Shown one piece after another: positions 1 to 63,473 of a stretch of DNA of 63,473 nt. Source of the DNA: Sphingobacteriales bacterium (GTDB taxonomy: Bacteria; Bacteroidota; Bacteroidia; Chitinophagales; JADJOU01); NCBI GenBank assembly GCA_021297855.1, contig JAJTHM010000022.1, positions 1 to 63,473 on the forward strand. The letters run 5' to 3'. The translations under genes and the position numbers were made by a program. Below the pieces are notes generated by a model that saw only the letters and a list, made by a program, of their open reading frames with translations, was not told the origin of the DNA and did not search any database. The first letter of the stretch is position 1, and every line of letters starts with the position of its first letter.

Positions 1-851
1 AAAAATGAGAGTTTATACTTTTTCCCAACAACTAGCGAATCCTTTTGAGAAGCTGTAAATATTTGATTTAACTGAATATGCCAAGTTTCACCTCCAGCTC
101 CACTTATTCCAGTGACATTTGCTTCATTATTTGCAGCATTGATTGTAGCATTTACGGGTATCCAAGAGGCTAAAAATGAAGTCCAATCAGTGAGTCCATT
201 GTTAAAACTTCCATTTAGTATGATATTTTTAGTTGAAGCTGGCGGCGGAGTAGCAGCTGGTCCATAAAAGTAAATATTGTCAATGTAGATTGAAAGAGCA
301 GTGCCGCCTACATTTGCTCTTGCTGCAGTTATTACCATTTGTGCTATATTATTTCTACTGGCATTATTGAAAGCTACAGTAAAACTAGATAATGGAATAT
401 CTAAGCTCACCCATTGTCCTGCAGTTACGCTTGTAATAGTATGTTCTATAGCGTTAGTTTCTCCACTTCCGTCATGATTAGAAAGTTTAATATTGATTAC
501 TTGCCCTGTAAGTAGCGTTCCAGGAATATAATAATCCATTCTTACGTGAGTATAACCAGTAGCATTAAATTTACTTGGCGCAAAATCGATAGCGCCATAC
601 TCTTTACCAGCGGGTAAATCCAGTAATTTAGTTGCATTGCCAGCAATTGTAACGTCCGAAAACGAAGATGCTGCAGCAGACCATAATGGTCCCCACTGAT
701 TAACAGAGATGTTAGTAAAAGCATCGCTAAAAACTGATTTAATGTTTGATGTAGCGGTTGAATGCGTCGGCGCAGCTGCAGCTGTAGTCGGCGCTTGTGA
801 AAAGCCCACTAAATAGGAGCAGATCATGGTGAGTAAAATTAGCTTTTTCAT
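1..851 (-). CDS. Secreted carbohydrate-binding protein, partial (runs off left edge)
   Basis: I translated this from the ATG at 851; about 283 codons are present and the 3' end lies outside the window. It starts with a signal peptide (MKKLILLTMICSYLVGFSQA) and a short Ala/Thr/Pro linker. A domain of about 160 residues follows, starting SVFSDAF and ending YIDNIYFYG. A second domain (NGSFNNGLTDWTSF) resembles the CBM4/CBM9-type beta-sandwich. The first domain resembles the C-terminal domain of the lipoprotein at 13002-14399, so both probably bind the same glucan. As last visible gene of the glucan operon it is probably a secreted binding protein or the N-terminus of a multidomain glucanase; the missing part decides which. 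The function is inferred. Confidence 0.75.
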   Translation of the reverse strand, partial: MKKLILLTMICSYLVGFSQAPTTAAAAPTHSTATSNIKSVFSDAFTNISVNQWGPLWSAAASSFSDVTIAGNATKLLDLPAGKEYGAIDFAPSKFNATGYTHVRMDYYIPGTLLTGQVINIKLSNHDGSGETNAIEHTITSVTAGQWVSLDIPLSSFTVAFNNASRNNIAQMVITAARANVGGTALSIYIDNIYFYGPAATPPPASTKNIILNGSFNNGLTDWTSFLASWIPVNATINAANNEANVTGISGAGGETWHIQLNQIFTASQKDSLVVGKKYKLSF

Positions 852-906
852 ATGGTTGAATTTAAATTGGATTTTAATATTTTATTTAACTATATTTTGT
901 GGTTCT

Positions 907-1836
907 TTAGCTAATGAAAGCGTCATATTTTAATTTTTCATTTTTATCCCATATACCCCAATGCGCGCCAACATCCCCTTCAGGTCCCGTCTTCCACGAT
1001 TCATCAAACGAAGAGAAATAAAATGTCTCTATACCCTTGGCTTGTGCCCATAAATGGGTATGAATAAAATACTTCAAGGCGCTGATTCTAGAAGGTTCTG
1101 CTCCTCTCAAACTCTGACCTTGGCTCGGCCATCCTGTCTCTGTAATGATAACTTTTTTCCCTTTTCCTGCTTCTAAGGCTTGATGATACATGCTATTCAT
1201 ATGTTGCAGACTATAATCAAAAGGACAGCCCTCCCAGAAAGGATAACAATTAGTAAGGATTACATCACATGCATCAGCGAGTTCTGGATGGACTGTAAAT
1301 TCATAATATGCATCGACATAGCCCACGGGAAGATTCGGTATAGCTTCTTTTACTCGTCTGATATAGCTCAGCAGTTGCTCCAGAGTTAAATCATTTCTAT
1401 ATAACACTTCATTTCCTACGGCAGCGATATCTACTTTGCCATTCTTAGCTAGATTAATCAAAGATTCAATTTCCAATTCATTCATTTCTAAATCATCGCT
1501 AAGCCACGCGCCCACTAAAGTTTTCATTCCTTCTTCTTTGGCGACTATAGGCACAAATTCGTTGCCCTCAATACAAGAAAAAGACCTCACCCAACTTGAG
1601 TATGGCTTTAATATTTTCATTCTTCTACTTACTTGACTTTTTGAAATTTCGACACCTGGTTTCTGCCCGTCTTCATAGATGCTGAAGCAAAAACCGTGAA
1701 TGCCTTTTGCTAATATTTCGTGAAACAACGCTGTTAAATCCTCATAGGATTGAGGCAAATCAAAATCATAGGAATTATCATTCAATACATTTTTGTAATG
1801 CTCTATATTGAAATTGTGACCGCTGCGATATGACAT
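907..1836 (-). CDS. GH17 beta-1,3-glucanase-like enzyme, cytoplasmic
   Basis: Family GH17 enzymes cleave or transfer beta-1,3-glucans. The acid/base motif VGNEVL (Glu143) and nucleophile motif ITETGWPS (Glu233) are both present. I chose the ATG at 1836 (MSYRSGHNF), 19 bp after the upstream stop; the reading frame stays open further upstream to 1941, but that stretch overlaps the end of the previous gene in another frame and looks spurious. There is no signal peptide, so the enzyme should be cytosolic. It is closely similar in layout to the GH17 half of the neighbouring transporter fusion, including YPFWEG, FYFSSFDESWK and the WG-WD-NEK ending, which points to tandem duplication. Substrate is probably imported laminari-oligosaccharides. 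Transglycosylation is a possible alternative to hydrolysis. Confidence 0.85.
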   Translation of the reverse strand: MSYRSGHNFNIEHYKNVLNDNSYDFDLPQSYEDLTALFHEILAKGIHGFCFSIYEDGQKPGVEISKSQVSRRMKILKPYSSWVRSFSCIEGNEFVPIVAKEEGMKTLVGAWLSDDLEMNELEIESLINLAKNGKVDIAAVGNEVLYRNDLTLEQLLSYIRRVKEAIPNLPVGYVDAYYEFTVHPELADACDVILTNCYPFWEGCPFDYSLQHMNSMYHQALEAGKGKKVIITETGWPSQGQSLRGAEPSRISALKYFIHTHLWAQAKGIETFYFSSFDESWKTGPEGDVGAHWGIWDKNEKLKYDAFIS

Positions 1837-1855
1837 AATTAATAACTTTATTAAC

Positions 1856-4219
1856 TTAAAACTTAAATTTTTCATTAACATCCCAAAGTCCCCATGAGGT
1901 TCCTGCCCAGCCTTCAAAATGATATTTCCAGGATTCGTCAAAAGAGGAGAAGTAAAATAATTTTACTCTGGCTTTTGCTGCCCATTCTTGAGATTCAATA
2001 TAATATATCATTAGATTTTCTACAGAAGGAATTGCCTCGCCTATTACTTGACCACTGCTCGGCCATCCTGTTTCAGTTATAATAATTTCTTTGCCTTTAG
2101 CAATTAATTTGGTTTTGTTGTACATTTCTTGCAGGTAAACTGAAGCGTGTTCAATATGTGCACCTTCCCAGAACGGATAACAGTTGATAAGGATATTATC
2201 GCAAGCATCTACTAATTTGGGATAGTCAATAAATTCATTGTAAATGCCTACATAAGAAATTGAAATACCATTCGTATTTTTTCTGACTTCATTTATATAA
2301 ACTATTAGTTTTTCTTCATCTTGATCTTTTCTGAATAATACCTCATTTCCAACTGCTGCCATATCTACATGACCCTCATTAATCAATCGGATTAAAGATT
2401 TAATTTCTTTAGCATTTTCTTCCTCATCTTTACCTATCCATGCGCCCATCATGACTTTGAATCCCATTTCCTTAGCAATTTTAGGAATAAGTTCATGACC
2501 ATTGGTACAGGAGAATACGCGTATCCATTCAGCATGATTGACTAAGACCTGCAATCTTTTTACGATTTGTTCTTCGGAAATTAAATCTTTAGGATTTTGG
2601 GTTTCATTAAATACACTGAAGCAAATACCATGCATGTTTTTATTAAAAGTTTTTAAGAACTGTTCTTTTAAATTTCCAGTCACCAAACTTTCAAAATCAA
2701 TACCTACATTTATATAAGTTGGAAACTTTTCTAGTAATTTGGATTTAGATAAACCCTTCAAGTCAATTCCTGAGAAAATGCTATTTACCCCATATCCAGA
2801 GGGCTGGGGGGCTTTTCTTTTGGCAATAAGGTCTCTTACTTCTAATGCCTTGCCTTCATCTACATCATAATCTTTCATTGCCCAAATAGCAGATAATGTA
2901 CCTAGGATTGGAATTCCTACAAAGAAAATTCTTAACCAAAACATCGTTTCATCCGTTTGAGTGGGTGCATTCGATTTAAAAGCCACCAAGGAAAGAATCA
3001 AACCACTAAATAATCCTGCCACAGCTGTTCCAAACTTTACCATCCACCAATAGATAGCTCCTAAAGTGCCTTCTCTTCTTTTACCTGTATTTAATTCATC
3101 AATATCAATTACATCAGAAGTCATGGACATCATTAATGTAAACAAACTACCAATACCAAAGGAAAAGAATGGGAGGGCAAAAAGAAAAAGATAAGGTTTA
3201 CCTGGAACAAAAAGTAACCAAAGTAAAATGTAGCCAAATATTGAAATGCCTTGAGAAAGTAAAAAAGCTTTCTTTTTTCCTATTACTTTGGACATTCGGG
3301 CAACTATGGGTATTACCAAAACCGTTGTGATGATAGCTCCTACACAACCAAATAATGTTGGCCACAATCCAAACCCTTCTTCATTTCCCTTGAACAGATA
3401 ATATTTGATTATAAAGTAAGAAAACCCAGCGGTTGTTTGAAAAGCATTAAATATTAAAAAAGTTGCAATACAAATTTTTCTGAAGGGCTTAATCTCTATA
3501 GAAGCTTTCAAGCCTTCTTTTATTTCTCCAAAACAATTTAGGATTCCTTTAAAATCTATTGGACTATAGTTTTCATTTAGTGAAGATTTACTTGGAATAA
3601 AAACTGCTGGAATGGCCGCTAAAATGGCACAACCAATAGCAACATAAACGGACAAAGTTCTAACGGCAACATCACTAGATGAAAACAATGATTTATCAGC
3701 CATAATGACCCAAAACCATGGTGCAATAACCCAAGCCAATTGACCAATGAGTTGAGAGGTGGCCATAATATTGGTTCGTTCGTGAAAATCGTCACTCATT
3801 TCGTACCCCATTGCCACATAAGGAATACTAAAAATGGTAAGTCCAGAATAAAAAACTAATGAAATAATTAAAAAATAAATGAAATTGTAAGTTACCCCAT
3901 TTTCAGCGTACAATTGCCACATTGCAGCAAATGAAAATCCTAAAATAATAGCACCTGCTAATACATATTGTCGCCGTCTTCCCCATTTTGATTTGGTATT
4001 ATCGCTTACATATCCCATTATAAGATCAAATAAGGCGTCATAAAACTTTGGAATAAAATAGGTTAAACCAAGTAGCAATCCACTAAAGCCTAATTTTTCT
4101 ACCAATACAACCGTGAAAATCCCAAGGGCTGCAGGAAACATTTGATTGGCAAGCATTCCTAGTCCAAAGGCAATTTTTTGCCCCATAGGTACTTTAACTG
4201 CAATTTTCGTGTTACTCAT
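1856..4219 (-). CDS. MFS (GPH-type) sugar transporter fused to GH17 domain
   Basis: One uninterrupted 787-residue frame. Residues 1-465 are a glycoside-pentoside-hexuronide:cation symporter-like MFS protein with many hydrophobic helices and the family loop DNTKSKWGRRR (about 74-84). After a linker of about 25 residues, residues 500-787 are a GH17 domain with acid/base Glu626 (AAVGNEVLF) and nucleophile Glu716 (ITETGWPSSG). GPH symporters normally have cytoplasmic N- and C-termini, so the enzyme half should face the cytoplasm and act on oligosaccharides as they enter. The stop is 19 bp before the free GH17 gene and the start is 4 bp after the GH16 stop, consistent with one operon. Families are clear; the coupling of transport with cleavage is inference. 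Confidence 0.88.
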   Translation of the reverse strand: MSNTKIAVKVPMGQKIAFGLGMLANQMFPAALGIFTVVLVEKLGFSGLLLGLTYFIPKFYDALFDLIMGYVSDNTKSKWGRRRQYVLAGAIILGFSFAAMWQLYAENGVTYNFIYFLIISLVFYSGLTIFSIPYVAMGYEMSDDFHERTNIMATSQLIGQLAWVIAPWFWVIMADKSLFSSSDVAVRTLSVYVAIGCAILAAIPAVFIPSKSSLNENYSPIDFKGILNCFGEIKEGLKASIEIKPFRKICIATFLIFNAFQTTAGFSYFIIKYYLFKGNEEGFGLWPTLFGCVGAIITTVLVIPIVARMSKVIGKKKAFLLSQGISIFGYILLWLLFVPGKPYLFLFALPFFSFGIGSLFTLMMSMTSDVIDIDELNTGKRREGTLGAIYWWMVKFGTAVAGLFSGLILSLVAFKSNAPTQTDETMFWLRIFFVGIPILGTLSAIWAMKDYDVDEGKALEVRDLIAKRKAPQPSGYGVNSIFSGIDLKGLSKSKLLEKFPTYINVGIDFESLVTGNLKEQFLKTFNKNMHGICFSVFNETQNPKDLISEEQIVKRLQVLVNHAEWIRVFSCTNGHELIPKIAKEMGFKVMMGAWIGKDEEENAKEIKSLIRLINEGHVDMAAVGNEVLFRKDQDEEKLIVYINEVRKNTNGISISYVGIYNEFIDYPKLVDACDNILINCYPFWEGAHIEHASVYLQEMYNKTKLIAKGKEIIITETGWPSSGQVIGEAIPSVENLMIYYIESQEWAAKARVKLFYFSSFDESWKYHFEGWAGTSWGLWDVNEKFKF

Positions 4220-4223
4220 AGTC

Positions 4224-5933
4224 TCAGTTTTTAACTAGTTTAAAAGATTGAATTTGATTCTGAGTTCGTATCAGCATCTGATAAATTCCAGAGGGCAAGA
4301 GACTTATATCCAATGGATGTTTAACATCAGTAGTATGATACATCATTTTCCCCAAAGAGTTATAAAGTTTCAATTCATCAATAGTTTCACGTGAATTAAG
4401 CTGTAAGATATTGTCTGTTGGATTCTGAAAACTAAACGATGAAATTTGAGTAGAGTTATTTATACTAGACGTGCAATTTTCTGAGAATTTATATGTATGA
4501 TAGTTAGAAATAGTATTCCCACCAGCGAATGCAAATTTCACTGCATAGTCTTGCGCTGCTCCAACAGAAATCCCCTTTTGTATAAATGTAAATTTATTAT
4601 TAGCACTATTGGAAGCTCCGTATTCGTTCGATGGCGATTTAGTTAGTAGAAATCCAACGACGTCTGTTTTATCTGTATCTAAAAGTTCGTATTGGATAAT
4701 TAATTCATTTCCGAATGGATCGAATAAATAATTGTATCCATTGGAGAAATTACCTTGTAGAGCTGAATTTGAATTTCCTGAACAACTCGGTATAGGAAGG
4801 GTTTTAGCATTTATATTAATAGGAATAGATTGATTTCCACTGGAATCTTTAACCGATATTTCAATGGGATAATCTGTATTTGGGTTTAAATTATATAGCT
4901 TTATACTTTTTTCAATCCTAGAAAGGCCATTTGTAACTAATGCAGTGCTATTATAGTTAATGGAATATTGTAATTGGTTAGAAGTATCTTCTGCATTCAC
5001 AATCAACTCTATGGCTGTACTACTTATATTCCCGATTCTAGCTGTGACGTTTTGAGGAGGCAGAGTATCTTTACTTATCGTATCTTTAGGAATACTGTCT
5101 TGTTTTTGGTAAATACGGACATAATCAATCTCCATTGCAGCTTGTGTGAAGGTGCTAGGAACACTGCCAGCGACTCCGCCCATAGCTATATTTAATAGTA
5201 TATATTGAGGTTTGTCGAACGGCCATGTACCGGCGTTCTTTACACCAGGATTATAGGTATAATAAGCTACATTGTCTAGTAAAAATGTGATTTGATTTGG
5301 AGACCAATTCATGGAATAGACATGAAAATCTGTGCCGAGATTATTTGCTAATCGACCCCTTTTATTTACGGTGCTGCCCGAAGAAGAAGTTGTATGAATA
5401 GCGCTAGCAAAATAATTGGAAGGCTCCGATGGAAAAATTCCACATTCCACAATATCTATTTCGCCACAGGCGGGCCAATTTGTAGTTCCGTATTGAGCAG
5501 AAAAGTAACCTCCTGGTTCGATAATATTCTGCCCCAATAACCAAATAGCAGGCCAGACCCCTGCACCGAGAGGCATTTTGGCTCGAACATCTACACGACC
5601 GTACGTGAAAGCAAATTTGGAGTTTAAACGAGCGGAGGTGTAATTTTTGGTTACACTTTGGTTTGTATAACTTTCTTTCTTAGCTACTATGTTTAGCATT
5701 CCATTGTTTGAAAATGAGTTGGAACTTAAATCTGTATAATGTTGTAACTCTCCGTTATACCAGGAATTGCCATTGGGAAGTAGGGTTTGATGATGCCATT
5801 TGGACGATTCTATAGCACCATTGGCATCAAACTCATCACTCCATACTAGTTTTGAATAGACGACATCGACTTGAGAGAAAATAGAATTTTCTATGCCAAA
5901 TACGAATGTTAAAAATAAAACTAATCTATTCAT
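4224..5933 (-). CDS. Secreted GH16 beta-glucanase (laminarinase-like) with T9SS sorting domain
   Basis: A 569-residue secreted endo-beta-1,3(4)-glucanase. It has a signal peptide (about 1-20) and a GH16 catalytic domain (about 25-275) with the ExDxxE signature GEIDIVE (nucleophile Glu158, Asp160, acid/base Glu163). A fibronectin-III-like domain (about 288-380) follows, then an unassigned beta-rich segment (about 380-495), and a C-terminal T9SS type A-like sorting domain with LKLYNSLGK and a GIYQM-type motif. T9SS cargo is released or anchored at the cell surface, so this enzyme should cut polymeric glucan outside the cell. Its ATG at 5933 directly follows the TAA of the GH30 gene, so the two are translationally adjacent. 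Confidence 0.93.
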   Translation of the reverse strand: MNRLVLFLTFVFGIENSIFSQVDVVYSKLVWSDEFDANGAIESSKWHHQTLLPNGNSWYNGELQHYTDLSSNSFSNNGMLNIVAKKESYTNQSVTKNYTSARLNSKFAFTYGRVDVRAKMPLGAGVWPAIWLLGQNIIEPGGYFSAQYGTTNWPACGEIDIVECGIFPSEPSNYFASAIHTTSSSGSTVNKRGRLANNLGTDFHVYSMNWSPNQITFLLDNVAYYTYNPGVKNAGTWPFDKPQYILLNIAMGGVAGSVPSTFTQAAMEIDYVRIYQKQDSIPKDTISKDTLPPQNVTARIGNISSTAIELIVNAEDTSNQLQYSINYNSTALVTNGLSRIEKSIKLYNLNPNTDYPIEISVKDSSGNQSIPININAKTLPIPSCSGNSNSALQGNFSNGYNYLFDPFGNELIIQYELLDTDKTDVVGFLLTKSPSNEYGASNSANNKFTFIQKGISVGAAQDYAVKFAFAGGNTISNYHTYKFSENCTSSINNSTQISSFSFQNPTDNILQLNSRETIDELKLYNSLGKMMYHTTDVKHPLDISLLPSGIYQMLIRTQNQIQSFKLVKN

Positions 5934-7457
5934 TTACGATGGGTCTATAACTATGGTTTGAAGTGATTCGGATGGCAATACTATTTTATGATGCAATTTA
6001 TTTAATTGAAGGGTAATAGTTTTTTTGTTTTTTGAAGGATTGAATAAAACAACGACTAAAGATTTATTTGGATTCTCGATAGCTGTGGTCATAACATCAC
6101 TATCATTTGTTTTTTTCCATGCTATGCGTTTCGCATCAGGTCTTATAAACTTACTAAAATGCTTCATCACATAGTATAGAGGTGTGAAATAAACTTCATT
6201 GAGCTGCGTATCTGCGATGATGGGTGCTATGCACCAATTTTTGAACCAGTTAGGACCGCCTTGTTTATCCAATACCATATTCCAGTCAACCCATCCATCT
6301 ACACCGTGATTCAAGCAACCTATGATGTCGGTAGCATATCTATGTACAGGGGCATACTTTGGATGCAAATGTTTATCTGCTTCGCTAGCCCAGTCCCATC
6401 CCCAATCTGTGGCTTCCTTTTGCCAATACCAATCGTCATTTTTCCACCGCGGAACTTCGGCATCAATGCATGCCTCCGTTTGTATTAAATGCTTGCTTGG
6501 CTTCTTAGTATAGGCATAATCTAAAGCGTTTGGAAAATAATCATAAGTGCTCTCATACCAGTGTATAGCTGCCCCAGCAAAGTATTTAGACGAAGATTCA
6601 GAGCGGTACATTTCATCTACCCATTCTTTGAGTCCAGCCCTATTTTGGTCATAGCCAAGAATCTTCACATGACCCCACTTTGATTTTTCTAATTGAGGTC
6701 CCAAATTAAATTCTACAAAATCCGTCATTTCCTTCGGCGAGAAATGTGTACTTTCCCAGTTATTTCCATTGCCATGAGGTTCGTTGATAACAGTCAAACC
6801 CCATATATCAATTCCTTCATTTTTATAGGCGTCTAAATATTTTTCAAAGTATAGCGCAAATGTAGGATAGTATTTAGTCAATAAACTACCTCCCACCCAG
6901 TGATTATTGTCTTTCATCCATGGTGGGCAGGTCCATGGAGAGGCAATGATTTTAAATTTATTATTGGAAATTTCTAAGGCTTGTTTGATAATGGGGATAA
7001 TATCTTGGTAATCATGTGCTATGGAAAAATGTTTTAAAGACGTATCATGTCCTACCGAGGCATAGGTGTAATGTTTTAAAGAAAAATCAGTAGAAGCCAT
7101 AGTGGTTCTAGTTAATGAATAATCTGCACCCTCTTTACTAAAGTATGCTTTTAGTATTTGATTTCTATTTTCAGCATTCATTTTATTCAGCAAATGACAA
7201 CTTGCTTCTGAAAAAGAACCTCCAAATCCAGTTATAGTTTGAAATTTTTGGTCTGGAAAAATTTCTATTTCTATGTTGGATAAAATAGAATCTAGGTTCA
7301 TTTCTTGACTTATTTTTTCGCATTTTAAGCCATTTCTGGATGTTTGATATATTTCTAGTTGCATAGGTTTAGGGTTGCAGCTAAAGAGCATAAATGCACA
7401 GCAAATCGAAGCAGATATAGCTATAATTGAAGGCATAATATGTCTTTGTATTGTCAT
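5934..7457 (-). CDS. GH30 glucanase lipoprotein (beta-1,6-glucanase-like)
   Basis: A 507-residue glycoside hydrolase of family GH30 (clan GH-A). A lipoprotein signal with lipobox LFSC puts the lipidated Cys at about residue 27, so it is probably on the outer membrane. The catalytic acid/base is in VINEPHGN (Glu226) and the nucleophile in IQTEACID (Glu328). The GFGGSFSEA motif near residue 78 is typical of the glucosylceramidase/beta-1,6-glucanase branch. Laminarins carry beta-1,6 side branches, so a debranching role beside GH16 and GH17 fits well; this is inferred from context and subfamily resemblance. It lies 5 bp after the secreted GH17 gene and abuts the GH16 start. Confidence 0.9.
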   Translation of the reverse strand: MTIQRHIMPSIIAISASICCAFMLFSCNPKPMQLEIYQTSRNGLKCEKISQEMNLDSILSNIEIEIFPDQKFQTITGFGGSFSEASCHLLNKMNAENRNQILKAYFSKEGADYSLTRTTMASTDFSLKHYTYASVGHDTSLKHFSIAHDYQDIIPIIKQALEISNNKFKIIASPWTCPPWMKDNNHWVGGSLLTKYYPTFALYFEKYLDAYKNEGIDIWGLTVINEPHGNGNNWESTHFSPKEMTDFVEFNLGPQLEKSKWGHVKILGYDQNRAGLKEWVDEMYRSESSSKYFAGAAIHWYESTYDYFPNALDYAYTKKPSKHLIQTEACIDAEVPRWKNDDWYWQKEATDWGWDWASEADKHLHPKYAPVHRYATDIIGCLNHGVDGWVDWNMVLDKQGGPNWFKNWCIAPIIADTQLNEVYFTPLYYVMKHFSKFIRPDAKRIAWKKTNDSDVMTTAIENPNKSLVVVLFNPSKNKKTITLQLNKLHHKIVLPSESLQTIVIDPS

Positions 7458-7462
7458 ACTAT

Positions 7463-8704
7463 TTAATTTCTATATTTGATTTTAACATCATTCAGCAATA
7501 ACTCTTCGTCTCCATTATAGGTTTTCACTATTGGATTTCCATCGCGGCTTAGATTTTTAAATGTTCCTTTATCAACTTCACTCCACATTGCATATTTTGC
7601 TTTACCGTCTATAGTAAAAAGTCCGAAATGATTTTCAGATCCATTAGTATGATTCACATCTTTCCAGATTTCATCAAAAGCTTCAAAGTAAAAAATGGTA
7701 ATTCCTTCCTTTTTGGACCATTCCATCATACTGTGATAGTATATAGCTTCTTTATATTCATCTGTAGCCATGCTTCCTTCATTTCCATAATGATTGCCAG
7801 ATTTTGTTGCCCATCCAGTTTCGCCTATATGAACTGGCTTATCGATATGATGAGATTTCAAATAGTTTTTTACAGATTTATATTGATTTTGTGCATAATC
7901 CACTGCCCTGTACATCAATGTATTCAATTGTTCTTTTTTTGACAAATACGTTTCATCCTCATTGACCCCCCAAAAAACTGAATTGTAATATGTATCGTGC
8001 ATGGGGTAGGTATGGATAGAAATGTAATCTACGGCGTGACATAATTTTTCCAGCGTTTCATTGTGATAGCTGGACTCGCCGCCCCATGAAGCAAAATTGT
8101 CGGAAGAAGTAATCCATACACTTTTAGATAGCTGATGATTCTTTTTTAGATTTTGTAAATATTCTACCCATTTTAGTATAATCTCTGGCTCTACAAAATA
8201 TTTATCAGCCCACCTGACCATAGCTTCATTACCAACGGAAATTACTTTCACGATTTCAGGGTATTCATTAGCTAGCCGCACAGCTTCTTTAATTTCTGTT
8301 TCATTTCTGGCGCTTTCTTCGCTATGAATAGGTTCATGTTCAGTCCATGCGTTTTTACAATCTATCCATGCGCCTAACATGAGATACATTTCAAAGGATT
8401 TATTTTCCCTTTTTAATTCTCGGATTGCGTTGAGTACATTTTGAGTTTCCACTAAATGCACATTATACATTCTTATGAATTTAATATCAAGTGCCTGTAG
8501 AATTTTTAAATCCTCTTTTATTTGTAAAATGGTAGGCTGTATATTTCTAGAGTTACTTCTATAGCCGCCATAGCATATAGCCTTATGCGACTGCTGGAAC
8601 AGTTGCTCTGCAGCTAATTGCCCTTTGTTTTGAGCATTGGTATTGAATACGCTATACATTATATTGAATAGTAAAAAAATATATCTAACCTTATTAGTCA
8701 TCAA
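7463..8704 (-). CDS. Secreted GH17 glycoside hydrolase
   Basis: A 413-residue GH17-type protein (exo-beta-1,3-glucanase-like branch) with an N-terminal signal peptide ending near NTNAQ (about 24). The acid/base motif is ISVGNEAMV (Glu160) and the nucleophile motif HIGETGWAT (Glu295). It is more divergent from the other two GH17 domains here, lacking YPFWEG and having IHTYPMHDT in the corresponding place. It is probably periplasmic or surface-exposed, acting on laminari-oligosaccharides; there is no T9SS domain or clear lipobox. Its start overlaps the GH149 stop by four bases (8701-8704), indicating translational coupling. Confidence 0.87.
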   Translation of the reverse strand: MMTNKVRYIFLLFNIMYSVFNTNAQNKGQLAAEQLFQQSHKAICYGGYRSNSRNIQPTILQIKEDLKILQALDIKFIRMYNVHLVETQNVLNAIRELKRENKSFEMYLMLGAWIDCKNAWTEHEPIHSEESARNETEIKEAVRLANEYPEIVKVISVGNEAMVRWADKYFVEPEIILKWVEYLQNLKKNHQLSKSVWITSSDNFASWGGESSYHNETLEKLCHAVDYISIHTYPMHDTYYNSVFWGVNEDETYLSKKEQLNTLMYRAVDYAQNQYKSVKNYLKSHHIDKPVHIGETGWATKSGNHYGNEGSMATDEYKEAIYYHSMMEWSKKEGITIFYFEAFDEIWKDVNHTNGSENHFGLFTIDGKAKYAMWSEVDKGTFKNLSRDGNPIVKTYNGDEELLLNDVKIKYRN

Positions 8705-11700
8705 ATTTTTAGCATTACATTTAAAGACTTTATTTCACCTGATTTATCGTAAATTTTCTTGGCGTTTTCTTTGCTTAGTGTAGATCCATCTATCGTTTCT
8801 ACCTTATCATGATAGTGGATGATGATTTGATTCAAACTGTGAACTGTATAAACTACAGGTGTTTGACAAATAGAAAAAGCGAGCGAGTTTTTAGGAATGA
8901 CCATTTCTTGTTTATTGCCACTTATTGAAACAAAATCTACCGTTTTTGACTTAGTGAAAAATTCCTTTTTGGAAAGAAATGATGGACTAAATTCGATATT
9001 TCCATTCATGTATTTTACCCCCAATTCCTTGAATCGAGTAATAATGTCTTCTTTGACTTGTCCCGTCATACCTGGCTGCTGTGCACCTCTATGAGAAGGG
9101 GTATGTGAATAAGGATCAGTAGGGAAGGCTCCATATTCCAGGGGCGTTTTATATATTCCTAAGCCTATACCTGTTTGTTCAAAATGGTGAGTAAGTTTAT
9201 TTTTTAAATCTAGGTCACTAGGAGAATCAAAATTTTCAATTGTTTCTGCAATCGCTAAATAGAGTTTGGATACCATGTGCCAATAAATAGATCCCAACCC
9301 TTCATAGCCGAAAAATGTACCAGATCTTCCAGTAAATGATTTGTGATTAAAAACTTCTTCGTACAAATTAAGGATAGCCTGGGTATCTTTCTTGACTTGA
9401 TTCTTGTACTTTGATTCTCGCCCTAATTTTTTTAAAGCTTCTAGCAGTTTATCCGCATTATTGAAGCTCGAATGGAAATGAAAATTCCCTTGAATATCTT
9501 TATTTAATATGACTTCATTGCCTTCTTTCTCTAAGATTTTTATAAGTGGGATATTCGATACTTGCTTTTCAGAAAGATTGTTTTTTTCTAGAAACTTTGG
9601 TAGATCTTTATTTGGATACAGTATATAGCTTTGGGCATCGCTGCGATACAAAGAACTAGCTCTCAGTGCATCTAACAATTGATTACTTTGGATGCTAGAT
9701 AAATAACCTGAACTCAAAACGGCAACTTGACCTTCTAGCATTTCACTTAGATGGGATACTTCGATTCCATCTTCAGTATAAGTCATGAGATTATAAGCAT
9801 GATAGAGGTGATCTTCTCGTTTATTAGCTGCTATGCTGTGTTCGATAAACTCAAGACATACTTGAATATAATTTTTCAATCCTTGGACAGAATGGGTGCG
9901 CTTTTTACCCCAGAAACCATAGGTATATAAGTGCATACGATAATCCGAGGCTACAGTTCCTAGCAAATCGAGAATCATTTTTCGATCTTGATCGTTGATG
10001 TCACCTTGCAGCATTTCCCTATGCTTTAGAAGTCCTTCTCTGATACCGTGATAAAAATCTACTAATTCGTTGGATATTTTGATGGACTCTAAATCTGTTT
10101 TATCTAATATACTTTCGAAAAATTTGAAAAAGCGTCTCAGGTAGTAGAGAGTCACCATGGATAAACCATTTCCTACTAAGGCATTATTGGCATCGTTCCA
10201 TTCTGGTCGCTGTGTATTCATCCAAATGCCACCTCCTGGTACAAAATTGGATATTTTGGAAAGTGAAGTAGCTAGTAATTTTTCAATTAAATTGACGCGA
10301 TATATGTCATCACTATTGTCTTTTACTAGTGCACCATCTGCACCTATTTTTTCGCATCTTTTCGTTATTTTGGCTTCCCATTCATAGTCGTATTCTATAG
10401 TCACACGTGCATTTTTTACCAAGTCTTTGTAAGGTTTAATTCTGTATGGCACAGCTGCGTAAACAAAAAAATCTTTATCTAGATAGTACTCGAGTTTCCC
10501 AGGTACTACTTTCTCCATAAACTCCAGAAATTTGAGTAGATAGATAATTTGATGATCCCCCCAGTAGCCTATATTCGACCATGGATTATGCGTTTCGATT
10601 TTTTCCCAATCAAATCCATCTTTGGTCACTCTATAAGGGTTGTATCCATCAAAAGTAGTGGCATTGAGAAATTTAAAAATCATTCCTTCAATAAACATAG
10701 GATAGGAATAGGCTAACGCCTCCCAATTTTGAAAAATATCTCGCCAATTCCCCTCATAGTCTAAAATTTTAGAGCCATCTTCATTTTTAGTATTGATTGA
10801 AAATTTATTCCAAGGACGGCTAGGGTCTCCATGTCTTCTGCTAAATTTAAGCGGAAGATATTCGATACTCAATCTTATGAAATCTGCATCGGAGTGTTTC
10901 ACGATTTGATCTAGCAATGCAGTGTATTGGAACTCACTAGGCAAATCGTGGATATAGTCTAAGTTTTTACTAAAGACTGTGGAATTCGCTTTTTCCAAGT
11001 AGGCTATAAAGTCAGTTTTTTCTATAACATAGTTTTGATCAAATGTACCACCACGCATCACATTGAAAAGTACATTGGAGAAATGTCGATTATTTTTTCT
11101 ATCGTCGGCCGTAAACTGCAGTCCATCTGATGCTGCAATGAGTTTAATTAGGTTTTCCGTGCCGAATCGTATATCTTCTTTTAGGAGCTCTTCTAGCTTA
11201 GAATTGTTTTTTATACTATCTTTCAATGTTACTACTTGCGAGTGATTTTTATTGACATCTGCGACTATATGCCATTGCTTCAGTTCTTTTTTTTCTAGGT
11301 CTATCTTTTTTACAATAAAATAAGCTCCCCGTTCTCCTTTGACATCCCATTCTGGATCTGCTATTCCATGGTATCGAAACCAATTGAGCTGTCTAGATGA
11401 AACCAAATGAGAAGCGCCTTCGAGCCCTATAGACCAGGCTATATTGCAATTGAGTGATTCACTCGGCTCTGCCTTATCTACTATCACCGCGCTGAGTGCA
11501 AATATTCCTAATCCAGATTTTTCGTGTAGTTCATTTCTTTTATATGCATCGACGAGATTGCTGGTACTTGTTTGCAAATCACTCGGCACACCGCTGGGCA
11601 TGATATTTTGAATACCATCTAATACAGTTAGAGTGTATTTTTTATCTGAAAAATTCAGTAATTCTGTAGTTTTTACGAATCCAAATCGATCACTCGAAGC

Positions 11701-12090
11701 CCACTTATATCGGAAAACTATATTTAAGTCAAATAATATTTCTTCAAAAATGATACTATTCCCATAAATACTTTTATACAAATTTCTTTGAAAATTATAT
11801 TTTTCATTGAATCTGTGCGAAAACGGTTCCCATACGAAATCTGATTTTGTACCATGCACACGTAGGATTGTTTTGCTCCCCGTATTGTCCCATGAATGAA
11901 TTATTTTATCATCTGTATAGTATGGAAATAGAGCATGTTCGGCGTTTTTTCTACCAGCACTTATGCCTCCATTACTCGCTATGAATAACCAATGATTCGA
12001 ATCACTTACTATACTCATAAAAAATGGTCGCATTTGATTACAGTTTTCTATTTTGTAATACTTCTCGCCATTAATTTCCTCAATATTCAT
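8701..12090 (-). CDS. GH149/GH94-like beta-1,3-glucan phosphorylase, cytoplasmic
   Basis: A 1129-residue protein without signal peptide that resembles the large inverting glucoside phosphorylases. Size and architecture fit GH149 beta-1,3-oligoglucan phosphorylase, known from Euglena and bacteria, better than the shorter GH94 enzymes. An N-terminal beta-sandwich region is followed by an alpha/alpha barrel. The motif RPEWNDANNALVGNG has Asp633 where the GH94-type general acid is expected. A C-terminal GMTGQVKEDI motif may help bind phosphate. The predicted reaction releases alpha-glucose 1-phosphate from beta-1,3-glucan oligosaccharides, saving ATP. The neighbours are all beta-1,3-glucan enzymes, supporting the substrate. 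Family assignment is from recognition, not a search; GH94 or an uncharacterised relative remains possible. Confidence 0.78.
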   Translation of the reverse strand: MNIEEINGEKYYKIENCNQMRPFFMSIVSDSNHWLFIASNGGISAGRKNAEHALFPYYTDDKIIHSWDNTGSKTILRVHGTKSDFVWEPFSHRFNEKYNFQRNLYKSIYGNSIIFEEILFDLNIVFRYKWASSDRFGFVKTTELLNFSDKKYTLTVLDGIQNIMPSGVPSDLQTSTSNLVDAYKRNELHEKSGLGIFALSAVIVDKAEPSESLNCNIAWSIGLEGASHLVSSRQLNWFRYHGIADPEWDVKGERGAYFIVKKIDLEKKELKQWHIVADVNKNHSQVVTLKDSIKNNSKLEELLKEDIRFGTENLIKLIAASDGLQFTADDRKNNRHFSNVLFNVMRGGTFDQNYVIEKTDFIAYLEKANSTVFSKNLDYIHDLPSEFQYTALLDQIVKHSDADFIRLSIEYLPLKFSRRHGDPSRPWNKFSINTKNEDGSKILDYEGNWRDIFQNWEALAYSYPMFIEGMIFKFLNATTFDGYNPYRVTKDGFDWEKIETHNPWSNIGYWGDHQIIYLLKFLEFMEKVVPGKLEYYLDKDFFVYAAVPYRIKPYKDLVKNARVTIEYDYEWEAKITKRCEKIGADGALVKDNSDDIYRVNLIEKLLATSLSKISNFVPGGGIWMNTQRPEWNDANNALVGNGLSMVTLYYLRRFFKFFESILDKTDLESIKISNELVDFYHGIREGLLKHREMLQGDINDQDRKMILDLLGTVASDYRMHLYTYGFWGKKRTHSVQGLKNYIQVCLEFIEHSIAANKREDHLYHAYNLMTYTEDGIEVSHLSEMLEGQVAVLSSGYLSSIQSNQLLDALRASSLYRSDAQSYILYPNKDLPKFLEKNNLSEKQVSNIPLIKILEKEGNEVILNKDIQGNFHFHSSFNNADKLLEALKKLGRESKYKNQVKKDTQAILNLYEEVFNHKSFTGRSGTFFGYEGLGSIYWHMVSKLYLAIAETIENFDSPSDLDLKNKLTHHFEQTGIGLGIYKTPLEYGAFPTDPYSHTPSHRGAQQPGMTGQVKEDIITRFKELGVKYMNGNIEFSPSFLSKKEFFTKSKTVDFVSISGNKQEMVIPKNSLAFSICQTPVVYTVHSLNQIIIHYHDKVETIDGSTLSKENAKKIYDKSGEIKSLNVMLKI

Positions 12091-12131
12091 TGCGCAGTTC
12101 TGTAGTGATTTGGGTAAGAAAATAGTATAAT

Positions 12132-12971
12132 TTATTTATAAACTCTGACATAGTCCACCTGCATGGTCTGAGGAAAGGCAGTATTGACATTCGGGAAACC
12201 CACGAAATTGCCTCCTACAGCCACATTAAGTATGATAAAAAACGGCTGATCAAATACCCATTTACCTGACACATCTGTTTTATTAATTCTATTATACAGA
12301 TAACCATCTACAAAGTAATCTATTCTATCCTCATACCATTCTACGGCATAGATATGAAAATCATTATCAAATCTATCGTTCATAAGTGAATATGTACCAG
12401 ATTTAGAGTTACCACCAGAGTAGCCTGGTCCGTGCAGGGAACCAAAGACCGTATTCGGTTGATTACCTTTTTGCTCCATGATATCTATCTCACCACAGTT
12501 TGGCCATTGCACGGTGTCTATATTGTTACCTAGCAGCCAAAAAGCAGGCCATATACCTGGACCAGATGGTGTTTTTATGCGTGCTTCAATTTTACCATAT
12601 TTCTGAGAGAATTTTCCTTTCGTCATTATTCTTCCAGATATGAATTCTCTATTATTTAGATTTTCTTTTTTGGCGACTATTCTCAGATTTCCTTTACCAT
12701 CTGTGGATACCACATCTAGTCTATCGGTATAATATTGTAATTCTTGATTGCCCCAGCCATCATTATTAGGACCTACTCCTATGTTGAAAGACCATTTTGA
12801 TACATCTGGACTAGCTACTAGATTATCATTAAATTCATCGCTCCAGGCAATTGTCCATTCGCGTTTAGGAAGCTTTTGGCCTTCGCCATCTTTACTGCAT
12901 GTTATAAAAGTACATCCTATACTTAATAAAATAATATAAGTAAGGATATTATAGGATTTAAAATTTATCAT
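12132..12971 (-). CDS. GH16 beta-glucanase lipoprotein
   Basis: A compact 279-residue GH16 laminarinase-type enzyme with a lipoprotein-like signal. Cys20 or Cys25 could be the lipidated residue. The catalytic signature is GEIDIMEQKG (nucleophile Glu161, Asp163, acid/base Glu166). The aromatic-rich PGIWPAFWLLG stretch and the C-terminal MQVDYVRVYK strand are typical of GH16. Unlike the GH16 at 4224-5933, it has no accessory or T9SS domain. Anchoring in the outer membrane would let it shorten glucan next to the putative enzyme-barrel protein. It lies 30 bp after the binding lipoprotein gene and 41 bp before the phosphorylase gene. Confidence 0.92.
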   Translation of the reverse strand: MINFKSYNILTYIILLSIGCTFITCSKDGEGQKLPKREWTIAWSDEFNDNLVASPDVSKWSFNIGVGPNNDGWGNQELQYYTDRLDVVSTDGKGNLRIVAKKENLNNREFISGRIMTKGKFSQKYGKIEARIKTPSGPGIWPAFWLLGNNIDTVQWPNCGEIDIMEQKGNQPNTVFGSLHGPGYSGGNSKSGTYSLMNDRFDNDFHIYAVEWYEDRIDYFVDGYLYNRINKTDVSGKWVFDQPFFIILNVAVGGNFVGFPNVNTAFPQTMQVDYVRVYK

Positions 12972-13001
12972 GATACAATTATTTTATAATTATGAACACT
13001 A

Positions 13002-14399
13002 TTAATTATGAAAGAAAATATTATCTAAATAGAAGTTTTTGAAATTACCCAAATCGCTATCTGAGAGAATAATCAATCCTAGTTTAGATTTTTTAGGCAT
13101 ATCGAGCGGAATCTTTAATGTCTTCCAGCCACCTGCTGCTAAGGAAGAATTGGTAAATGTGACCACTTTGTCCGTATCATCACCCCCTCCATCAGTGCCA
13201 TTAGAGCCAAAGTCACGAACGGTGATTTTGAATTGTATTCCAGGATTGAGACTCGCGTCAGGAACGAAGATATCCATACTGAGGGTGCTGTAATTCGTAG
13301 CATCAAATACTGGATTAGCAAAACTGATGCCCACAAAATTAAAATCAGTATAATTGAGTATATTGTCAGTGCCTATTTTGAAATCTGCGGAGCGCGTTTT
13401 TTGGAAAGGTTCCCAATATCCATTGAAGAAATCTATAGGACGGTTCGCATAGTTATCACTAAACAAGGAAACAACACTGCTACTTGGGTATGTAGGTGTA
13501 GGTGCGTTTATAAAACCAGATACATTGACGACCATAGAACCATTGGCTTTCTGACCAGCAAGACTTGCAGAAATCACAGAGTAGCCTAAATTCAATGCAT
13601 TGACTTTGCCTGAATTACTGACACTAGCTACCGTAGGATTCGTAGATTCAAAAGTGAAATAGGAGGCTGGTGTAGGCATTTTGAGATTGGTGCCATCTGG
13701 GAGGCTAAAATTGGTAAATAAACCAGTAATGGGCGTCTCTACACCCTTAGCAGAATTATTGGAGGTATTGGCACCATTCATAATCATGGATTCCCTTCTT
13801 AAAATAGTACCTAGTTTCTCAAATTTGACTTCATCTATCCAAAAAGAATAGCCTGCGCTATCTTCATGACCCTCGGCAAAATAAAACATGCCTCTTTCAT
13901 TTGTCAATTTGGATGGGTCTGGTATAGGAATGTAATATTTCTGCCAAAAAGTGGTTACAGGGACGTTGTAAATAGCTGTAGCATACGTATTGGCTCCTAA
14001 ATCATTTCCAAAACCCACTTCATTTATTTTGGCACTTTTTGTTGCCTTTGCCCAGAAAGTTAATACATTATAACCACTTAGATCTCTTCCTGATGCTAGG
14101 AAATAAGCCCCACCAGCATAGCTTCCTCGTGGGTCATTCACTATGGGTACATCTACTCGCATGGAAGCCGTGGATTGGTTATAAGTGACCTCTTTGTCTG
14201 CCTGAAATGCTGTAACTACAGAGCCTCCAAAAGCGGCATAATTCATACCTGGGGTGAAGCCGTCTAGAAATACATCGCCATTTTTTGGTCTTATTAATCC
14301 CGATAGGTCATCACTATATTTTTCACATCCTGTGTAGAATATAGAAATACAAGAAACCATTGCAAATAATAGGTATCTACTGAAATTAAATGTGCTCAT
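13002..14399 (-). CDS. Surface glycan-binding lipoprotein with Ig-like (Big2) domain
   Basis: A 465-residue lipoprotein (lipobox YTGC, Cys25) without catalytic motifs. Residues about 35-195 form a beta-rich carbohydrate-binding-like domain (FWAKATKS, FWIDEVKFEKLG). Residues about 215-295 are a bacterial Ig-like fold (FESTNPTVASVSNSGKV). Residues about 305-465 form a second binding-like domain (SLFSDNYANRPIDFF to NFYLDNIFFHN) that resembles the N-terminal domain of the partial gene at the left edge. The three-domain string on a lipid anchor is the usual layout of surface glycan-binding proteins in Bacteroidota glycan loci. It is the second gene of the operon, 21 bp after the enzyme-barrel gene. 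Glucan binding is inferred from context. Confidence 0.8.
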   Translation of the reverse strand: MSTFNFSRYLLFAMVSCISIFYTGCEKYSDDLSGLIRPKNGDVFLDGFTPGMNYAAFGGSVVTAFQADKEVTYNQSTASMRVDVPIVNDPRGSYAGGAYFLASGRDLSGYNVLTFWAKATKSAKINEVGFGNDLGANTYATAIYNVPVTTFWQKYYIPIPDPSKLTNERGMFYFAEGHEDSAGYSFWIDEVKFEKLGTILRRESMIMNGANTSNNSAKGVETPITGLFTNFSLPDGTNLKMPTPASYFTFESTNPTVASVSNSGKVNALNLGYSVISASLAGQKANGSMVVNVSGFINAPTPTYPSSSVVSLFSDNYANRPIDFFNGYWEPFQKTRSADFKIGTDNILNYTDFNFVGISFANPVFDATNYSTLSMDIFVPDASLNPGIQFKITVRDFGSNGTDGGGDDTDKVVTFTNSSLAAGGWKTLKIPLDMPKKSKLGLIILSDSDLGNFKNFYLDNIFFHN

Positions 14400-14420
14400 A
14401 TAATTCGTTTTATTTTTTTA

Positions 14421-17400
14421 TTATTGACCAATATTGATATGAAGATATGTTCTGATTTCCCACTCGTTTCCGTTTGGAAACCCGATTGCGTTTGGATTCG
14501 GAACCCATGCACCTGCGGCGTTAAGCGTTTGAGTTGGGTTGTATCGAGGAGAATATTTATCCAATGTACGATACGTCGCTCTGATGCCTATTTTCGTCGA
14601 AGGTAATAAGAACCAATCAGGTTTGCCTATTTCTGTGGATAAATCCAGCATTTGCTGCATAGGGTAAGTTAGGTTGAAGTCTCGATGGTAGTCAAACGGC
14701 CCCCAATCATTTACTTTCACAGCATACATTAATTTTACTCTTTTGTATATAGCTCTTAGATCCATACCATACCGTTCTATCCTTCGGGCATCGCTACCGT
14801 TTGCTTGAGCAGTACCGCCGTATAAATTAGCGACTATTCCAAAATTTGAATTGAGCTTGGAAACTATTCTCGAATGAACTTCCCATAAATCACTGGCTGG
14901 TGCTGAACTGGCAAAAGCAAAAGTGGATCTGCCATCACCTAAAATACCAATGGCTGCATCTTGAAGAGTCGGTAAATGTCTATAAACAAATCCAGCATTG
15001 AACGCAAATTTAGCGTCTTCTGTGCGATCATTATCCCATTGATACATCCACGTAGCAGGCGTGGGATCGTACGTTATCAAAAGTTCTCCAGCCACTTGCT
15101 TTCTATTCGCTCTGACTACAAATGGATCATCTAATATATTTCTAGGTCTAGCAGGCGATGCGGCTAAATTGCTAATAGGTCCTTCTAGCGGTCTCTGCCA
15201 TAAGAAATTAGGAGCTATCTGAATATGACCAATTTGGTAGGTAAATCCTGTCAAGAAATTGTATTGGTTTCCGCTACCTGCATCTTTTAATCGCCATCCT
15301 GTAAAAGTTTGAGTGAGATCTGCACCACCATTGGCAACTAATCCCTGGGCAGCACCCGATGCATACCAGTTGACCAATCCTTTGGAATAGGTTATTTTAG
15401 CTTTCCCCCCCCAGTTGTCTTTTGATTGCACCGTGCTTCCAAAAACAATAGGATTTTCTTCCGTGCCACGCTGCACTTGAATAGCCCGTCCATTAAGAGG
15501 TGAGCCACCCCAGATAAGTCCAAAGTCTATACCTAAATTATTAAATTTACGACCTAGATGCAATGTGGCTCGGCGTGTTTTTGGCTGTGGGATAGCGAAT
15601 GAACTCTCGATAAGACCTCTTTGCTCTATATCTTCATGAAACATTCCCGTGATATCAAAGCCTTTTATATTTTTTCTATATTTTAATAGAATGGCAGGGT
15701 TGGCTCCCCACCATAATTCTGGGCCAAAGGCTACTTTGAGTCCTGATAATGCTTTTTTACCTTCAAATTCCATTCCGAAAGGAGCCGTACCATTGTAAAT
15801 ATCCATATTTGGACCATAGTTTGCCTCAGGATACAATCCAAAAAAATCTCCTTCGTACATCCAGTGATAATGACCTGTACGGTAAAAACCATCTAAATTG
15901 AACCAATCATTATTCCAATTATAAGAAGCACTATAAACCTGCACTCTGTTATTATCTTGTATGACTGTGGGACCATTCGGAGTATTAACCGTGACAGGTC
16001 TTCCTCTATTTTCATAAAAAATTTCATCTATTGGGTTTTGTGCCACATTGCCCAGTAAGTTAAATTCTACATTCGCTCGGAAATTAGAACTAGGATTAGC
16101 TTCTACTCCTACAAAATAGGATTGCATGTGGTCAAACCCAAGTTTATTGGGATAGCTTGAATTATTGGCAGGTGCTGCACTTGGAGTGGTGATTAGAGAG
16201 CCCCCAGTGCTAAACGAGGTAAACTGGGCAGAAAGACGACTTAACTTAATTTTACTCGTAGAGTTAGAGGCTAGAGCAGCTTTATCACCTCTCGCTCTCA
16301 ACAATGCGTCTGTCGTATTGAGTCCATTGAAAAATCCTTCAATACTAGCAGCCGTATTTCCCCCTGCTAAAGGATTTAATTTATGAATTTCTTTTAACAA
16401 ATAATACGAGGAACGTGGATATAACTGATAATGTCCTTCGGCGTCTGTAGCCCCTTTGCTACAAATCCCGAACCATTCTTCGTTCATATTATTAGAGCCT
16501 TTTTCATAGTCTTTCAGATAGCCCCCATTAGACCAAGAAGCATTGTTATCATGCACTGCTAGATTTTTAGTTTGTCCATATTTCCACCATCCATCTGAAA
16601 ACTGAAAGGTAAATCCGCCAAGGCTGTTTCCATTTTTACCTACCCCGTGCGCATTTTCATAAATTTCTTTCCAATTTCCCTTTAAATAATGGGCTTGCAT
16701 ATCCTGATCTTCTTGATTAGATATAGCGTTAAATGCATCAGATCCAAATTCTGTGAGTAAAACGGGTTTACCATACTCTTTTTTCACACGGTCATACATA
16801 TCGGTTAAGGATACACCTCTATAGGCATTAACTCCCAATATATCTGCATGAATGCAATGCTTTGCAATAAGATCTAGGAATAATAGGTCTCCATTGCAAA
16901 TAGCTACAGGGTGCGATTTATCTATTGATTTCATTATAAATACCGCCTCATTAAATAATTTGTACATAGACTCGGCTCTCAAGGTAGATTTTCTATCCTT
17001 GACAGGTATATTCTCCGTTTCTGCTCCTTCCCAGAATAGCCCATAATTGTTCTCATTTCCCAAGAGAAATAATAATAATCCCTTCGTATCTTTATAATCC
17101 TCAACTAATTTCTTTACTTCAGAAAGCAATATTTCTCTTGTTTTTGGGTCAGCGTATTCGGTATTCGGTGTCCATACACCATTTATTGTCAATCCATATC
17201 TGCCAAAAGAGTGATTTAGCATTGTGTATATGCCAAAGTTGTTGTGAATATATTCTATCCATTTCTTAGGTATTCCGCTATAGACTCTTATGGTATTGAC
17301 CCCCATGTTTTGAAGCAGACCCATTTCATCGTCTAGTGCCTTTTTGATAAATGGGTCTGATTGACCCCAGAAATTGTAACTATAATTCGTGCCGATAGGA

Positions 17401-17555
17401 TAATAATCCCAATTCATTCCTTTGACTATCATAGGTTTACCATTGACAGTCAATTGATCACCTGTGGCATCTCTTTGTATAACAACTTCATCAGTTTGTG
17501 ACCAAGAATTGAACGTAGAAATCGTAAAAAGAATTAATGTAAATATTTTACTCAT
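14421..17555 (-). CDS. Glycoside hydrolase fused to outer-membrane beta-barrel-like domain
   Basis: A 1044-residue first gene of the glucan operon. A signal peptide ends near SWSQ (20). Residues about 30-400 are a clan-A TIM-barrel hydrolase resembling the GH2 C-terminal/GH5/GH72 group, with VNGKPMIVKGMNWDYYP, NTIRVYS, acid/base FLLGNENN (Glu168) and nucleophile LLTEFGSD (Glu269). From about residue 430 the sequence changes to alternating aromatic beta-strands (VEANPSSNFRANVEFNLLG, NVDFGLIWGG-like repeats), continuing to the C-terminus NEWEIRTYLHINIGQ. This second half looks like an outer-membrane porin-type barrel. The protein could cut glucan at the surface and pass the product through its own pore. 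Enzyme and barrel halves are seen; the pore function and substrate are inferred. Confidence 0.78.
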   Translation of the reverse strand: MSKIFTLILFTISTFNSWSQTDEVVIQRDATGDQLTVNGKPMIVKGMNWDYYPIGTNYSYNFWGQSDPFIKKALDDEMGLLQNMGVNTIRVYSGIPKKWIEYIHNNFGIYTMLNHSFGRYGLTINGVWTPNTEYADPKTREILLSEVKKLVEDYKDTKGLLLFLLGNENNYGLFWEGAETENIPVKDRKSTLRAESMYKLFNEAVFIMKSIDKSHPVAICNGDLLFLDLIAKHCIHADILGVNAYRGVSLTDMYDRVKKEYGKPVLLTEFGSDAFNAISNQEDQDMQAHYLKGNWKEIYENAHGVGKNGNSLGGFTFQFSDGWWKYGQTKNLAVHDNNASWSNGGYLKDYEKGSNNMNEEWFGICSKGATDAEGHYQLYPRSSYYLLKEIHKLNPLAGGNTAASIEGFFNGLNTTDALLRARGDKAALASNSTSKIKLSRLSAQFTSFSTGGSLITTPSAAPANNSSYPNKLGFDHMQSYFVGVEANPSSNFRANVEFNLLGNVAQNPIDEIFYENRGRPVTVNTPNGPTVIQDNNRVQVYSASYNWNNDWFNLDGFYRTGHYHWMYEGDFFGLYPEANYGPNMDIYNGTAPFGMEFEGKKALSGLKVAFGPELWWGANPAILLKYRKNIKGFDITGMFHEDIEQRGLIESSFAIPQPKTRRATLHLGRKFNNLGIDFGLIWGGSPLNGRAIQVQRGTEENPIVFGSTVQSKDNWGGKAKITYSKGLVNWYASGAAQGLVANGGADLTQTFTGWRLKDAGSGNQYNFLTGFTYQIGHIQIAPNFLWQRPLEGPISNLAASPARPRNILDDPFVVRANRKQVAGELLITYDPTPATWMYQWDNDRTEDAKFAFNAGFVYRHLPTLQDAAIGILGDGRSTFAFASSAPASDLWEVHSRIVSKLNSNFGIVANLYGGTAQANGSDARRIERYGMDLRAIYKRVKLMYAVKVNDWGPFDYHRDFNLTYPMQQMLDLSTEIGKPDWFLLPSTKIGIRATYRTLDKYSPRYNPTQTLNAAGAWVPNPNAIGFPNGNEWEIRTYLHINIGQ

Positions 17556-17834
17556 ATCAAAATTAAATTTTCGTAAACATATTATATTTAATAGATATTT
17601 TCATATATACTTTGTCTATACAGCAATCTATACATAATTTTAAATAACTAATTATTAAATATTTATATAGGTTTTAATTTCGTTTTTTATTTAATTAATT
17701 ATTTGATTGTATAGTAAAAGTAGATATGATTTCTCTAAAACTATATTGATGAAATTTTAGAATATATATATATTTACATAATTTTGAATTAAAAGGAAGT
17801 TTTTTATTAGAATGAAGATTACATTTTTACCTCG
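17556..17834. promoter_or_regulatory. Divergent intergenic region between glucan operon and its putative regulator
   Basis: 279 bp of strongly AT-rich DNA between the two divergent start codons (17555 and 17835). On the plus strand, TAATTTTG at 17779-17786 fits the Bacteroidota -7 consensus TAnnTTTG, 48 bp before the regulator start. On the minus strand, TAATTTTG at 17565-17558 lies almost on the operon start and is less convincing. I see no clear operator palindrome. Control sites for both transcription units should be here by layout. Confidence 0.45.
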
Positions 17835-20543
17835 ATGAATTCATTTATAGCATTTTTATTTATTTTATTTATTCATGTACAAATATTTGCTCAACAGATA
17901 GTAGATAAAGGAGTTCCATATATTAGCAATTTTAAAAATCAACAAGATAAAATTTACACACATACATGGGATTTAGACGAAGCCTCTAATAAAATAATGT
18001 ATTTCGTCAATGATAAAGGATTGCTAGAATTTGATGGGAATCAATGGAATCTATATAAAGGAAGTAAGGGAATTACTCGCTCTTTGAAAGTTAAAGCTAA
18101 TGATCTGATTTACACAGGTTCTGATAATGATTTTGGCGAATGGCGATTGAATAAAAATAATCAGTTTGAATATAAGAGTTTGTATGATAAATTCAAAAAC
18201 AGCAAGTTAATAGAAGAATTTTGGAACGTATATCTACTTCAGGAAAAAATCATATTTCAGTCTTTTAATCATTTATATATCTATCATAATGGTATTTTTA
18301 CTATTTTAAAAGCACCTAGTAGATTTGTTGCTGGAAATCAATTAGCGGGTAAAATTTATCTTGTAGATGAGAAAGATGGATTGTTAGTCTTTGATGGGGA
18401 TCAGATCAAAAATATGGAATTATCCACGTCTCTAGACTATGGTGATGTCATTGCCATAGATGATTTTGGAGGTGATATACATTTGATTACCAAAAGACAT
18501 GGCATTATTAGTGTTCATAATGGCAGAACAATTGCCTATAAACATATCCGTTCATTTCCTAAAAATGATTTAGTTTTTTCTTATCAAAGAATTAATAAAG
18601 ATTATTACGCATTGGGTACGATTCAAAACGGTGTACTAATTCTAAACAATCAGGCAGAAGTAGTTCATAAAATAAGTAAAACCAAAGGCTTACAAAATAA
18701 TACGGTCTTGAGTATGTATTATTCATCGAATGGTTATCTCTGGTTAGGTCTAGACTTTGGGATTGATGCCGTTTTTCTCAAAAGTCCAGTATCTTATTTC
18801 ATAGATTATCAAGGAGCTATAGGGACTACTTATACTGCCTTGTTAGATGCAAGAACACTTTATCTAGGTACCAATCAAGGACTATATAGCATAGAATATG
18901 AAGCGTTAAAAAATAATCGAGACAATTATCCATTTCGATTGATACCCAATTCTCAAGGGCAGGTTTGGACATTGAAAAAGGAGGGAAATATGATACTGGT
19001 AGGTCACGATAAGGGACTCTATAAATTGACGAATAATCAGCTAACTAAGATAGATGATAAGGCAGGGGTTTTAACAATATTGAAGTTAGGAAATTATGTG
19101 ATGACGGGAAATTATGGTGGTGTGCATACCTATAAAATAAATGGAACTCAAATAGCGTATTTCAAAAAGATTCCTGAATTACTCGGTTCATTTAATCAGA
19201 TGTTAAGCAGTAACAATAAGATTTTAGCCTTGCTGCCCAATGAAGGCGTGCTGGAGTTTGAGATAGATTCTAATTTTAAGTTAGTACGAAAGAAAATTTA
19301 CCCGAAACAGCGATTTGGCCAAGACCCTATACAAATATCAATAACTGGTCAGACATTAAATGTATTAACGCTAGATTCGATTTATTCAAAATCTTTATTA
19401 GTAAATGATAAAGAATTTACAGCAAGGAGGTACAGGCAGAATATTATTTTGAAAAATCATATACTTCAAGATAATTTCCTTCCCATTCGTATCGATGATT
19501 CATATGAGTTAAACTCTATTTATAATGGTTTTTCATTGAAGAATCTAGAATTGGTTGGCGATAAAAGTAACTCCAAGTTGGCTGTTCCATTGATTCGGAG
19601 TGTCTTTTCATTTGATAATTTTGAAAAAGTAAACATAGCGGATAAAGGTAAGGTGAAATTTAAGATGAATAATGTCTTGATAAATTTTGTAAGTCCTAGT
19701 TTAGATGAGGATATTGAATATCAATACATTTTATCTCCCTTGCAGGATTGGAGCACATGGGATAAAAAAACGTCTGCAGAGTTTCTTAATTTGAAGGAAG
19801 GCAAATACACGTTCAAATTAAAGGCTCGGCACTTTGATAATGTTTCAGAAATTCAGAGTTTCACCTTTGTTATTCAGCCTCCATTTTATCGAAGTTGGTG
19901 GGCATATATAGTTTATGTCATATTAATGATCCTCTCTTACTATTTTTTAAGATCTTATAATCGTGAAAAGCTCAAGAAACAGAAGATGGAATTGCTCAAG
20001 AAACAGAGAGAATCTATGGAAGAGCAGAGCAGAAAGTACAATGAAAAGATAGAGCAGGAGAGGCGAGAGAAGCTGGAGTTAGAACAAATGCAATTGAAAA
20101 AAACCTTGGAAAATAAGGAACTAGAACTAGCCAAAAAAAGTATAGATCAGATAGAAATCAATACTATGATTACCTCCATTAAGAATAAATTTGAAGAAGT
20201 TCAAAACAATTCAAAAGATAAGCTATCCAATCATTCATTTAATGAGTTCATTCAATATATCGACAAAAAAATAAATAATGAGCTAACCAAAGAGTATGAG
20301 ATAGCCTTCGATAGCTCTCAGACTAAGTTTTATGAAACACTGTTAAAGGCTCATCCATCCTTATCTGCCAAAGATCTGAGAATCTGTAGTTATCTGCTGA
20401 TGAATCTTTCTTCCAAAGAAATAGCCAAGATATTAAATGTAATGCCTACGAGCATAGATGTCAGTCGTTCCAGACTGCGAAAAAAGCTAAATCTTACCGA
20501 AGAAGATAATTTAAGAGAGTATTTGAGTGGGTTTAATGTTTAG
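17835..20543 (+). CDS. Membrane-spanning Y_Y_Y/LuxR-type transcriptional regulator (SusR-like layout)
   Basis: A 902-residue one-component sensor. A signal peptide (1-19) is followed by a long periplasmic beta-propeller-like region (about 25-590) with Reg_prop-type blades such as GLLEFDGNQWNLY and NGYLWLGLDFGID. A Y_Y_Y domain (about 600-685) comes next, then one transmembrane helix (about 690-712) and a charged cytoplasmic coiled coil (about 715-790). It ends in a helix-turn-helix (about 836-902; LSSKEIAKILNV, SIDVSRSRLRKKLNL). There is no histidine kinase domain, so signalling from a bound periplasmic oligosaccharide to the DNA-binding domain is direct, as in SusR-like proteins. It is divergent from the glucan operon, which it probably activates; this is inferred from position. 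Confidence 0.87.
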   Translation: MNSFIAFLFILFIHVQIFAQQIVDKGVPYISNFKNQQDKIYTHTWDLDEASNKIMYFVNDKGLLEFDGNQWNLYKGSKGITRSLKVKANDLIYTGSDNDFGEWRLNKNNQFEYKSLYDKFKNSKLIEEFWNVYLLQEKIIFQSFNHLYIYHNGIFTILKAPSRFVAGNQLAGKIYLVDEKDGLLVFDGDQIKNMELSTSLDYGDVIAIDDFGGDIHLITKRHGIISVHNGRTIAYKHIRSFPKNDLVFSYQRINKDYYALGTIQNGVLILNNQAEVVHKISKTKGLQNNTVLSMYYSSNGYLWLGLDFGIDAVFLKSPVSYFIDYQGAIGTTYTALLDARTLYLGTNQGLYSIEYEALKNNRDNYPFRLIPNSQGQVWTLKKEGNMILVGHDKGLYKLTNNQLTKIDDKAGVLTILKLGNYVMTGNYGGVHTYKINGTQIAYFKKIPELLGSFNQMLSSNNKILALLPNEGVLEFEIDSNFKLVRKKIYPKQRFGQDPIQISITGQTLNVLTLDSIYSKSLLVNDKEFTARRYRQNIILKNHILQDNFLPIRIDDSYELNSIYNGFSLKNLELVGDKSNSKLAVPLIRSVFSFDNFEKVNIADKGKVKFKMNNVLINFVSPSLDEDIEYQYILSPLQDWSTWDKKTSAEFLNLKEGKYTFKLKARHFDNVSEIQSFTFVIQPPFYRSWWAYIVYVILMILSYYFLRSYNREKLKKQKMELLKKQRESMEEQSRKYNEKIEQERREKLELEQMQLKKTLENKELELAKKSIDQIEINTMITSIKNKFEEVQNNSKDKLSNHSFNEFIQYIDKKINNELTKEYEIAFDSSQTKFYETLLKAHPSLSAKDLRICSYLLMNLSSKEIAKILNVMPTSIDVSRSRLRKKLNLTEEDNLREYLSGFNV

Positions 20544-20682
20544 GTTTAATGATATATTTTATGCGTATATCCTGAAATAAATAATTTTGCAAAAGGGTAA
20601 TTGCATATTTTAAGTAAATGCAATAATCTAATTTTCTGGTTGCAAAAAAAATTATACTAATAGTTAAAACAATATTATTATT

Positions 20683-22488
20683 GTGCATATTTACGAATTA
20701 GCTTCAATAGCAGATGATATGGAACCAATAATAGATACCATTTTACAAAGTGATTCAACAAAAAGCTTTATAAGTAAAGTTGTTAATTCTGTCGCACAAA
20801 AAGCAACTTCGCATATTATGCAAATTGTCCAAAATAGAATTTTGGAATATACAGTAGAAACAGCTAGAAAATGCTCATATTTAAGAACAATTCTTCATAA
20901 AGAAAATATACCAATTGATGAAATTTACTATCCATTAGGTATAAAAAATTACGGAAAAACTATCATCCCTAAATCAGCAAAAGATATTTTTTCAGAAAAC
21001 TCCAAAGTTGTAATAGTTGGAAAAGGAGGGTCAGGAAAATCAACTTTTTTAAAATATTATTTTATTAATTCTGTTAAGGATTCATACAAAATACCAATTT
21101 TTATAAATTTTAGGCAGTTCAATGAAATTGACCTCTCAGAAAATAAGAAAAGGAAAGAAATAATTAACAATATTTTCTATAAAGAAATAGTAAGCCACCT
21201 ACTCTTTCAAAAGGTTGGAATAGAAACGGATTTTGTTTTATCCTTATTTGAATCTGGCAATATGTTATTCATATTGGATGGTTACGATGAACTTAATTAT
21301 TCAATTAAAAGCTATTTGCTTAATAATTTAGATGAATTTATAATTAGATTTCCAGACAACAATTATTTAATAACAACAAGACCATATACGGATGTTACTC
21401 ATTTAACAAATTTCACAACGTATGAATTATGTGGTTTAAATGTCAAAAACGATTTCAGATTATTTATTCAAAAACAATTATTTAATAACAAAGAATTGGC
21501 GGAGAATATTCATGATACTCTGTTGAAAGACTCGAGTGAAAAATATTTGCCCTTGCTTACAAATCCTCTGTTTTTTACATTATTTATAAACTCCTACGAA
21601 AGCTATCCAAAACTACCACCAAAAAAATCTGAGTTTTATTGGCAAGTTTTCGATGCATTATATGAAAAGCATGAGACTTTTTCAAAAGCCACGTATGTAA
21701 GACCTAGATTAACGATGTTAAAACGAGAAGAATTTGAATTCGTTTTATATGCCTTTTCTTTTGTTTCATACTTCCAAAGCAAGTTTAATTTCAAAAAGAG
21801 ATACTTTGAAGAGACATTAGTTGAAATTAAGAAAAGTTATCATATCTCATTTGAAATACAATCATTTATTGAAGATTTGAAAGTTACTTTATCGATATTG
21901 GTAGATGAGGGAAATGAATTATTGTTTATTCACAGAACTTTGCAAGAGTATTTCGCAGCTAAGTTTATCACTTCTTTAAATAATACTATAAAAAATGATT
22001 TCTTTTTAAAACTATCGGAGAAGCAAGTAAAGTCATCTGAACACAATTTTTTGCTTGAGATACTTAGTGAATTGTTTCCAATAGAATATACCCAAAATTA
22101 TTTACCAGCACATTATAAGCTGTTTTTAACCTCATTTAGAGGAACATACATTCTTAGCTTACCCCATGAAATTGCAATTGAAGAAATAGATAAAGCTTTT
22201 ACTAATTTAATAGAACTTACTTCCTATTCTAATGATTTTAATGAGTTTATACGCACGTTTTTAAATACAAATAGAGATAAATATAATGAATTTCACCCAA
22301 TATTAAAGATACTAGGAACTCCAAGTGTACAAAAATGGAGTAAATATAAACATATGCTAATACTATTTTATAATCAAGAAAAATTTGAAGATTCACTTGA
22401 GCAATTTTTAAAGAAAAAAGATGATACAGTTAAGCCATTTATTGACTTCGCTTTATATCCAAATACAAAATATCCACAACAGCTGTAG
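20683..22488 (+). CDS. NACHT-family NTPase (candidate anti-phage protein)
   Basis: A 601-residue STAND-type NTPase. A helical N-terminal segment (1-100) precedes the NACHT domain with Walker A GKGGSGKST (about 113-121), Walker B FILDGYDE (196-203, with the extra acidic residue typical of NACHT) and a sensor segment LITTRP (229-234). A helical region with FIHRTLQEYFAAKFI (about 415-430) follows, then about 170 residues without recognised repeats or effector domain. The start is GTG at 20683; an ATG at 20719 (residue 13) is an alternative. Bacterial NACHT proteins include experimentally shown anti-phage proteins, some with short C-terminal domains. It is more AT-rich than its neighbours and stands alone, suggesting horizontal gain. 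The defence role is inference. Confidence 0.8.
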   Translation: MHIYELASIADDMEPIIDTILQSDSTKSFISKVVNSVAQKATSHIMQIVQNRILEYTVETARKCSYLRTILHKENIPIDEIYYPLGIKNYGKTIIPKSAKDIFSENSKVVIVGKGGSGKSTFLKYYFINSVKDSYKIPIFINFRQFNEIDLSENKKRKEIINNIFYKEIVSHLLFQKVGIETDFVLSLFESGNMLFILDGYDELNYSIKSYLLNNLDEFIIRFPDNNYLITTRPYTDVTHLTNFTTYELCGLNVKNDFRLFIQKQLFNNKELAENIHDTLLKDSSEKYLPLLTNPLFFTLFINSYESYPKLPPKKSEFYWQVFDALYEKHETFSKATYVRPRLTMLKREEFEFVLYAFSFVSYFQSKFNFKKRYFEETLVEIKKSYHISFEIQSFIEDLKVTLSILVDEGNELLFIHRTLQEYFAAKFITSLNNTIKNDFFLKLSEKQVKSSEHNFLLEILSELFPIEYTQNYLPAHYKLFLTSFRGTYILSLPHEIAIEEIDKAFTNLIELTSYSNDFNEFIRTFLNTNRDKYNEFHPILKILGTPSVQKWSKYKHMLILFYNQEKFEDSLEQFLKKKDDTVKPFIDFALYPNTKYPQQL

Positions 22489-22590
22489 CTATCTGTCGTA
22501 TTTCTGAAAGTTCGGGTCAAGGAGTTTAAATAAAATGAGTTTTTAGGAGATTATTCTTTATCAAACTATGTATCTATGTGGTTAACAAAT

Positions 22591-23334
22591 CTACTTGTTC
22601 CTCACATAAATATGCTTTATATTCTGCATTCCAGTCTCTCGTACATCTATTTCAAAACTAGGTATAGATTTTATAAGAGGCAGTAATTTCGGGAATCCAA
22701 AATTGCGCGGATCAAAGTCGGGTCTGCGTCTCAGTATATAATTTCCCAACTCTCCTAAGAATGTCCAGCCACTCTCGTCTCCCAAATCATTGACACTTTG
22801 TTTGATTAGTTTGATAGTTTCAGGATTCACTTTATTAAGTGGTTCTTTCTTTGTTTTTTCTTTTTTATCTGATTTGGAAACGACTGTTGGCTCTACTTTC
22901 TCAGCCTTGAGTATTTCTATATAGATAAATTTATTACACGCCGCAATAAAGGGCTGTGGCGTTTTCTTTTCCCCAAAACCGATGACCTTCATTCCTGCCT
23001 CACGCAGTCTGGTCGCTAGTCGTGTGAAATCACTATCACTGGATACAATGCAAAACCCATCTACTTTGCCTGAATAGAGTATGTCCATAGCATCAATGAT
23101 GAGTGCACTATCACTTGAGTTTTTACCTGTAGTATAGCTGTACTGCTGTATGGGAGTTATCGCATTTTCCAGCAAGATATTCTTCCAACCAGAAACTGTA
23201 GGTTTGGTCCAATCGGCATAGATTCTTTTGATAGTAGGTGTGCCATTCTTGGCTATTTCTTCCAACATTTCTTTCACATTGGAGTAGGGCACATTATCAG
23301 CATCAATGAGTACAGCTAGTTTTTCATCTGTCAT
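22591..23334 (-). CDS. NYN-domain (LabA/DUF88) protein with OST-HTH/LOTUS domain
   Basis: A 247-residue soluble protein. Residues 5-145 form a NYN (PIN-like) nuclease domain with acidic motifs at LAVLIDADN, SALIIDAMD and CIVSSDSDFTRLATRLRE. A charged lysine-rich linker (about 146-168) leads to a C-terminal OST-HTH/LOTUS RNA-binding-type domain (about 170-247; FPKLLPLIKSIPSFEI). The pair of domains suggests RNA binding or cleavage in the cytoplasm. This architecture is common across bacteria with little functional data. It is convergent with the NACHT gene and 22 bp downstream of the transglutaminase-like gene on the same strand. Confidence 0.88.
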   Translation of the reverse strand: MTDEKLAVLIDADNVPYSNVKEMLEEIAKNGTPTIKRIYADWTKPTVSGWKNILLENAITPIQQYSYTTGKNSSDSALIIDAMDILYSGKVDGFCIVSSDSDFTRLATRLREAGMKVIGFGEKKTPQPFIAACNKFIYIEILKAEKVEPTVVSKSDKKEKTKKEPLNKVNPETIKLIKQSVNDLGDESGWTFLGELGNYILRRRPDFDPRNFGFPKLLPLIKSIPSFEIDVRETGMQNIKHIYVRNK

Positions 23335-23356
23335 ATTTTCTATTTTACGTGTTATT

Positions 23357-24505
23357 TTATTTGGTTAAAGGTATGCCGAACAAAGTCACCGTTCTCGTAT
23401 AGAATAAACCTTTGCGCTTGGCTGGCTTGGTATTGATGTATTCCTCTACAAAAGCTTCTTGTTCTTGTATATTTTTCTCTAAATCTGCTATACTAGATTT
23501 CAATCCTTCCAGATTCAATCCCGAGCTCTTTTCTGGGTTCTTTATGGAATAAATTTTTTCAGAAGCCAACTCCACCAATTGCCTCGGAGCTTTAATCATT
23601 TGTTTTATTTGATCATCCGCTTTTGTCGGTGTAAATTTGGCATTTCTATAGTTAATAAACTCATTAAATTTTCTCACAGCCTCATTATAGTCTGCTACGG
23701 CCTCATTATAGGGCAATATGGTTGCGGTCTGTTTGAGATGAGTATATCGATCAAAAATGATTCCATGGCTTAATCCATTGGCTTCCATTCGCTCTACTGC
23801 TGCATTCATTCGTTCGACTTCATTTAATCTTGGCAGCTGTTTTAAGAGCTTTTCATAATCTATTTTTAGTTTATTCGAACTAGGTCTGGAGTAAAGAAAA
23901 TCATTTGCCTTGAGAGGATTAGCAGAAAACTGCCACAGATAGTCGAATGGATAATGCGATTTCACCAATTTCTCTGGCCTGACTTTATAATATTGATTGT
24001 CCAGTTTTTTGATAAATTGACCTCGCTCCAATCCTCCTGAGCCCCATGTCGCATCGAATATATACCACTTGCCATCTAGTTTGGCAGCATTCCACGCATG
24101 CGCCATGGCGTCGGTTGTTCCATTTTGTTTAGTGATTCCTTCTACTACATAACTTTCAAACCCCAGTTGTCTTGCCAATGCATTGAATACCTCAGAATAA
24201 TGCATGCAGACTCCTTTTCGGGTCTTTAATCCTTTTTCGATTTTATTCTCCGTCGTCTCATTGAAGTTGATAGCAAACATATTGTCTACATCATAGTCGA
24301 TATGATGCGCTGTGAAGAAGTATACCGCGCGAATTTTGTTACTATCTGAAGAGAAATTTTCTCGTATAAATTTAGCAATAGATGAAATTGAATTCGTTTG
24401 AGAATTTGGAAGTTTCAGCATTCGTTTATCTACTTCTGCATTACTAAGTTGACTACTAACGATAAGTGTTATTAATGTAAGAAAAATAGTCATAAATACT
24501 TTCAT
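23357..24505 (-). CDS. Secreted transglutaminase-like (papain-fold) protein
   Basis: A 382-residue exported protein with a signal peptide ending near SNA (about 23). The transglutaminase-like core has the Cys-His-Asp triad at KGVCMHYSE (Cys100), MAHAWNA (His136) and IFDATWG (Asp151). The C-terminal half is helical and charged, with a possible coiled coil at 330-365. Bacterial proteins of this type are often peptidases, or act on peptide crosslinks, rather than true transglutaminases. The substrate cannot be told from sequence. The gene stands 22 bp before the NYN gene. Confidence 0.85.
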   Translation of the reverse strand: MKVFMTIFLTLITLIVSSQLSNAEVDKRMLKLPNSQTNSISSIAKFIRENFSSDSNKIRAVYFFTAHHIDYDVDNMFAINFNETTENKIEKGLKTRKGVCMHYSEVFNALARQLGFESYVVEGITKQNGTTDAMAHAWNAAKLDGKWYIFDATWGSGGLERGQFIKKLDNQYYKVRPEKLVKSHYPFDYLWQFSANPLKANDFLYSRPSSNKLKIDYEKLLKQLPRLNEVERMNAAVERMEANGLSHGIIFDRYTHLKQTATILPYNEAVADYNEAVRKFNEFINYRNAKFTPTKADDQIKQMIKAPRQLVELASEKIYSIKNPEKSSGLNLEGLKSSIADLEKNIQEQEAFVEEYINTKPAKRKGLFYTRTVTLFGIPLTK

Positions 24506-24631
24506 CGCTTATGTTAAAAAATTAATATATTTAACAACATACTATAATAGATTAAAATGTTAAATCAAAGGTTTAATATTAATGGGAAGTTTCATCAATT
24601 AAAGTGATTTATCATTATTAGCATCCAGTCA

Positions 24632-25453
24632 TTAGTTCAATGGAACAAGTCCTATCTCAGCTCTATTTTTATTTATTTGATTTATTTCTAAAGGATTGTA
24701 TTTCCACTGATGTTCTCCATATTTTTGTTTTCCTTTTTCAATTTCCTCTATTCTTCGATCAATTATATATGCATAATCCTTTGGCTCTAAAAGACCATAA
24801 AACATTAGTTCTTTCGCCCATTTTTCTACATTTTTAGAAGATTCACTATCATAATAATTCATATGAATTAGGGTTGTATGTAAATTTCTGTAAAATTTGT
24901 GTTCCTTTTGAGTTATATAATTAAATGCTTGAGCAATTTCTTTTGTGTCACATTTTAAAAAGAAACTATAGGCATCTTTATCAACGGCTAAAAGTTTATC
25001 GCTGTCAAAAGTTTCTTTTAATCTATATATGTTAGAGTACTTAATAGACGTGTCTAAATATGAGACAATGTGCTTAACACTAGTGTATTTTGTGTTATAA
25101 ACACTGTCAAATTTATTTTGACATATATTTTTTATTAAATCCTGATATTTACTTAGATTTTTAATATTAAATATTTTTTCACAGTAGTTATTGTAATACG
25201 AATATTTGGCAATTATTTTTTTTAAATTTATGGTATCATTCCGATTACCATAAACATTTAACAATACTAGATAATCTTTATATCTCAATAATGAGTCATT
25301 AATCAATGAGTATGCTTGAATACTTTTGTCATACTCTCCCTCATTGTAGTATTTATAGCCATAGTTACTTTGCAAATAATATCTGCTATCGCACTGGCAA
25401 AGAATCTCAAATGGATTAATTACAAGTAAAAACAAAATGCCTATTAATTTCAT
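24632..25453 (-). CDS. Secreted protein of unknown function
   Basis: A 273-residue protein with a signal peptide ending near ILCQC (about 20); a lipoprotein is possible because Cys21 follows. The start of the mature protein (YGYKYYNEGEYDKSIQAYSLI) resembles a single TPR repeat. The rest is lysine-, asparagine- and tyrosine-rich helix without catalytic motifs. The ending NKNRAEIGLVPLN resembles the C-terminal tail of DUF6624-type proteins, a weak hint. It is AT-rich even for this window, and its closeness to the NACHT region suggests an accessory gene. Confidence 0.65.
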   Translation of the reverse strand: MKLIGILFLLVINPFEILCQCDSRYYLQSNYGYKYYNEGEYDKSIQAYSLINDSLLRYKDYLVLLNVYGNRNDTINLKKIIAKYSYYNNYCEKIFNIKNLSKYQDLIKNICQNKFDSVYNTKYTSVKHIVSYLDTSIKYSNIYRLKETFDSDKLLAVDKDAYSFFLKCDTKEIAQAFNYITQKEHKFYRNLHTTLIHMNYYDSESSKNVEKWAKELMFYGLLEPKDYAYIIDRRIEEIEKGKQKYGEHQWKYNPLEINQINKNRAEIGLVPLN

Positions 25454-25475
25454 AATTTATTATTTGACTACAATA

Positions 25476-26468
25476 CTATTCTTCTACAATCATCTTCCAA
25501 AGCTTCTCTTTTAACTTTTCGATATTCCGCATGGTGAGGGAAGATATAAAAATGACATCAAGACTCTTGGGTAATTCCTTTCGAATCCAGTCCTCTATCT
25601 CATCATCGACAAGGTCGCATTTGGTAATCGCCAGAAGTCTTTTCTTGTCTAACAATTCCGGATTATATTTTTTCAATTCTTTTAGTAGAATATTATACTC
25701 TTTTTTAACATCTTCAGTTTCGGCCGATATCATAAAGAGTAGAGCAGCATTGCGCTCTATATGTCTCAGAAAACGATGGCCGAGACCTCGACCTTCTGCA
25801 GCCCCTTCTATGATACCAGGTATATCCGCCATACAAAATGAAAGATTTTCTTTAAAACTAACCATACCGAGTTGAGGGACTAATGTGGTAAACGGATAAT
25901 TGGCGATTTCGGGCTTAGCTGCAGACACGACGGATAGAAGGGTAGATTTTCCTGCATTTGGGAATCCTACCAAGCCTACATCTGCTAAGACCTTGAGTTC
26001 AAAAATGACCCAGTCTTCTGTGCCCATTTCACCTGGTTGGGAGTAGGTTGGTGCTTGATTAGTGGCAGTTTTAAAGTAGGTATTCCCCAATCCACCGCGT
26101 CCACCAGACATCAAAATGACCTCTTGTTCTTTTTCAGTAATTTCAAATAAAACTTCACCCGTTTCAGCATTTTTACAAACAGTGCCTAATGGCACTTCCA
26201 GTATTTTATCCTCGCCATCAGAGCCAGTGCAGTTTCCCCCAGCGCCATTCACACCATCATCAGCGTGTACGTGTTTTCTATATTTCAGATGCAATAGTGT
26301 CCATAGTTGTGGATTAGCTTTGACTATAATATGACCACCACGACCTCCATTTCCGCCATCAGGACCACCTTGTGGCACAAATTTTTCTTTGCGAAAATGT
26401 CGACTACCAGCACCACCTTTGCCTGATCGACAAAATATTTTTACATAATCTATAAAGTTGTTATCCAA
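25476..26468 (-). CDS. obg: Obg family GTPase
   Basis: A 330-residue ribosome-associated GTPase involved in large-subunit assembly and stress control. The N-terminal glycine-rich Obg fold (1-158; VKIFCRSGKGGAGS, GPDGGNGGRGG) is followed by the G domain with G1 GFPNAGKST, G3 DIPGI and G4 TKCD. The C-terminal OCT domain of longer Obg proteins is missing, as is usual in this phylum. Upstream (26469-26573) there is AT-rich DNA with short repeats of a TTTTAAGT-type motif; no promoter stands out. Confidence 0.96.
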   Translation of the reverse strand: MDNNFIDYVKIFCRSGKGGAGSRHFRKEKFVPQGGPDGGNGGRGGHIIVKANPQLWTLLHLKYRKHVHADDGVNGAGGNCTGSDGEDKILEVPLGTVCKNAETGEVLFEITEKEQEVILMSGGRGGLGNTYFKTATNQAPTYSQPGEMGTEDWVIFELKVLADVGLVGFPNAGKSTLLSVVSAAKPEIANYPFTTLVPQLGMVSFKENLSFCMADIPGIIEGAAEGRGLGHRFLRHIERNAALLFMISAETEDVKKEYNILLKELKKYNPELLDKKRLLAITKCDLVDDEIEDWIRKELPKSLDVIFISSLTMRNIEKLKEKLWKMIVEE

Positions 26469-26573
26469 ACCTACTAGTTTTAAGTTGTTAGTTTCAAGTT
26501 TTAAGTGACAGGTAAATTATGCAGATATATAGTTATTTTCTGCAACTTAATATTTAAAATTTATTGTTTATAA

Positions 26574-27083
26574 TTATACATTAATCCAATACTGATTTGT
26601 CATTCTTCCTTCCCAGTCAATTGTTCCTTTTAATTCTCCACCATTCTTTTGTATAGTTCTATTCGATGCTATATTTTCAACAGAACAGGTTACTAATACT
26701 TTTTCAATACCTAATTTTTTAGCTTCTAATAATGTTAGTTCTAGAATTTTTGTGGCATATCCTCTCGACCTCATATCTGCCCTCGTCCCATAACCTATAT
26801 GACCTCCCATCACTTTTAATCTATCATTCAAATAGTGTCTTAGATTAGACATAGCAACAAATTTTCCTTGTTCATTCAATAGACAATAAGTGCTGCTCGG
26901 CACGAAATGGTCATCTGGGTCATTTTCTAATTTTTCTATTTGGCGAATAAAACTATCAAAATCAGAAGTGTCAAAAGAAAGCGGAAAAGGAGATTGTTTT
27001 TTATAATCTTCTACTTTCCCCCAACCTTTAAGCATTTCAAGATATTCATCTTTGTATTCCTTCGTTAATTTGATCAATTTCAT
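26574..27083 (-). CDS. GNAT family N-acetyltransferase
   Basis: A 169-residue acetyltransferase of the GNAT fold. The acetyl-CoA-binding motif A region is visible as GYGTRADMRSRGYATKIL (about 97-114), followed by KVLVTCSVENIASNRTIQKNGG, the usual motif B pattern with an Asn that often closes the active site. The substrate is not predictable; related proteins act on small molecules or antibiotics. It sits between adk and obg, both housekeeping genes, with gaps of 51 and 105 bp. Confidence 0.88.
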   Translation of the reverse strand: MKLIKLTKEYKDEYLEMLKGWGKVEDYKKQSPFPLSFDTSDFDSFIRQIEKLENDPDDHFVPSSTYCLLNEQGKFVAMSNLRHYLNDRLKVMGGHIGYGTRADMRSRGYATKILELTLLEAKKLGIEKVLVTCSVENIASNRTIQKNGGELKGTIDWEGRMTNQYWINV

Positions 27084-27134
27084 ATTGAATACAATAAACC
27101 ACTGATTACCTAGGCTGACAACTATTAAAAGCGA

Positions 27135-27707
27135 CTATAAGCTACCATCTATCGCCTTTGCAATATCGCCAAATATAACTTCAATTTCACCTATTCCATT
27201 GATTTTTGAAACCTTGCCTTGAGCTTGGTAGTAGGGAAGGACATGCACCGTTTTAGTGAAATATTCATCGATGCGTTTGATGAGTTTCTCAGCACTATCA
27301 TCTGCTCTTCCGCTTACTTTGGATCTTTCAGCTATTCGTTGTTCGATTTCTGCCTGCGATACGACGAGCTCCAAAACAAGATTTACCTTTTGTCCCTTAG
27401 ATTCTAAGAACTTGTCCAAAGCTGCTGCCTGTGCAACCGTGCGGGGAAATCCATCTAAGATAAATCCTTTGATATCAGTATGTTGCGACATTTCAGATTC
27501 GAGCATTCGAATGGTAATTTCATCTGGAACCAAGACACCATTGTCCATGATACTTTGAACCTCTTTGCCTAAATCTGTTTTATTCGCGATATGAGCCCGA
27601 AACATATCTCCTGTAGAAATATGTTTTAATTGATATTTCTCAATAATTTTGTCAGACTGTGTGCCTTTGCCAGCGCCGGGAGGACCGAAAATGACTAGAT
27701 TGTACAT
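27135..27707 (-). CDS. adk: Adenylate kinase
   Basis: A 190-residue adenylate kinase (ATP + AMP to 2 ADP). The P-loop GPPGAGKGTQS is at 9-19, the AMP-binding stretch STGDMFR follows at 32-38, and GFILDGFPRT is near 81-90. The LID is of the short type: residues RSKVSGRADDSAEKLIKRI replace the long zinc-bearing LID, as in many Bacteroidota. It lies 17 bp before the DUF983 gene in the direction of transcription order (DUF983 is upstream). Confidence 0.97.
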   Translation of the reverse strand: MYNLVIFGPPGAGKGTQSDKIIEKYQLKHISTGDMFRAHIANKTDLGKEVQSIMDNGVLVPDEITIRMLESEMSQHTDIKGFILDGFPRTVAQAAALDKFLESKGQKVNLVLELVVSQAEIEQRIAERSKVSGRADDSAEKLIKRIDEYFTKTVHVLPYYQAQGKVSKINGIGEIEVIFGDIAKAIDGSL

Positions 27708-27724
27708 AATTTTATAGTGATATT

Positions 27725-28063
27725 TTAATTAATGAAAAGCCAAATAGTGCGACTCAAACGCAATGTATATGGTAAAACTAACACCGCAGTTAACCCCATA
27801 GCACACAAGGTAAACGCGAGGGACATTTCAAAATAGAACGTCAACATCAATGCCGTGAAAAGAAATATGAATGAATTGACCAAATAAGAGATATACATCG
27901 CACCAAGATAGAAGCCAGGCTCTGGTTCAAAATTGACTTTACAATTAGAACATTCAGGGTACATCGATATGAAATTGAATATGTTAAATGAAGAAAATTT
28001 AAACATATCTGACTTGCCGCACTTAGGACATTTGCAGAGAAGGATATTTAAAAACTTGGACAT
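27725..28063 (-). CDS. DUF983 family membrane protein
   Basis: A 112-residue protein with a zinc-ribbon-like N-terminus (CKCPKCGKSDMF, and a second CSNCK pair near 38) followed by two hydrophobic helices (about 52-75 and 80-100). This layout is typical of DUF983, a family of unknown function common in Bacteroidota and alphaproteobacteria. It lies 17 bp upstream of adk on the same strand. Confidence 0.88.
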   Translation of the reverse strand: MSKFLNILLCKCPKCGKSDMFKFSSFNIFNFISMYPECSNCKVNFEPEPGFYLGAMYISYLVNSFIFLFTALMLTFYFEMSLAFTLCAMGLTAVLVLPYTLRLSRTIWLFIN

Positions 28064-28129
28064 TGGTTAAATCTAAGCTACAAATCTACTAATAAATCCA
28101 CAGTTCAATGGAAAAGAGTCAAGGATTCT

Positions 28130-29005
28130 TTAGCCTTCGTAAAGACTTCGAACAATCCCATCCGCAAGACCTATTTTAGGCACATAGATATCATTGACCT
28201 TCGCAGTTTTCATGATGGTGGTATATATTTCCAAGGCAGGGACAATGACATCCGCACGATCAGGATTAAAATTGTATTGAATGATTCGCTCATCTACAGT
28301 CAATAACTTTAACTCCTTATGCATGTCTCTCAAATAGCGCGCAGTCAATGGTTTTCCAAGTGGTTTTAAACTCTTTTTAAATAGAGTGTTTATGTTGCCT
28401 CCTGTACCCACGGCTACAGTGTCTTCAGCGAGTTTTAGGTCTTTGATAAATGTCTCCATTTCCATCCATTCTTTGTATTCTACCAAATTTTTTAGTGCTC
28501 GAACACTGCCTATTTTGAAGCTTCGACTCGCTCGTGATTTCCCTTTGTAGTAGTAGGTCAATTCTGTGCTGCCGCCTCCTACATCAATAAATAAATAGCC
28601 TTTCTCATCTTTGATATACTCACTTATTTGAGTAGTGTAAATGATTTCAGCTTCTTCCTTTCCATCGATCAATTCTATTTTTACTTGACTATTTCTAAAT
28701 ACTTCCTCTACCACTTCTTTTGCATTGCTTGCTTCTCGGAGTGCAGAGGTGGCACAGGCTCTGTATTTTTTAACTTTATAGCATTTCATAAGGCTATGAA
28801 ATGATTTCATAGCTTCTGTAAGCATTTCTAAGGTATCTTCTTGTATTTCATTTTTGACAAAACTGTCAGAACCTAGACGAATAGGCGCGCGGACAAGGAT
28901 GGCTTTGTCAAATCTCGGTACATTGTCTATAAGGTATACATTCATTATGAGCAGCCTAACACCGTTTGAGCCAATATCGATTCCGCCATAGCGATCTATT
29001 TTCAT
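28130..29005 (-). CDS. Ppx/GppA family phosphatase
   Basis: A 291-residue protein with the actin-like ASKHA fold of exopolyphosphatase/pppGpp phosphatase. Phosphate-binding loops are visible at GGIDIGSNGVRLLI (8-21) and LFIDVGGGSTELTYY (138-152), and GTGGNINTLFK lies near 200. It is the short form, without the extra C-terminal domains of the enterobacterial enzymes. The likely role is polyphosphate or (p)ppGpp turnover. It lies 14 bp downstream of the gene at 29020-29496, probably in the same transcript. Confidence 0.93.
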   Translation of the reverse strand: MKIDRYGGIDIGSNGVRLLIMNVYLIDNVPRFDKAILVRAPIRLGSDSFVKNEIQEDTLEMLTEAMKSFHSLMKCYKVKKYRACATSALREASNAKEVVEEVFRNSQVKIELIDGKEEAEIIYTTQISEYIKDEKGYLFIDVGGGSTELTYYYKGKSRASRSFKIGSVRALKNLVEYKEWMEMETFIKDLKLAEDTVAVGTGGNINTLFKKSLKPLGKPLTARYLRDMHKELKLLTVDERIIQYNFNPDRADVIVPALEIYTTIMKTAKVNDIYVPKIGLADGIVRSLYEG

Positions 29006-29019
29006 GCCTAATAAATATT

Positions 29020-29496
29020 TTAAAGCTTATAGAAATTTAATATGGCCTCCCAGCACTTGGTTTTCAAACTTTCATCAGTAGACATAGTCAACGTATTCAA
29101 ATTTTCCATCAATATGATTTGAAGCATCTCAAAATTGCTTGGAACTAATTTTGTCAACTGAAGAGGTAGATTATTCATAACGGCATCTTCTCCAAAAATA
29201 AAGACCTTGTTGAAATTGAATTCGTGAATAAATTGAATAAAATTGTTTGATTTAGAATTGTTTATATTGATCACATAAATGTTTTCAATATTCATCATGA
29301 GTTTTTTAAAGACCTTTGTCAAAGTTTTATAATCTTTGCTTTCGGAGAGCGGTGAGGTACAATTCAGAATGCAACAAATGCTTGAGTGTGGATTCCCAAG
29401 ATTTTCATATGAAATTGGGTTCAAACCTACATTTGAAACTGGTTTTATCTCGTTGCTCTGAATAGTAGAAAAAATTTTTACGCGATTTATTAGCAT
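29020..29496 (-). CDS. Unknown small protein, possibly DNA polymerase III psi-like
   Basis: A 158-residue soluble protein I do not recognise with certainty. The middle carries a beta-alpha-beta pattern (NIYVININNS, NKVFIFGEDAVMNNLPLQL). The end, LKTKCWEAILNFYKL, resembles the C-terminal helix of proteins annotated as DNA polymerase III psi subunits in Bacteroidota (pattern K..LW..L..F). That resemblance is from memory and is weak. The ATG at 29496 lies only 5 bp from the divergent ilvE ATG at 29502. A TAATTTTG element on the minus strand (29523-29516) lies inside ilvE, 20 bp upstream of this start. Confidence 0.6.
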   Translation of the reverse strand: MLINRVKIFSTIQSNEIKPVSNVGLNPISYENLGNPHSSICCILNCTSPLSESKDYKTLTKVFKKLMMNIENIYVININNSKSNNFIQFIHEFNFNKVFIFGEDAVMNNLPLQLTKLVPSNFEMLQIILMENLNTLTMSTDESLKTKCWEAILNFYKL

Positions 29497-29501
29497 TAAA
29501 C

Positions 29502-30566
29502 ATGAGTTGGGACATCAAAATTACAAAAAATTCAAATACTAATCTGAATAATACAGATTTTTCGAGTTTGGGATTTGGTAAGACCTTTACAGACCATATG
29601 TTTATTGCAGACCACTATGATGGGGAGTGGAGAGATTGTCGTATTGTGCCTTTTGGAGATCTCGAATTACATCCTGCCACCTTTGCACTTCATTATGGTC
29701 AGAGTATATTTGAAGGTATGAAAGCTGAGCGCAGTTCAGATGATAGAATTCTATTGTTCCGACCTGATGCGAATGCAGAGCGCTTTCGTTTATCTGCAGA
29801 AAGGCTCGCGATGCCTATAGTTCCTGATGATCTGTTTATACAATCCATTACTGAATTAATTAAAGTCGATGCGGGCTGGGTTCCCAAAGGAATCGCCAAT
29901 ACGAGTTTATATATCCGTCCTTTCTTATTTGGAACAGACCCGATTCTTGGTGTAAAGATCGGAGATCATTATAAGTATGTAGTTATTATTGGCCCTGTGG
30001 GTGCTTATTACCCAGAACCAGTCAATGTTTTGATTCAAGAGAAGTATGTGCGCGCTTTCCCAGGAGGAACGGGTGCTGCCAAGTTTTCTGGCAATTATTC
30101 TGCCACCTTACTCCCGGTCAAAGAAGCCAAGGAACAAGGTTGCAATCAGATTTTATGGACAGATGGATTTGAACATAAATATTTCCAAGAAATTGGGACA
30201 ATGAATATATTCTTCCAAATAGGGAATACTCTTTTAACCCCTTCTCTTGAAGAAGGAACTATCCTGCATGGAGTCACGAGAGATTCTATACTGAAACTAG
30301 CCAAGGATAAAGGTCTCAAGGCAGTAGAGCGAAAAATTACTGTACAAGAATTCTTAGAAGCCTATGAGAATAAAACCTTGCAGGATATGTTCGGCGCAGG
30401 AACTGCAGCCGTCGTCAATCCTATCGAGGGTTTTGTTTACCACGGCAAACAATACAATCTAGACTTTATGAATCGCGAAGTCTCCAAATTAATGAAAGCC
30501 GAAATCGAGGGCATCAAGTCTGGTGCTATTCCTGATCCACATAATTGGGTCATGGTGGTGGAGTAG
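29502..30566 (+). CDS. ilvE: Branched-chain amino acid aminotransferase
   Basis: A 354-residue PLP-dependent class IV aminotransferase (leucine, isoleucine, valine and 2-oxoglutarate interconversion). It is of the longer BCAT type, with the Schiff-base lysine in GGTGAAKFSGNY (Lys194), FGAGTAAVV in the cofactor loop, and SIFEGMKAERS near 68-78. Its last 75 bp (30492-30566) are repeated at 31194-31268 with three synonymous changes, so the 3' end looks as if it was replaced during an insertion event; the protein itself appears intact. Confidence 0.96.
   Translation: MSWDIKITKNSNTNLNNTDFSSLGFGKTFTDHMFIADHYDGEWRDCRIVPFGDLELHPATFALHYGQSIFEGMKAERSSDDRILLFRPDANAERFRLSAERLAMPIVPDDLFIQSITELIKVDAGWVPKGIANTSLYIRPFLFGTDPILGVKIGDHYKYVVIIGPVGAYYPEPVNVLIQEKYVRAFPGGTGAAKFSGNYSATLLPVKEAKEQGCNQILWTDGFEHKYFQEIGTMNIFFQIGNTLLTPSLEEGTILHGVTRDSILKLAKDKGLKAVERKITVQEFLEAYENKTLQDMFGAGTAAVVNPIEGFVYHGKQYNLDFMNREVSKLMKAEIEGIKSGAIPDPHNWVMVVE
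30492..30566 (+). repeat. 75-bp direct repeat, copy 1 (3' end of ilvE)
   Basis: Copy 1 encodes the last 24 residues and stop of IlvE (from MKAEIEG to MVVE). It matches copy 2 at 72 of 75 positions. The differences are GTG/GTT, GAG/GAA and TAG/TAA, all silent. Confidence 0.95.
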
Positions 30567-30606
30567 GGAAGAAGTAGTTTAGATTTTTCTTAAAGTATTT
30601 ATATTC

Positions 30607-31122
30607 ATGAGTTCGATTAGAGTTGTTTTAAACGGATTCTTGGGATTCTTTGCGTTTGTTAGCCTTTTTGCGACAAGTAATTTTTTACTAAATTATTATG
30701 AATTTAAAAATGAAGGCATTGCAACTTTACTTAAGAAAAGTATGATTACTGTTTCAGATGGTAAAATTTTAAATTTGGATTTCGAATTAGTAATCAACTC
30801 AAAAACTTATAGTTTCAATTGTATTGAATCAGATATAAATGAGTCACGATATTTTGTTGGGCAGAAAATTACCGTGATTTATAAGTTTATTGATAATGGT
30901 TATAATGTTAATGGTATTATAAAGCCAAAAAAATCTCATATTATTATTTATTATCTTGTATTCATATTATCAATACTTATGGTTTTAAAGTGTTTACACT
31001 TTTTTATAATTAATTGGGTTACAGTGGTTGAATTGTATAAGTCAATGCCTGTTGTGAAAGAATATTTTCTCATTTCAATGAGTTACCACCTTGAAACAAG
31101 AGTAAGTGAAAAATCGAATTAA
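30607..31122 (+). CDS. Membrane protein, DUF3592-like, between repeats
   Basis: A 171-residue protein with one hydrophobic helix at each side (about 8-32 and 115-138) of a beta-rich loop (about 42-100: SDGKILNLDFELVINSKTYSF, VGQKITVIYKF). This helix-domain-helix plan and the G-K-Y pattern resemble DUF3592 proteins of unknown function; I infer this from layout only. Its base composition (very AT-rich) is unlike the flanking ilvE and coiled-coil genes. It is the only gene between the two 75-bp copies of the ilvE end, so it is the cargo of the inserted segment. Confidence 0.75.
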   Translation: MSSIRVVLNGFLGFFAFVSLFATSNFLLNYYEFKNEGIATLLKKSMITVSDGKILNLDFELVINSKTYSFNCIESDINESRYFVGQKITVIYKFIDNGYNVNGIIKPKKSHIIIYYLVFILSILMVLKCLHFFIINWVTVVELYKSMPVVKEYFLISMSYHLETRVSEKSN

Positions 31123-31193
31123 AAAGTTAGAGTAAATGTAAAATCGGTTATTCAAAGTCGCAACACCTTGAATGACGAGAGATATCTTAACAG

Positions 31194-31268
31194 ATGAAAG
31201 CCGAAATCGAGGGCATCAAGTCTGGTGCTATTCCTGATCCACATAATTGGGTCATGGTTGTGGAATAA
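31194..31268 (+). repeat. 75-bp direct repeat, copy 2 (orphan ilvE 3' end)
   Basis: This copy still reads as the in-frame end of IlvE with a TAA stop but has no gene in front of it. The sequence before it (31123-31193) is non-coding. It is probably the original end of ilvE, displaced about 700 bp by the insertion. No gene-sized frame is seen in 31123-31380 otherwise. Confidence 0.95.
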
Positions 31269-31380
31269 ATTTTGTATTTTCGCCTTCCATTTTATTACAG
31301 TTAAACACATTAATCACTTTATCCAACGCAATTTTTAGTAGTCGGTCCACGACGGATTATTAAATCTAAAACACTACATT

Positions 31381-32652
31381 ATGGCTAAGAACCGATTTGC
31401 TACCAAGGCACTCAATCAAAAGGACGAACCTATTTTAGTTGCCCTCGAACTCAATGTCAATAGTATGAATATCGAGGTAAGATACTTTCTTACCGCTACT
31501 ATGAAAGAAGACGAAATCGAAGATTTTATCAAGAAATTCTCCCATGGAGAAGAGGTTCAATTTCCTGAAACTATCACGACAGAGAACAGAAGCTTTACCG
31601 AAGAGTCTTTGCTGCCAGATAATATCAAAATAGAAGGCAAGAGCGGCGCTATTCGCCAACTGCAGAATGAATGGTCTTATTTGCTATTGAATGCTAAATT
31701 GTTTGAGCAATTTAATGCCCAGCTAGAAGATATAAAAATCAAAGCTGCCGAGCTCAAAGGCTTTAGTTCAGAGCTTTTTGATGAGGCCAAGGAGTTTTGG
31801 GAAAAGGTGTTGGAATATAAGAAAGAGCGTGAGATTAGTCAAGAAAAATTAGCCTATTTCAAAGAAGAAATCAATGGCGTATTTGACCATTTGAAAAAAC
31901 TGAAAGAGTCATTACTAAAAGAAAAAGACGCTGCTTCAGAGAAAATACGGGAAGAGTTTTCTGTGACTTTAGCGAGTATAGATGCCCGATTAGAAGAGCA
32001 TGGCGTGCATTTCAAGACCATTATGGAAGAATTGAAAGTGCTACAAACCAAACTGAGAGGAGAAGATATAAAACGCGATATTAAGAATATCCTTTTTGAT
32101 GATATTCAAGCGCGCTATGATAAAATAAAAGTCAGAAGGGAAGAGGTGCTCGGAGGAGTCAATAATTCTAGAATTGATGGGCTGACTCAGGCGCTCGAGA
32201 GAACACAAAAATCGCTGAATATGGATGTTCGAGATTTAGACTTTAATACGAAAAAGCTAAACTCTGTTGATAGCAAACTAGAACTTCAATTGCGTGAAGC
32301 CAAAATCAAAGTATTGAAAGATCGTATTTCGTCCAAAGAGGAAAAAGTCGCGGATATTCAGAAGACCTTGAATAAGCTGACTAAAAAATCTGCACCAAAG
32401 GAAAAGGAAACAACAGAAGAAACAAAAAAACAAGATAAAAAGAAAGTAGAAGTAAAAACTACTGCTCCAGTGGAAACGGATGAGACACCGAAAGAAGAAA
32501 AAGCTTCAGAAGTATTACCAGATGAGCAAACAAAAGTAGAGGAAACCCCTATTATAGAGCAACAGGAAGAGGTTAAAACCAAAGAAGAAATCCATACAGC
32601 AGAATATGCAGTGGAGGAAAAGCCAACCGAAGAAGCACCCGAAACTGAATAG
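31381..32652 (+). CDS. Coiled-coil protein with acidic/lysine-rich tail, unknown function
   Basis: A 423-residue cytoplasmic protein that I do not recognise. Residues 1-75 form a globular, beta-rich start (EVRYFLTATMKEDEIEDFI). Residues about 90-330 are almost continuous charged helix, probably coiled coil. Residues about 335-423 are low-complexity K/E/T/P-rich and probably disordered. No signal peptide or membrane segment is seen. It lies between ilvE and argS. The long coiled coil suggests a structural or scaffold role, but there is no direct evidence. Confidence 0.8.
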   Translation: MAKNRFATKALNQKDEPILVALELNVNSMNIEVRYFLTATMKEDEIEDFIKKFSHGEEVQFPETITTENRSFTEESLLPDNIKIEGKSGAIRQLQNEWSYLLLNAKLFEQFNAQLEDIKIKAAELKGFSSELFDEAKEFWEKVLEYKKEREISQEKLAYFKEEINGVFDHLKKLKESLLKEKDAASEKIREEFSVTLASIDARLEEHGVHFKTIMEELKVLQTKLRGEDIKRDIKNILFDDIQARYDKIKVRREEVLGGVNNSRIDGLTQALERTQKSLNMDVRDLDFNTKKLNSVDSKLELQLREAKIKVLKDRISSKEEKVADIQKTLNKLTKKSAPKEKETTEETKKQDKKKVEVKTTAPVETDETPKEEKASEVLPDEQTKVEETPIIEQQEEVKTKEEIHTAEYAVEEKPTEEAPETE

Positions 32653-32735
32653 TACTCAGAGTACAGTCTACATTCTACTTTTTACATATTACAAAAAAAA
32701 CACCATCTACAATCCACATCAAATCTGTCAAACAA

Positions 32736-32763
32736 TCTAATATCTAACTTCTAATATCTAACA
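32736..32763. repeat. Two tandem copies of a 14-bp unit before argS
   Basis: TCTAATATCTAACT is followed directly by TCTAATATCTAACA, ending 10 bp before the argS start codon. The surrounding 32653-32773 is CT/A-rich with no gene. Confidence 0.7.
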
Positions 32764-32773
32764 TCTCCCTCCA

Positions 32774-34537
32774 ATGGAACCACTCATCAGCTTATTAAAG
32801 CAATCTTTGTCGAGCTATTTCAAGGATAGTTTTCCTGATGCAGAGCCCTCTGATTTTGTCTTTCAGTCTACGAATAAGGATCATACAGGCCATTTAACGC
32901 TAATGGTTTTCCCTTTGGCTAAATTGGTTAAACTCAATCCTGATAGTTTGGCAGGTCAGTTGGGAGAACATCTTATGAATACAGAGTGGGTTGATAATTA
33001 TGAAGTTATCAAAGGATTTTTAAATCTCCATTTATCTAAACCAGCTTTTCAACTTGTATTGACAGACGCCTCTGATTTAGAAGTAAAAATCGACAATACT
33101 CAAAAGATAGTTTTAGAGTATTGTGGACCGAATACGAATAAACCAATTCATATAGGACATTTGAGAAATATGTTTCTCGGTTACTCTGTGGCTGGCATAT
33201 TGAAAGAGGTAGGTCACGATGTCCACAAGGTCAATATATTCAATGATAGAGGGATAGCTATCTGCAAAAGCATGGTGGGTTATCTGGAATATGGAAAAAA
33301 TACCACACCTGAATCGGAGGGAATGAAAGGTGATTTTTTTGTGGGGAAATTTTATATTTTATTTAGTCAAGAATGTTCACTTCAAGCAAAACCTTTTATA
33401 GAACAGGGTCTTAAAAAAGAAGATGCAGAAGCTCAAACACCCATTTTTCAAAAAGCAAATGATCTACTGCTGAAATGGGAAGCTGGAGACCAAGCAACCA
33501 TCGATTTATGGAATCGAATGAATAATTGGTTTTATAGTGGTGTGAGACAGACCTATGCTCGATTGGGAATAGATAGTGAAAAAGACTACTACGAGAGTCG
33601 TGAATATAAAAAAGGGAAAGAAATCGTCGAAATCGGTTATCAAAGCGGTGTATTCCAAAAGGATGAGACAGGCGCTATTTATATAGATTTGACAGACAAG
33701 GGATTGGATAAGAAATTCCTGCAGCGTTCCAATGGCACTTCGCTTTACATCACTCAAGATATGGCGCTGGTCAAACAGCGTTTCGACGATTATCATATGG
33801 ATAAAATGATATATGTGGTTGGAGACGAACAGAATTACCACTTCAAAGTCTTGAAATACATTATGGAGGCTATGAATGAGAATTTCTCCAAAGACATTTA
33901 CCACCTTTCTTATGGTATGGTATTAGGAAAAGATGGCTCCAAATTCAAGTCGAGGGAAGGCACGCCAGCAGATGCAGACCTAATTGTAGAAGCAGTGGTA
34001 GAGGAAGCCAAGGCCCAAACCTTGGAAAGTGGCAAGGCAGAGACCTTAACCGAAAATGAAATTAATGAAATAGCAGAGAGCGTGGGACTCGGAGCTTTAA
34101 AATTTGCTCTACTCAAGGTCACGGCTACAAAAAATATCGTATTCGACCCGAAGGAAGCAGTGGATCTCAATGGAGATACAGGTTCCTTCATTCAATATAC
34201 CTATGTGAGAACAAAGGCTCTTTTGGCAAAGTGGGAAGGCAAATTTGAAAGTGACATCAACTTTAATTTACACAAAGAAGAAGAGCAATTGATCTTGCAT
34301 TTAGCTGGCTTTAAATCGAATATAAAACGGTGCGCGGAGGCATTAGATCCTGCCGAATTGGCATTATTTACCTTACATTTAGCTAAAATATACAATCGTT
34401 TCTACACACAACTACCTATACTAAAAGAGGACAATTTAGATATTCGAGGGTTTAGAATGAAATTGACAAAATTAACCTACGATCTACTTGGAAAATCGCT
34501 CACTATACTTGGAGTACCATTGCCTCATAAAATGTAG
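32774..34537 (+). CDS. argS: Arginyl-tRNA synthetase
   Basis: A 587-residue class I aminoacyl-tRNA synthetase. The HIGH motif is at 126-129 (KPIHIGHLRNM), and the KMSKS equivalent is GKDGSKFKSREG near 390, with Lys replaced in part as is usual for ArgRS. An N-terminal additional domain (about 1-105) and a C-terminal anticodon-binding DALR domain (about 470-587) complete the fold, and the length matches the family. The protein ends close to the usual M of the family (LGVPLPHKM). Confidence 0.97.
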   Translation: MEPLISLLKQSLSSYFKDSFPDAEPSDFVFQSTNKDHTGHLTLMVFPLAKLVKLNPDSLAGQLGEHLMNTEWVDNYEVIKGFLNLHLSKPAFQLVLTDASDLEVKIDNTQKIVLEYCGPNTNKPIHIGHLRNMFLGYSVAGILKEVGHDVHKVNIFNDRGIAICKSMVGYLEYGKNTTPESEGMKGDFFVGKFYILFSQECSLQAKPFIEQGLKKEDAEAQTPIFQKANDLLLKWEAGDQATIDLWNRMNNWFYSGVRQTYARLGIDSEKDYYESREYKKGKEIVEIGYQSGVFQKDETGAIYIDLTDKGLDKKFLQRSNGTSLYITQDMALVKQRFDDYHMDKMIYVVGDEQNYHFKVLKYIMEAMNENFSKDIYHLSYGMVLGKDGSKFKSREGTPADADLIVEAVVEEAKAQTLESGKAETLTENEINEIAESVGLGALKFALLKVTATKNIVFDPKEAVDLNGDTGSFIQYTYVRTKALLAKWEGKFESDINFNLHKEEEQLILHLAGFKSNIKRCAEALDPAELALFTLHLAKIYNRFYTQLPILKEDNLDIRGFRMKLTKLTYDLLGKSLTILGVPLPHKM

Positions 34538-34639
34538 CTACTTTTTTTAAAGTGCATGTCATTGAAATTATGATAAAACTATCTTAATTTCTCTTCACTT
34601 ATTTTAATATTTATATTTAAGATTTAATTAGATTTTCAT

Positions 34640-34647
34640 TAAATTTG
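34640..34647 (+). promoter_or_regulatory. TAnnTTTG promoter element before the BNR trio
   Basis: TAAATTTG matches the Bacteroidota -7 consensus 16 bp before the ATG at 34664. No TTTG is seen at the -33 distance. The rest of 34538-34663 is AT-rich and non-coding. Confidence 0.45.
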
Positions 34648-34663
34648 TAGACTACAATATAAG

Positions 34664-37600
34664 ATGAAAAAGCTAATAGTTATTATCCTTTTCGGGATTA
34701 ACTTTAACCTTAATGCTCAAACTGTTCAAGATACCATTGATCATCCTTACTGGATAGCAATGATGTCTGACAGAACTATCAATATCAATAAGACGAAGCG
34801 TGCTTATGATTTATACTTCTCCAATAAAGCAAAAGTAAAAGGTACAAGCTACAAGCAATTTGAGCGTTGGTATCACCATTGGTCATTGAAAGTCAATAGC
34901 GATGGAAGTTTTCCTGCACCTGATCACACTCTGCAAGAAGTTAGAAAATTTAGGAGAAATAATCTAACCCCTCGATCTGGAACAGGAGCTTGGAAAAATC
35001 TGGGACCTTTTGATGATCCCTTTTTAGCTGGGCAGTTTGTAGGCGTTGGAAGAATAAATGCTATTGGGTTTCACTCTTCCAATGAAAATATTATGTATGC
35101 TGGTGCACCACAAGGCGGATTTTGGAGAACCTATGACAAAGGAGCCAATTGGACTTCTACCACAGATGACCTGCCGACATTAGGAGTTTCAGCTATAGCT
35201 TATATTCAAAATTCTGCTACTGATTCTGTGATTCTCATAGGCACTGGAGATAGAGATGCCAGCGATGCCCCAGGACTTGGAGTTATGAAATCTATCAATG
35301 GAGGTGTAACCTTTGTTTCTTCCAATACTGGAATTGGCAATAGAATTGTTGGCATGTTCGCCCAGAACCCATTGAATAAAAATACAATTTTTGCAGCAGT
35401 TGATAATGGTATTTATGTGACTTATAACCAAGGGGCGAACTGGATTCAGAGATCTAGTGCTGGAAATTTTAAAGATATCAAATACTGTCCTGGAGATACT
35501 ATGACGCTGTATGCCACTAGTAATGGAGTCTTTTATCGCTCTATAAATGCAGGTACGACTTGGACTTCAATCAGCACTGGTTTTACAGCCACAGGAAGGA
35601 ATAGATTGGCTATAGGAGTAACAGCCGCCAACCCCAATATAGTTTATATCGTAGCTAGTAATTCTAGTACCAATGGATTAGAATCTTTTTATAAATCATC
35701 CAATAAAGGACTAAGTTTTAATGTTATGATGGGAGGGGCATTTAATATTTTAGGTGCCAATACAAATGGATCCTCCACCGGTGGCCAAGGCTGGTATGAT
35801 TTAGCCATCTGTGGCAATGACCAAGATTCAAATATGGTTATGGTCGGTGGCGTCATACAATTTAAGACAGTTAATGGGGGCACTTCTTGGTCGGCGATTT
35901 CCCACTGGTTTGGAGGCGGTGCGCCTTTTGTGCATGCAGATGTTCATTATCAAGCTCGAAATCCTCTCAATAACGAATTCTACAGTGGAAATGATGGAGG
36001 AGTTTATACTACAGCTAATAATGGAACTTCTTGGACCATACGCAATAAAGGCCTAGCGATTTCTCAATTCTATAATTTTGGTGTTTCTCAGTTATCGAAA
36101 ACTAAATTCATAACAGGAGCTCAAGACAATGGTACTAGCTGGGGATCTGATAGCGCAAGTTGGCAGACGGCTAGTTTTGGAGGAGATGGTATGCATAGTG
36201 AAATAAGTAATTTTGATACAACAGTTATGTTTGGTAATGTGCAATACGGTAGTTTGCGCAGAACAAAGAATAATGGTTCAAGCTGGCAAGGTTTAGCTGG
36301 ATCTATTCCTGGAGGTCCAGGTCCGTGGGCGGCTCCTTGTCATTTGCATCCGAGATTGAATGATATTATGGTGATACTCTATACGCAAGGTATCATTAGT
36401 AAAAATATCGTTTCTGCAGCTAATCCTACATTTGCTAATTTCACCACAGGAGTCACAGGAACCGGCAATGCCATTCGCTTTTCCAATATCAATGATTCGT
36501 TGGTTTTTATGGGTTGGACCAACGGAAATTTCAGAGTGGCAAATATTTTAGCTAGTCCAATGACTGTCGATTCAATGTCTCGACCTGCTAGCAACACAAT
36601 TCGTGATATAGAGACAAGCTACAATAACGACAAAGTGGTTTATGCTGCTTGTGGAAATGATATTTATAAATCGACTAATAAAGGGGCTACTTGGACGGAT
36701 ATTTCAGCCAATTTACCTAATATCCCTATATTTTCTATCGTTTTAGATAAAAACTCTCCGGAAGGTTTATATGTGGGAACGGATGCGGGAGTATATTACA
36801 AAGATTCTTTAATGACCAATTGGATCTATTATAACACTGGACTTCCTCTCAATACAGAAGTTCGTGATTTAGAAATAGTCTATGACACCATTTGTTCTTC
36901 CAATTCAGTGATTTTTGCAGGTACTTATGGAAGAGGTTTATGGAAAGGGGATTTAAGAGTCTCAGAAACCCAGCCCAATCCCAATTTTAACATAACACCA
37001 ACTGCTTGTTCGAATGATACGATTCAAATAACGAGTTCTGTCACGAGTATAACTAATAACGGTGCACCGATCAAATATAAATGGAAAATTACGCCTTCAG
37101 GCTATACTTATACGAATGGTACTTCTGACACCTCTGTCAATCCTAGATTGGTTTTTAATCAAGCGACAAAGTATACAATATCGCTCAAAGTTTCAAAACC
37201 TTATGGTGGATTTTGTACTGTGAAAAAGGATTCTATAATTTCTATAGGTAAATCTGGTAAAATAATCTTGAAGACGGCTTCCGATACTTCTATATGCTTA
37301 GGAGATAGCGCATTTGTGCGATTAGGTGGCATGGAATCATACACCTTCAGCCCTAGTTTTGCTGTTCAGCAGTTTAATGATTCTTTCGCTTATATTAATG
37401 CGAATAGTTCCACGTATTATACTATCATAGGTTTTAATAATGGAGCATGTCCTGATACTACCTATTTAAATTTGACGATAAGAAACAAAGTTGCAATTGC
37501 TCAATCAGGTGTATTAAAATATTGTCAGGGAGATTCAACAACGGTGTCTTTTTCGGGTGTCGATTCTGCTTTTTGGTCCCCAATGACAGGTATCAATCCC

Positions 37601-39148
37601 ATATTATCCAATCAGCATAGAGTCAAAAGCAATATGAATAGAAATTATCAAGTAAGGCTAGTGAAGGCAGGCTTTTGTGATGAACAAACTACCATCCCTA
37701 TTACTGTTTTGAGTTACGCTAATTTTGGCTTATCACCAGCTGGAAATCAGGAATTATGTATTGGCAACACCCTCTCTGTTTCCGAAAATAATTCTACACC
37801 ACAGCGAGTTTGGTCGCCAAGCACAGATGTCACTATCGCAGGGATAAATGTGTATGAATTTAAACCAACTGTCACAAGTAAATATTATATTACGACCACC
37901 GATACAAATTATTGTCCGAAAAGTAAAGATTCCATTAACATAATTGTCTTAAATAGACCAATCATAGCGGTCTCTGGACCTTCCATTGCTTGTGGTGGCA
38001 GTAAATTCAAACTGATTGCCACAGGGGGAAGTAGCTATTCATGGTCTCCATCCACCTATCTTAATGCTGCAAATAAAGACACTGTTGAATGTCAGCCTGC
38101 CGCAAGTATAACATATACTATAGTAGGTTCTGATGGTAAGTGTAATAACACTGTACAAAAAACAATCAATGTAAGCGCTACTGCATTGAATCTTCAATAT
38201 AGTGGTAAGACAGAAGGTTGCATTGGAAGCGGGAAAATGGAATTATTTGCCAAAGGTGCAGACTCATTTCAATGGAGTCCATCACAACTAGTTTCTGATG
38301 AATTTGGTGATTCTGTTCGAGTAAATACTAGCTCTAATGTCACATTAAAATTATTAGGTCGCGCAGGAAGCTGCAGAGATTCAATATTAATCCCCATCAA
38401 GGTGAGGCCTCTACCTACTGTGAAAATTATAGATAAAAATATATCTCCTTTCTGTGAGGGAGAATCTGCTAGTTTTAGTGTATCTGGAGCCAATCAATAT
38501 TTAATATCTCCATTGTATAATTACACAAAACTCGCAAACAATATCTTCAAAGTAAGTCCTAGAGTGAGTGTTCAATATATCATAAGCGGCTTTGATCAAT
38601 TCGGCTGTGAAGGAAAAGATACGGTTAATATAGATGTGAAACCATCTCCTTTTGTTGTAATTAGACCATCTGATACCGTTATTGCTAGGGGTCAGCAATT
38701 AAATATTATGGCGCAAGGTGGAACCAGTTATAATTGGTCTCCTAAAACCGATATTTTAGGAAGTTCCCAAGAGTCAGAGATTGCGATAAAACCGGATTCT
38801 GATATAGTTTACACTGTAGATGTGACTGCTGCCAATGGCTGCAAAACAAAGGGTATAGCAATCATTTATGTAAAACAAGATCCGAATCCATCGAGTTCAA
38901 TTATGTCGAATAATCTAGGTCAGGTTCTAATCTATCCAAACCCTGCGCATGAATATTTAACTATTGAAACTAATGAACAAGTTCGTTTAACTTTGTTCAA
39001 TTCACTCGGGAGCCAAGTACTAGAACGAGATATCAAATTCAACAAAATAGACATATCTATTAGCCATCTGGCCAATGGATTATATACAGCCCTTTTAGAA
39101 ACTAAAACTGGATTAAGAAAAATATCAAAAATTGAAATATTAAAATAA
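34664..39148 (+). CDS. Giant T9SS-secreted BNR/sortilin-type propeller protein (paralogue 1)
   Basis: A 1494-residue extracellular protein. It has a signal peptide (about 1-18) and a conserved N-terminal region (DHPYWIAMMSDR, FERWYHHW) ending in LTPRSGTGAWKNLGPF. A BNR/WD40-like beta-propeller follows (about 100-760) with repeated SxDxGxxW-type motifs such as SINAGTTWTSIS and STNKGATWTDIS. Next come several Ig/PKD-like repeats with paired cysteines and WSP signatures (about 770-1400). The C-terminus is a T9SS sorting domain (VLIYPNPAHEYL, GLYTALLETKTG, KISKIEIL). The substrate is unknown; adhesin, carbohydrate-binding and peptidase-like roles are all possible. It is followed after 6 bp by a paralogue. 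Confidence 0.9.
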   Translation: MKKLIVIILFGINFNLNAQTVQDTIDHPYWIAMMSDRTININKTKRAYDLYFSNKAKVKGTSYKQFERWYHHWSLKVNSDGSFPAPDHTLQEVRKFRRNNLTPRSGTGAWKNLGPFDDPFLAGQFVGVGRINAIGFHSSNENIMYAGAPQGGFWRTYDKGANWTSTTDDLPTLGVSAIAYIQNSATDSVILIGTGDRDASDAPGLGVMKSINGGVTFVSSNTGIGNRIVGMFAQNPLNKNTIFAAVDNGIYVTYNQGANWIQRSSAGNFKDIKYCPGDTMTLYATSNGVFYRSINAGTTWTSISTGFTATGRNRLAIGVTAANPNIVYIVASNSSTNGLESFYKSSNKGLSFNVMMGGAFNILGANTNGSSTGGQGWYDLAICGNDQDSNMVMVGGVIQFKTVNGGTSWSAISHWFGGGAPFVHADVHYQARNPLNNEFYSGNDGGVYTTANNGTSWTIRNKGLAISQFYNFGVSQLSKTKFITGAQDNGTSWGSDSASWQTASFGGDGMHSEISNFDTTVMFGNVQYGSLRRTKNNGSSWQGLAGSIPGGPGPWAAPCHLHPRLNDIMVILYTQGIISKNIVSAANPTFANFTTGVTGTGNAIRFSNINDSLVFMGWTNGNFRVANILASPMTVDSMSRPASNTIRDIETSYNNDKVVYAACGNDIYKSTNKGATWTDISANLPNIPIFSIVLDKNSPEGLYVGTDAGVYYKDSLMTNWIYYNTGLPLNTEVRDLEIVYDTICSSNSVIFAGTYGRGLWKGDLRVSETQPNPNFNITPTACSNDTIQITSSVTSITNNGAPIKYKWKITPSGYTYTNGTSDTSVNPRLVFNQATKYTISLKVSKPYGGFCTVKKDSIISIGKSGKIILKTASDTSICLGDSAFVRLGGMESYTFSPSFAVQQFNDSFAYINANSSTYYTIIGFNNGACPDTTYLNLTIRNKVAIAQSGVLKYCQGDSTTVSFSGVDSAFWSPMTGINPILSNQHRVKSNMNRNYQVRLVKAGFCDEQTTIPITVLSYANFGLSPAGNQELCIGNTLSVSENNSTPQRVWSPSTDVTIAGINVYEFKPTVTSKYYITTTDTNYCPKSKDSINIIVLNRPIIAVSGPSIACGGSKFKLIATGGSSYSWSPSTYLNAANKDTVECQPAASITYTIVGSDGKCNNTVQKTINVSATALNLQYSGKTEGCIGSGKMELFAKGADSFQWSPSQLVSDEFGDSVRVNTSSNVTLKLLGRAGSCRDSILIPIKVRPLPTVKIIDKNISPFCEGESASFSVSGANQYLISPLYNYTKLANNIFKVSPRVSVQYIISGFDQFGCEGKDTVNIDVKPSPFVVIRPSDTVIARGQQLNIMAQGGTSYNWSPKTDILGSSQESEIAIKPDSDIVYTVDVTAANGCKTKGIAIIYVKQDPNPSSSIMSNNLGQVLIYPNPAHEYLTIETNEQVRLTLFNSLGSQVLERDIKFNKIDISISHLANGLYTALLETKTGLRKISKIEILK

Positions 39149-39154
39149 ACCCAT

Positions 39155-42100
39155 ATGAAGAAATTCCTATTGTTTTTTACATTTGTTTTCTCCCAACATT
39201 CGTTTGATGCTCAAACAATCCAAGACACTATCAATAATCCATATTGGATAGAAATGATGGATAATAGAATGATAAACATAAAAACGACAAAACGAGCGTT
39301 TGATTTATACTATTCGAATAAGCCAAAACTGAAAGGAAGTGGGTATAAAGTTTTTGAGCGGTGGTATAGTCATTGGAAATTAAGAGTCAATGCAGATGGT
39401 AGTTTTCCAGCTCCAGATAGAACCATGCAAGAGATGAAGAAGTATTTTCGAAATAATTTGACTCCACGCTCTGCCACAGGTGCATGGACTAGCATGGGTC
39501 CTTCATTTAATGCCACTTTGACTTATTCTGGTTCCTTCCCGCATGCAGGAGTAGGCAGAATAAATACGGTGGCTTTTCATAAAACCAATCCAAACATTAT
39601 ATATGCTGGTGCACCTCAGGGGGGATTTTGGTATACGACGGATAAAGGACAAAATTGGTCTACGAGCACAGATAATTTAACTTTTCAATCATTGGGAGTT
39701 TCCGATATTGTTTTTATACCAGGATCTCCAGATTCTATCATTCTAATAGCTACTGGAGATAGGGATGCCAATGATGCTGATGGGATAGGGGTATGGCGTT
39801 CGACCAATGGTGGATTAAGTTTTACCAATTCTAGTGCGGGTATTGGTAATCAAAAGGTAAATATGTTCGCTTTAAACCCAGAAAGAAATAGCACAATTTT
39901 CGCGGCAGCGGACAATGGAATCTATGTGTCATATAATAATGGTTTAAATTGGATACAGAGATCTTCGGTGACGAGCTTTAAAGATATAAAATATTGCCCT
40001 GGCGATACCATGACGATTTATGCTACGAGAAATGGAGATTTCTATAGATCGACCAATGCAGGTACATCATGGAGTATAGTGACTTCAGGCTTTAATGCTA
40101 CTGCTAAAAACAGATTAGCTATAGGAGTGACCGCAGCCAATCCAAACATAGTATACATCTTGGCTAGTGCTACCACTAATAGATTAGAAGCTTTTTATAA
40201 ATCATCCAATAAAGGGGCAAATTTTTCACAGCGAATAAATGGCACGACTTTTAATCTTTTAGGTGGAGATATCAATGGAATGGATACACGCGGCCAAGGA
40301 TGGTATGATTTATGCATTATTGGTAGCCCATCTGACTCTAATTTTGTTTTGGTAGGAGGAATTAATATTTTTAAATCCACCAATGGCGGTACAAGTTGGG
40401 TACCATCTGCTTCTTGGAGAAGTGAAGCAGGCACAGAATATGTGCATGCAGATATTCATTATTTTGCTAGAAACCCTATCAATAATGAAATTTGGTTAGG
40501 TAGTGATGGAGGGGTAGATTTTTCTTCTGATAACGGCACAACCTACACAAGTAGAAACAACGGTCTTACCATTGGACAAATTTATAATTTGGGTGTGTCA
40601 CAGCGATCAAAAACTCGTTTTATCTCTGGATTTCAAGATGATGGTACCAAAGTGGGTAGTACACCTACTAATTGGATAGCACGTGTGGGCGGTGATGGAA
40701 TGCAATGTGAAATTTCTAATTTTGATACCACCGTCTTATTTGGAAATGTTCAATATGGTGATTTACGAAGATCAACCAATAATGGTGTGACTTGGGTTGA
40801 TATGCCTGTCCCAAATCAGCCTGGTCCATGGGCAGCACCGTGTCATTTACATCCTAGAAGAAATGATATCATGGTAGTGTTGTATAAAAATGCTGTCGTA
40901 AGTAAGGATATCGTTACTGCAGGTGCCCCTTCCTTTACTAGTGTAACGACTGGAGAAACAAATGAGGGATCGGCCATTCGATTTTCAAATGTAAATGATT
41001 CTCTTGTTTTTCTTGGTTGGGAGAATGGTGTATTTAGACAGGCAAATATTTTAGCTGCCACACCAACTGTCCAGACCATGACCAATCCAAATGGAGGAAA
41101 TAGAATAAGTGATATAGAGACTAGTTTTAATAATGAAAATGTAGTATACTGTACATCTGGAAATAGAGTATATAGATCAAGCAACAAAGGAAGTACGTGG
41201 ACCAACATAACTGGTAATTTACCAGATATTCCAATGTTTAGTATAGTGCTAGATAAAAACTCGCCAGAGGGTTTATATGTGGGCACAGACGCTGGGGTTT
41301 ATTATAAGGATTCTTTGATGGCGAACTGGGTATTTTATAATAATGGTATGGCTCTAGGTTCTCAAATTAGAGATTTAGAAATTGTCTATGATACTGTTTG
41401 TACGGATAGATCTGTAATCTATGCTGCCACCTACGGTAGAGGATTGTGGAAAGGTGATTTAAGAATTTCAGAGACACAGCCTAATCCTAATTTCACCATT
41501 CCAGCTTCTTCGTGCGCTACATTGCCAGTTAATATTACAAATACTACATCTTTTATCACTAATAATGGTGCACCTATAACTTATAACTGGACTATTACTC
41601 CCAATACTTTTTCGTATGCAGGAGCCACGAATAGCAATTCACCAAACCCAATTGTAGTTTTTAATTCCACAGGAAATTACTCAATTACCCTGAAAGCTTC
41701 AAAGCCATACGGTGGTTTTTGTACCATTGTGAAAAACAATATTATTAACATAGGCTCCAAAGGAAACCTAACATTAAAAACAACAAATGACACGACGGTT
41801 TGCCCAGGGGATACAGTTTTAGTAAGCCTTGGGGGTATGCAGAATTATAACTTTACACCTGGCACTAATTTGGCTAAATTTAATGATTCATTCGCCTATT
41901 TATATCCAATTGTGAATACCAATTATATGATTATTGGAGATATTAATGGAGGTTGTTTTGATACGACCTATGTGAATGTAAAAATGAAAAGCAGCCCTAG
42001 TTATGCAGTCTCTGGCTCTACTAGTTTTTGTAATGGAGACTCAACAACCATTAGCATTTCAAATGTAGATACGGCCTATTGGAATCCTTCTACAGGCATT

Positions 42101-43651
42101 ACAGATATCTCTGCTACGAATAAGCGAATAAAAATTACTTCTAGCAATATTTATAATCTCAGGTTGGTGAAGTCAGGTTTTTGTGATGTCAAATTCAGTT
42201 TGCCAATAAATGTTAAAACTATACCAGGATTTAGTTTATCGAAGTCTTTCAACCAATTAATGTGTCTTGGTGATAGTACTATTGTCAATGAAAATAATGG
42301 TGTTCCTGCATTAGCATGGACACCCACAGCGGGTATTGTCAATCTTGGTAGCAATAACTTTAGATTCAAACCTTCAGCTACGACCAAGTATATATTAAGA
42401 ACGACCGATACAAATTATTGTGCAGCAAGTAGAGATTCTATTCAATTTACTATGATACCAAAGCCTGTAATTACAATTACTGGTCCTAGTGTAGTTTGCG
42501 GAGGTTCTTCTGTGACCTTTACCGCATCAGGAGCAGATACATTTAAATGGTCGCCCTCTACTTACCTCAATAAAACTATAGGTAATACAGTAATATCAAC
42601 CCCAACTGCTTCTCAAATTTATACGATAACTGGAATAACAGGTCCTTGTTCTACAATGACCTCAAAACCTATTAACGTAGGTACTGTGGCGGTAAATCTA
42701 AATGTTACTGGTAATACGGAGGCATGTCTTGGCTCTACATTCAATTTAGTCGTTTCTGGAGCGGATTCGTTTAAATGGTCTCCTGCCAATATCGTTAGTA
42801 ATGAGTTTGGTAAAGCTGTAAGAATTTCAACCAATACATCTACGACTGTAAAAGTGAATGGTGAATCTTCTGGTTGTAAAGACTCATTAAATGTTCAACT
42901 AACTATTCGACCACTGCCAACGGTAACGACTACTAAGAATCGGAGCACGGCCATATGTCCAGGTGAAAAAGTTTCAATCAAGGCTATGGGCGCTATAAAC
43001 TATAGTATAGATCCTATTTTTAATTTCAATAAACCCAAACTAGATTCTTTTGTGGTTTGGCCATCTCAAACGACCAAATATTTCATTATTGGATATAATT
43101 CTTTTGGCTGTCAGGGAAGAGATTCCTTGATTATAGACGTAAATCCTGCGCCAGTTATAACCATAACACCCACGACCAATACCATCAAACGTGGAGACTC
43201 ATTTCAAATTACAGCCAACGGCGGAGCAAGTTATGAATGGACACCTAATAAGTACATAAAAGGCAGTAATCTCTCCAGCACTATTTTAATTAAGCCAGAC
43301 TCTGACATAGTATATAGTGTAGTCGTTACAAATAGCGAAGGATGCACCAATAAAGGTATAGCTATAGTTTATGTACAGCAAAATCCAAATCCACCAAGCG
43401 GTATTCTTAATAATGCATTGGCTAGTATTGTCATCTATCCAAATCCTGCTACGAGTGAGTTAAATATAGAATCCATAGAACCAGTGAAAGCGACAATATT
43501 CTCTATCGAAGGCTCCATGATAAAAGAATTCACTACTTTCGAAATCAATCAAAAATTAAACATTGAATCTTTGGCTTCCGGCAATTATTTTCTCACTTTA
43601 GAAAACAAATATGGAATAAAAAAGGTTAGTAAAATCGAGGTAATAAAATAA
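39155..43651 (+). CDS. Giant T9SS-secreted BNR/sortilin-type propeller protein (paralogue 2)
   Basis: A 1498-residue paralogue of the preceding protein with the same order of domains: signal peptide, FERWYSHW region, BNR propeller, Ig/PKD-like repeats with WSP motifs, and a T9SS sorting domain (IVIYPNPATSEL, KVSKIEVIK). Short blocks such as FKDIKYCPGDTMT and KNSPEGLYVGTDAGVYYKD are almost identical to paralogue 1, while other parts diverge, so duplication was followed by uneven change or gene conversion. It lies 6 bp after paralogue 1 and 15 bp before paralogue 3, so the three are probably one transcript. Confidence 0.9.
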   Translation: MKKFLLFFTFVFSQHSFDAQTIQDTINNPYWIEMMDNRMINIKTTKRAFDLYYSNKPKLKGSGYKVFERWYSHWKLRVNADGSFPAPDRTMQEMKKYFRNNLTPRSATGAWTSMGPSFNATLTYSGSFPHAGVGRINTVAFHKTNPNIIYAGAPQGGFWYTTDKGQNWSTSTDNLTFQSLGVSDIVFIPGSPDSIILIATGDRDANDADGIGVWRSTNGGLSFTNSSAGIGNQKVNMFALNPERNSTIFAAADNGIYVSYNNGLNWIQRSSVTSFKDIKYCPGDTMTIYATRNGDFYRSTNAGTSWSIVTSGFNATAKNRLAIGVTAANPNIVYILASATTNRLEAFYKSSNKGANFSQRINGTTFNLLGGDINGMDTRGQGWYDLCIIGSPSDSNFVLVGGINIFKSTNGGTSWVPSASWRSEAGTEYVHADIHYFARNPINNEIWLGSDGGVDFSSDNGTTYTSRNNGLTIGQIYNLGVSQRSKTRFISGFQDDGTKVGSTPTNWIARVGGDGMQCEISNFDTTVLFGNVQYGDLRRSTNNGVTWVDMPVPNQPGPWAAPCHLHPRRNDIMVVLYKNAVVSKDIVTAGAPSFTSVTTGETNEGSAIRFSNVNDSLVFLGWENGVFRQANILAATPTVQTMTNPNGGNRISDIETSFNNENVVYCTSGNRVYRSSNKGSTWTNITGNLPDIPMFSIVLDKNSPEGLYVGTDAGVYYKDSLMANWVFYNNGMALGSQIRDLEIVYDTVCTDRSVIYAATYGRGLWKGDLRISETQPNPNFTIPASSCATLPVNITNTTSFITNNGAPITYNWTITPNTFSYAGATNSNSPNPIVVFNSTGNYSITLKASKPYGGFCTIVKNNIINIGSKGNLTLKTTNDTTVCPGDTVLVSLGGMQNYNFTPGTNLAKFNDSFAYLYPIVNTNYMIIGDINGGCFDTTYVNVKMKSSPSYAVSGSTSFCNGDSTTISISNVDTAYWNPSTGITDISATNKRIKITSSNIYNLRLVKSGFCDVKFSLPINVKTIPGFSLSKSFNQLMCLGDSTIVNENNGVPALAWTPTAGIVNLGSNNFRFKPSATTKYILRTTDTNYCAASRDSIQFTMIPKPVITITGPSVVCGGSSVTFTASGADTFKWSPSTYLNKTIGNTVISTPTASQIYTITGITGPCSTMTSKPINVGTVAVNLNVTGNTEACLGSTFNLVVSGADSFKWSPANIVSNEFGKAVRISTNTSTTVKVNGESSGCKDSLNVQLTIRPLPTVTTTKNRSTAICPGEKVSIKAMGAINYSIDPIFNFNKPKLDSFVVWPSQTTKYFIIGYNSFGCQGRDSLIIDVNPAPVITITPTTNTIKRGDSFQITANGGASYEWTPNKYIKGSNLSSTILIKPDSDIVYSVVVTNSEGCTNKGIAIVYVQQNPNPPSGILNNALASIVIYPNPATSELNIESIEPVKATIFSIEGSMIKEFTTFEINQKLNIESLASGNYFLTLENKYGIKKVSKIEVIK

Positions 43652-43666
43652 CCATAAGTAAAAAAA

Positions 43667-46600
43667 ATGAAAAAACTATTTAAAGTATTCTTTGTAGGTC
43701 TTTACACAACGAATCTATTTTCACAAACTACGCAGGATACCATAAATAATCCTTATTGGATGGACATGATGTACCGACGGGATGTCAACTTCTATCAAAC
43801 CCAAAGAGCCTTTAATTTGTATTTTTCAGACAAAGAAAAAATAAGAGGAACGGGTTACAAGCAATTCGAACGCTGGGCAGAAAATGCCAAACGTGAAATT
43901 AATGCAGATGGCAGTTTCAGACCAGCCGATTTTTTATTAAAAGAATTGTCTAAATTTAAATCCAATTCATTGACTCCTAGGTCTGGAAATCCTAAATGGA
44001 CATCGCTAGGGCCATTTAATAATCCTGCACCGGCCAATATGCAGCGAGGTGTCGGTAGAGTCAACGTAATCGCTTTCCATCCTACCGACCCAAATATTTT
44101 ATATTGTGGGGCTCCGTCTGGTGGCCTATGGTATACAAAAGATAAAGCACAAAGCTGGATTATGAGCAATACAGATAATTTACCGAGATTTGGGGTATCA
44201 TCTATAGCTGTAATACCAGAGGCGAATTCTACTCCAATAGTATTGGCTGGTACAGGAGATAGAGATGCCAATGATGCACCAGGTCTTGGGGTCTACGTCT
44301 CGATGGATGGGGGTGTCAACTTTTCACCTTCAAACACAGGAATGGGAAATAAGGTTGTCAATAGACTCTTGGTAAATTATTTAGATAATAATGTCATTGT
44401 AGCAGCAACAAGTGATGGTATATATAAGTCTTATAATAAAGGACAAAATTGGGTAAAAACTTCTATTTCTTCTGATTTTAAAGATGTGGTTTACCATCCT
44501 GAAGATACAAATTTCGTTTATGCAGCAGCTGGGGGTACTTTTTATAGAAGTATTAATGGCGGCAATACTTGGACGGCAGTATCTAGCGGTTTTACAACAG
44601 TATCCAAGAGAAGAATGGCCATCGCAGTGACAAAAGCTAGACCAGATATAGTGTATATAATTACGGTAAATGCTTCAACTAACGGTATGGAAGGATTTTA
44701 TAAATCATCCAATAAGGGTCTTAATTTTACCTTACAGTTAAACGGGACAACATTTAACCCACTTGGCTTTAATTCCAATGGTTCTGGTACAACTGGACAA
44801 GGCTTTTATGATTTAGCCATAGATGCCAGTCAAATAGATTCCAATGTCGTATATGTGGGCGGAATCAATGTATTCAGAACAGTGGATGGTGGAAAAACAT
44901 TTAGATGCAAAGGCTTCTGGTCATTTAGTGCTACTATTCCTTGGGTGCATGCAGATATACACTTCCTTGGACGAAATCCATCGAACCATGAATTATGGAT
45001 TGGAAGTGATGGAGGTATTGATTATTCTGCGGATGAAAGATTGCCATCTTCTGGCACGAATGATCCTTTATTTCCAGTTATAAATAATAGAAATAGCGGT
45101 CTTGCTATTTCTCAGTTTTATAATCTAGGCGTCAGTCAAGCCTCGTTAAATAAGTTTATTACTGGTTCTCAAGATAATGGCACCAGTGCTGGAACGAATA
45201 AAAATGATTGGACAGCAGAATTGGGTGGAGATGGTATGCAATGTGAAATAAGTAATTTCAACCCTGATGTTATGTTCGGTTGTATTCAATATGGTGATTT
45301 AAATCGCTCTGCCAACGGTGGTTTGAGTTGGAATAATATAGTTTCTTCTATCAATGAAAGACCTGGTCCGTGGGTCACCCCATACCATCTGCATCCTGGA
45401 GTTGATAATATTTTAGTGGCTATATATAGAAATGTATGGATTTCGCGAAATGCAACTGGAAGTGGGAATCCAACTTTCACGCGTATTACAAGTAATGCAA
45501 CAGCAGAAGGTTCAGCAGTGCGTTTTTCGAACGTAAACAATAACTATTTTTTCTGCGGATGGAAAGATGGGGTCTTGAGGTATTCTTCTAATATACTTTC
45601 GACTGGGAGTTTCATTGGTATGAATTCTCCTATGGTAAACGGTGAAATCACCGATATAGAAACCAGTTATAATGATGTAAATACTCTTTATGTAACCAAA
45701 GGAAATCGAGTTTTTAGAACTAAAGACCTAGGTCAAAATTGGACGAATATTTCTGGAAACCTACCTAATATTGGAATAAATTGTATTGTCCTCGATAAGA
45801 ATACGCCTGAAGCGCTATATGTCGGCACTGATGCAGGTATTTACTACAAAGATTCTTCTATGGGCGATTGGATCCTCTACAGCGATGGAATGAGCCTAAA
45901 TGCCCCTATTCGGGATATGGAAGTAGTATATGATACCGATTGTTCGGCCAATTCTAAGATTTTTGCAGCCACCTACGGTAGAGGTCTTTGGCTCAATACA
46001 GTTCAGGTGACAAGCAATGGAAGTTTAGAATTAAACTCGGACAAGGGAAATGAAATATGTAAAGGAGAAAAGATTGTACTTACAGCTAATGGAGCAGATG
46101 AATACTTTTATGATGCTTCACCTTCATTGACAAAAAATAGTCCTAATACGTTCACACTTGCACCAAATGAATCGGGTCAGTTTAGGTTTTATGCTAAAAA
46201 ATCGGATAATACTTGTGAATCTAAAACCTTTAATGTGATTGTGAACCCATTACCTGTCGTTAACGTCAATCCAAAAACTAAAACCATAAATAAAGGTGAA
46301 ACAGTTGTAATAACCGGTTCAGGTGCTGATGAGTACGCATGGTCTCCCTCTACATTTATTCAGAGTGGAAATAACTCGAATAACTTGCAAGTAAAGCCCG
46401 AAAATACTATAACCTATACCTTGACAGGCAAGGATGGTAAAGGATGCACGAATACTATCAAGGTGACAATAACTGTAAATGGTTCAAGTGCTATAAACAG
46501 TTCAAAAAATACGAACATAGAGATTTACCCTAATCCATCTAGTCAGAGTCTATTTGTAAAGTCCCCGAGCAAAGTTGGTATTAGACTCATCGATGCCTAT

Positions 46601-46741
46601 GGTAAGCTTGTTTACACAGAAGAAAATGAGAATTATTTCCACAACATAGATGTCAACAGGTTTGCTGTAGGCTTGTATATTATAGAAATTATAAGCGGTG
46701 ATTTAGTTATTGAAAACCATAAAATTAAAATCGATAGATAA
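43667..46741 (+). CDS. T9SS-secreted BNR/sortilin-type propeller protein (paralogue 3, short)
   Basis: A 1024-residue third member of the tandem family. The signal peptide, N-terminal region (NPYWMDMMYRRD, FERWAENAKRE) and propeller (about 100-780) match the other two. Only about two Ig/PKD-like repeats (SKGNEICKGEK-type and WSPSTFIQSG) remain before the T9SS sorting domain (IEIYPNPSSQSLF, GLYIIEIISGD). About 470 residues of repeats are therefore missing relative to its neighbours. This is most easily explained by deletion of repeats, or by an ancestral short form. Confidence 0.9.
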   Translation: MKKLFKVFFVGLYTTNLFSQTTQDTINNPYWMDMMYRRDVNFYQTQRAFNLYFSDKEKIRGTGYKQFERWAENAKREINADGSFRPADFLLKELSKFKSNSLTPRSGNPKWTSLGPFNNPAPANMQRGVGRVNVIAFHPTDPNILYCGAPSGGLWYTKDKAQSWIMSNTDNLPRFGVSSIAVIPEANSTPIVLAGTGDRDANDAPGLGVYVSMDGGVNFSPSNTGMGNKVVNRLLVNYLDNNVIVAATSDGIYKSYNKGQNWVKTSISSDFKDVVYHPEDTNFVYAAAGGTFYRSINGGNTWTAVSSGFTTVSKRRMAIAVTKARPDIVYIITVNASTNGMEGFYKSSNKGLNFTLQLNGTTFNPLGFNSNGSGTTGQGFYDLAIDASQIDSNVVYVGGINVFRTVDGGKTFRCKGFWSFSATIPWVHADIHFLGRNPSNHELWIGSDGGIDYSADERLPSSGTNDPLFPVINNRNSGLAISQFYNLGVSQASLNKFITGSQDNGTSAGTNKNDWTAELGGDGMQCEISNFNPDVMFGCIQYGDLNRSANGGLSWNNIVSSINERPGPWVTPYHLHPGVDNILVAIYRNVWISRNATGSGNPTFTRITSNATAEGSAVRFSNVNNNYFFCGWKDGVLRYSSNILSTGSFIGMNSPMVNGEITDIETSYNDVNTLYVTKGNRVFRTKDLGQNWTNISGNLPNIGINCIVLDKNTPEALYVGTDAGIYYKDSSMGDWILYSDGMSLNAPIRDMEVVYDTDCSANSKIFAATYGRGLWLNTVQVTSNGSLELNSDKGNEICKGEKIVLTANGADEYFYDASPSLTKNSPNTFTLAPNESGQFRFYAKKSDNTCESKTFNVIVNPLPVVNVNPKTKTINKGETVVITGSGADEYAWSPSTFIQSGNNSNNLQVKPENTITYTLTGKDGKGCTNTIKVTITVNGSSAINSSKNTNIEIYPNPSSQSLFVKSPSKVGIRLIDAYGKLVYTEENENYFHNIDVNRFAVGLYIIEIISGDLVIENHKIKIDR

Positions 46742-46751
46742 ATTAACTAGT

Positions 46752-46778
46752 AGGGAATAGTATTATTCCTTATTTTTG
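46752..46778 (+). terminator. Small hairpin with T-run, overlapping SRP RNA promoter
   Basis: GGAATA (46754-46759) pairs with TATTCC (46764-46769) across a 4-base loop, followed by TTATTTTTG. It is 10 bp after the stop of paralogue 3 and could end that transcript. TATTTTTG at 46771-46778 also fits the -7 promoter consensus for the RNA gene that starts a few bases later. Confidence 0.45.
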
Positions 46779-46781
46779 TCT

Positions 46782-46882
46782 GGGCAAGTCTTGTACGACC
46801 AGCTCCTGTCAAATCCCCCAGGGTAGGAATACAGCAAGGGTAGATGGTTGTAGCGGTGCGATATGAGTAACTTGCCCTTTTT
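46782..46882 (+). ncRNA. ffs: Signal recognition particle RNA (4.5S-like, small bacterial SRP)
   Basis: The outer stem pairs GGGCAAGT (46782-46789) with ACTTGCCC (46870-46877) perfectly. The inner part contains the Bacteroidota form of the SRP domain IV core: CCCCCAGGGTAGGAATACAG (46816-46833 region) followed by CAAGGGTA, equivalent to the GGAA tetraloop and the conserved A/G bulge. A T-run (46878-46882) ends the transcript. The RNA works with Ffh in co-translational targeting. Confidence 0.9.
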
Positions 46883-46942
46883 TATTTAGGCTGGATAACT
46901 CAATTTATTAATTTAATTTCCCTTCAATATTAAACGATTGCC

Positions 46943-47692
46943 ATGTTTATTTTAGATGCTTTAGAAGGATTTGGAAAATATATAAGCATGTTAGGATCTA
47001 TCGTTGCTAAGCCAGAAAAACTTTCAATGTACTGGCGTGAAACTATGCGACAAATGTATGATATCGGGGTAGGTTCTTTTTGGATAATAGCTATTGTAGG
47101 CTTGTTTATAGGAGGTGTTACAGCTGTTCAGTTTAGTAATAAATTGCTTACATTCGGTTTTGTCCCTATGTGGTGGATGGGCAGTATGACGCGGGATAGT
47201 ATGTTTTTAGAACTAGCACCTACCATATCCGCATTATTATTGGCAGGGAAAATTGGGTCCAATATAGCCACAGAATTAGGAACCATGCGTATTACAGAAC
47301 AGATAGATGCTATGGATATTATGGGGGTCAATACGCGAGCTTTTTTATTAGGACCAAAAATTCTTGGTTCCTTACTCATAGTGCCAATATTGGTAATTGT
47401 TGCCTGTCTTCTCGGCACATTAGGTGGCGCTTTGGCTGGGGAACTTGGAGGATTTTATACTTGGGAAGAATATAAATATGGTTTACAAGATGATTTTCAG
47501 CCTCAATATGTAAGATTGATGTTTATCAAATCTTATGTGTTTCCTTTTTTAATTACTTCCATAGCCTGCTATAAAGGTTTTTATGTCAAAGGAGGTTCAT
47601 TAGAACTAGGCAAGGCTAGTACAGATGCTGTGGTCTATAGTTCTATAGCTGTGGTCATAGCCAATTTTGTCGTCGCCTTTTTATTTTTATGA
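46943..47692 (+). CDS. mlaE: MlaE-type lipid ABC transporter permease
   Basis: A 249-residue inner-membrane permease of the MlaE/YrbE family (outer-membrane lipid asymmetry or mce-type lipid transport). Five to six hydrophobic segments are visible. The family core LAPTISALLLAGKIGSNIAT (about 92-111) and the following MRITEQIDAMDIMGVN are clear. Its TGA at 47690-47692 is 4 bp before the ATP-binding partner. No MCE substrate-binding gene is adjacent; it would be elsewhere. Confidence 0.93.
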   Translation: MFILDALEGFGKYISMLGSIVAKPEKLSMYWRETMRQMYDIGVGSFWIIAIVGLFIGGVTAVQFSNKLLTFGFVPMWWMGSMTRDSMFLELAPTISALLLAGKIGSNIATELGTMRITEQIDAMDIMGVNTRAFLLGPKILGSLLIVPILVIVACLLGTLGGALAGELGGFYTWEEYKYGLQDDFQPQYVRLMFIKSYVFPFLITSIACYKGFYVKGGSLELGKASTDAVVYSSIAVVIANFVVAFLFL

Positions 47693-47696
47693 TTGT

Positions 47697-48461
47697 ATGA
47701 TAGTCACACAAGATATAAGAAAGAGTTTTGGCGAACAACAAATTTTAAAAGGTATTAATACCTCGTTCCATCCCGGACAATGCAATATGATTATTGGCAA
47801 GAGTGGATCAGGTAAAACCGTTTTCATGAACTGTATCGTTGGTTTAGTCATTCCCGAAGAAGGCTCTATTCTTCTCAATGATCGCAATATAGTTCCTATG
47901 AATCAGAAAGAAAAGTCTGTATTGCGCAAAGAAATGGGAATGCTCTTTCAAAAAAATGCACTTTTCGATTCTATGACAGTAGAGGAGAACGTGCGCTTTC
48001 CCTTAGATATGTTTACAAATATGACTATGTCAGAAAAGAGTGAACGTGTCAATTTCTGCCTTCAACGTGTCAATTTGCCTAGTGCTAATCATAAGTTTCC
48101 TTCTGAACTCTCGGGAGGCATGATGAAACGCGTAGCTCTAGCCAGAGCTATGGTGCTCAATCCTAAATATTTATTCTGTGACGAACCAAATTCTGGATTA
48201 GATCCACAAACAGCATTGGTTATCGATGAGCTGATTCAAGAGATTACAAGAGAATATCAGATTACTACAGTCATCAATACCCATGATATGAATTCAGTAA
48301 TTGGTATCGGGGATAAGATTATCTATCTCTATGAAGGGGAAAAAAATTGGGAAGGTTCTAACAAAGAAATCTTACATACGGAAAATGAAAAACTTAACGA
48401 CTTTATTTTCGCCTCTGAGTTTTTAAAAGAAATCCGAAAATTGAACAATCGTACAATATAG
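47697..48461 (+). CDS. mlaF: MlaF-type lipid ABC transporter ATP-binding protein
   Basis: The ATPase partner of the preceding permease, about 254 residues from the ATG at 47697 (MIVTQDIRKSF). The frame is open from 47667, but that start lies inside the permease gene. Walker A is GKSGSGKTVF, the Q-loop is MGMLFQKNALFDSM, the signature is LSGGMMKR, and Walker B is YLFCDEPNSGLDP, all in the usual order. It probably energises retrograde phospholipid transport together with MlaE and an MCE protein. Confidence 0.93.
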   Translation: MIVTQDIRKSFGEQQILKGINTSFHPGQCNMIIGKSGSGKTVFMNCIVGLVIPEEGSILLNDRNIVPMNQKEKSVLRKEMGMLFQKNALFDSMTVEENVRFPLDMFTNMTMSEKSERVNFCLQRVNLPSANHKFPSELSGGMMKRVALARAMVLNPKYLFCDEPNSGLDPQTALVIDELIQEITREYQITTVINTHDMNSVIGIGDKIIYLYEGEKNWEGSNKEILHTENEKLNDFIFASEFLKEIRKLNNRTI

Positions 48462-48648
48462 GGTGCTTTTTCTCTAGCATCTATTTCCTCCAAAGTAATA
48501 GATTGAAATATAAATCAACCCCAAGGCCAGGTATAACTATAGCATCTATTCTAATCAATTATGCAAAGTTTCTTCTTACAGATAATGAGGCTTTTATATA
48601 TTTGCTTTTATCTTGAACTTGATTTATTAGTTAATTATCATTCTAGGC

Positions 48649-49707
48649 ATGCGACTTGTTTTGACAATAATGACGTTATTTTTTTTACATATTGATTCCA
48701 AATCACAGGAGTCAAAAAATGTCAATGTCAAGGAAATTCAAGACGAGATCAAACAAGTTAAAAAAGAAATCAAGGAACGTGAGGTTTATGTTAAAACTTT
48801 AATGAAGAAGTTGGATACTATGCCAATTAAAAAATCACCATGGGTGTACAAAGGCAATTTTAATATTGTGCTCAGTGAGGTGTTGCGTGGAGATTGGGCA
48901 GCAGGGGGGTTAAGCAATTATACCGTTCAGGTAGTCGGTCACTTAGAACAAGATCTACGTCTAAAAAAACACGAATGGGACAATAATTTTGATGTCAGGC
49001 TCGGATTTGTTAAAAATTTTGATGCAGTTTCTGGTACCTCCAGACCTATAATTAAGACGATGGATTTATTACAAATCAGTACTAAGTACCTTTATCATTT
49101 GAAAAATGATAAATTTTCAGTTGGATTAGAATCGGTTTTCATTTCCCAATTTACTAAAACCTATGATTTTAATACTGGCACCTATCTTTTTTCTGATTTT
49201 CTCTCTCCAGGCATTTTGGACCTATCTCCCGGTTTTGAATATGACCCCTATCCATTTTTAAAAATTTTCATCTCACCATTGAATTCCAGATTAAAGTTTG
49301 TAATAAATGATGAAATCATTAATAGGCCTAGCTTGTTAGCTAATCGCTATGGGCATGCAGTAGGAGAAGAGTTTACCTACGAATTAGGTTCAAAGATAGA
49401 TGCTGTATTTGAAAAGGAAATGATTAAAGGTATAACCTTAAGATCAAGATTACAACTAACAAATAGTTGGGGAAGACCTAGTTATGTTATAGATAGGCTA
49501 TATACTTCTAGAACCAATATAGACGTAAACTGCCAGACAGATCTATTTTTTAAGATATACAAATCCATCACTATAAACTTAGGATTTTTCACCATTTTTG
49601 ACGATGACAACAGATTCCCAAATGTAGACAATCCCGATCCAGATGGAAAGAAAGCAGTATGGCAAATAAGACAAAACATATCCTTGGGATTTGCATTAGG
49701 ATTTTAA
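48649..49707 (+). CDS. DUF3078 outer-membrane protein
   Basis: A 352-residue exported protein with a signal peptide ending near SKSQ (about 19). A short charged helical segment (25-55) is followed by beta-barrel-like strands with WAAGGLSNY (about 84-92), the hallmark of DUF3078, and a terminal Phe (LGFALGF), as for outer-membrane proteins. The function of the family is unknown. TATATTTG at 48597-48604 is a possible -7 element 44 bp before the start; the rest of 48462-48648 is non-coding. Confidence 0.85.
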   Translation: MRLVLTIMTLFFLHIDSKSQESKNVNVKEIQDEIKQVKKEIKEREVYVKTLMKKLDTMPIKKSPWVYKGNFNIVLSEVLRGDWAAGGLSNYTVQVVGHLEQDLRLKKHEWDNNFDVRLGFVKNFDAVSGTSRPIIKTMDLLQISTKYLYHLKNDKFSVGLESVFISQFTKTYDFNTGTYLFSDFLSPGILDLSPGFEYDPYPFLKIFISPLNSRLKFVINDEIINRPSLLANRYGHAVGEEFTYELGSKIDAVFEKEMIKGITLRSRLQLTNSWGRPSYVIDRLYTSRTNIDVNCQTDLFFKIYKSITINLGFFTIFDDDNRFPNVDNPDPDGKKAVWQIRQNISLGFALGF

Positions 49708-49733
49708 GACAAAAAATAGGCAGTGATTTCATA

Positions 49734-49772
49734 TCAAAAAAAAGGTCGCTTTTCGAACCGAAAAACGACCTT
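49734..49772 (-). terminator. Rho-independent terminator for the small secreted-protein gene
   Basis: AAGGTCG (49742-49748) pairs with CGACCTT (49766-49772), and TTTTCG (49750-49755) with CGAAAA (49759-49764) around a 3-base loop. Read on the minus strand the stem runs into about nine T residues, so it mainly serves the gene at 49821-50210. It could also stop plus-strand transcripts from 49707. Confidence 0.8.
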
Positions 49773-49820
49773 CAACTGAAAAATAATAAGCACCACATAA
49801 TGCTTAGTTTACTAAAATCC

Positions 49821-50210
49821 CTATTCTACTATGGTAGGCGATACCTCAACTGACTTTGTATTATCATCTACTGGATTCTCTTTTGGAGTAGGGTTTTTAT
49901 CCTCTGAAACTGGATGGCGAGCTGGTGCACCATTGACCACATCTCCTGATGGTGCAACTGCAGTAGGTTCTACAACTGTAGTTGTCGTTCCTCCAAGATG
50001 AGTATCAGGAGCACCATTGACTACATCTCCTGATTGTTCCACTCTAGTCACTTCTGCCTCATTCGTATTTGAATTGTTGGTATTAGGATCTACAACCACA
50101 GTAGGTGGAGGAGTTGGAACTTTAAGTTCTTCTTGAGTTGGCGTTGGCGCAGTTTGACTGTAAACACTCAGACTGGATAATAAAATTGCTGTAAATAATA
50201 GTTTTTTCAT
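49821..50210 (-). CDS. Small secreted proline/threonine-rich protein with internal repeat
   Basis: A 129-residue protein with a clear signal peptide (MKKLLFTAILLSSLSVYSQ). The mature part is low-complexity (Pro, Thr, Val, Asn) and probably disordered. The unit SGDVVNGAP occurs twice (about residues 60-68 and 92-100), separated by TTTTVVEPTAV. No domain is recognised. It might be a surface or matrix-associated peptide. It is convergent with the DUF3078 gene; 50211-50421 separates it from the response regulator. Confidence 0.75.
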   Translation of the reverse strand: MKKLLFTAILLSSLSVYSQTAPTPTQEELKVPTPPPTVVVDPNTNNSNTNEAEVTRVEQSGDVVNGAPDTHLGGTTTTVVEPTAVAPSGDVVNGAPARHPVSEDKNPTPKENPVDDNTKSVEVSPTIVE

Positions 50211-50387
50211 TTTTTTTAATTTAAGTTTAGTTGTCTACTCTAATCAGTTTTCGACTACCCTGTTGTAAATTTGTTGGTACAAATATATATTATAATTTTG
50301 ATAAACGCGCAGCACTTTTGTGCAGATTATTGAAATATTGCTTAAAAAAAATTAAAATTAAAGTATATTTAGTTTTTATTTATATAA

Positions 50388-50417
50388 TTTTGGTCAAGAA
50401 TAGTTTCGGTAAATTTG
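50388..50417 (+). promoter_or_regulatory. Bacteroidota-type promoter for the response regulator
   Basis: TTTTG (50388-50392) and TAAATTTG (50410-50417) are 17 bp apart, fitting the -33 TTTG and -7 TAnnTTTG pattern. The -7 box is only 4 bp before the ATG at 50422, so the transcript is probably leaderless or has a very short leader. Confidence 0.7.
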
Positions 50418-50421
50418 CCAT

Positions 50422-51051
50422 ATGCACATTAAAATAGCTCTCATAGAGGATAGTGCGAGTTTTTCTAGTAGATTAGAAGAACTTCTTGTGTCTGAACCTC
50501 AAATAACCTGTGAGCATATTCTAGATAAAAGCCAACTATCTTTGGCAAAGTTGCCCAACATTGATGGAGTGAATTTGGTCTTAATAGATTTGGAATTATC
50601 AGATTATGAAAGCATTAACTTGCTTTCAAAGCTTAAAAAACAATTCCCTGGTCTCACTTACTTAATGTTGATGCATTTTGATTCAGATGAAAAACTATTT
50701 GATACGTTAAAATCTGGTGCAGATGGCTATATACTCAAACAAGATCATCCAGAATTAATCATTGAGAATATTCGTGGGGCTGTCAATGGCAGAGCTCCTA
50801 TGAGTATGCCTATTGCTAAGAAAGTTTTAAATTTCTTTCATAAAGCTCATGAGAATATGACGATGCTTTCCCCGCTTTCTGATAAGGAAACGGAAATCCT
50901 TAGTTTGTTATCAACAGGATTGCTCTATAAAGAAATCGCAATCACAATGGATATGAGTATAGATAGCATAAAAAAACATTGTGGAAGTATATATAAAAAG
51001 CTTCATGTGCATAATCGCACGGAAGCGATTAATCGTTTTTTGGATAGATAA
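50422..51051 (+). CDS. NarL/FixJ-type response regulator
   Basis: A 209-residue transcriptional regulator. The receiver domain (1-120) has an acidic pocket (Glu9, Asp10), the phospho-acceptor at LVLIDLELS (Asp56), and a Lys at YILKQDHP. The LuxR-type HTH (about 146-209) contains LSDKETEILSLLSTGLLYKEIA and DSIKKHCGSIYKKLHV. No partner histidine kinase is adjacent, so it is an orphan here. Its last 23 bp overlap the convergent end of the K+ channel gene. Confidence 0.94.
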   Translation: MHIKIALIEDSASFSSRLEELLVSEPQITCEHILDKSQLSLAKLPNIDGVNLVLIDLELSDYESINLLSKLKKQFPGLTYLMLMHFDSDEKLFDTLKSGADGYILKQDHPELIIENIRGAVNGRAPMSMPIAKKVLNFFHKAHENMTMLSPLSDKETEILSLLSTGLLYKEIAITMDMSIDSIKKHCGSIYKKLHVHNRTEAINRFLDR

Positions 51052-51721
51052 ATATATCGTCCGATTTTTCCTTCTCCAAGTTATCACTGATGAAAAGGGA
51101 AGCAATATAACCAGTAAAGGTTCCGAATAAACCTACCCCAGTAGTCATGAGCAGAATAGCTACAAATCTACCCTCGGTAGTTATAGGATATCTATCGCCG
51201 AAGCCTACGGTAGTTATAGTGCAGTAAGACCACCACAAGGCATCCTCTGCTGTTTTTATATTGCAGTTTGGTTGATCCTCCACATGAAGTACTGAAATGG
51301 ACGAAAATATGATCATCAATACAGCCAAAATGGCAGCGGACGAAAATGCCCCTTGCGCTTTTTTACGAAAAATATACTGGTATAAAATTCGAATAGATCG
51401 GAAAGCCCTTAATATTCGGATAATTTTAATGATTCGCATCATTCTACCGACTCTCAGATAATCTATCATGGGTATGCAGGATATGAGATCAATCCAGCCC
51501 CATTTCATATAATCTAATTTATTTTTTGCATTTCGATAACTGCGAATAAAATCTATAAAAAAAATCACACAAATCATATAATCAATATAATGTATAAGCT
51601 TTTCCTCTTCTGGCCTCAGTTCCCAAAAAGTGGTCACACACAAAGAGCCTATCACATATATAGATAGAAATAATATGAGGATTTGAAAAAAAGATGTTTT
51701 TTCGCCTTGATTAATATGCAT
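51029..51721 (-). CDS. Voltage-gated-type K+ channel protein
   Basis: A 230-residue inner-membrane protein of the 6-TM potassium channel layout. An S4-like segment rich in regularly spaced Arg (LRVGRMMRIIKIIRILRAF, about 89-107) suggests voltage sensing. The pore loop has the selectivity filter TTVGFGDRYP (170-179) typical of K+ channels. The last helix (about 190-212) and a short cytoplasmic tail follow. The 3' end overlaps that of the convergent response regulator by 23 bp. Confidence 0.92.
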   Translation of the reverse strand: MHINQGEKTSFFQILILFLSIYVIGSLCVTTFWELRPEEEKLIHYIDYMICVIFFIDFIRSYRNAKNKLDYMKWGWIDLISCIPMIDYLRVGRMMRIIKIIRILRAFRSIRILYQYIFRKKAQGAFSSAAILAVLMIIFSSISVLHVEDQPNCNIKTAEDALWWSYCTITTVGFGDRYPITTEGRFVAILLMTTGVGLFGTFTGYIASLFISDNLEKEKSDDIFIYPKND

Positions 51722-51753
51722 GTGTTTCCATTTTTTAGTCCTGATTATAAGAT

Positions 51754-54372
51754 TTAGCCCTCTTCATTCTCTTTATCTAAATACTCTTGAACTACATCGA
51801 TAGCATTGGTTATCACATCGCTTAGAGCTGTGATGAAATAACCCTCTTCTGCCATATTCATAGCGTGTTTGAGTGCTTCCACCTCTTTGGGAATTATTTC
51901 ATAGGAGACTTCTCTTCCAGAGGCTTTTAGTCCATCAAGTAATAAACCATTGATGTTTTCTTCCGTGCGACCTCTTAAGTGTTTTTCTTGTCGTATGATA
52001 ATATGGTCAAACATACGCCCAGCAATTTCCGCGCAGTCTCTTATATCCTCATCACGTCGATCCCCTACACCAGCTATAATACCTATTTTTTTCTTGGCCT
52101 CGATAGTAGCAAGGAATTCCTCGATTCCGATATAGCCCGTCGGGTTGTGTGCGAAGTCAATCATTACTTTGAATTTTTTGAATTCAAAAATATTCATGCG
52201 CCCTGGAGTCTGAGCAGCACCTGGTAGGAAAGTCTTCAAAGATAGACTGATGTCATCCGTTTTAAAGCCATAGAGATAACTCGCTAGTGAAGCGGCGAGC
52301 ACGTTGGCTATCATATATTTCGCCTTACCACCAAACGTCAAAGGAACATGTGCCGCTTTTTCAATACGTATTTTCCACTCGCCTTTTTTGATAGTGATAA
52401 AGCCATTTTCATAGACGGCTAGTATTTTATTCTGCTTAGAAAGTTTTCTCGCCTCTGGTGAATTTTCGTCCAAAGAAAAATAAGCCACTTGACATTCTAG
52501 GTCTTTTGCCATTTTCATACAGTTTTCATCATCAGCGTTGAGTATAGCCCAGCCATCTTTCTTGACACTTCGAACAACTACAGACTTCACTCTAGCTAGG
52601 TCTTCTATCGTATCGATATCACTGATGCCGAGGTGATCCCCTTGTAAATTGGTTATGATTCCGATGTCACATCTATTAAAGCCTAGCCCTGAACGTAAAA
52701 TGCCGCCTCGAGCAGTTTCCAAAACTGCGAACTCGACACTCGGGTCTTTTAAAATATATTCAGCGGAAAGCGGTCCTGTCGTATCGCCTTTTTCCATCAT
52801 GTGATTTTGAATATAAATTCCGTCCGATGTGGTGAATCCTACTTTAAAACCATTATTTTTTACTATGTGAGCTATGAGCCTTGTAGTAGTCGTTTTACCG
52901 TTAGTGCCAGTGATGGCTATTATCGGGACACGACTTGGTTTCCCCAGAGGGTAGAGCATATCCATCACTGGGGCAGCTACGTTTCTAGGTAAGCCCTCTG
53001 CAGGTGCTAGGTGCATTCTAAAGCCAGGCGCCGCATTTACTTCTAGAATACAACCACCATTTTCTTTGAGAGGATCCGTGAGATTAGGTGCCATAATATC
53101 AATGCCACAAATGTCTAAACCAATAATGCGGGAGATGCGTTCACAAAGGAATATATTTTCTGGGTGCATCATATCAGTGACATCTGTGGAAGTACCTCCT
53201 GTGCTGAGGTTTGCAGTAGATTTGAGATAGACCACTTCCTTCTTTTTAGGGATAGATTCTAGGGTATATCCTTTCTTTGTTAGTAAATCTTCCGAATCCC
53301 TATCGACAGTTATTTCTGTTAATACATTCTCATGTCCATACCCTCTGCGTGGGTCTTTATTCGTTTCCTCAATGAGCTCTTGGATTGTATGGATTCCATC
53401 ACCTATAACATGGGCAGGCTCTCGCTTGGCAGCAGCCACTAGTTTGTTATCTATCACTAAGACTCTGAAATCATATCCGGTGACAAATTTTTCAACAATA
53501 ACCTTGCGACTTATCTTTTTCGCTACTTCTAGCCCTAAAACTGCATCTTCCCATGTTTTTACATTGATGGTGATCCCACGTCCATGATTGCCATCTAATG
53601 GCTTCACTACAAGAGGATAGCCAATTTTTTTAATCGTTTTTTGTAAATCTTCCTCATCTAGGCAAATATCACCATTCGCTACAGGGATAGATGCCATATC
53701 AAGCATACGTTTAGTGGCTTCTTTATCGCAGGCTAAATCTACTGCTATAGAACTTGTTTTACATGTTATAGTCGCTTGAAATCGCATTTGGTTCACCCCA
53801 TAACCCAGCTGCACAAGTGAATTTGTTCCCAATCGAATCCAAGGTATATCCCTAGCTACAGCCTCATCTACTATACTTCCAGTGGATGGACCCAGTCTCA
53901 CCCGTTCCCTTATCTCTCTCATTTTTTGAATATCTGCATCCAAATCATAAGGCTTATCATCTACTAGTGCTTGAGCTAAAGCTACAGATGCTTCTGCAGC
54001 ATAGAGCCCCACATTCTCCTCTAAATAACTAAAAACCACATTATATATCCCTGGTGTTTTAGTGACACGTGTTCGCCCAAACCCAGTATCCATTCCAGCT
54101 AAGGTTTGTATCTCTAAGGCGATATGTTCAATCACATGACCCATCCAGGTTCCTTTATCTACCCGCTGAAAAAAACCACCTCTTATACCTTCAGAGCATC
54201 TATGTTCTATAAGAGAAGGCATTAGGTTTTCAAGTCGCTCTCGAAATCCTTTAATTTTATTTGTAGGCATGAGTTCCATATCTTCTAGGTCTAATCGCAT
54301 TTGAATCAATTTCTTTCTATTGATACTCCATATGTTAGGACCGCGCAATGCTTGAATTTTAAGAATCTTCAT
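51754..54372 (-). CDS. cphA: Cyanophycin synthetase
   Basis: An 872-residue enzyme that builds cyanophycin (multi-L-arginyl-poly-L-aspartate), a nitrogen-storage polymer, using ATP. It has an N-terminal domain (1-160), an ATP-grasp domain (about 215-470; VVKPLDGNHGRGITI, CILEVNAAPGFR), and a C-terminal Mur-ligase-like domain with P-loop ITGTNGKTTTTR (about 488-499) and DFAHNPTGYIGIEEFL. Length matches known CphA1 proteins (about 870-900). The gene is divergent from cyanophycinase and the isoaspartyl peptidase, giving a synthesis-plus-degradation module. Confidence 0.95.
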   Translation of the reverse strand: MKILKIQALRGPNIWSINRKKLIQMRLDLEDMELMPTNKIKGFRERLENLMPSLIEHRCSEGIRGGFFQRVDKGTWMGHVIEHIALEIQTLAGMDTGFGRTRVTKTPGIYNVVFSYLEENVGLYAAEASVALAQALVDDKPYDLDADIQKMREIRERVRLGPSTGSIVDEAVARDIPWIRLGTNSLVQLGYGVNQMRFQATITCKTSSIAVDLACDKEATKRMLDMASIPVANGDICLDEEDLQKTIKKIGYPLVVKPLDGNHGRGITINVKTWEDAVLGLEVAKKISRKVIVEKFVTGYDFRVLVIDNKLVAAAKREPAHVIGDGIHTIQELIEETNKDPRRGYGHENVLTEITVDRDSEDLLTKKGYTLESIPKKKEVVYLKSTANLSTGGTSTDVTDMMHPENIFLCERISRIIGLDICGIDIMAPNLTDPLKENGGCILEVNAAPGFRMHLAPAEGLPRNVAAPVMDMLYPLGKPSRVPIIAITGTNGKTTTTRLIAHIVKNNGFKVGFTTSDGIYIQNHMMEKGDTTGPLSAEYILKDPSVEFAVLETARGGILRSGLGFNRCDIGIITNLQGDHLGISDIDTIEDLARVKSVVVRSVKKDGWAILNADDENCMKMAKDLECQVAYFSLDENSPEARKLSKQNKILAVYENGFITIKKGEWKIRIEKAAHVPLTFGGKAKYMIANVLAASLASYLYGFKTDDISLSLKTFLPGAAQTPGRMNIFEFKKFKVMIDFAHNPTGYIGIEEFLATIEAKKKIGIIAGVGDRRDEDIRDCAEIAGRMFDHIIIRQEKHLRGRTEENINGLLLDGLKASGREVSYEIIPKEVEALKHAMNMAEEGYFITALSDVITNAIDVVQEYLDKENEEG

Positions 54373-54697
54373 ACAGGTTATTTTTATAATTTAATTGTGT
54401 AATGGTAGTTTTTAGTACGCTAAAAATAGAAAAAGATTTAAATAATTGAGATTTTTTTTGCGATTCACCTATACGTTGGCTGATTTAGCTCACTAGAATT
54501 TATCTTAAACATAAAATAATTTATCAATGTCCTTTAGTTAGTGTTTGGTTCGTGGGGACACGAACCATTGTAGTTCGCCATGCTGCGTGTCTCACGAAGT
54601 ATTCGTATTTCGTATCTAAACGACATTAAATAATATATAAACATAATGGGGAAAAGTATTTGTTAATAAATTATTATGAGACTCTAAATTTGCAGGT
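54373..54697. promoter_or_regulatory. Divergent intergenic region cphA/cphB with hairpin
   Basis: 325 bp with no gene. TAAATTTG at 54685-54692 fits the -7 consensus 5 bp before the cphB ATG. A perfect 9-bp stem, TGGTTCGTG (54546-54554) with CACGAACCA (54559-54567) around GGGA, lies mid-way. It may be an operator, a mobile-repeat relic or an attenuator. A further copy-like stretch, TCTCACGAA near 54591, follows. No clear promoter is seen for cphA. Confidence 0.6.
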
Positions 54698-55579
54698 ATG
54701 ATAAAAGGAAAATTGGTTGTAATTGGGGGTGCAGTGGATAAAGGAAGCTTCACGGAGATAGATTTTGATGACAACGTTGAAAAAAATTTAAATTTCTTTG
54801 AAAAGGGCATATTGAGACGAATCATAGATGAATCTTCCCTTAAAGAGCTTTCCATTATTGAGATTATAACCACTGCATCAAAGATACCAAAAACGGTCGG
54901 GCCAGAATATAAAAGAGCATTCGAATTTCTAGGATGTAAGAATGTGAATGTAATGCACATTGAAAATAGAGAAATAGCTAATAGTGAAGAAATCATAGAG
55001 AGATTGACACTATCTAATATTGTCATGTTCACTGGTGGGGACCAATTGCGCTTGACTTCTATACTTGGAGGTACTAAATTTCATGATATTTTATTAGACA
55101 AATATCAGAATGAAGATTTTGTGTATGCGGGTACATCTGCTGGTGCAGCGGCGGCTTCTAACAATATGATTTATCAAGGCTCTAGCCATGAAGCTCTCTT
55201 AAAAGGCGAAGTTAAAATAACAAGTGGTTTAGGTTTAATAAATGATGTCATAATTGATACTCATTTTGTTCAACGCGGTCGCATTGGCAGGTTATTCCAA
55301 GCGGTGGTAGGCAATCCAAAAGTTCTAGGAATAGGACTAGGTGAGGATACAGGTCTTTTAATCACGAACAACAATACACACATGGAAGCCATAGGCTCTG
55401 GACTTGTGATTTTGGTAGATGGCAGAGAAGTCAAAGATACTAATTTAACTTCTGTGGAAATGGGTCAGCCAATTTCTATAAACCACCTTGTTACGCATGT
55501 TATGAGCCAATACGATACATTTGATTTGGAAACTTATAAGATGACAATTAAGTCGTCTAGTTTTGTTTTAGTTCCTTAA
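54698..55579 (+). CDS. cphB: Cyanophycinase
   Basis: A 293-residue serine-type exopeptidase of the S51 (peptidase E-like) family that cuts cyanophycin into beta-Asp-Arg dipeptides. The nucleophile is in YAGTSAGAAA (Ser147). VVIGGAVDKG at the N-terminus and FTGGDQLRL near 110 match cytoplasmic cyanophycinases. No signal peptide is present, so it degrades the cell's own granules. It lies 9 bp before the isoaspartyl peptidase gene, forming an operon. Confidence 0.95.
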   Translation: MIKGKLVVIGGAVDKGSFTEIDFDDNVEKNLNFFEKGILRRIIDESSLKELSIIEIITTASKIPKTVGPEYKRAFEFLGCKNVNVMHIENREIANSEEIIERLTLSNIVMFTGGDQLRLTSILGGTKFHDILLDKYQNEDFVYAGTSAGAAAASNNMIYQGSSHEALLKGEVKITSGLGLINDVIIDTHFVQRGRIGRLFQAVVGNPKVLGIGLGEDTGLLITNNNTHMEAIGSGLVILVDGREVKDTNLTSVEMGQPISINHLVTHVMSQYDTFDLETYKMTIKSSSFVLVP

Positions 55580-55588
55580 TTCATCCCA

Positions 55589-56431
55589 ATGAAATTAATT
55601 ATTCACGGCGGTTTTTTCTCAGAATCATCACAAAGTCAAGAGACAAAAAAAGCCAAGCAAGATGCATTAATTCGCATTGTAAGAGATTCATATGAATATT
55701 TAAAAGTACATACGGCCCTCGAAACAGTGGCTTATGCCGTTGGCCTTTTGGAGGATGATGCATTATTTAATGCAGGTATAGGTTCCATGATACAAAGCGA
55801 TGGAAAAATACGTATGAGTGCATCCATAATGGATGGGATTACAAAAAAAATGGCTGGGGTCATCAATATTGAAGATGTCAAAAATCCAATACAAGTGGCT
55901 CAAATATTGCTCAAGGAAGATGATCGAATATTAGGAGGAGAAGGCGCTACAAATTATGCTCGAATAAATGGATTTGATAAATTCTCAACAGAAACGAAAC
56001 AACGAAGAGAAGAGTTTGAAAGCAAAAGAAAGTCCCTTGGACTTGGTACTGTCGGTTGTGTAGCTTTGGACAAAAATGGCAACATTGCCGCTGCTACATC
56101 TACAGGCGGCAAAGGGTTTGAATTAATAGGACGCGTTTCAGACTCTGCTACTGTAGCGGGCAACTATGCGAATGAGTTTTGCGGGGTGAGTTTGACTGGA
56201 GTGGGCGAGGATATAGTGAGCGGAGCGATGGCAGCAAAAATCGTAACCAGAGTGACCGATGGAATGACTCTTGCCAAGGCTGTCGAAAAAACATTTGAAG
56301 AAATCAAACCATTTGATGGATTTGCAGGAGCTATTTGTATTGATAAAGATGGAAATATTGTGCATCGCGATTCCTTTCCAAGTATGGTCTTTGCGAGCTT
56401 CGAAGGAAAGAAACTAGAAGTATTTAATTAA
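55589..56431 (+). CDS. Isoaspartyl peptidase / L-asparaginase (plant-type, Ntn hydrolase)
   Basis: A 280-residue Ntn-hydrolase precursor that is cut in cis before Thr154 in LGLGTVGCVALDKNG, exposing the Thr nucleophile. The conserved STGG (about 170) and VSLTGVGEDI (about 205) follow. The enzyme hydrolyses beta-aspartyl dipeptides, so beside cyanophycinase its likely job is to split beta-Asp-Arg into aspartate and arginine. It is somewhat shorter than the roughly 310-320-residue E. coli enzyme, with no signal peptide. Confidence 0.92.
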   Translation: MKLIIHGGFFSESSQSQETKKAKQDALIRIVRDSYEYLKVHTALETVAYAVGLLEDDALFNAGIGSMIQSDGKIRMSASIMDGITKKMAGVINIEDVKNPIQVAQILLKEDDRILGGEGATNYARINGFDKFSTETKQRREEFESKRKSLGLGTVGCVALDKNGNIAAATSTGGKGFELIGRVSDSATVAGNYANEFCGVSLTGVGEDIVSGAMAAKIVTRVTDGMTLAKAVEKTFEEIKPFDGFAGAICIDKDGNIVHRDSFPSMVFASFEGKKLEVFN

Positions 56432-56438
56432 AGCAATT

Positions 56439-57170
56439 TTATACTAAAGAAAACAACTTCAAGATTTGGAGTATAGAGGTGCAAATTATAATTACTAAAA
56501 CTAGTTTTCTAAAATTTGGCTGACTTAAATGGACTAACAATCTCTTCCCTAAATAGGTGCCAATAATAGCGATGACTATGAGTCCAGGTAAAATTAATAA
56601 GGAATCCTTATTCATAAATCCATTGAAAAAATATACAATCGTTCTGCTTAGGTCAACACCTAAATCAATAAAGGCCGAGGTAGAAATTAATATAGATTTA
56701 TCTAATTGAAGGCTTGTCAATGCGAGACCTCTTATAGCTCCACCGCTTCCAATGATTCCAGCGAAAAAACCAGAAAAAATACCACTGGCAATTAGGTTTC
56801 TATCGTTTAACTCTAAGCCTTTTTCCGCGTAAATCAAGAGAAATAGAGCTACAAAAGTTAAGACAAAACAAAGTGCTATTTCCAAATATAGAGTCGGTAT
56901 ATACTTGCTTAAAATCGCTCCTAGTAAAACAAAAACTATAGCCGGCAGACCTAATTTAACGATGATATTTTTATCGATTTGTTTATGAAAAAAATAGATT
57001 TTTGAGAGATTGCTAAATACATGAAACATCGCAGTGATGCCCAATACATATTTAATATCAAAAAAATAGGATGCTAAAGGAACGAAGAGAATGGAGGACC
57101 CGAATCCACTTAGTGTTCCAAGTATTTCAGCGATTAAAGCAAGAAAATAAAAGATAAAGTACTTTTCCAG
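56439..57170 (-). CDS. TauE/SafE family permease, apparent CTG start
   Basis: A membrane protein of about 243 residues, with eight or so hydrophobic segments, in the TauE/SafE sulfite/organosulfonate exporter family. The first standard-type start (TTG 57044) would remove the conserved first helices. The frame stays open upstream to a stop at 57176-57174. Translation from CTG at 57170 gives MEKYFIFYFLALIAEIL, then LSGFGSSILFVPLAS, the expected family N-terminus. No ATG, GTG or other TTG lies between. This start is 7 bp after the cinA stop. Exported substrate is unknown. Confidence 0.78.
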   Translation of the reverse strand: MEKYFIFYFLALIAEILGTLSGFGSSILFVPLASYFFDIKYVLGITAMFHVFSNLSKIYFFHKQIDKNIIVKLGLPAIVFVLLGAILSKYIPTLYLEIALCFVLTFVALFLLIYAEKGLELNDRNLIASGIFSGFFAGIIGSGGAIRGLALTSLQLDKSILISTSAFIDLGVDLSRTIVYFFNGFMNKDSLLILPGLIVIAIIGTYLGKRLLVHLSQPNFRKLVLVIIICTSILQILKLFSLV

Positions 57171-57177
57171 GCCTTAT

Positions 57178-58392
57178 TTAATTTAAAAATTCTTTGTATA
57201 AACTAATCAAAGCTACTCTAGCTATGGCTTCTTTTGATTTTATCCGCGGGTAAAAAAGATCAATTTTTTTCAATTTAATGCTCGCTAAATCACCATATGC
57301 TATGTAGGCATGGGGTTTTTGATTCTCATATTTTTCTAAATAACCAACCACCGCTATACCATAACTTGCCTTAGTTTTGGTCAAAGCATTTTCTAGTATA
57401 TCCTTAGCACAGGCTTCACTAACAGCACTATGCTTAGTCAGTATTTCGGGTTGGACTCCAAGTTCCTGTATTTTAAAATCATTTGTATATGCGTTCCAAC
57501 CTCCCTTATATACTGCAGATGAACCACTGATATTCGTAATTAAATTAGAGATAAATCCTCCTGTGCAGCTTTCTACTAGAGTGATTGTTTTATTTCGTTC
57601 TTTTAATTTTTGTAGCACAATTTCTTCTATAGGAATTTTGCTGTCTCCATAAATATATTCTTTAAGTGCTTCCCTTATTTGATAAGCAAAAACATCTATT
57701 TCTTCTTTCTGTTTCATATTTCCGCTCAATCTCAAATTAACAGCCATAGGTGAAGGGAGATAGGCTAAACTTATATTTTCTCCTAATTGACTTTCTACAT
57801 GTTCAATTTTCTTAGCTAGGAAACTCTCTCCTAATCCCGAGGTTTGTATATAAGCGTAATAGAGTGGTGGAACTTTAAACTGTTTTTGAAGTTTATCTAT
57901 GACATAGGTTAGAATCAAATGTTCCATCTCATAGGGAACTCCTGGAAGTGAAATTAAAATCTTCCCATCATTTTCAAACCACATACCTGGTGCAGTGCCT
58001 CTGGTATTGAAAAAGACATGGGCATTCTCTGGAACATCTGCCTGAGCTTCATTTATAGGCAAAAATGGAACATTTCTAGATTCGAAAAATGCTTTGACAT
58101 GCTGAAAGGTTTGTTCATCCCGTTTGAATCCTACACCAAATAATTCAGCGATTGCTTTTTTTGTGATATCGTCTTTCGTAGGACCTAAACCACCAGTAGT
58201 GATAATTATTGGAGACATTTTCCAAGCTTCTAGTATAGAATTTTGAATTTCATTTAAATCATCACTTATAGCTATTCGTCTATGCACTGAAATTCCCACC
58301 TCATTTAGTCGTTGGGCTATAAAAGCAGAATTTGTGTCTATAACTTGGCCTATGAGCAACTCGTCGCCTATGGTGATAATGGTACAGTTCAT
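57178..58392 (-). CDS. cinA: CinA family protein (competence/damage-inducible; nicotinamide-nucleotide amidase)
   Basis: A 404-residue two-domain protein. The N-terminal MoCF-like domain (1-170) carries GDELLIGQVIDTNSAFIA and TTGGLGPTKDDITKKAI. The C-terminal CinA domain (about 245-404) has TLVESCTGGFISNLITNISGSS with the catalytic-type Ser. Family members act as NMN amidase and ADP-ribose pyrophosphatase in pyridine-nucleotide recycling. It lies 5 bp downstream of the toxin gene and 7 bp upstream of the permease start, so all may be co-transcribed. Confidence 0.95.
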   Translation of the reverse strand: MNCTIITIGDELLIGQVIDTNSAFIAQRLNEVGISVHRRIAISDDLNEIQNSILEAWKMSPIIITTGGLGPTKDDITKKAIAELFGVGFKRDEQTFQHVKAFFESRNVPFLPINEAQADVPENAHVFFNTRGTAPGMWFENDGKILISLPGVPYEMEHLILTYVIDKLQKQFKVPPLYYAYIQTSGLGESFLAKKIEHVESQLGENISLAYLPSPMAVNLRLSGNMKQKEEIDVFAYQIREALKEYIYGDSKIPIEEIVLQKLKERNKTITLVESCTGGFISNLITNISGSSAVYKGGWNAYTNDFKIQELGVQPEILTKHSAVSEACAKDILENALTKTKASYGIAVVGYLEKYENQKPHAYIAYGDLASIKLKKIDLFYPRIKSKEAIARVALISLYKEFLN

Positions 58393-58397
58393 TTTAA

Positions 58398-58658
58398 TTA
58401 GTAGTGGCCTTTGAGAGAAATGATAATTATGGCATCTGTCTGAACTGAATATACAATCCTATGTTCCTTGTTAACTCTCCTAGACCAATAACCACTTAGG
58501 TTATACTTTAATGGTTCGGGCTTGCCTAATCCGATATAAGGATTTTTTTGAATATCTTCAATTAATAAAAAAATGCGAGTTAAAATGATTTTATCTCGAT
58601 TCTTTTTAAAGTATTCTATATGGTTTAAGGCATTATTTGTTAGCTTAATTTTGAACAT
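58398..58658 (-). CDS. yoeB: YoeB-type mRNA interferase toxin
   Basis: An 86-residue RelE/YoeB-family toxin that cuts mRNA on the ribosome. The family core GKPEPLKYNLSGYWSRRV is complete. The catalytic residues known for YoeB line up: Glu48, Arg67 (HRIVYS), His85 and Tyr86 at the C-terminus (SLKGHY). It lies 4 bp after the antitoxin gene, in the usual antitoxin-then-toxin order. Confidence 0.93.
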   Translation of the reverse strand: MFKIKLTNNALNHIEYFKKNRDKIILTRIFLLIEDIQKNPYIGLGKPEPLKYNLSGYWSRRVNKEHRIVYSVQTDAIIIISLKGHY

Positions 58659-58662
58659 AATA

Positions 58663-58893
58663 TCACTCTATTTCAATAAGAGAGCGTATCTCATCCAAAT
58701 TCAATTCCTTCGTTTTGTTTTCCTCCATATCCTTGATTCCTTGTTCTACATTTCGAACAAATTCAGAATTGTAAGATTCTCCATTTAGGTTTTTCTTTTC
58801 TTCAAAACCTATTTTTAATGCTTTGAGAAAGGCTTTTAGAGCTATAATATCCTTTAACTCTAATTTATCGGTAGAGATGGTGATGACTGACAT
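58663..58893 (-). CDS. Antitoxin of YoeB-type toxin
   Basis: A 76-residue protein from the ATG at 58893 (MSVITISTDK); the frame extends upstream to 58926 but that start is less likely. A short N-terminal strand/helix portion is followed by an acidic C-terminal helix (MEENKTKELNLDEIRSLIEIE), which would wrap the toxin. It does not look like the classic Phd/YefM fold, and resembles the DUF2683-type antitoxins common in Bacteroidota. TAAATTTG on the minus strand (58931-58924) is a possible -7 element 30 bp upstream. Confidence 0.82.
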   Translation of the reverse strand: MSVITISTDKLELKDIIALKAFLKALKIGFEEKKNLNGESYNSEFVRNVEQGIKDMEENKTKELNLDEIRSLIEIE

Positions 58894-58960
58894 AATTGTA
58901 GACGATTTCTTATTTCTAAAACACAAATTTAACCCAAATTAATTATTAGAAATAATTAAT

Positions 58961-59027
58961 CGCAAAACTGATTGTATTTCAATCAAGTAAAAATTGATTG
59001 AAACAATCAGTATGCGGGGTTAAACCC
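58961..59027. repeat. Large imperfect palindrome between TA module and fmt
   Basis: ACTGATTG (58967-58974) pairs with CAATCAGT (59004-59011). TTTCAATCAA (58977-58986) pairs with TTGATTGAAA (58994-59003) around a 7-base loop. CGCA (58961-58964) can pair with TGCG (59013-59016). Directly after it, GGGTTAAACCC (59017-59027) is a second perfect palindrome. It could be a REP/MITE-type mobile repeat, or an operator for the antitoxin. Confidence 0.75.
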
Positions 59028-59112
59028 ATCTAACACTCTATCCTTTTACTTTGCAAAAGTCTATCGCGTAATTTGGGTATAATTCAAAAAGTTTATAATT
59101 TCTCTTTTCACT

Positions 59113-59120
59113 TAGATTTG
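59113..59120 (+). promoter_or_regulatory. -7 element directly before fmt
   Basis: TAGATTTG fits TAnnTTTG and ends 4 bp before the ATG at 59125, suggesting a leaderless or near-leaderless transcript. Confidence 0.55.
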
Positions 59121-59124
59121 CAAG

Positions 59125-60042
59125 ATGAAAAATTTAAGAATCGCTTTTTTTGGTACACCGGATTTTGCAGTAGCTAGTTTAAAAAAAATAGTAGAAAATG
59201 GCTGGAATGTCGTGGCGGTCATTACTGCGCCTGATAAGCCTAGCGGTAGAGGACAGCAATTGAGTATTTCGGATGTCAAGAAATACGCCCTTGAAAAGAA
59301 CCTACCCATTTATCAACCTGAGAAAATGAAGTCCGCTGACTTTATAGACTTGTATCGAAGTTTAGACACAGACTTAGCAGTCGTTGTGGCATTTCGCATG
59401 ATGCCAGAGGTCATATGGTCAGCACCCAAAATTGGCACTATAAACTTACATGGATCTTTATTGCCTAACTACCGCGGAGCAGCGCCTATTAATTGGGCAA
59501 TAATCAATGGCGAGAAGCAAACAGGGGTTACCACTTTTTTCATTAATCATGAAATAGACAAAGGAGACTTATTATTTCAAAAGACTTGTAAAATTGAAGA
59601 TTCAGATGATTTCGGAACTTTGTATTCCAAATTGAAAGAGATAGGAGCAGATCTATTAAATGAAACTCTTGCATGCATAGAATCTGGAAATTATCAAAGC
59701 ACTAAGCAGGAATTCAAACCTAAAGATAAACCCGCACCCAAGATAGACAAAGAGATTTTGGAGATCAAAGATTTTACATCTTCCGAATCCATTCACAATT
59801 TAGTGAGAGGTCTAATTCCCGTCTATAAGCCCTTTTTTATTCATAGGGGTAAAAAGTATATTGTAAAAAATGGCTATTATAGTTTGGAAACTGTATCTGA
59901 AAAATCAGGAGAAATTTTAACGGACAATTCCACCTTCTTGAAAATCGCCTGCAATAACGGATATTACTGGGTGACAGAGATTCAGGCAGAAGGAAAAAAG
60001 CCGATGGATATCAAGAGTTTTTTTAATGGGAATCAGATATAG
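59125..60042 (+). CDS. fmt: Methionyl-tRNA formyltransferase
   Basis: A 305-residue enzyme that formylates initiator Met-tRNA using 10-formyl-tetrahydrofolate. The Rossmann start (IAFFGTPDFAVASL) and the catalytic region NLHGSLLPNYRGAAPINWAI carry the conserved Asn-His-Asp network (with FINHEIDKGD). A C-terminal OB-like domain (about 205-305) binds the tRNA. Length matches the family. Confidence 0.97.
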   Translation: MKNLRIAFFGTPDFAVASLKKIVENGWNVVAVITAPDKPSGRGQQLSISDVKKYALEKNLPIYQPEKMKSADFIDLYRSLDTDLAVVVAFRMMPEVIWSAPKIGTINLHGSLLPNYRGAAPINWAIINGEKQTGVTTFFINHEIDKGDLLFQKTCKIEDSDDFGTLYSKLKEIGADLLNETLACIESGNYQSTKQEFKPKDKPAPKIDKEILEIKDFTSSESIHNLVRGLIPVYKPFFIHRGKKYIVKNGYYSLETVSEKSGEILTDNSTFLKIACNNGYYWVTEIQAEGKKPMDIKSFFNGNQI

Positions 60043-60059
60043 TTAGCCACGAACAAGTG

Positions 60060-60105
60060 CTGACTTTGCGTCAGTATTCACGAATTAAATAATTAATAAT
60101 TCGTG
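60060..60105. terminator. Bidirectional hairpins between convergent fmt and TonB receptor gene
   Basis: CACGAATTA (60079-60087) pairs with TAATTCGTG (60097-60105) across a 9-base AT loop, and a smaller stem CTGAC (60060-60064) / GTCAG (60070-60074) precedes it. The two genes converge here (stops at 60042 and 60114), so it is probably a shared terminator. Confidence 0.6.
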
Positions 60106-60113
60106 GCAATAAA

Positions 60114-61949
60114 CTACTTAATAATAGCCGTGACGCTCACATAATAATTCCTCAATGGCATACTAAATCCATTGATTTCCTGATAATTTTCATTCCATAG
60201 ATTATCAATTCCAAGGCTCCAATTGATTTGATTTCGCTTTAAACTCTGCTTATAGGTTCCTTTGATATTGGTCAAGAAATATGGATTTAATCGCATAGTG
60301 TTGTTGCCATTGATATAGCGCTGCGAAGTGTAATTGTTTGTCATCTGAATTTCATAGTTTGGATGGATATATTCTAGCGTCAATATGCTCTTCAAACTAG
60401 GCACATAGGTCAAATACCTGCCATCGCCGTCTTTCGAGTCGATATAGTTAAATGAAACGATTGTTCTGAAAAACTGATTGGATTTCAAAGTGCGCAACCA
60501 TTCCAAATGCGTTTGAATACCATAGTTTCTGACTTTGCTGATATTAATAGGCTGTCCAAAACTGAAATCCGCACTGAATGTATCTTTGATATTATCATTG
60601 CTGATGAGCATATATGGTTCCACATTTAATCGTATTTTATCCTGCGAACCTTTGTGTTCGTATCTCCATACATTCCTCAATTGATAATTCATTTCAGGCT
60701 CTAGATTTCTATTTCCCGTATAGGAAAAGAAAGGATCGACTATATTGTAGAACAACTCATCGGCATTAGGATTTCGCTGATTCATATCTCCAATTAATTG
60801 AACGGATAATTTCTCGCTAGCTTTATAAGTAGCAGATAGAAAAGGTAAAAATAAATTAGCGAAATAGGAATGCGTGACGGATTTGATACCACCATCTATC
60901 GTCCAATTCTCTGAAGGACTAAAAGCTAGATTGATTTGCTGAGAGGCTTCATGGATGATTTCTTCTTGTTTGTAGTTCGTAGAGTTCATCACATATCTAC
61001 TCGGATAGAGTTTGTAATCTAGTTTAAATTTGTCAGCCAATTGGGTATGATAATGCACAAAGCCTCTGAATGATTGCGTTTCAAATGTTGAAGTTGCCGA
61101 AAATCCATCATTGGGAAAATAGTCTCTCTTCTCATTGTAGTAGGCGATTTTAACTGTCAGATGGGCGTTTTTAATGCCAACAAATGTTCTCAAATTATTA
61201 TCTCTCAAATTAGCTTTGGAAGGAAATGTTTGCGTGCCTGGATTATCCCTATTTGTATGCAAATACCAAATTCCGGATTGTATTTCCCAATTCTTAGCTA
61301 GAGGATAGGAGATAGAAACTTGCGTGTTGGATTGCGCTTGACCATTATTGTCCATTCTTTTTCTTTCTCCTACTGCATTCAGATATTCAAAGTTATTGAC
61401 TCCATAAATATACTGTTGATTGATAGAAATATTACCTTTCCCCAGTTTAGCATTACCTTCTAGTTTGTGTGAATATAAACTGGATAAATAGGCTGTGCTA
61501 GAAATCGCCAAGTAATTTTCATTTCTATTCGGATGGGATAGTGAAAAACTACCCGCGGTAGTCAATCGATTGTTGTCAATATCAAAGTTGAGTGATTGAG
61601 TCAAGAAACTAGGAATTTGATTGAGGTCATAAAGTCCTTGCGAAGGTGAGTTTATAGGTAATTCATTCCATAGAAGCGTAATATTTTGCGCGCCCATACC
61701 TCTGAGAGATATGGTAGAGGATTGTCCAAATCCTGTATTTCGGATATAGATATCCCCAAACTGGGATTGTAAACTATTGGCTGGGAAAATCTCAGGCATA
61801 TAGTCCGTTCTTACATTCGATTTCTTCAACGATTTGATTTCTACTCCTTTGAGAAGATAGCTTGAGTCTCTTTCTTGGGCAAACATAGACAGGGATGTCA
61901 TCATGCATAAGCATAATCCAGTACGGAATGCGTACATCATTTTATTCAT
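60114..61949 (-). CDS. btuB: TonB-dependent receptor, cobalamin-type (BtuB-like)
   Basis: An outer-membrane receptor of about 611 residues with an N-terminal plug (FPANSLQSQFGDIYIRNTGF, SLRGMGAQNITLLWNELP) and a 22-strand-type barrel with aromatic belts. I chose the ATG at 61949 (MNKMMYAFRTG), giving a signal peptide ending SMFAQ; a GTG at 61982 is the alternative. The cobalamin riboswitch directly upstream shows that vitamin B12 or a related corrinoid is the likely ligand, and that expression falls when B12 is abundant. The TonB box is not clear. Confidence 0.92.
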   Translation of the reverse strand: MNKMMYAFRTGLCLCMMTSLSMFAQERDSSYLLKGVEIKSLKKSNVRTDYMPEIFPANSLQSQFGDIYIRNTGFGQSSTISLRGMGAQNITLLWNELPINSPSQGLYDLNQIPSFLTQSLNFDIDNNRLTTAGSFSLSHPNRNENYLAISSTAYLSSLYSHKLEGNAKLGKGNISINQQYIYGVNNFEYLNAVGERKRMDNNGQAQSNTQVSISYPLAKNWEIQSGIWYLHTNRDNPGTQTFPSKANLRDNNLRTFVGIKNAHLTVKIAYYNEKRDYFPNDGFSATSTFETQSFRGFVHYHTQLADKFKLDYKLYPSRYVMNSTNYKQEEIIHEASQQINLAFSPSENWTIDGGIKSVTHSYFANLFLPFLSATYKASEKLSVQLIGDMNQRNPNADELFYNIVDPFFSYTGNRNLEPEMNYQLRNVWRYEHKGSQDKIRLNVEPYMLISNDNIKDTFSADFSFGQPINISKVRNYGIQTHLEWLRTLKSNQFFRTIVSFNYIDSKDGDGRYLTYVPSLKSILTLEYIHPNYEIQMTNNYTSQRYINGNNTMRLNPYFLTNIKGTYKQSLKRNQINWSLGIDNLWNENYQEINGFSMPLRNYYVSVTAIIK

Positions 61950-61994
61950 TTTTGTTTGGTTAATAAAGTTAATAGTATTCACCCATGCACAGTG

Positions 61995-62195
61995 AGGGAA
62001 TGTATTGCTTCATTGGGTAGGTTTCCTGACTCATTCCTTTTCTCCTTCCTTCCCATAAACCAGAGGCTCACAGTGGACTTGCTTGGTGAAAAACAAATGG
62101 AACTTACAGTAGCTGGCACTGCTGCGGATTCGCACCGCATTCCCGTTTTTAAAGATAGTATCTTATGCAGACCTTATCTCCCAACGCTGCAAATA
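61995..62195 (-). promoter_or_regulatory. Cobalamin (B12) riboswitch
   Basis: Read on the minus strand, the element holds the B12 box AGTCAGGAAACCTACCC (62031-62015), the GGGAATGCGGTGCGAATCCG motif (62144-62125) and the CCACTGTGAGCCTCTGG element (62076-62060). These are in the order 5' GGGAA...GGTGCGAATCC...CCACTG...B12 box 3'. The 5' end is at about 62195. It lies directly upstream of the receptor start; cobalamin binding would reduce receptor expression. Confidence 0.95.
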
Positions 62196-62285
62196 TATGG
62201 ACTTGGGTTTTTGTTCGTTAAAATTTCTTTTTAGTTTGAATTGAATCTTCTATTTTTGTACAGAAATATATAATCGCTATCATTT

Positions 62286-62861
62286 ATGAATAAGAAAATA
62301 GAATTGAAATTCGGTGCTTTAATAGGAATAATCATTATTATAGCCTTAGCTCGCTTGATACCAAACATGCCAAATTTTTCACCTATGGCAGCTATAGCTC
62401 TCTTTTGCGCTGCTCATTTTGAAAAATTATGGAAAGGTATCGCTGTTACATTATTTGCTACCTTAATCAGTGATATAGTGCTTAATAACACCATTTATGC
62501 TTCGATGAATACTGGATTTACCGTTTTCTATGACGGTTTTATATGGCAATATCAAGCGTATATAGCCATTGCATTTCTAGGTTCTAAAATCTTTAATAGC
62601 ATAAATAAAACCAAAGTCATTGGCGGCAGTTTAGCGACTACCCTAGTATTTTTCACAATTTCTAATTTTGGAGCGTGGATTTCACTTCCATTCTATACTA
62701 AAGATATTGCAGGTCTCATGTCTTCATGCGCTGCGGGTATTCCTTTTATTAAAAATACATTGATAAGCGATATGTTTTATTCAAGTCTTCTTTTTGGAGG
62801 ATATTATTTATTGCAGAATCGCTTTGCTTCATTGAGACTTCCTTATTTGAAGTACGCATAA
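62286..62861 (+). CDS. DUF6580 family membrane protein, possible substrate-binding (ECF-S-like) component
   Basis: A 191-residue protein with about six hydrophobic segments, and PNFSPMAAIALFCAAHFE near the N-terminus. This pattern resembles DUF6580 and has an ECF-transporter S-component-like size. It is divergent from the B12-riboswitch-controlled receptor, which suggests a corrinoid- or metal-linked role; this is inference. TATTTTTG at 62251-62258 is a possible -7 element 27 bp upstream of the ATG. Confidence 0.75.
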   Translation: MNKKIELKFGALIGIIIIIALARLIPNMPNFSPMAAIALFCAAHFEKLWKGIAVTLFATLISDIVLNNTIYASMNTGFTVFYDGFIWQYQAYIAIAFLGSKIFNSINKTKVIGGSLATTLVFFTISNFGAWISLPFYTKDIAGLMSSCAAGIPFIKNTLISDMFYSSLLFGGYYLLQNRFASLRLPYLKYA

Positions 62862-62868
62862 AATAGCT

Positions 62869-63198
62869 GTGCAGAAAACATGTCAGCGCTGCAGTTCAGC
62901 CTTTAGCTGCTTTGCAAATGATATAGCTCACTGCGCTTGTAGTTCTATCCAACTTTCTTCAGAAACTAAAACTTACTTAACTAAGACCAAGTATGACTGT
63001 CTGTGCAATTCTTGTTTGAATGAGATAAATCAATTGCTTGAAAAGATCGTTCAAGAATCAAGTTCGAGTGCATTTATGATAGAATGTTTAGATTTTTACT
63101 TTGAAGGGCCGCACAAAGTGATGACGGAATACTTTCATATCAAGCGTGGATATTGCTGTGGGAGTGGTTGCAGGCATTGTGCTTATGGGAATGCTTGA
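62869..63198 (+). CDS. Cysteine-rich CWC / DUF5522 protein
   Basis: A 109-residue protein starting with GTG at 62869, 7 bp after the DUF6580 stop. The N-terminus (KTCQRCSSAFSCFANDIAHCACSSI) is a CWC-type zinc-binding-like stretch, with the usual Trp replaced by Ala. The C-terminus (EYFHIKRGYCCGSGCRHCAYG) is the DUF5522 motif of clustered cysteines. It is probably a metal-binding protein of unknown function. Fusion of both domains in one short protein is seen here. Confidence 0.82.
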   Translation: MQKTCQRCSSAFSCFANDIAHCACSSIQLSSETKTYLTKTKYDCLCNSCLNEINQLLEKIVQESSSSAFMIECLDFYFEGPHKVMTEYFHIKRGYCCGSGCRHCAYGNA

Positions 63199-63225
63199 TA
63201 AAATGTATAATAATTACAAATTATA

Positions 63226-63357
63226 ATGGATACTGGTGTTTTAAAATATTTTTTACGTCTTAATTTTATAGTAACTATTCTATTATTAAGTTTATGCACG
63301 TGTATGGGAAATTTAATTTTAGATTATTCTATACTTATTAATAAGTGCATAATTTAG
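63226..63357 (+). CDS. Possible small hydrophobic protein
   Basis: A 43-codon frame, ATG to TAG, encodes a peptide with one hydrophobic segment (NFIVTILLLSLCTCMG). No homologue or ribosome binding site is recognised. It could be a small membrane protein or chance; the rest of 63199-63392 is AT-rich and empty. Confidence 0.25.
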   Translation: MDTGVLKYFLRLNFIVTILLLSLCTCMGNLILDYSILINKCII

Positions 63358-63380
63358 TGATACAATTGGGTTGAAATTAT

Positions 63381-63388
63381 TATCTTTG
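63381..63388 (+). promoter_or_regulatory. -7 element before the right-edge gene
   Basis: TATCTTTG fits TAnnTTTG and ends 4 bp before the ATG at 63393, again suggesting a leaderless transcript. No clear -33 TTTG is seen at the usual distance. Confidence 0.5.
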
Positions 63389-63392
63389 CCTC

Positions 63393-63473
63393 ATGAATAA
63401 AATTAGAGGTACAAAAGATAGTCAGGAGACTAAGCGAAAGCTAGTAGTTTCTTATCTCAAGAAGAAGAAAGGC
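63393..63473 (+). CDS. N-terminal fragment of an unknown gene, possibly a regulator (runs off right edge)
   Basis: Twenty-seven codons are visible, beginning MNKIRGTKDSQETKRKL and rich in lysine. The pattern is vaguely like the start of a TetR-family DNA-binding domain, but this is too short to be sure. The placement of the -7 element supports this start. Confidence 0.5.
   Translation, partial: MNKIRGTKDSQETKRKLVVSYLKKKKG

Follow-up and report, generated by a model that had tools for sequence, protein, structure and literature searches.

Laminarin, a dominant storage glucan of algae, is said to account for more than 10% of the CO2 fixed each year (PMC11345257). In Bacteroidota, its import is usually ascribed to SusC/SusD. 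The variant 1 laminarin PUL of Formosa, Polaribacter and Prosiliicoccus is given as GH149-GH0-GH17-GH16_3-GH30_1 (PMC10108472, PMC6246565), and the susCD pair is there called characteristic of it (PMC10108472). In Formosa, laminarin induces the proteins of this PUL, and an inner-membrane fusion of a GPH/MFS transporter to GH17, FbGH17b, already occurs in it (PMC6246565). For the endo-beta-1,3-glucanase BuGH158, the catalytic residues are E137 and E220, and the alanine mutants are inactive (PMC7157763).

We analyzed a 63,473-nucleotide stretch of DNA from a Sphingobacteriales bacterium (contig JAJTHM010000022.1), here called the window. It encodes a protein that joins a GH158-like enzyme to a predicted outer-membrane beta-barrel. 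The surrounding operon has all the components of the variant 1 PUL (GH149, GH17, GH16, GH30 and the MFS/GPH-GH17 fusion), and the susCD pair typical of that PUL is absent at the locus. We think that the fusion is probably a channel for beta-1,3-glucan in the outer membrane that carries its own enzyme at the inner mouth and has a surface lipoprotein as its partner.

The operon also shares its gene set with a Muricauda laminarin cluster (PMC13188888). The unassigned 'GH0' and 'GH2' of the Formosa-type and Muricauda loci probably belong to the enzyme family of the fusion. The parts of those reports covered here mention no barrel domain, whereas one is predicted for the fusion.

A conserved gene fuses an enzyme to a barrel

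The open reading frame at 14421-17555 singled out by the original prediction is real, and its strand is minus. The gene starts with ATG, encodes 1044 amino acids and, as proposed, leads its operon, which runs on the minus strand from 17555 to 907. Residues 1-20 form a signal peptide without a lipobox (17496-17555, minus strand; MSKIFTLILFTISTFNSWSQ), and a lipobox-like motif of any kind occurs in just 9 of 160 family members.

We then asked how widely the same fusion is found. A scan for relatives found 583, and the fusion is present in 80 retained loci. Across more than 80 loci the fusion is 55-77% identical and lies nearly always within a beta-1,3-glucan operon (GH16, GH149, GH17, GH30, GPH symporter). 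When a profile of the barrel was run against 395 genomes of the phylum, 35 matched, nearly all with full fusions; a barrel without the enzyme was not found by this profile, which hit only fused genes or their fragments and remnants. In one family, 87 out of 397 genomes match the enzyme domain, most of them with the fused form. Because the full-length form is conserved across genomes and loci, an assembly artefact is ruled out as the source of the fusion. In searches of the open-access journal literature, we found no description of such a fusion or of SusCD-free laminarin import. Within that literature the fusion is thus undescribed so far, while the surrounding gene cluster is already known. 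Two fused genes lie on contigs labelled Verrucomicrobia and Thermoanaerobaculia (L075 and L101), through horizontal transfer or misbinning.

The first half is a GH158-like enzyme

The first half of the protein (16260-17492, minus strand; approximately residues 22-432, including a C-terminal helix) is a GH158-like clan GH-A TIM barrel. The complete active-site pair named in the original prediction is present. E168 in LLGNEN (17052-17054, minus strand) is the predicted catalytic acid/base, and E269 in LLTEFGSD (16749-16751, minus strand) is the predicted nucleophile. Both are invariant across 41 aligned homologues, and the GNEN and EFG motifs are kept in all 159 homologous ORFs examined. N167-E168, also invariant, and E269 align as the Asn-Glu acid/base after beta-4 and the Glu nucleophile after beta-7 expected of GH158, opposite GNE and TEWG of BuGH158.

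The top fold matches are GH158 endo-beta-1,3-glucanases (Foldseek E 1e-13; VIA Z 27.0, 304 residues aligned, rmsd 5.8, and Z 26.9, 285 residues, rmsd 2.7), among them 9oro at VIA Z 27. Since GH5, GH2 and GH157 enzymes trail by just Z 1-2 in the fold comparison, the GH158-like call rests also on a sequence profile, which matches 6pal (BuGH158) with E 2.6e-5 at approximately 20% identity and aligns the acid/base and nucleophile glutamates. Pfam and NCBIfam searches of the fusion protein gave no family above cut-off and only weak clan GH-A matches; the Pfam GH72 match is weak (E 5e-4, below cut-off). A stand-alone form of the enzyme, described below, matches Pfam GH2_C.

The fusion resembles the GH158 enzymes 6pal and GH158(Pro) 9oro in fold, in the positions of the catalytic residues and in its beta-1,3-glucan locus. 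It differs in falling below all Pfam and NCBIfam cut-offs and in having a membrane barrel directly after the TIM domain, where BuGH158 has an Ig-like C-terminal domain that is absent from the fusion.

The second half is a predicted 24-strand outer-membrane barrel

The second half had been read as porin-like strands, and structure prediction bears this out. Two AF2 models were made, one for the complete protein and one for residues 397-1044 alone. The latter model (pTM 0.69; mean pLDDT 73, which is moderate, from a shallow alignment of >60% identity) has 24 long strands, versus 22 expected of SusC. Together with strand statistics, it places the predicted barrel at 14430-16250 (minus strand; approximately residues 436-1042). 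The model shows no stack of beta-sandwiches, a fold that would have refuted the original prediction.

The strands have hydrophobic and polar faces that alternate well beyond shuffled sequences (z = 5.9). On the N-terminal side, the strands are joined by turns of 2, 3, 6, 2, 2, 2, 2, 21, 2, 2 and 12 residues (mean 5), loops on the far side average 23.5 residues, and the alternation of short turns with long loops has a permutation p of 1e-4. The barrel half contains no cysteine. The protein thus shows the marks of an outer-membrane barrel: it has a signal peptide and a closing C-terminal strand, its amphipathic strands are antiparallel and even in number, and short turns on one side face long loops on the other.

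Every fold match listed for this model is an outer-membrane barrel or a complex containing one. AlgE, MOMP and the OprD family match at Z of approximately 16, the FimD usher at Z 14.3 (354 residues, spanning model residues 37-648) and SusC BT1763 at Z 13.2 (359 residues, spanning model residues 40-648). Among 55 barrel homologues, no Pfam match to a known barrel family exceeded chance, and neither the plug domain (PF07715) nor CarboxypepD_reg was matched by Pfam or NCBIfam in the fusion protein. Invariant positions make up 34% of the lumen face versus 12.5% of the lipid face. Outer loops 3, 4, 7 and 11 hardly vary (conservation 0.91-0.98), in contrast to what is usual in porins; such a sequence pattern would fit a site for substrate or partner.

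The enzyme most likely faces the periplasm

The original prediction had the fusion cutting glucan at the surface, which is probably wrong. In outer-membrane proteins, the short-turn side is the periplasmic side. Because the strand number is even, both ends of the barrel lie on one side. This is the short-turn side, and the linker between the enzyme and barrel strand 1 is a few residues long, so the enzyme should face the periplasm. The loop lengths, the N-terminal placement and the linker make the periplasmic mouth of the barrel the most likely site of the enzyme. Cutting at the surface is more likely done by the two GH16 proteins of the operon.

We considered whether the barrel could instead be an anchor or an autotransporter-like exporter that holds the enzyme outside, with glucan entering elsewhere. 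Enzyme autotransporters such as EstA have, like the fusion, an N-terminal enzyme, in their case a surface passenger, before a C-terminal outer-membrane barrel, which has 12 strands. A helix (414-433) precedes strand 1, some fused loci have SusC/D as well, and the fold relative BuGH158 is predicted to be a cell-surface enzyme within its own locus (PMC7157763). However, the fusion devotes approximately 600 residues and 24 predicted strands to its barrel, versus the roughly 12 of the C-terminal translocator in classical (type V) autotransporters, and its enzyme is on the short-turn side. The helix is also found in the stand-alone versions as the enzyme's last helix and is therefore part of the enzyme rather than pore-spanning. 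The strong conservation of the lumen face would be unnecessary in a mere anchor. These data make surface display of the enzyme unlikely.

The operon has predicted steps in every compartment

Directly downstream of the fusion is the gene for a Big_2-containing lipoprotein (13002-14399, CEKYSDD), the predicted surface glycan-binding partner. It is followed, also on the minus strand, by a GH16 lipoprotein (12132-12971, CSKDGE; Pfam GH16 E 6e-26), a predicted surface endo-beta-1,3-glucanase; a GH149 beta-1,3-glucan phosphorylase (8701-12090; NCBIfam NF058639 1667 bits, cut-off 1150) that has no signal peptide and is predicted to be cytoplasmic; an exported, predicted periplasmic GH17 (7463-8704; Pfam GH17 E 1.3e-7); and GH30, a predicted periplasmic lipoprotein (5934-7457; Pfam E 3.6e-74). 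The remaining genes encode a predicted secreted GH16 with an fn3 domain and a T9SS sorting tail (4224-5933), an inner-membrane GPH sugar symporter fused to GH17 (1856-4219; Pfam MFS_2 E 1.8e-61 plus GH17) and a GH17 without a signal peptide (907-1941). The GH30 protein has an NCBIfam endo-1,6-beta-glucanase match below cut-off, and beta-1,6 activity would be expected of it. A divergent Y_Y_Y/LuxR-type regulator (17835-20543, plus strand) is likely the sensor of the operon, and a regulator of the YYY type adjoins many homologous loci as well.

Acidic residues behind the lipid cysteine are a Bacteroidetes lipoprotein export signal (PMC5080379). They are present in 98 of 109 homologues of the Big_2 lipoprotein and 76 of 92 of the GH16 lipoprotein, and in 5 of 59 GH17 and 7 of 34 GH30 lipoproteins. 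This pattern therefore predicts that GH16 and the binding lipoprotein are at the surface and that GH17 and GH30 are periplasmic. This is a catabolic operon whose predicted steps lie at the surface, in the periplasm, at the inner membrane and in the cytoplasm, and the only outer-membrane barrel that it encodes is that of the fusion. SusC/SusD is absent from it.

Like FbGH17b, the fusion would combine a transport protein and a beta-1,3-glucan enzyme in a single chain in the same kind of locus, but it is predicted to sit in the outer rather than the inner membrane. The symporter-GH17 protein of the window itself (1856-4219) is an inner-membrane counterpart of this transporter-enzyme arrangement.

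The barrel is coupled to the lipoprotein

The lipoprotein gene directly follows the fusion in 142 of the 144 fused loci with downstream sequence, at a median gap of 13 bases (135 were scored automatically and 7 by map inspection, where an ORF-overlap filter had passed it over; a few genomes are included twice). In ten loci the enzyme stands alone, without the barrel, and the adjoining lipoprotein is present in none of the ten. On a tree of the enzyme domain, the stand-alone enzymes fall at approximately six separate places among the fused members; seven changes were counted, one of which, L139, is an artefact. That gene is cut by the contig end and was excluded as a stand-alone enzyme. Another locus (L117) retains a 60-residue remnant of the barrel behind a stop codon. 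The simplest reading of these sequences is repeated joint loss of barrel and lipoprotein, which would mark the two as one functional unit.

In two genomes (G242 and G332), the stand-alone enzyme is beside gyrase-type genes (L116:2962-12007 and L119). Both genomes lack the barrel and a PF07980 SusD, a point against the proposed uptake role.

SusC/SusD is rare near the fusion

SusC/D is missing from the vicinity of 107 of the 118 fused loci with flanking sequence; 9 carry both genes and 2 carry SusC only. Some of these contigs are short, so a few of the absences may be cut-offs. Because 9 of the 118 encode SusC and SusD too, the fusion is not a strict substitute for SusCD, and we reject strict mutual exclusion of the two. 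PF07980 SusD is missing from ten fused genomes, one of which is the window's own (99.97% complete).

Total absence of Sus-type import from the window's own genome is likewise rejected. Family searches, on which its transporter counts rest, gave 19 Plug-domain matches in all. Its only TIGR04056 SusC over cut-off is on contig C32 (L160:5067-9729, minus strand), paired with a PF12771 SusD-like lipoprotein and set among non-CAZyme housekeeping genes. The Plug matches and this pair indicate that another outer-membrane route exists in the genome.

The fusion resembles SusC/SusD in that a large outer-membrane barrel gene, with a fold match to SusC BT1763, adjoins a surface lipoprotein gene in a glycan operon. 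Unlike SusC, it has no plug or CarboxypepD_reg; it has an enzyme in the plug's place, and its lipoprotein is not a SusD. The strand count of its model, at moderate confidence, is 24 rather than the 22 of SusC.

The other outer-membrane barrels bear on a further explanation, in which the fusion is a scaffold or receptor that gathers lipoprotein and enzyme for surface glucan capture without transport, and oligosaccharides enter through general porins or another TonB-dependent transporter. The near-constant pairing with the lipoprotein and the conserved outer loops would suit such a role. The genome has other TonB-dependent barrels, and the stand-alone enzyme occurs either without SusC/D or, in three loci (L113, L115 and L153), in the same gene run as SusC and SusD. 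However, the window's locus encodes no second barrel, PF07980 is absent from ten fused genomes, and a barrel of 24 strands would surround a wide lumen with conserved polar residues on its walls. We regard a scaffold without transport as improbable.

Export of a self-made beta-glucan with a trimming hydrolase, as in AlgE-type exopolysaccharide exporters, is very improbable: AlgE is among the barrel's top fold matches, but the annotated operon genes include GH149, GH17, GH30, secreted GH16 and a sugar symporter and no glycosyltransferase or polysaccharide synthase, and the similar Formosa and Muricauda laminarin loci are described as degradative and the Formosa ones as laminarin-induced (PMC6246565, PMC13188888).

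Proposed mechanism

We favor a channel for beta-1,3-glucan, and passage of glucan through the fusion's own pore, as the original prediction had it, is plausible. An uptake role is supported by the near-constant lipoprotein neighbor, by the stand-alone enzymes that have lost barrel and lipoprotein alike, and by the scarcity of SusC/SusD near the fusion. Architecture and coupling have good computational support; transport and the ratchet are proposals. Surface GH16 enzymes would cut laminarin-type glucan, and the lipoprotein of the next gene would hold the chains and probably dock onto the barrel's conserved outer loops. The chains would then enter through the wide, plugless 24-strand barrel, and the GH158-like domain at its periplasmic mouth would cleave or transglycosylate each one on arrival. 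Because each arriving chain would be cleaved in the periplasm, import would be effectively one-way. Periplasmic GH17 and GH30 would finish the digestion, the GPH symporter would import the oligosaccharides, and GH17 and GH149 would complete the pathway in the cytoplasm.

A broader proposal is that Bacteroidota have, in addition to SusCD, a second mode of outer-membrane glycan import that is widespread in laminarin degraders. Its 24-strand channel would need neither plug nor TonB, a fused periplasmic endoglucanase would act as ratchet for beta-1,3-glucan, and a dedicated surface lipoprotein would assist. We put this forward tentatively, at a little under an even chance. If true, the enzyme-pore fusion and its lipoprotein, present in hundreds of genomes and often without adjoining SusCD, would be an overlooked route for laminarin. 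Counting PULs by susCD pairs would then miss such loci, which are filed as 'CAZyme clusters' (PMC5827456, PMC10108472). The fusion also allows one to test whether an enzyme at the mouth of a pore drives import without TonB.

Elsewhere in the window, a NACHT-domain STAND-like NTPase (20683-22488, plus strand; Pfam NACHT E 3e-7) lies beyond the operon's regulator and is possibly a defence gene. Three large tandem proteins (34664-46741, plus strand) have Sortilin-Vps10-type propellers and T9SS sorting tails, and a cyanophycin synthase-like protein with ATP-grasp and Mur ligase domains is encoded at 51754-54372 (minus strand).
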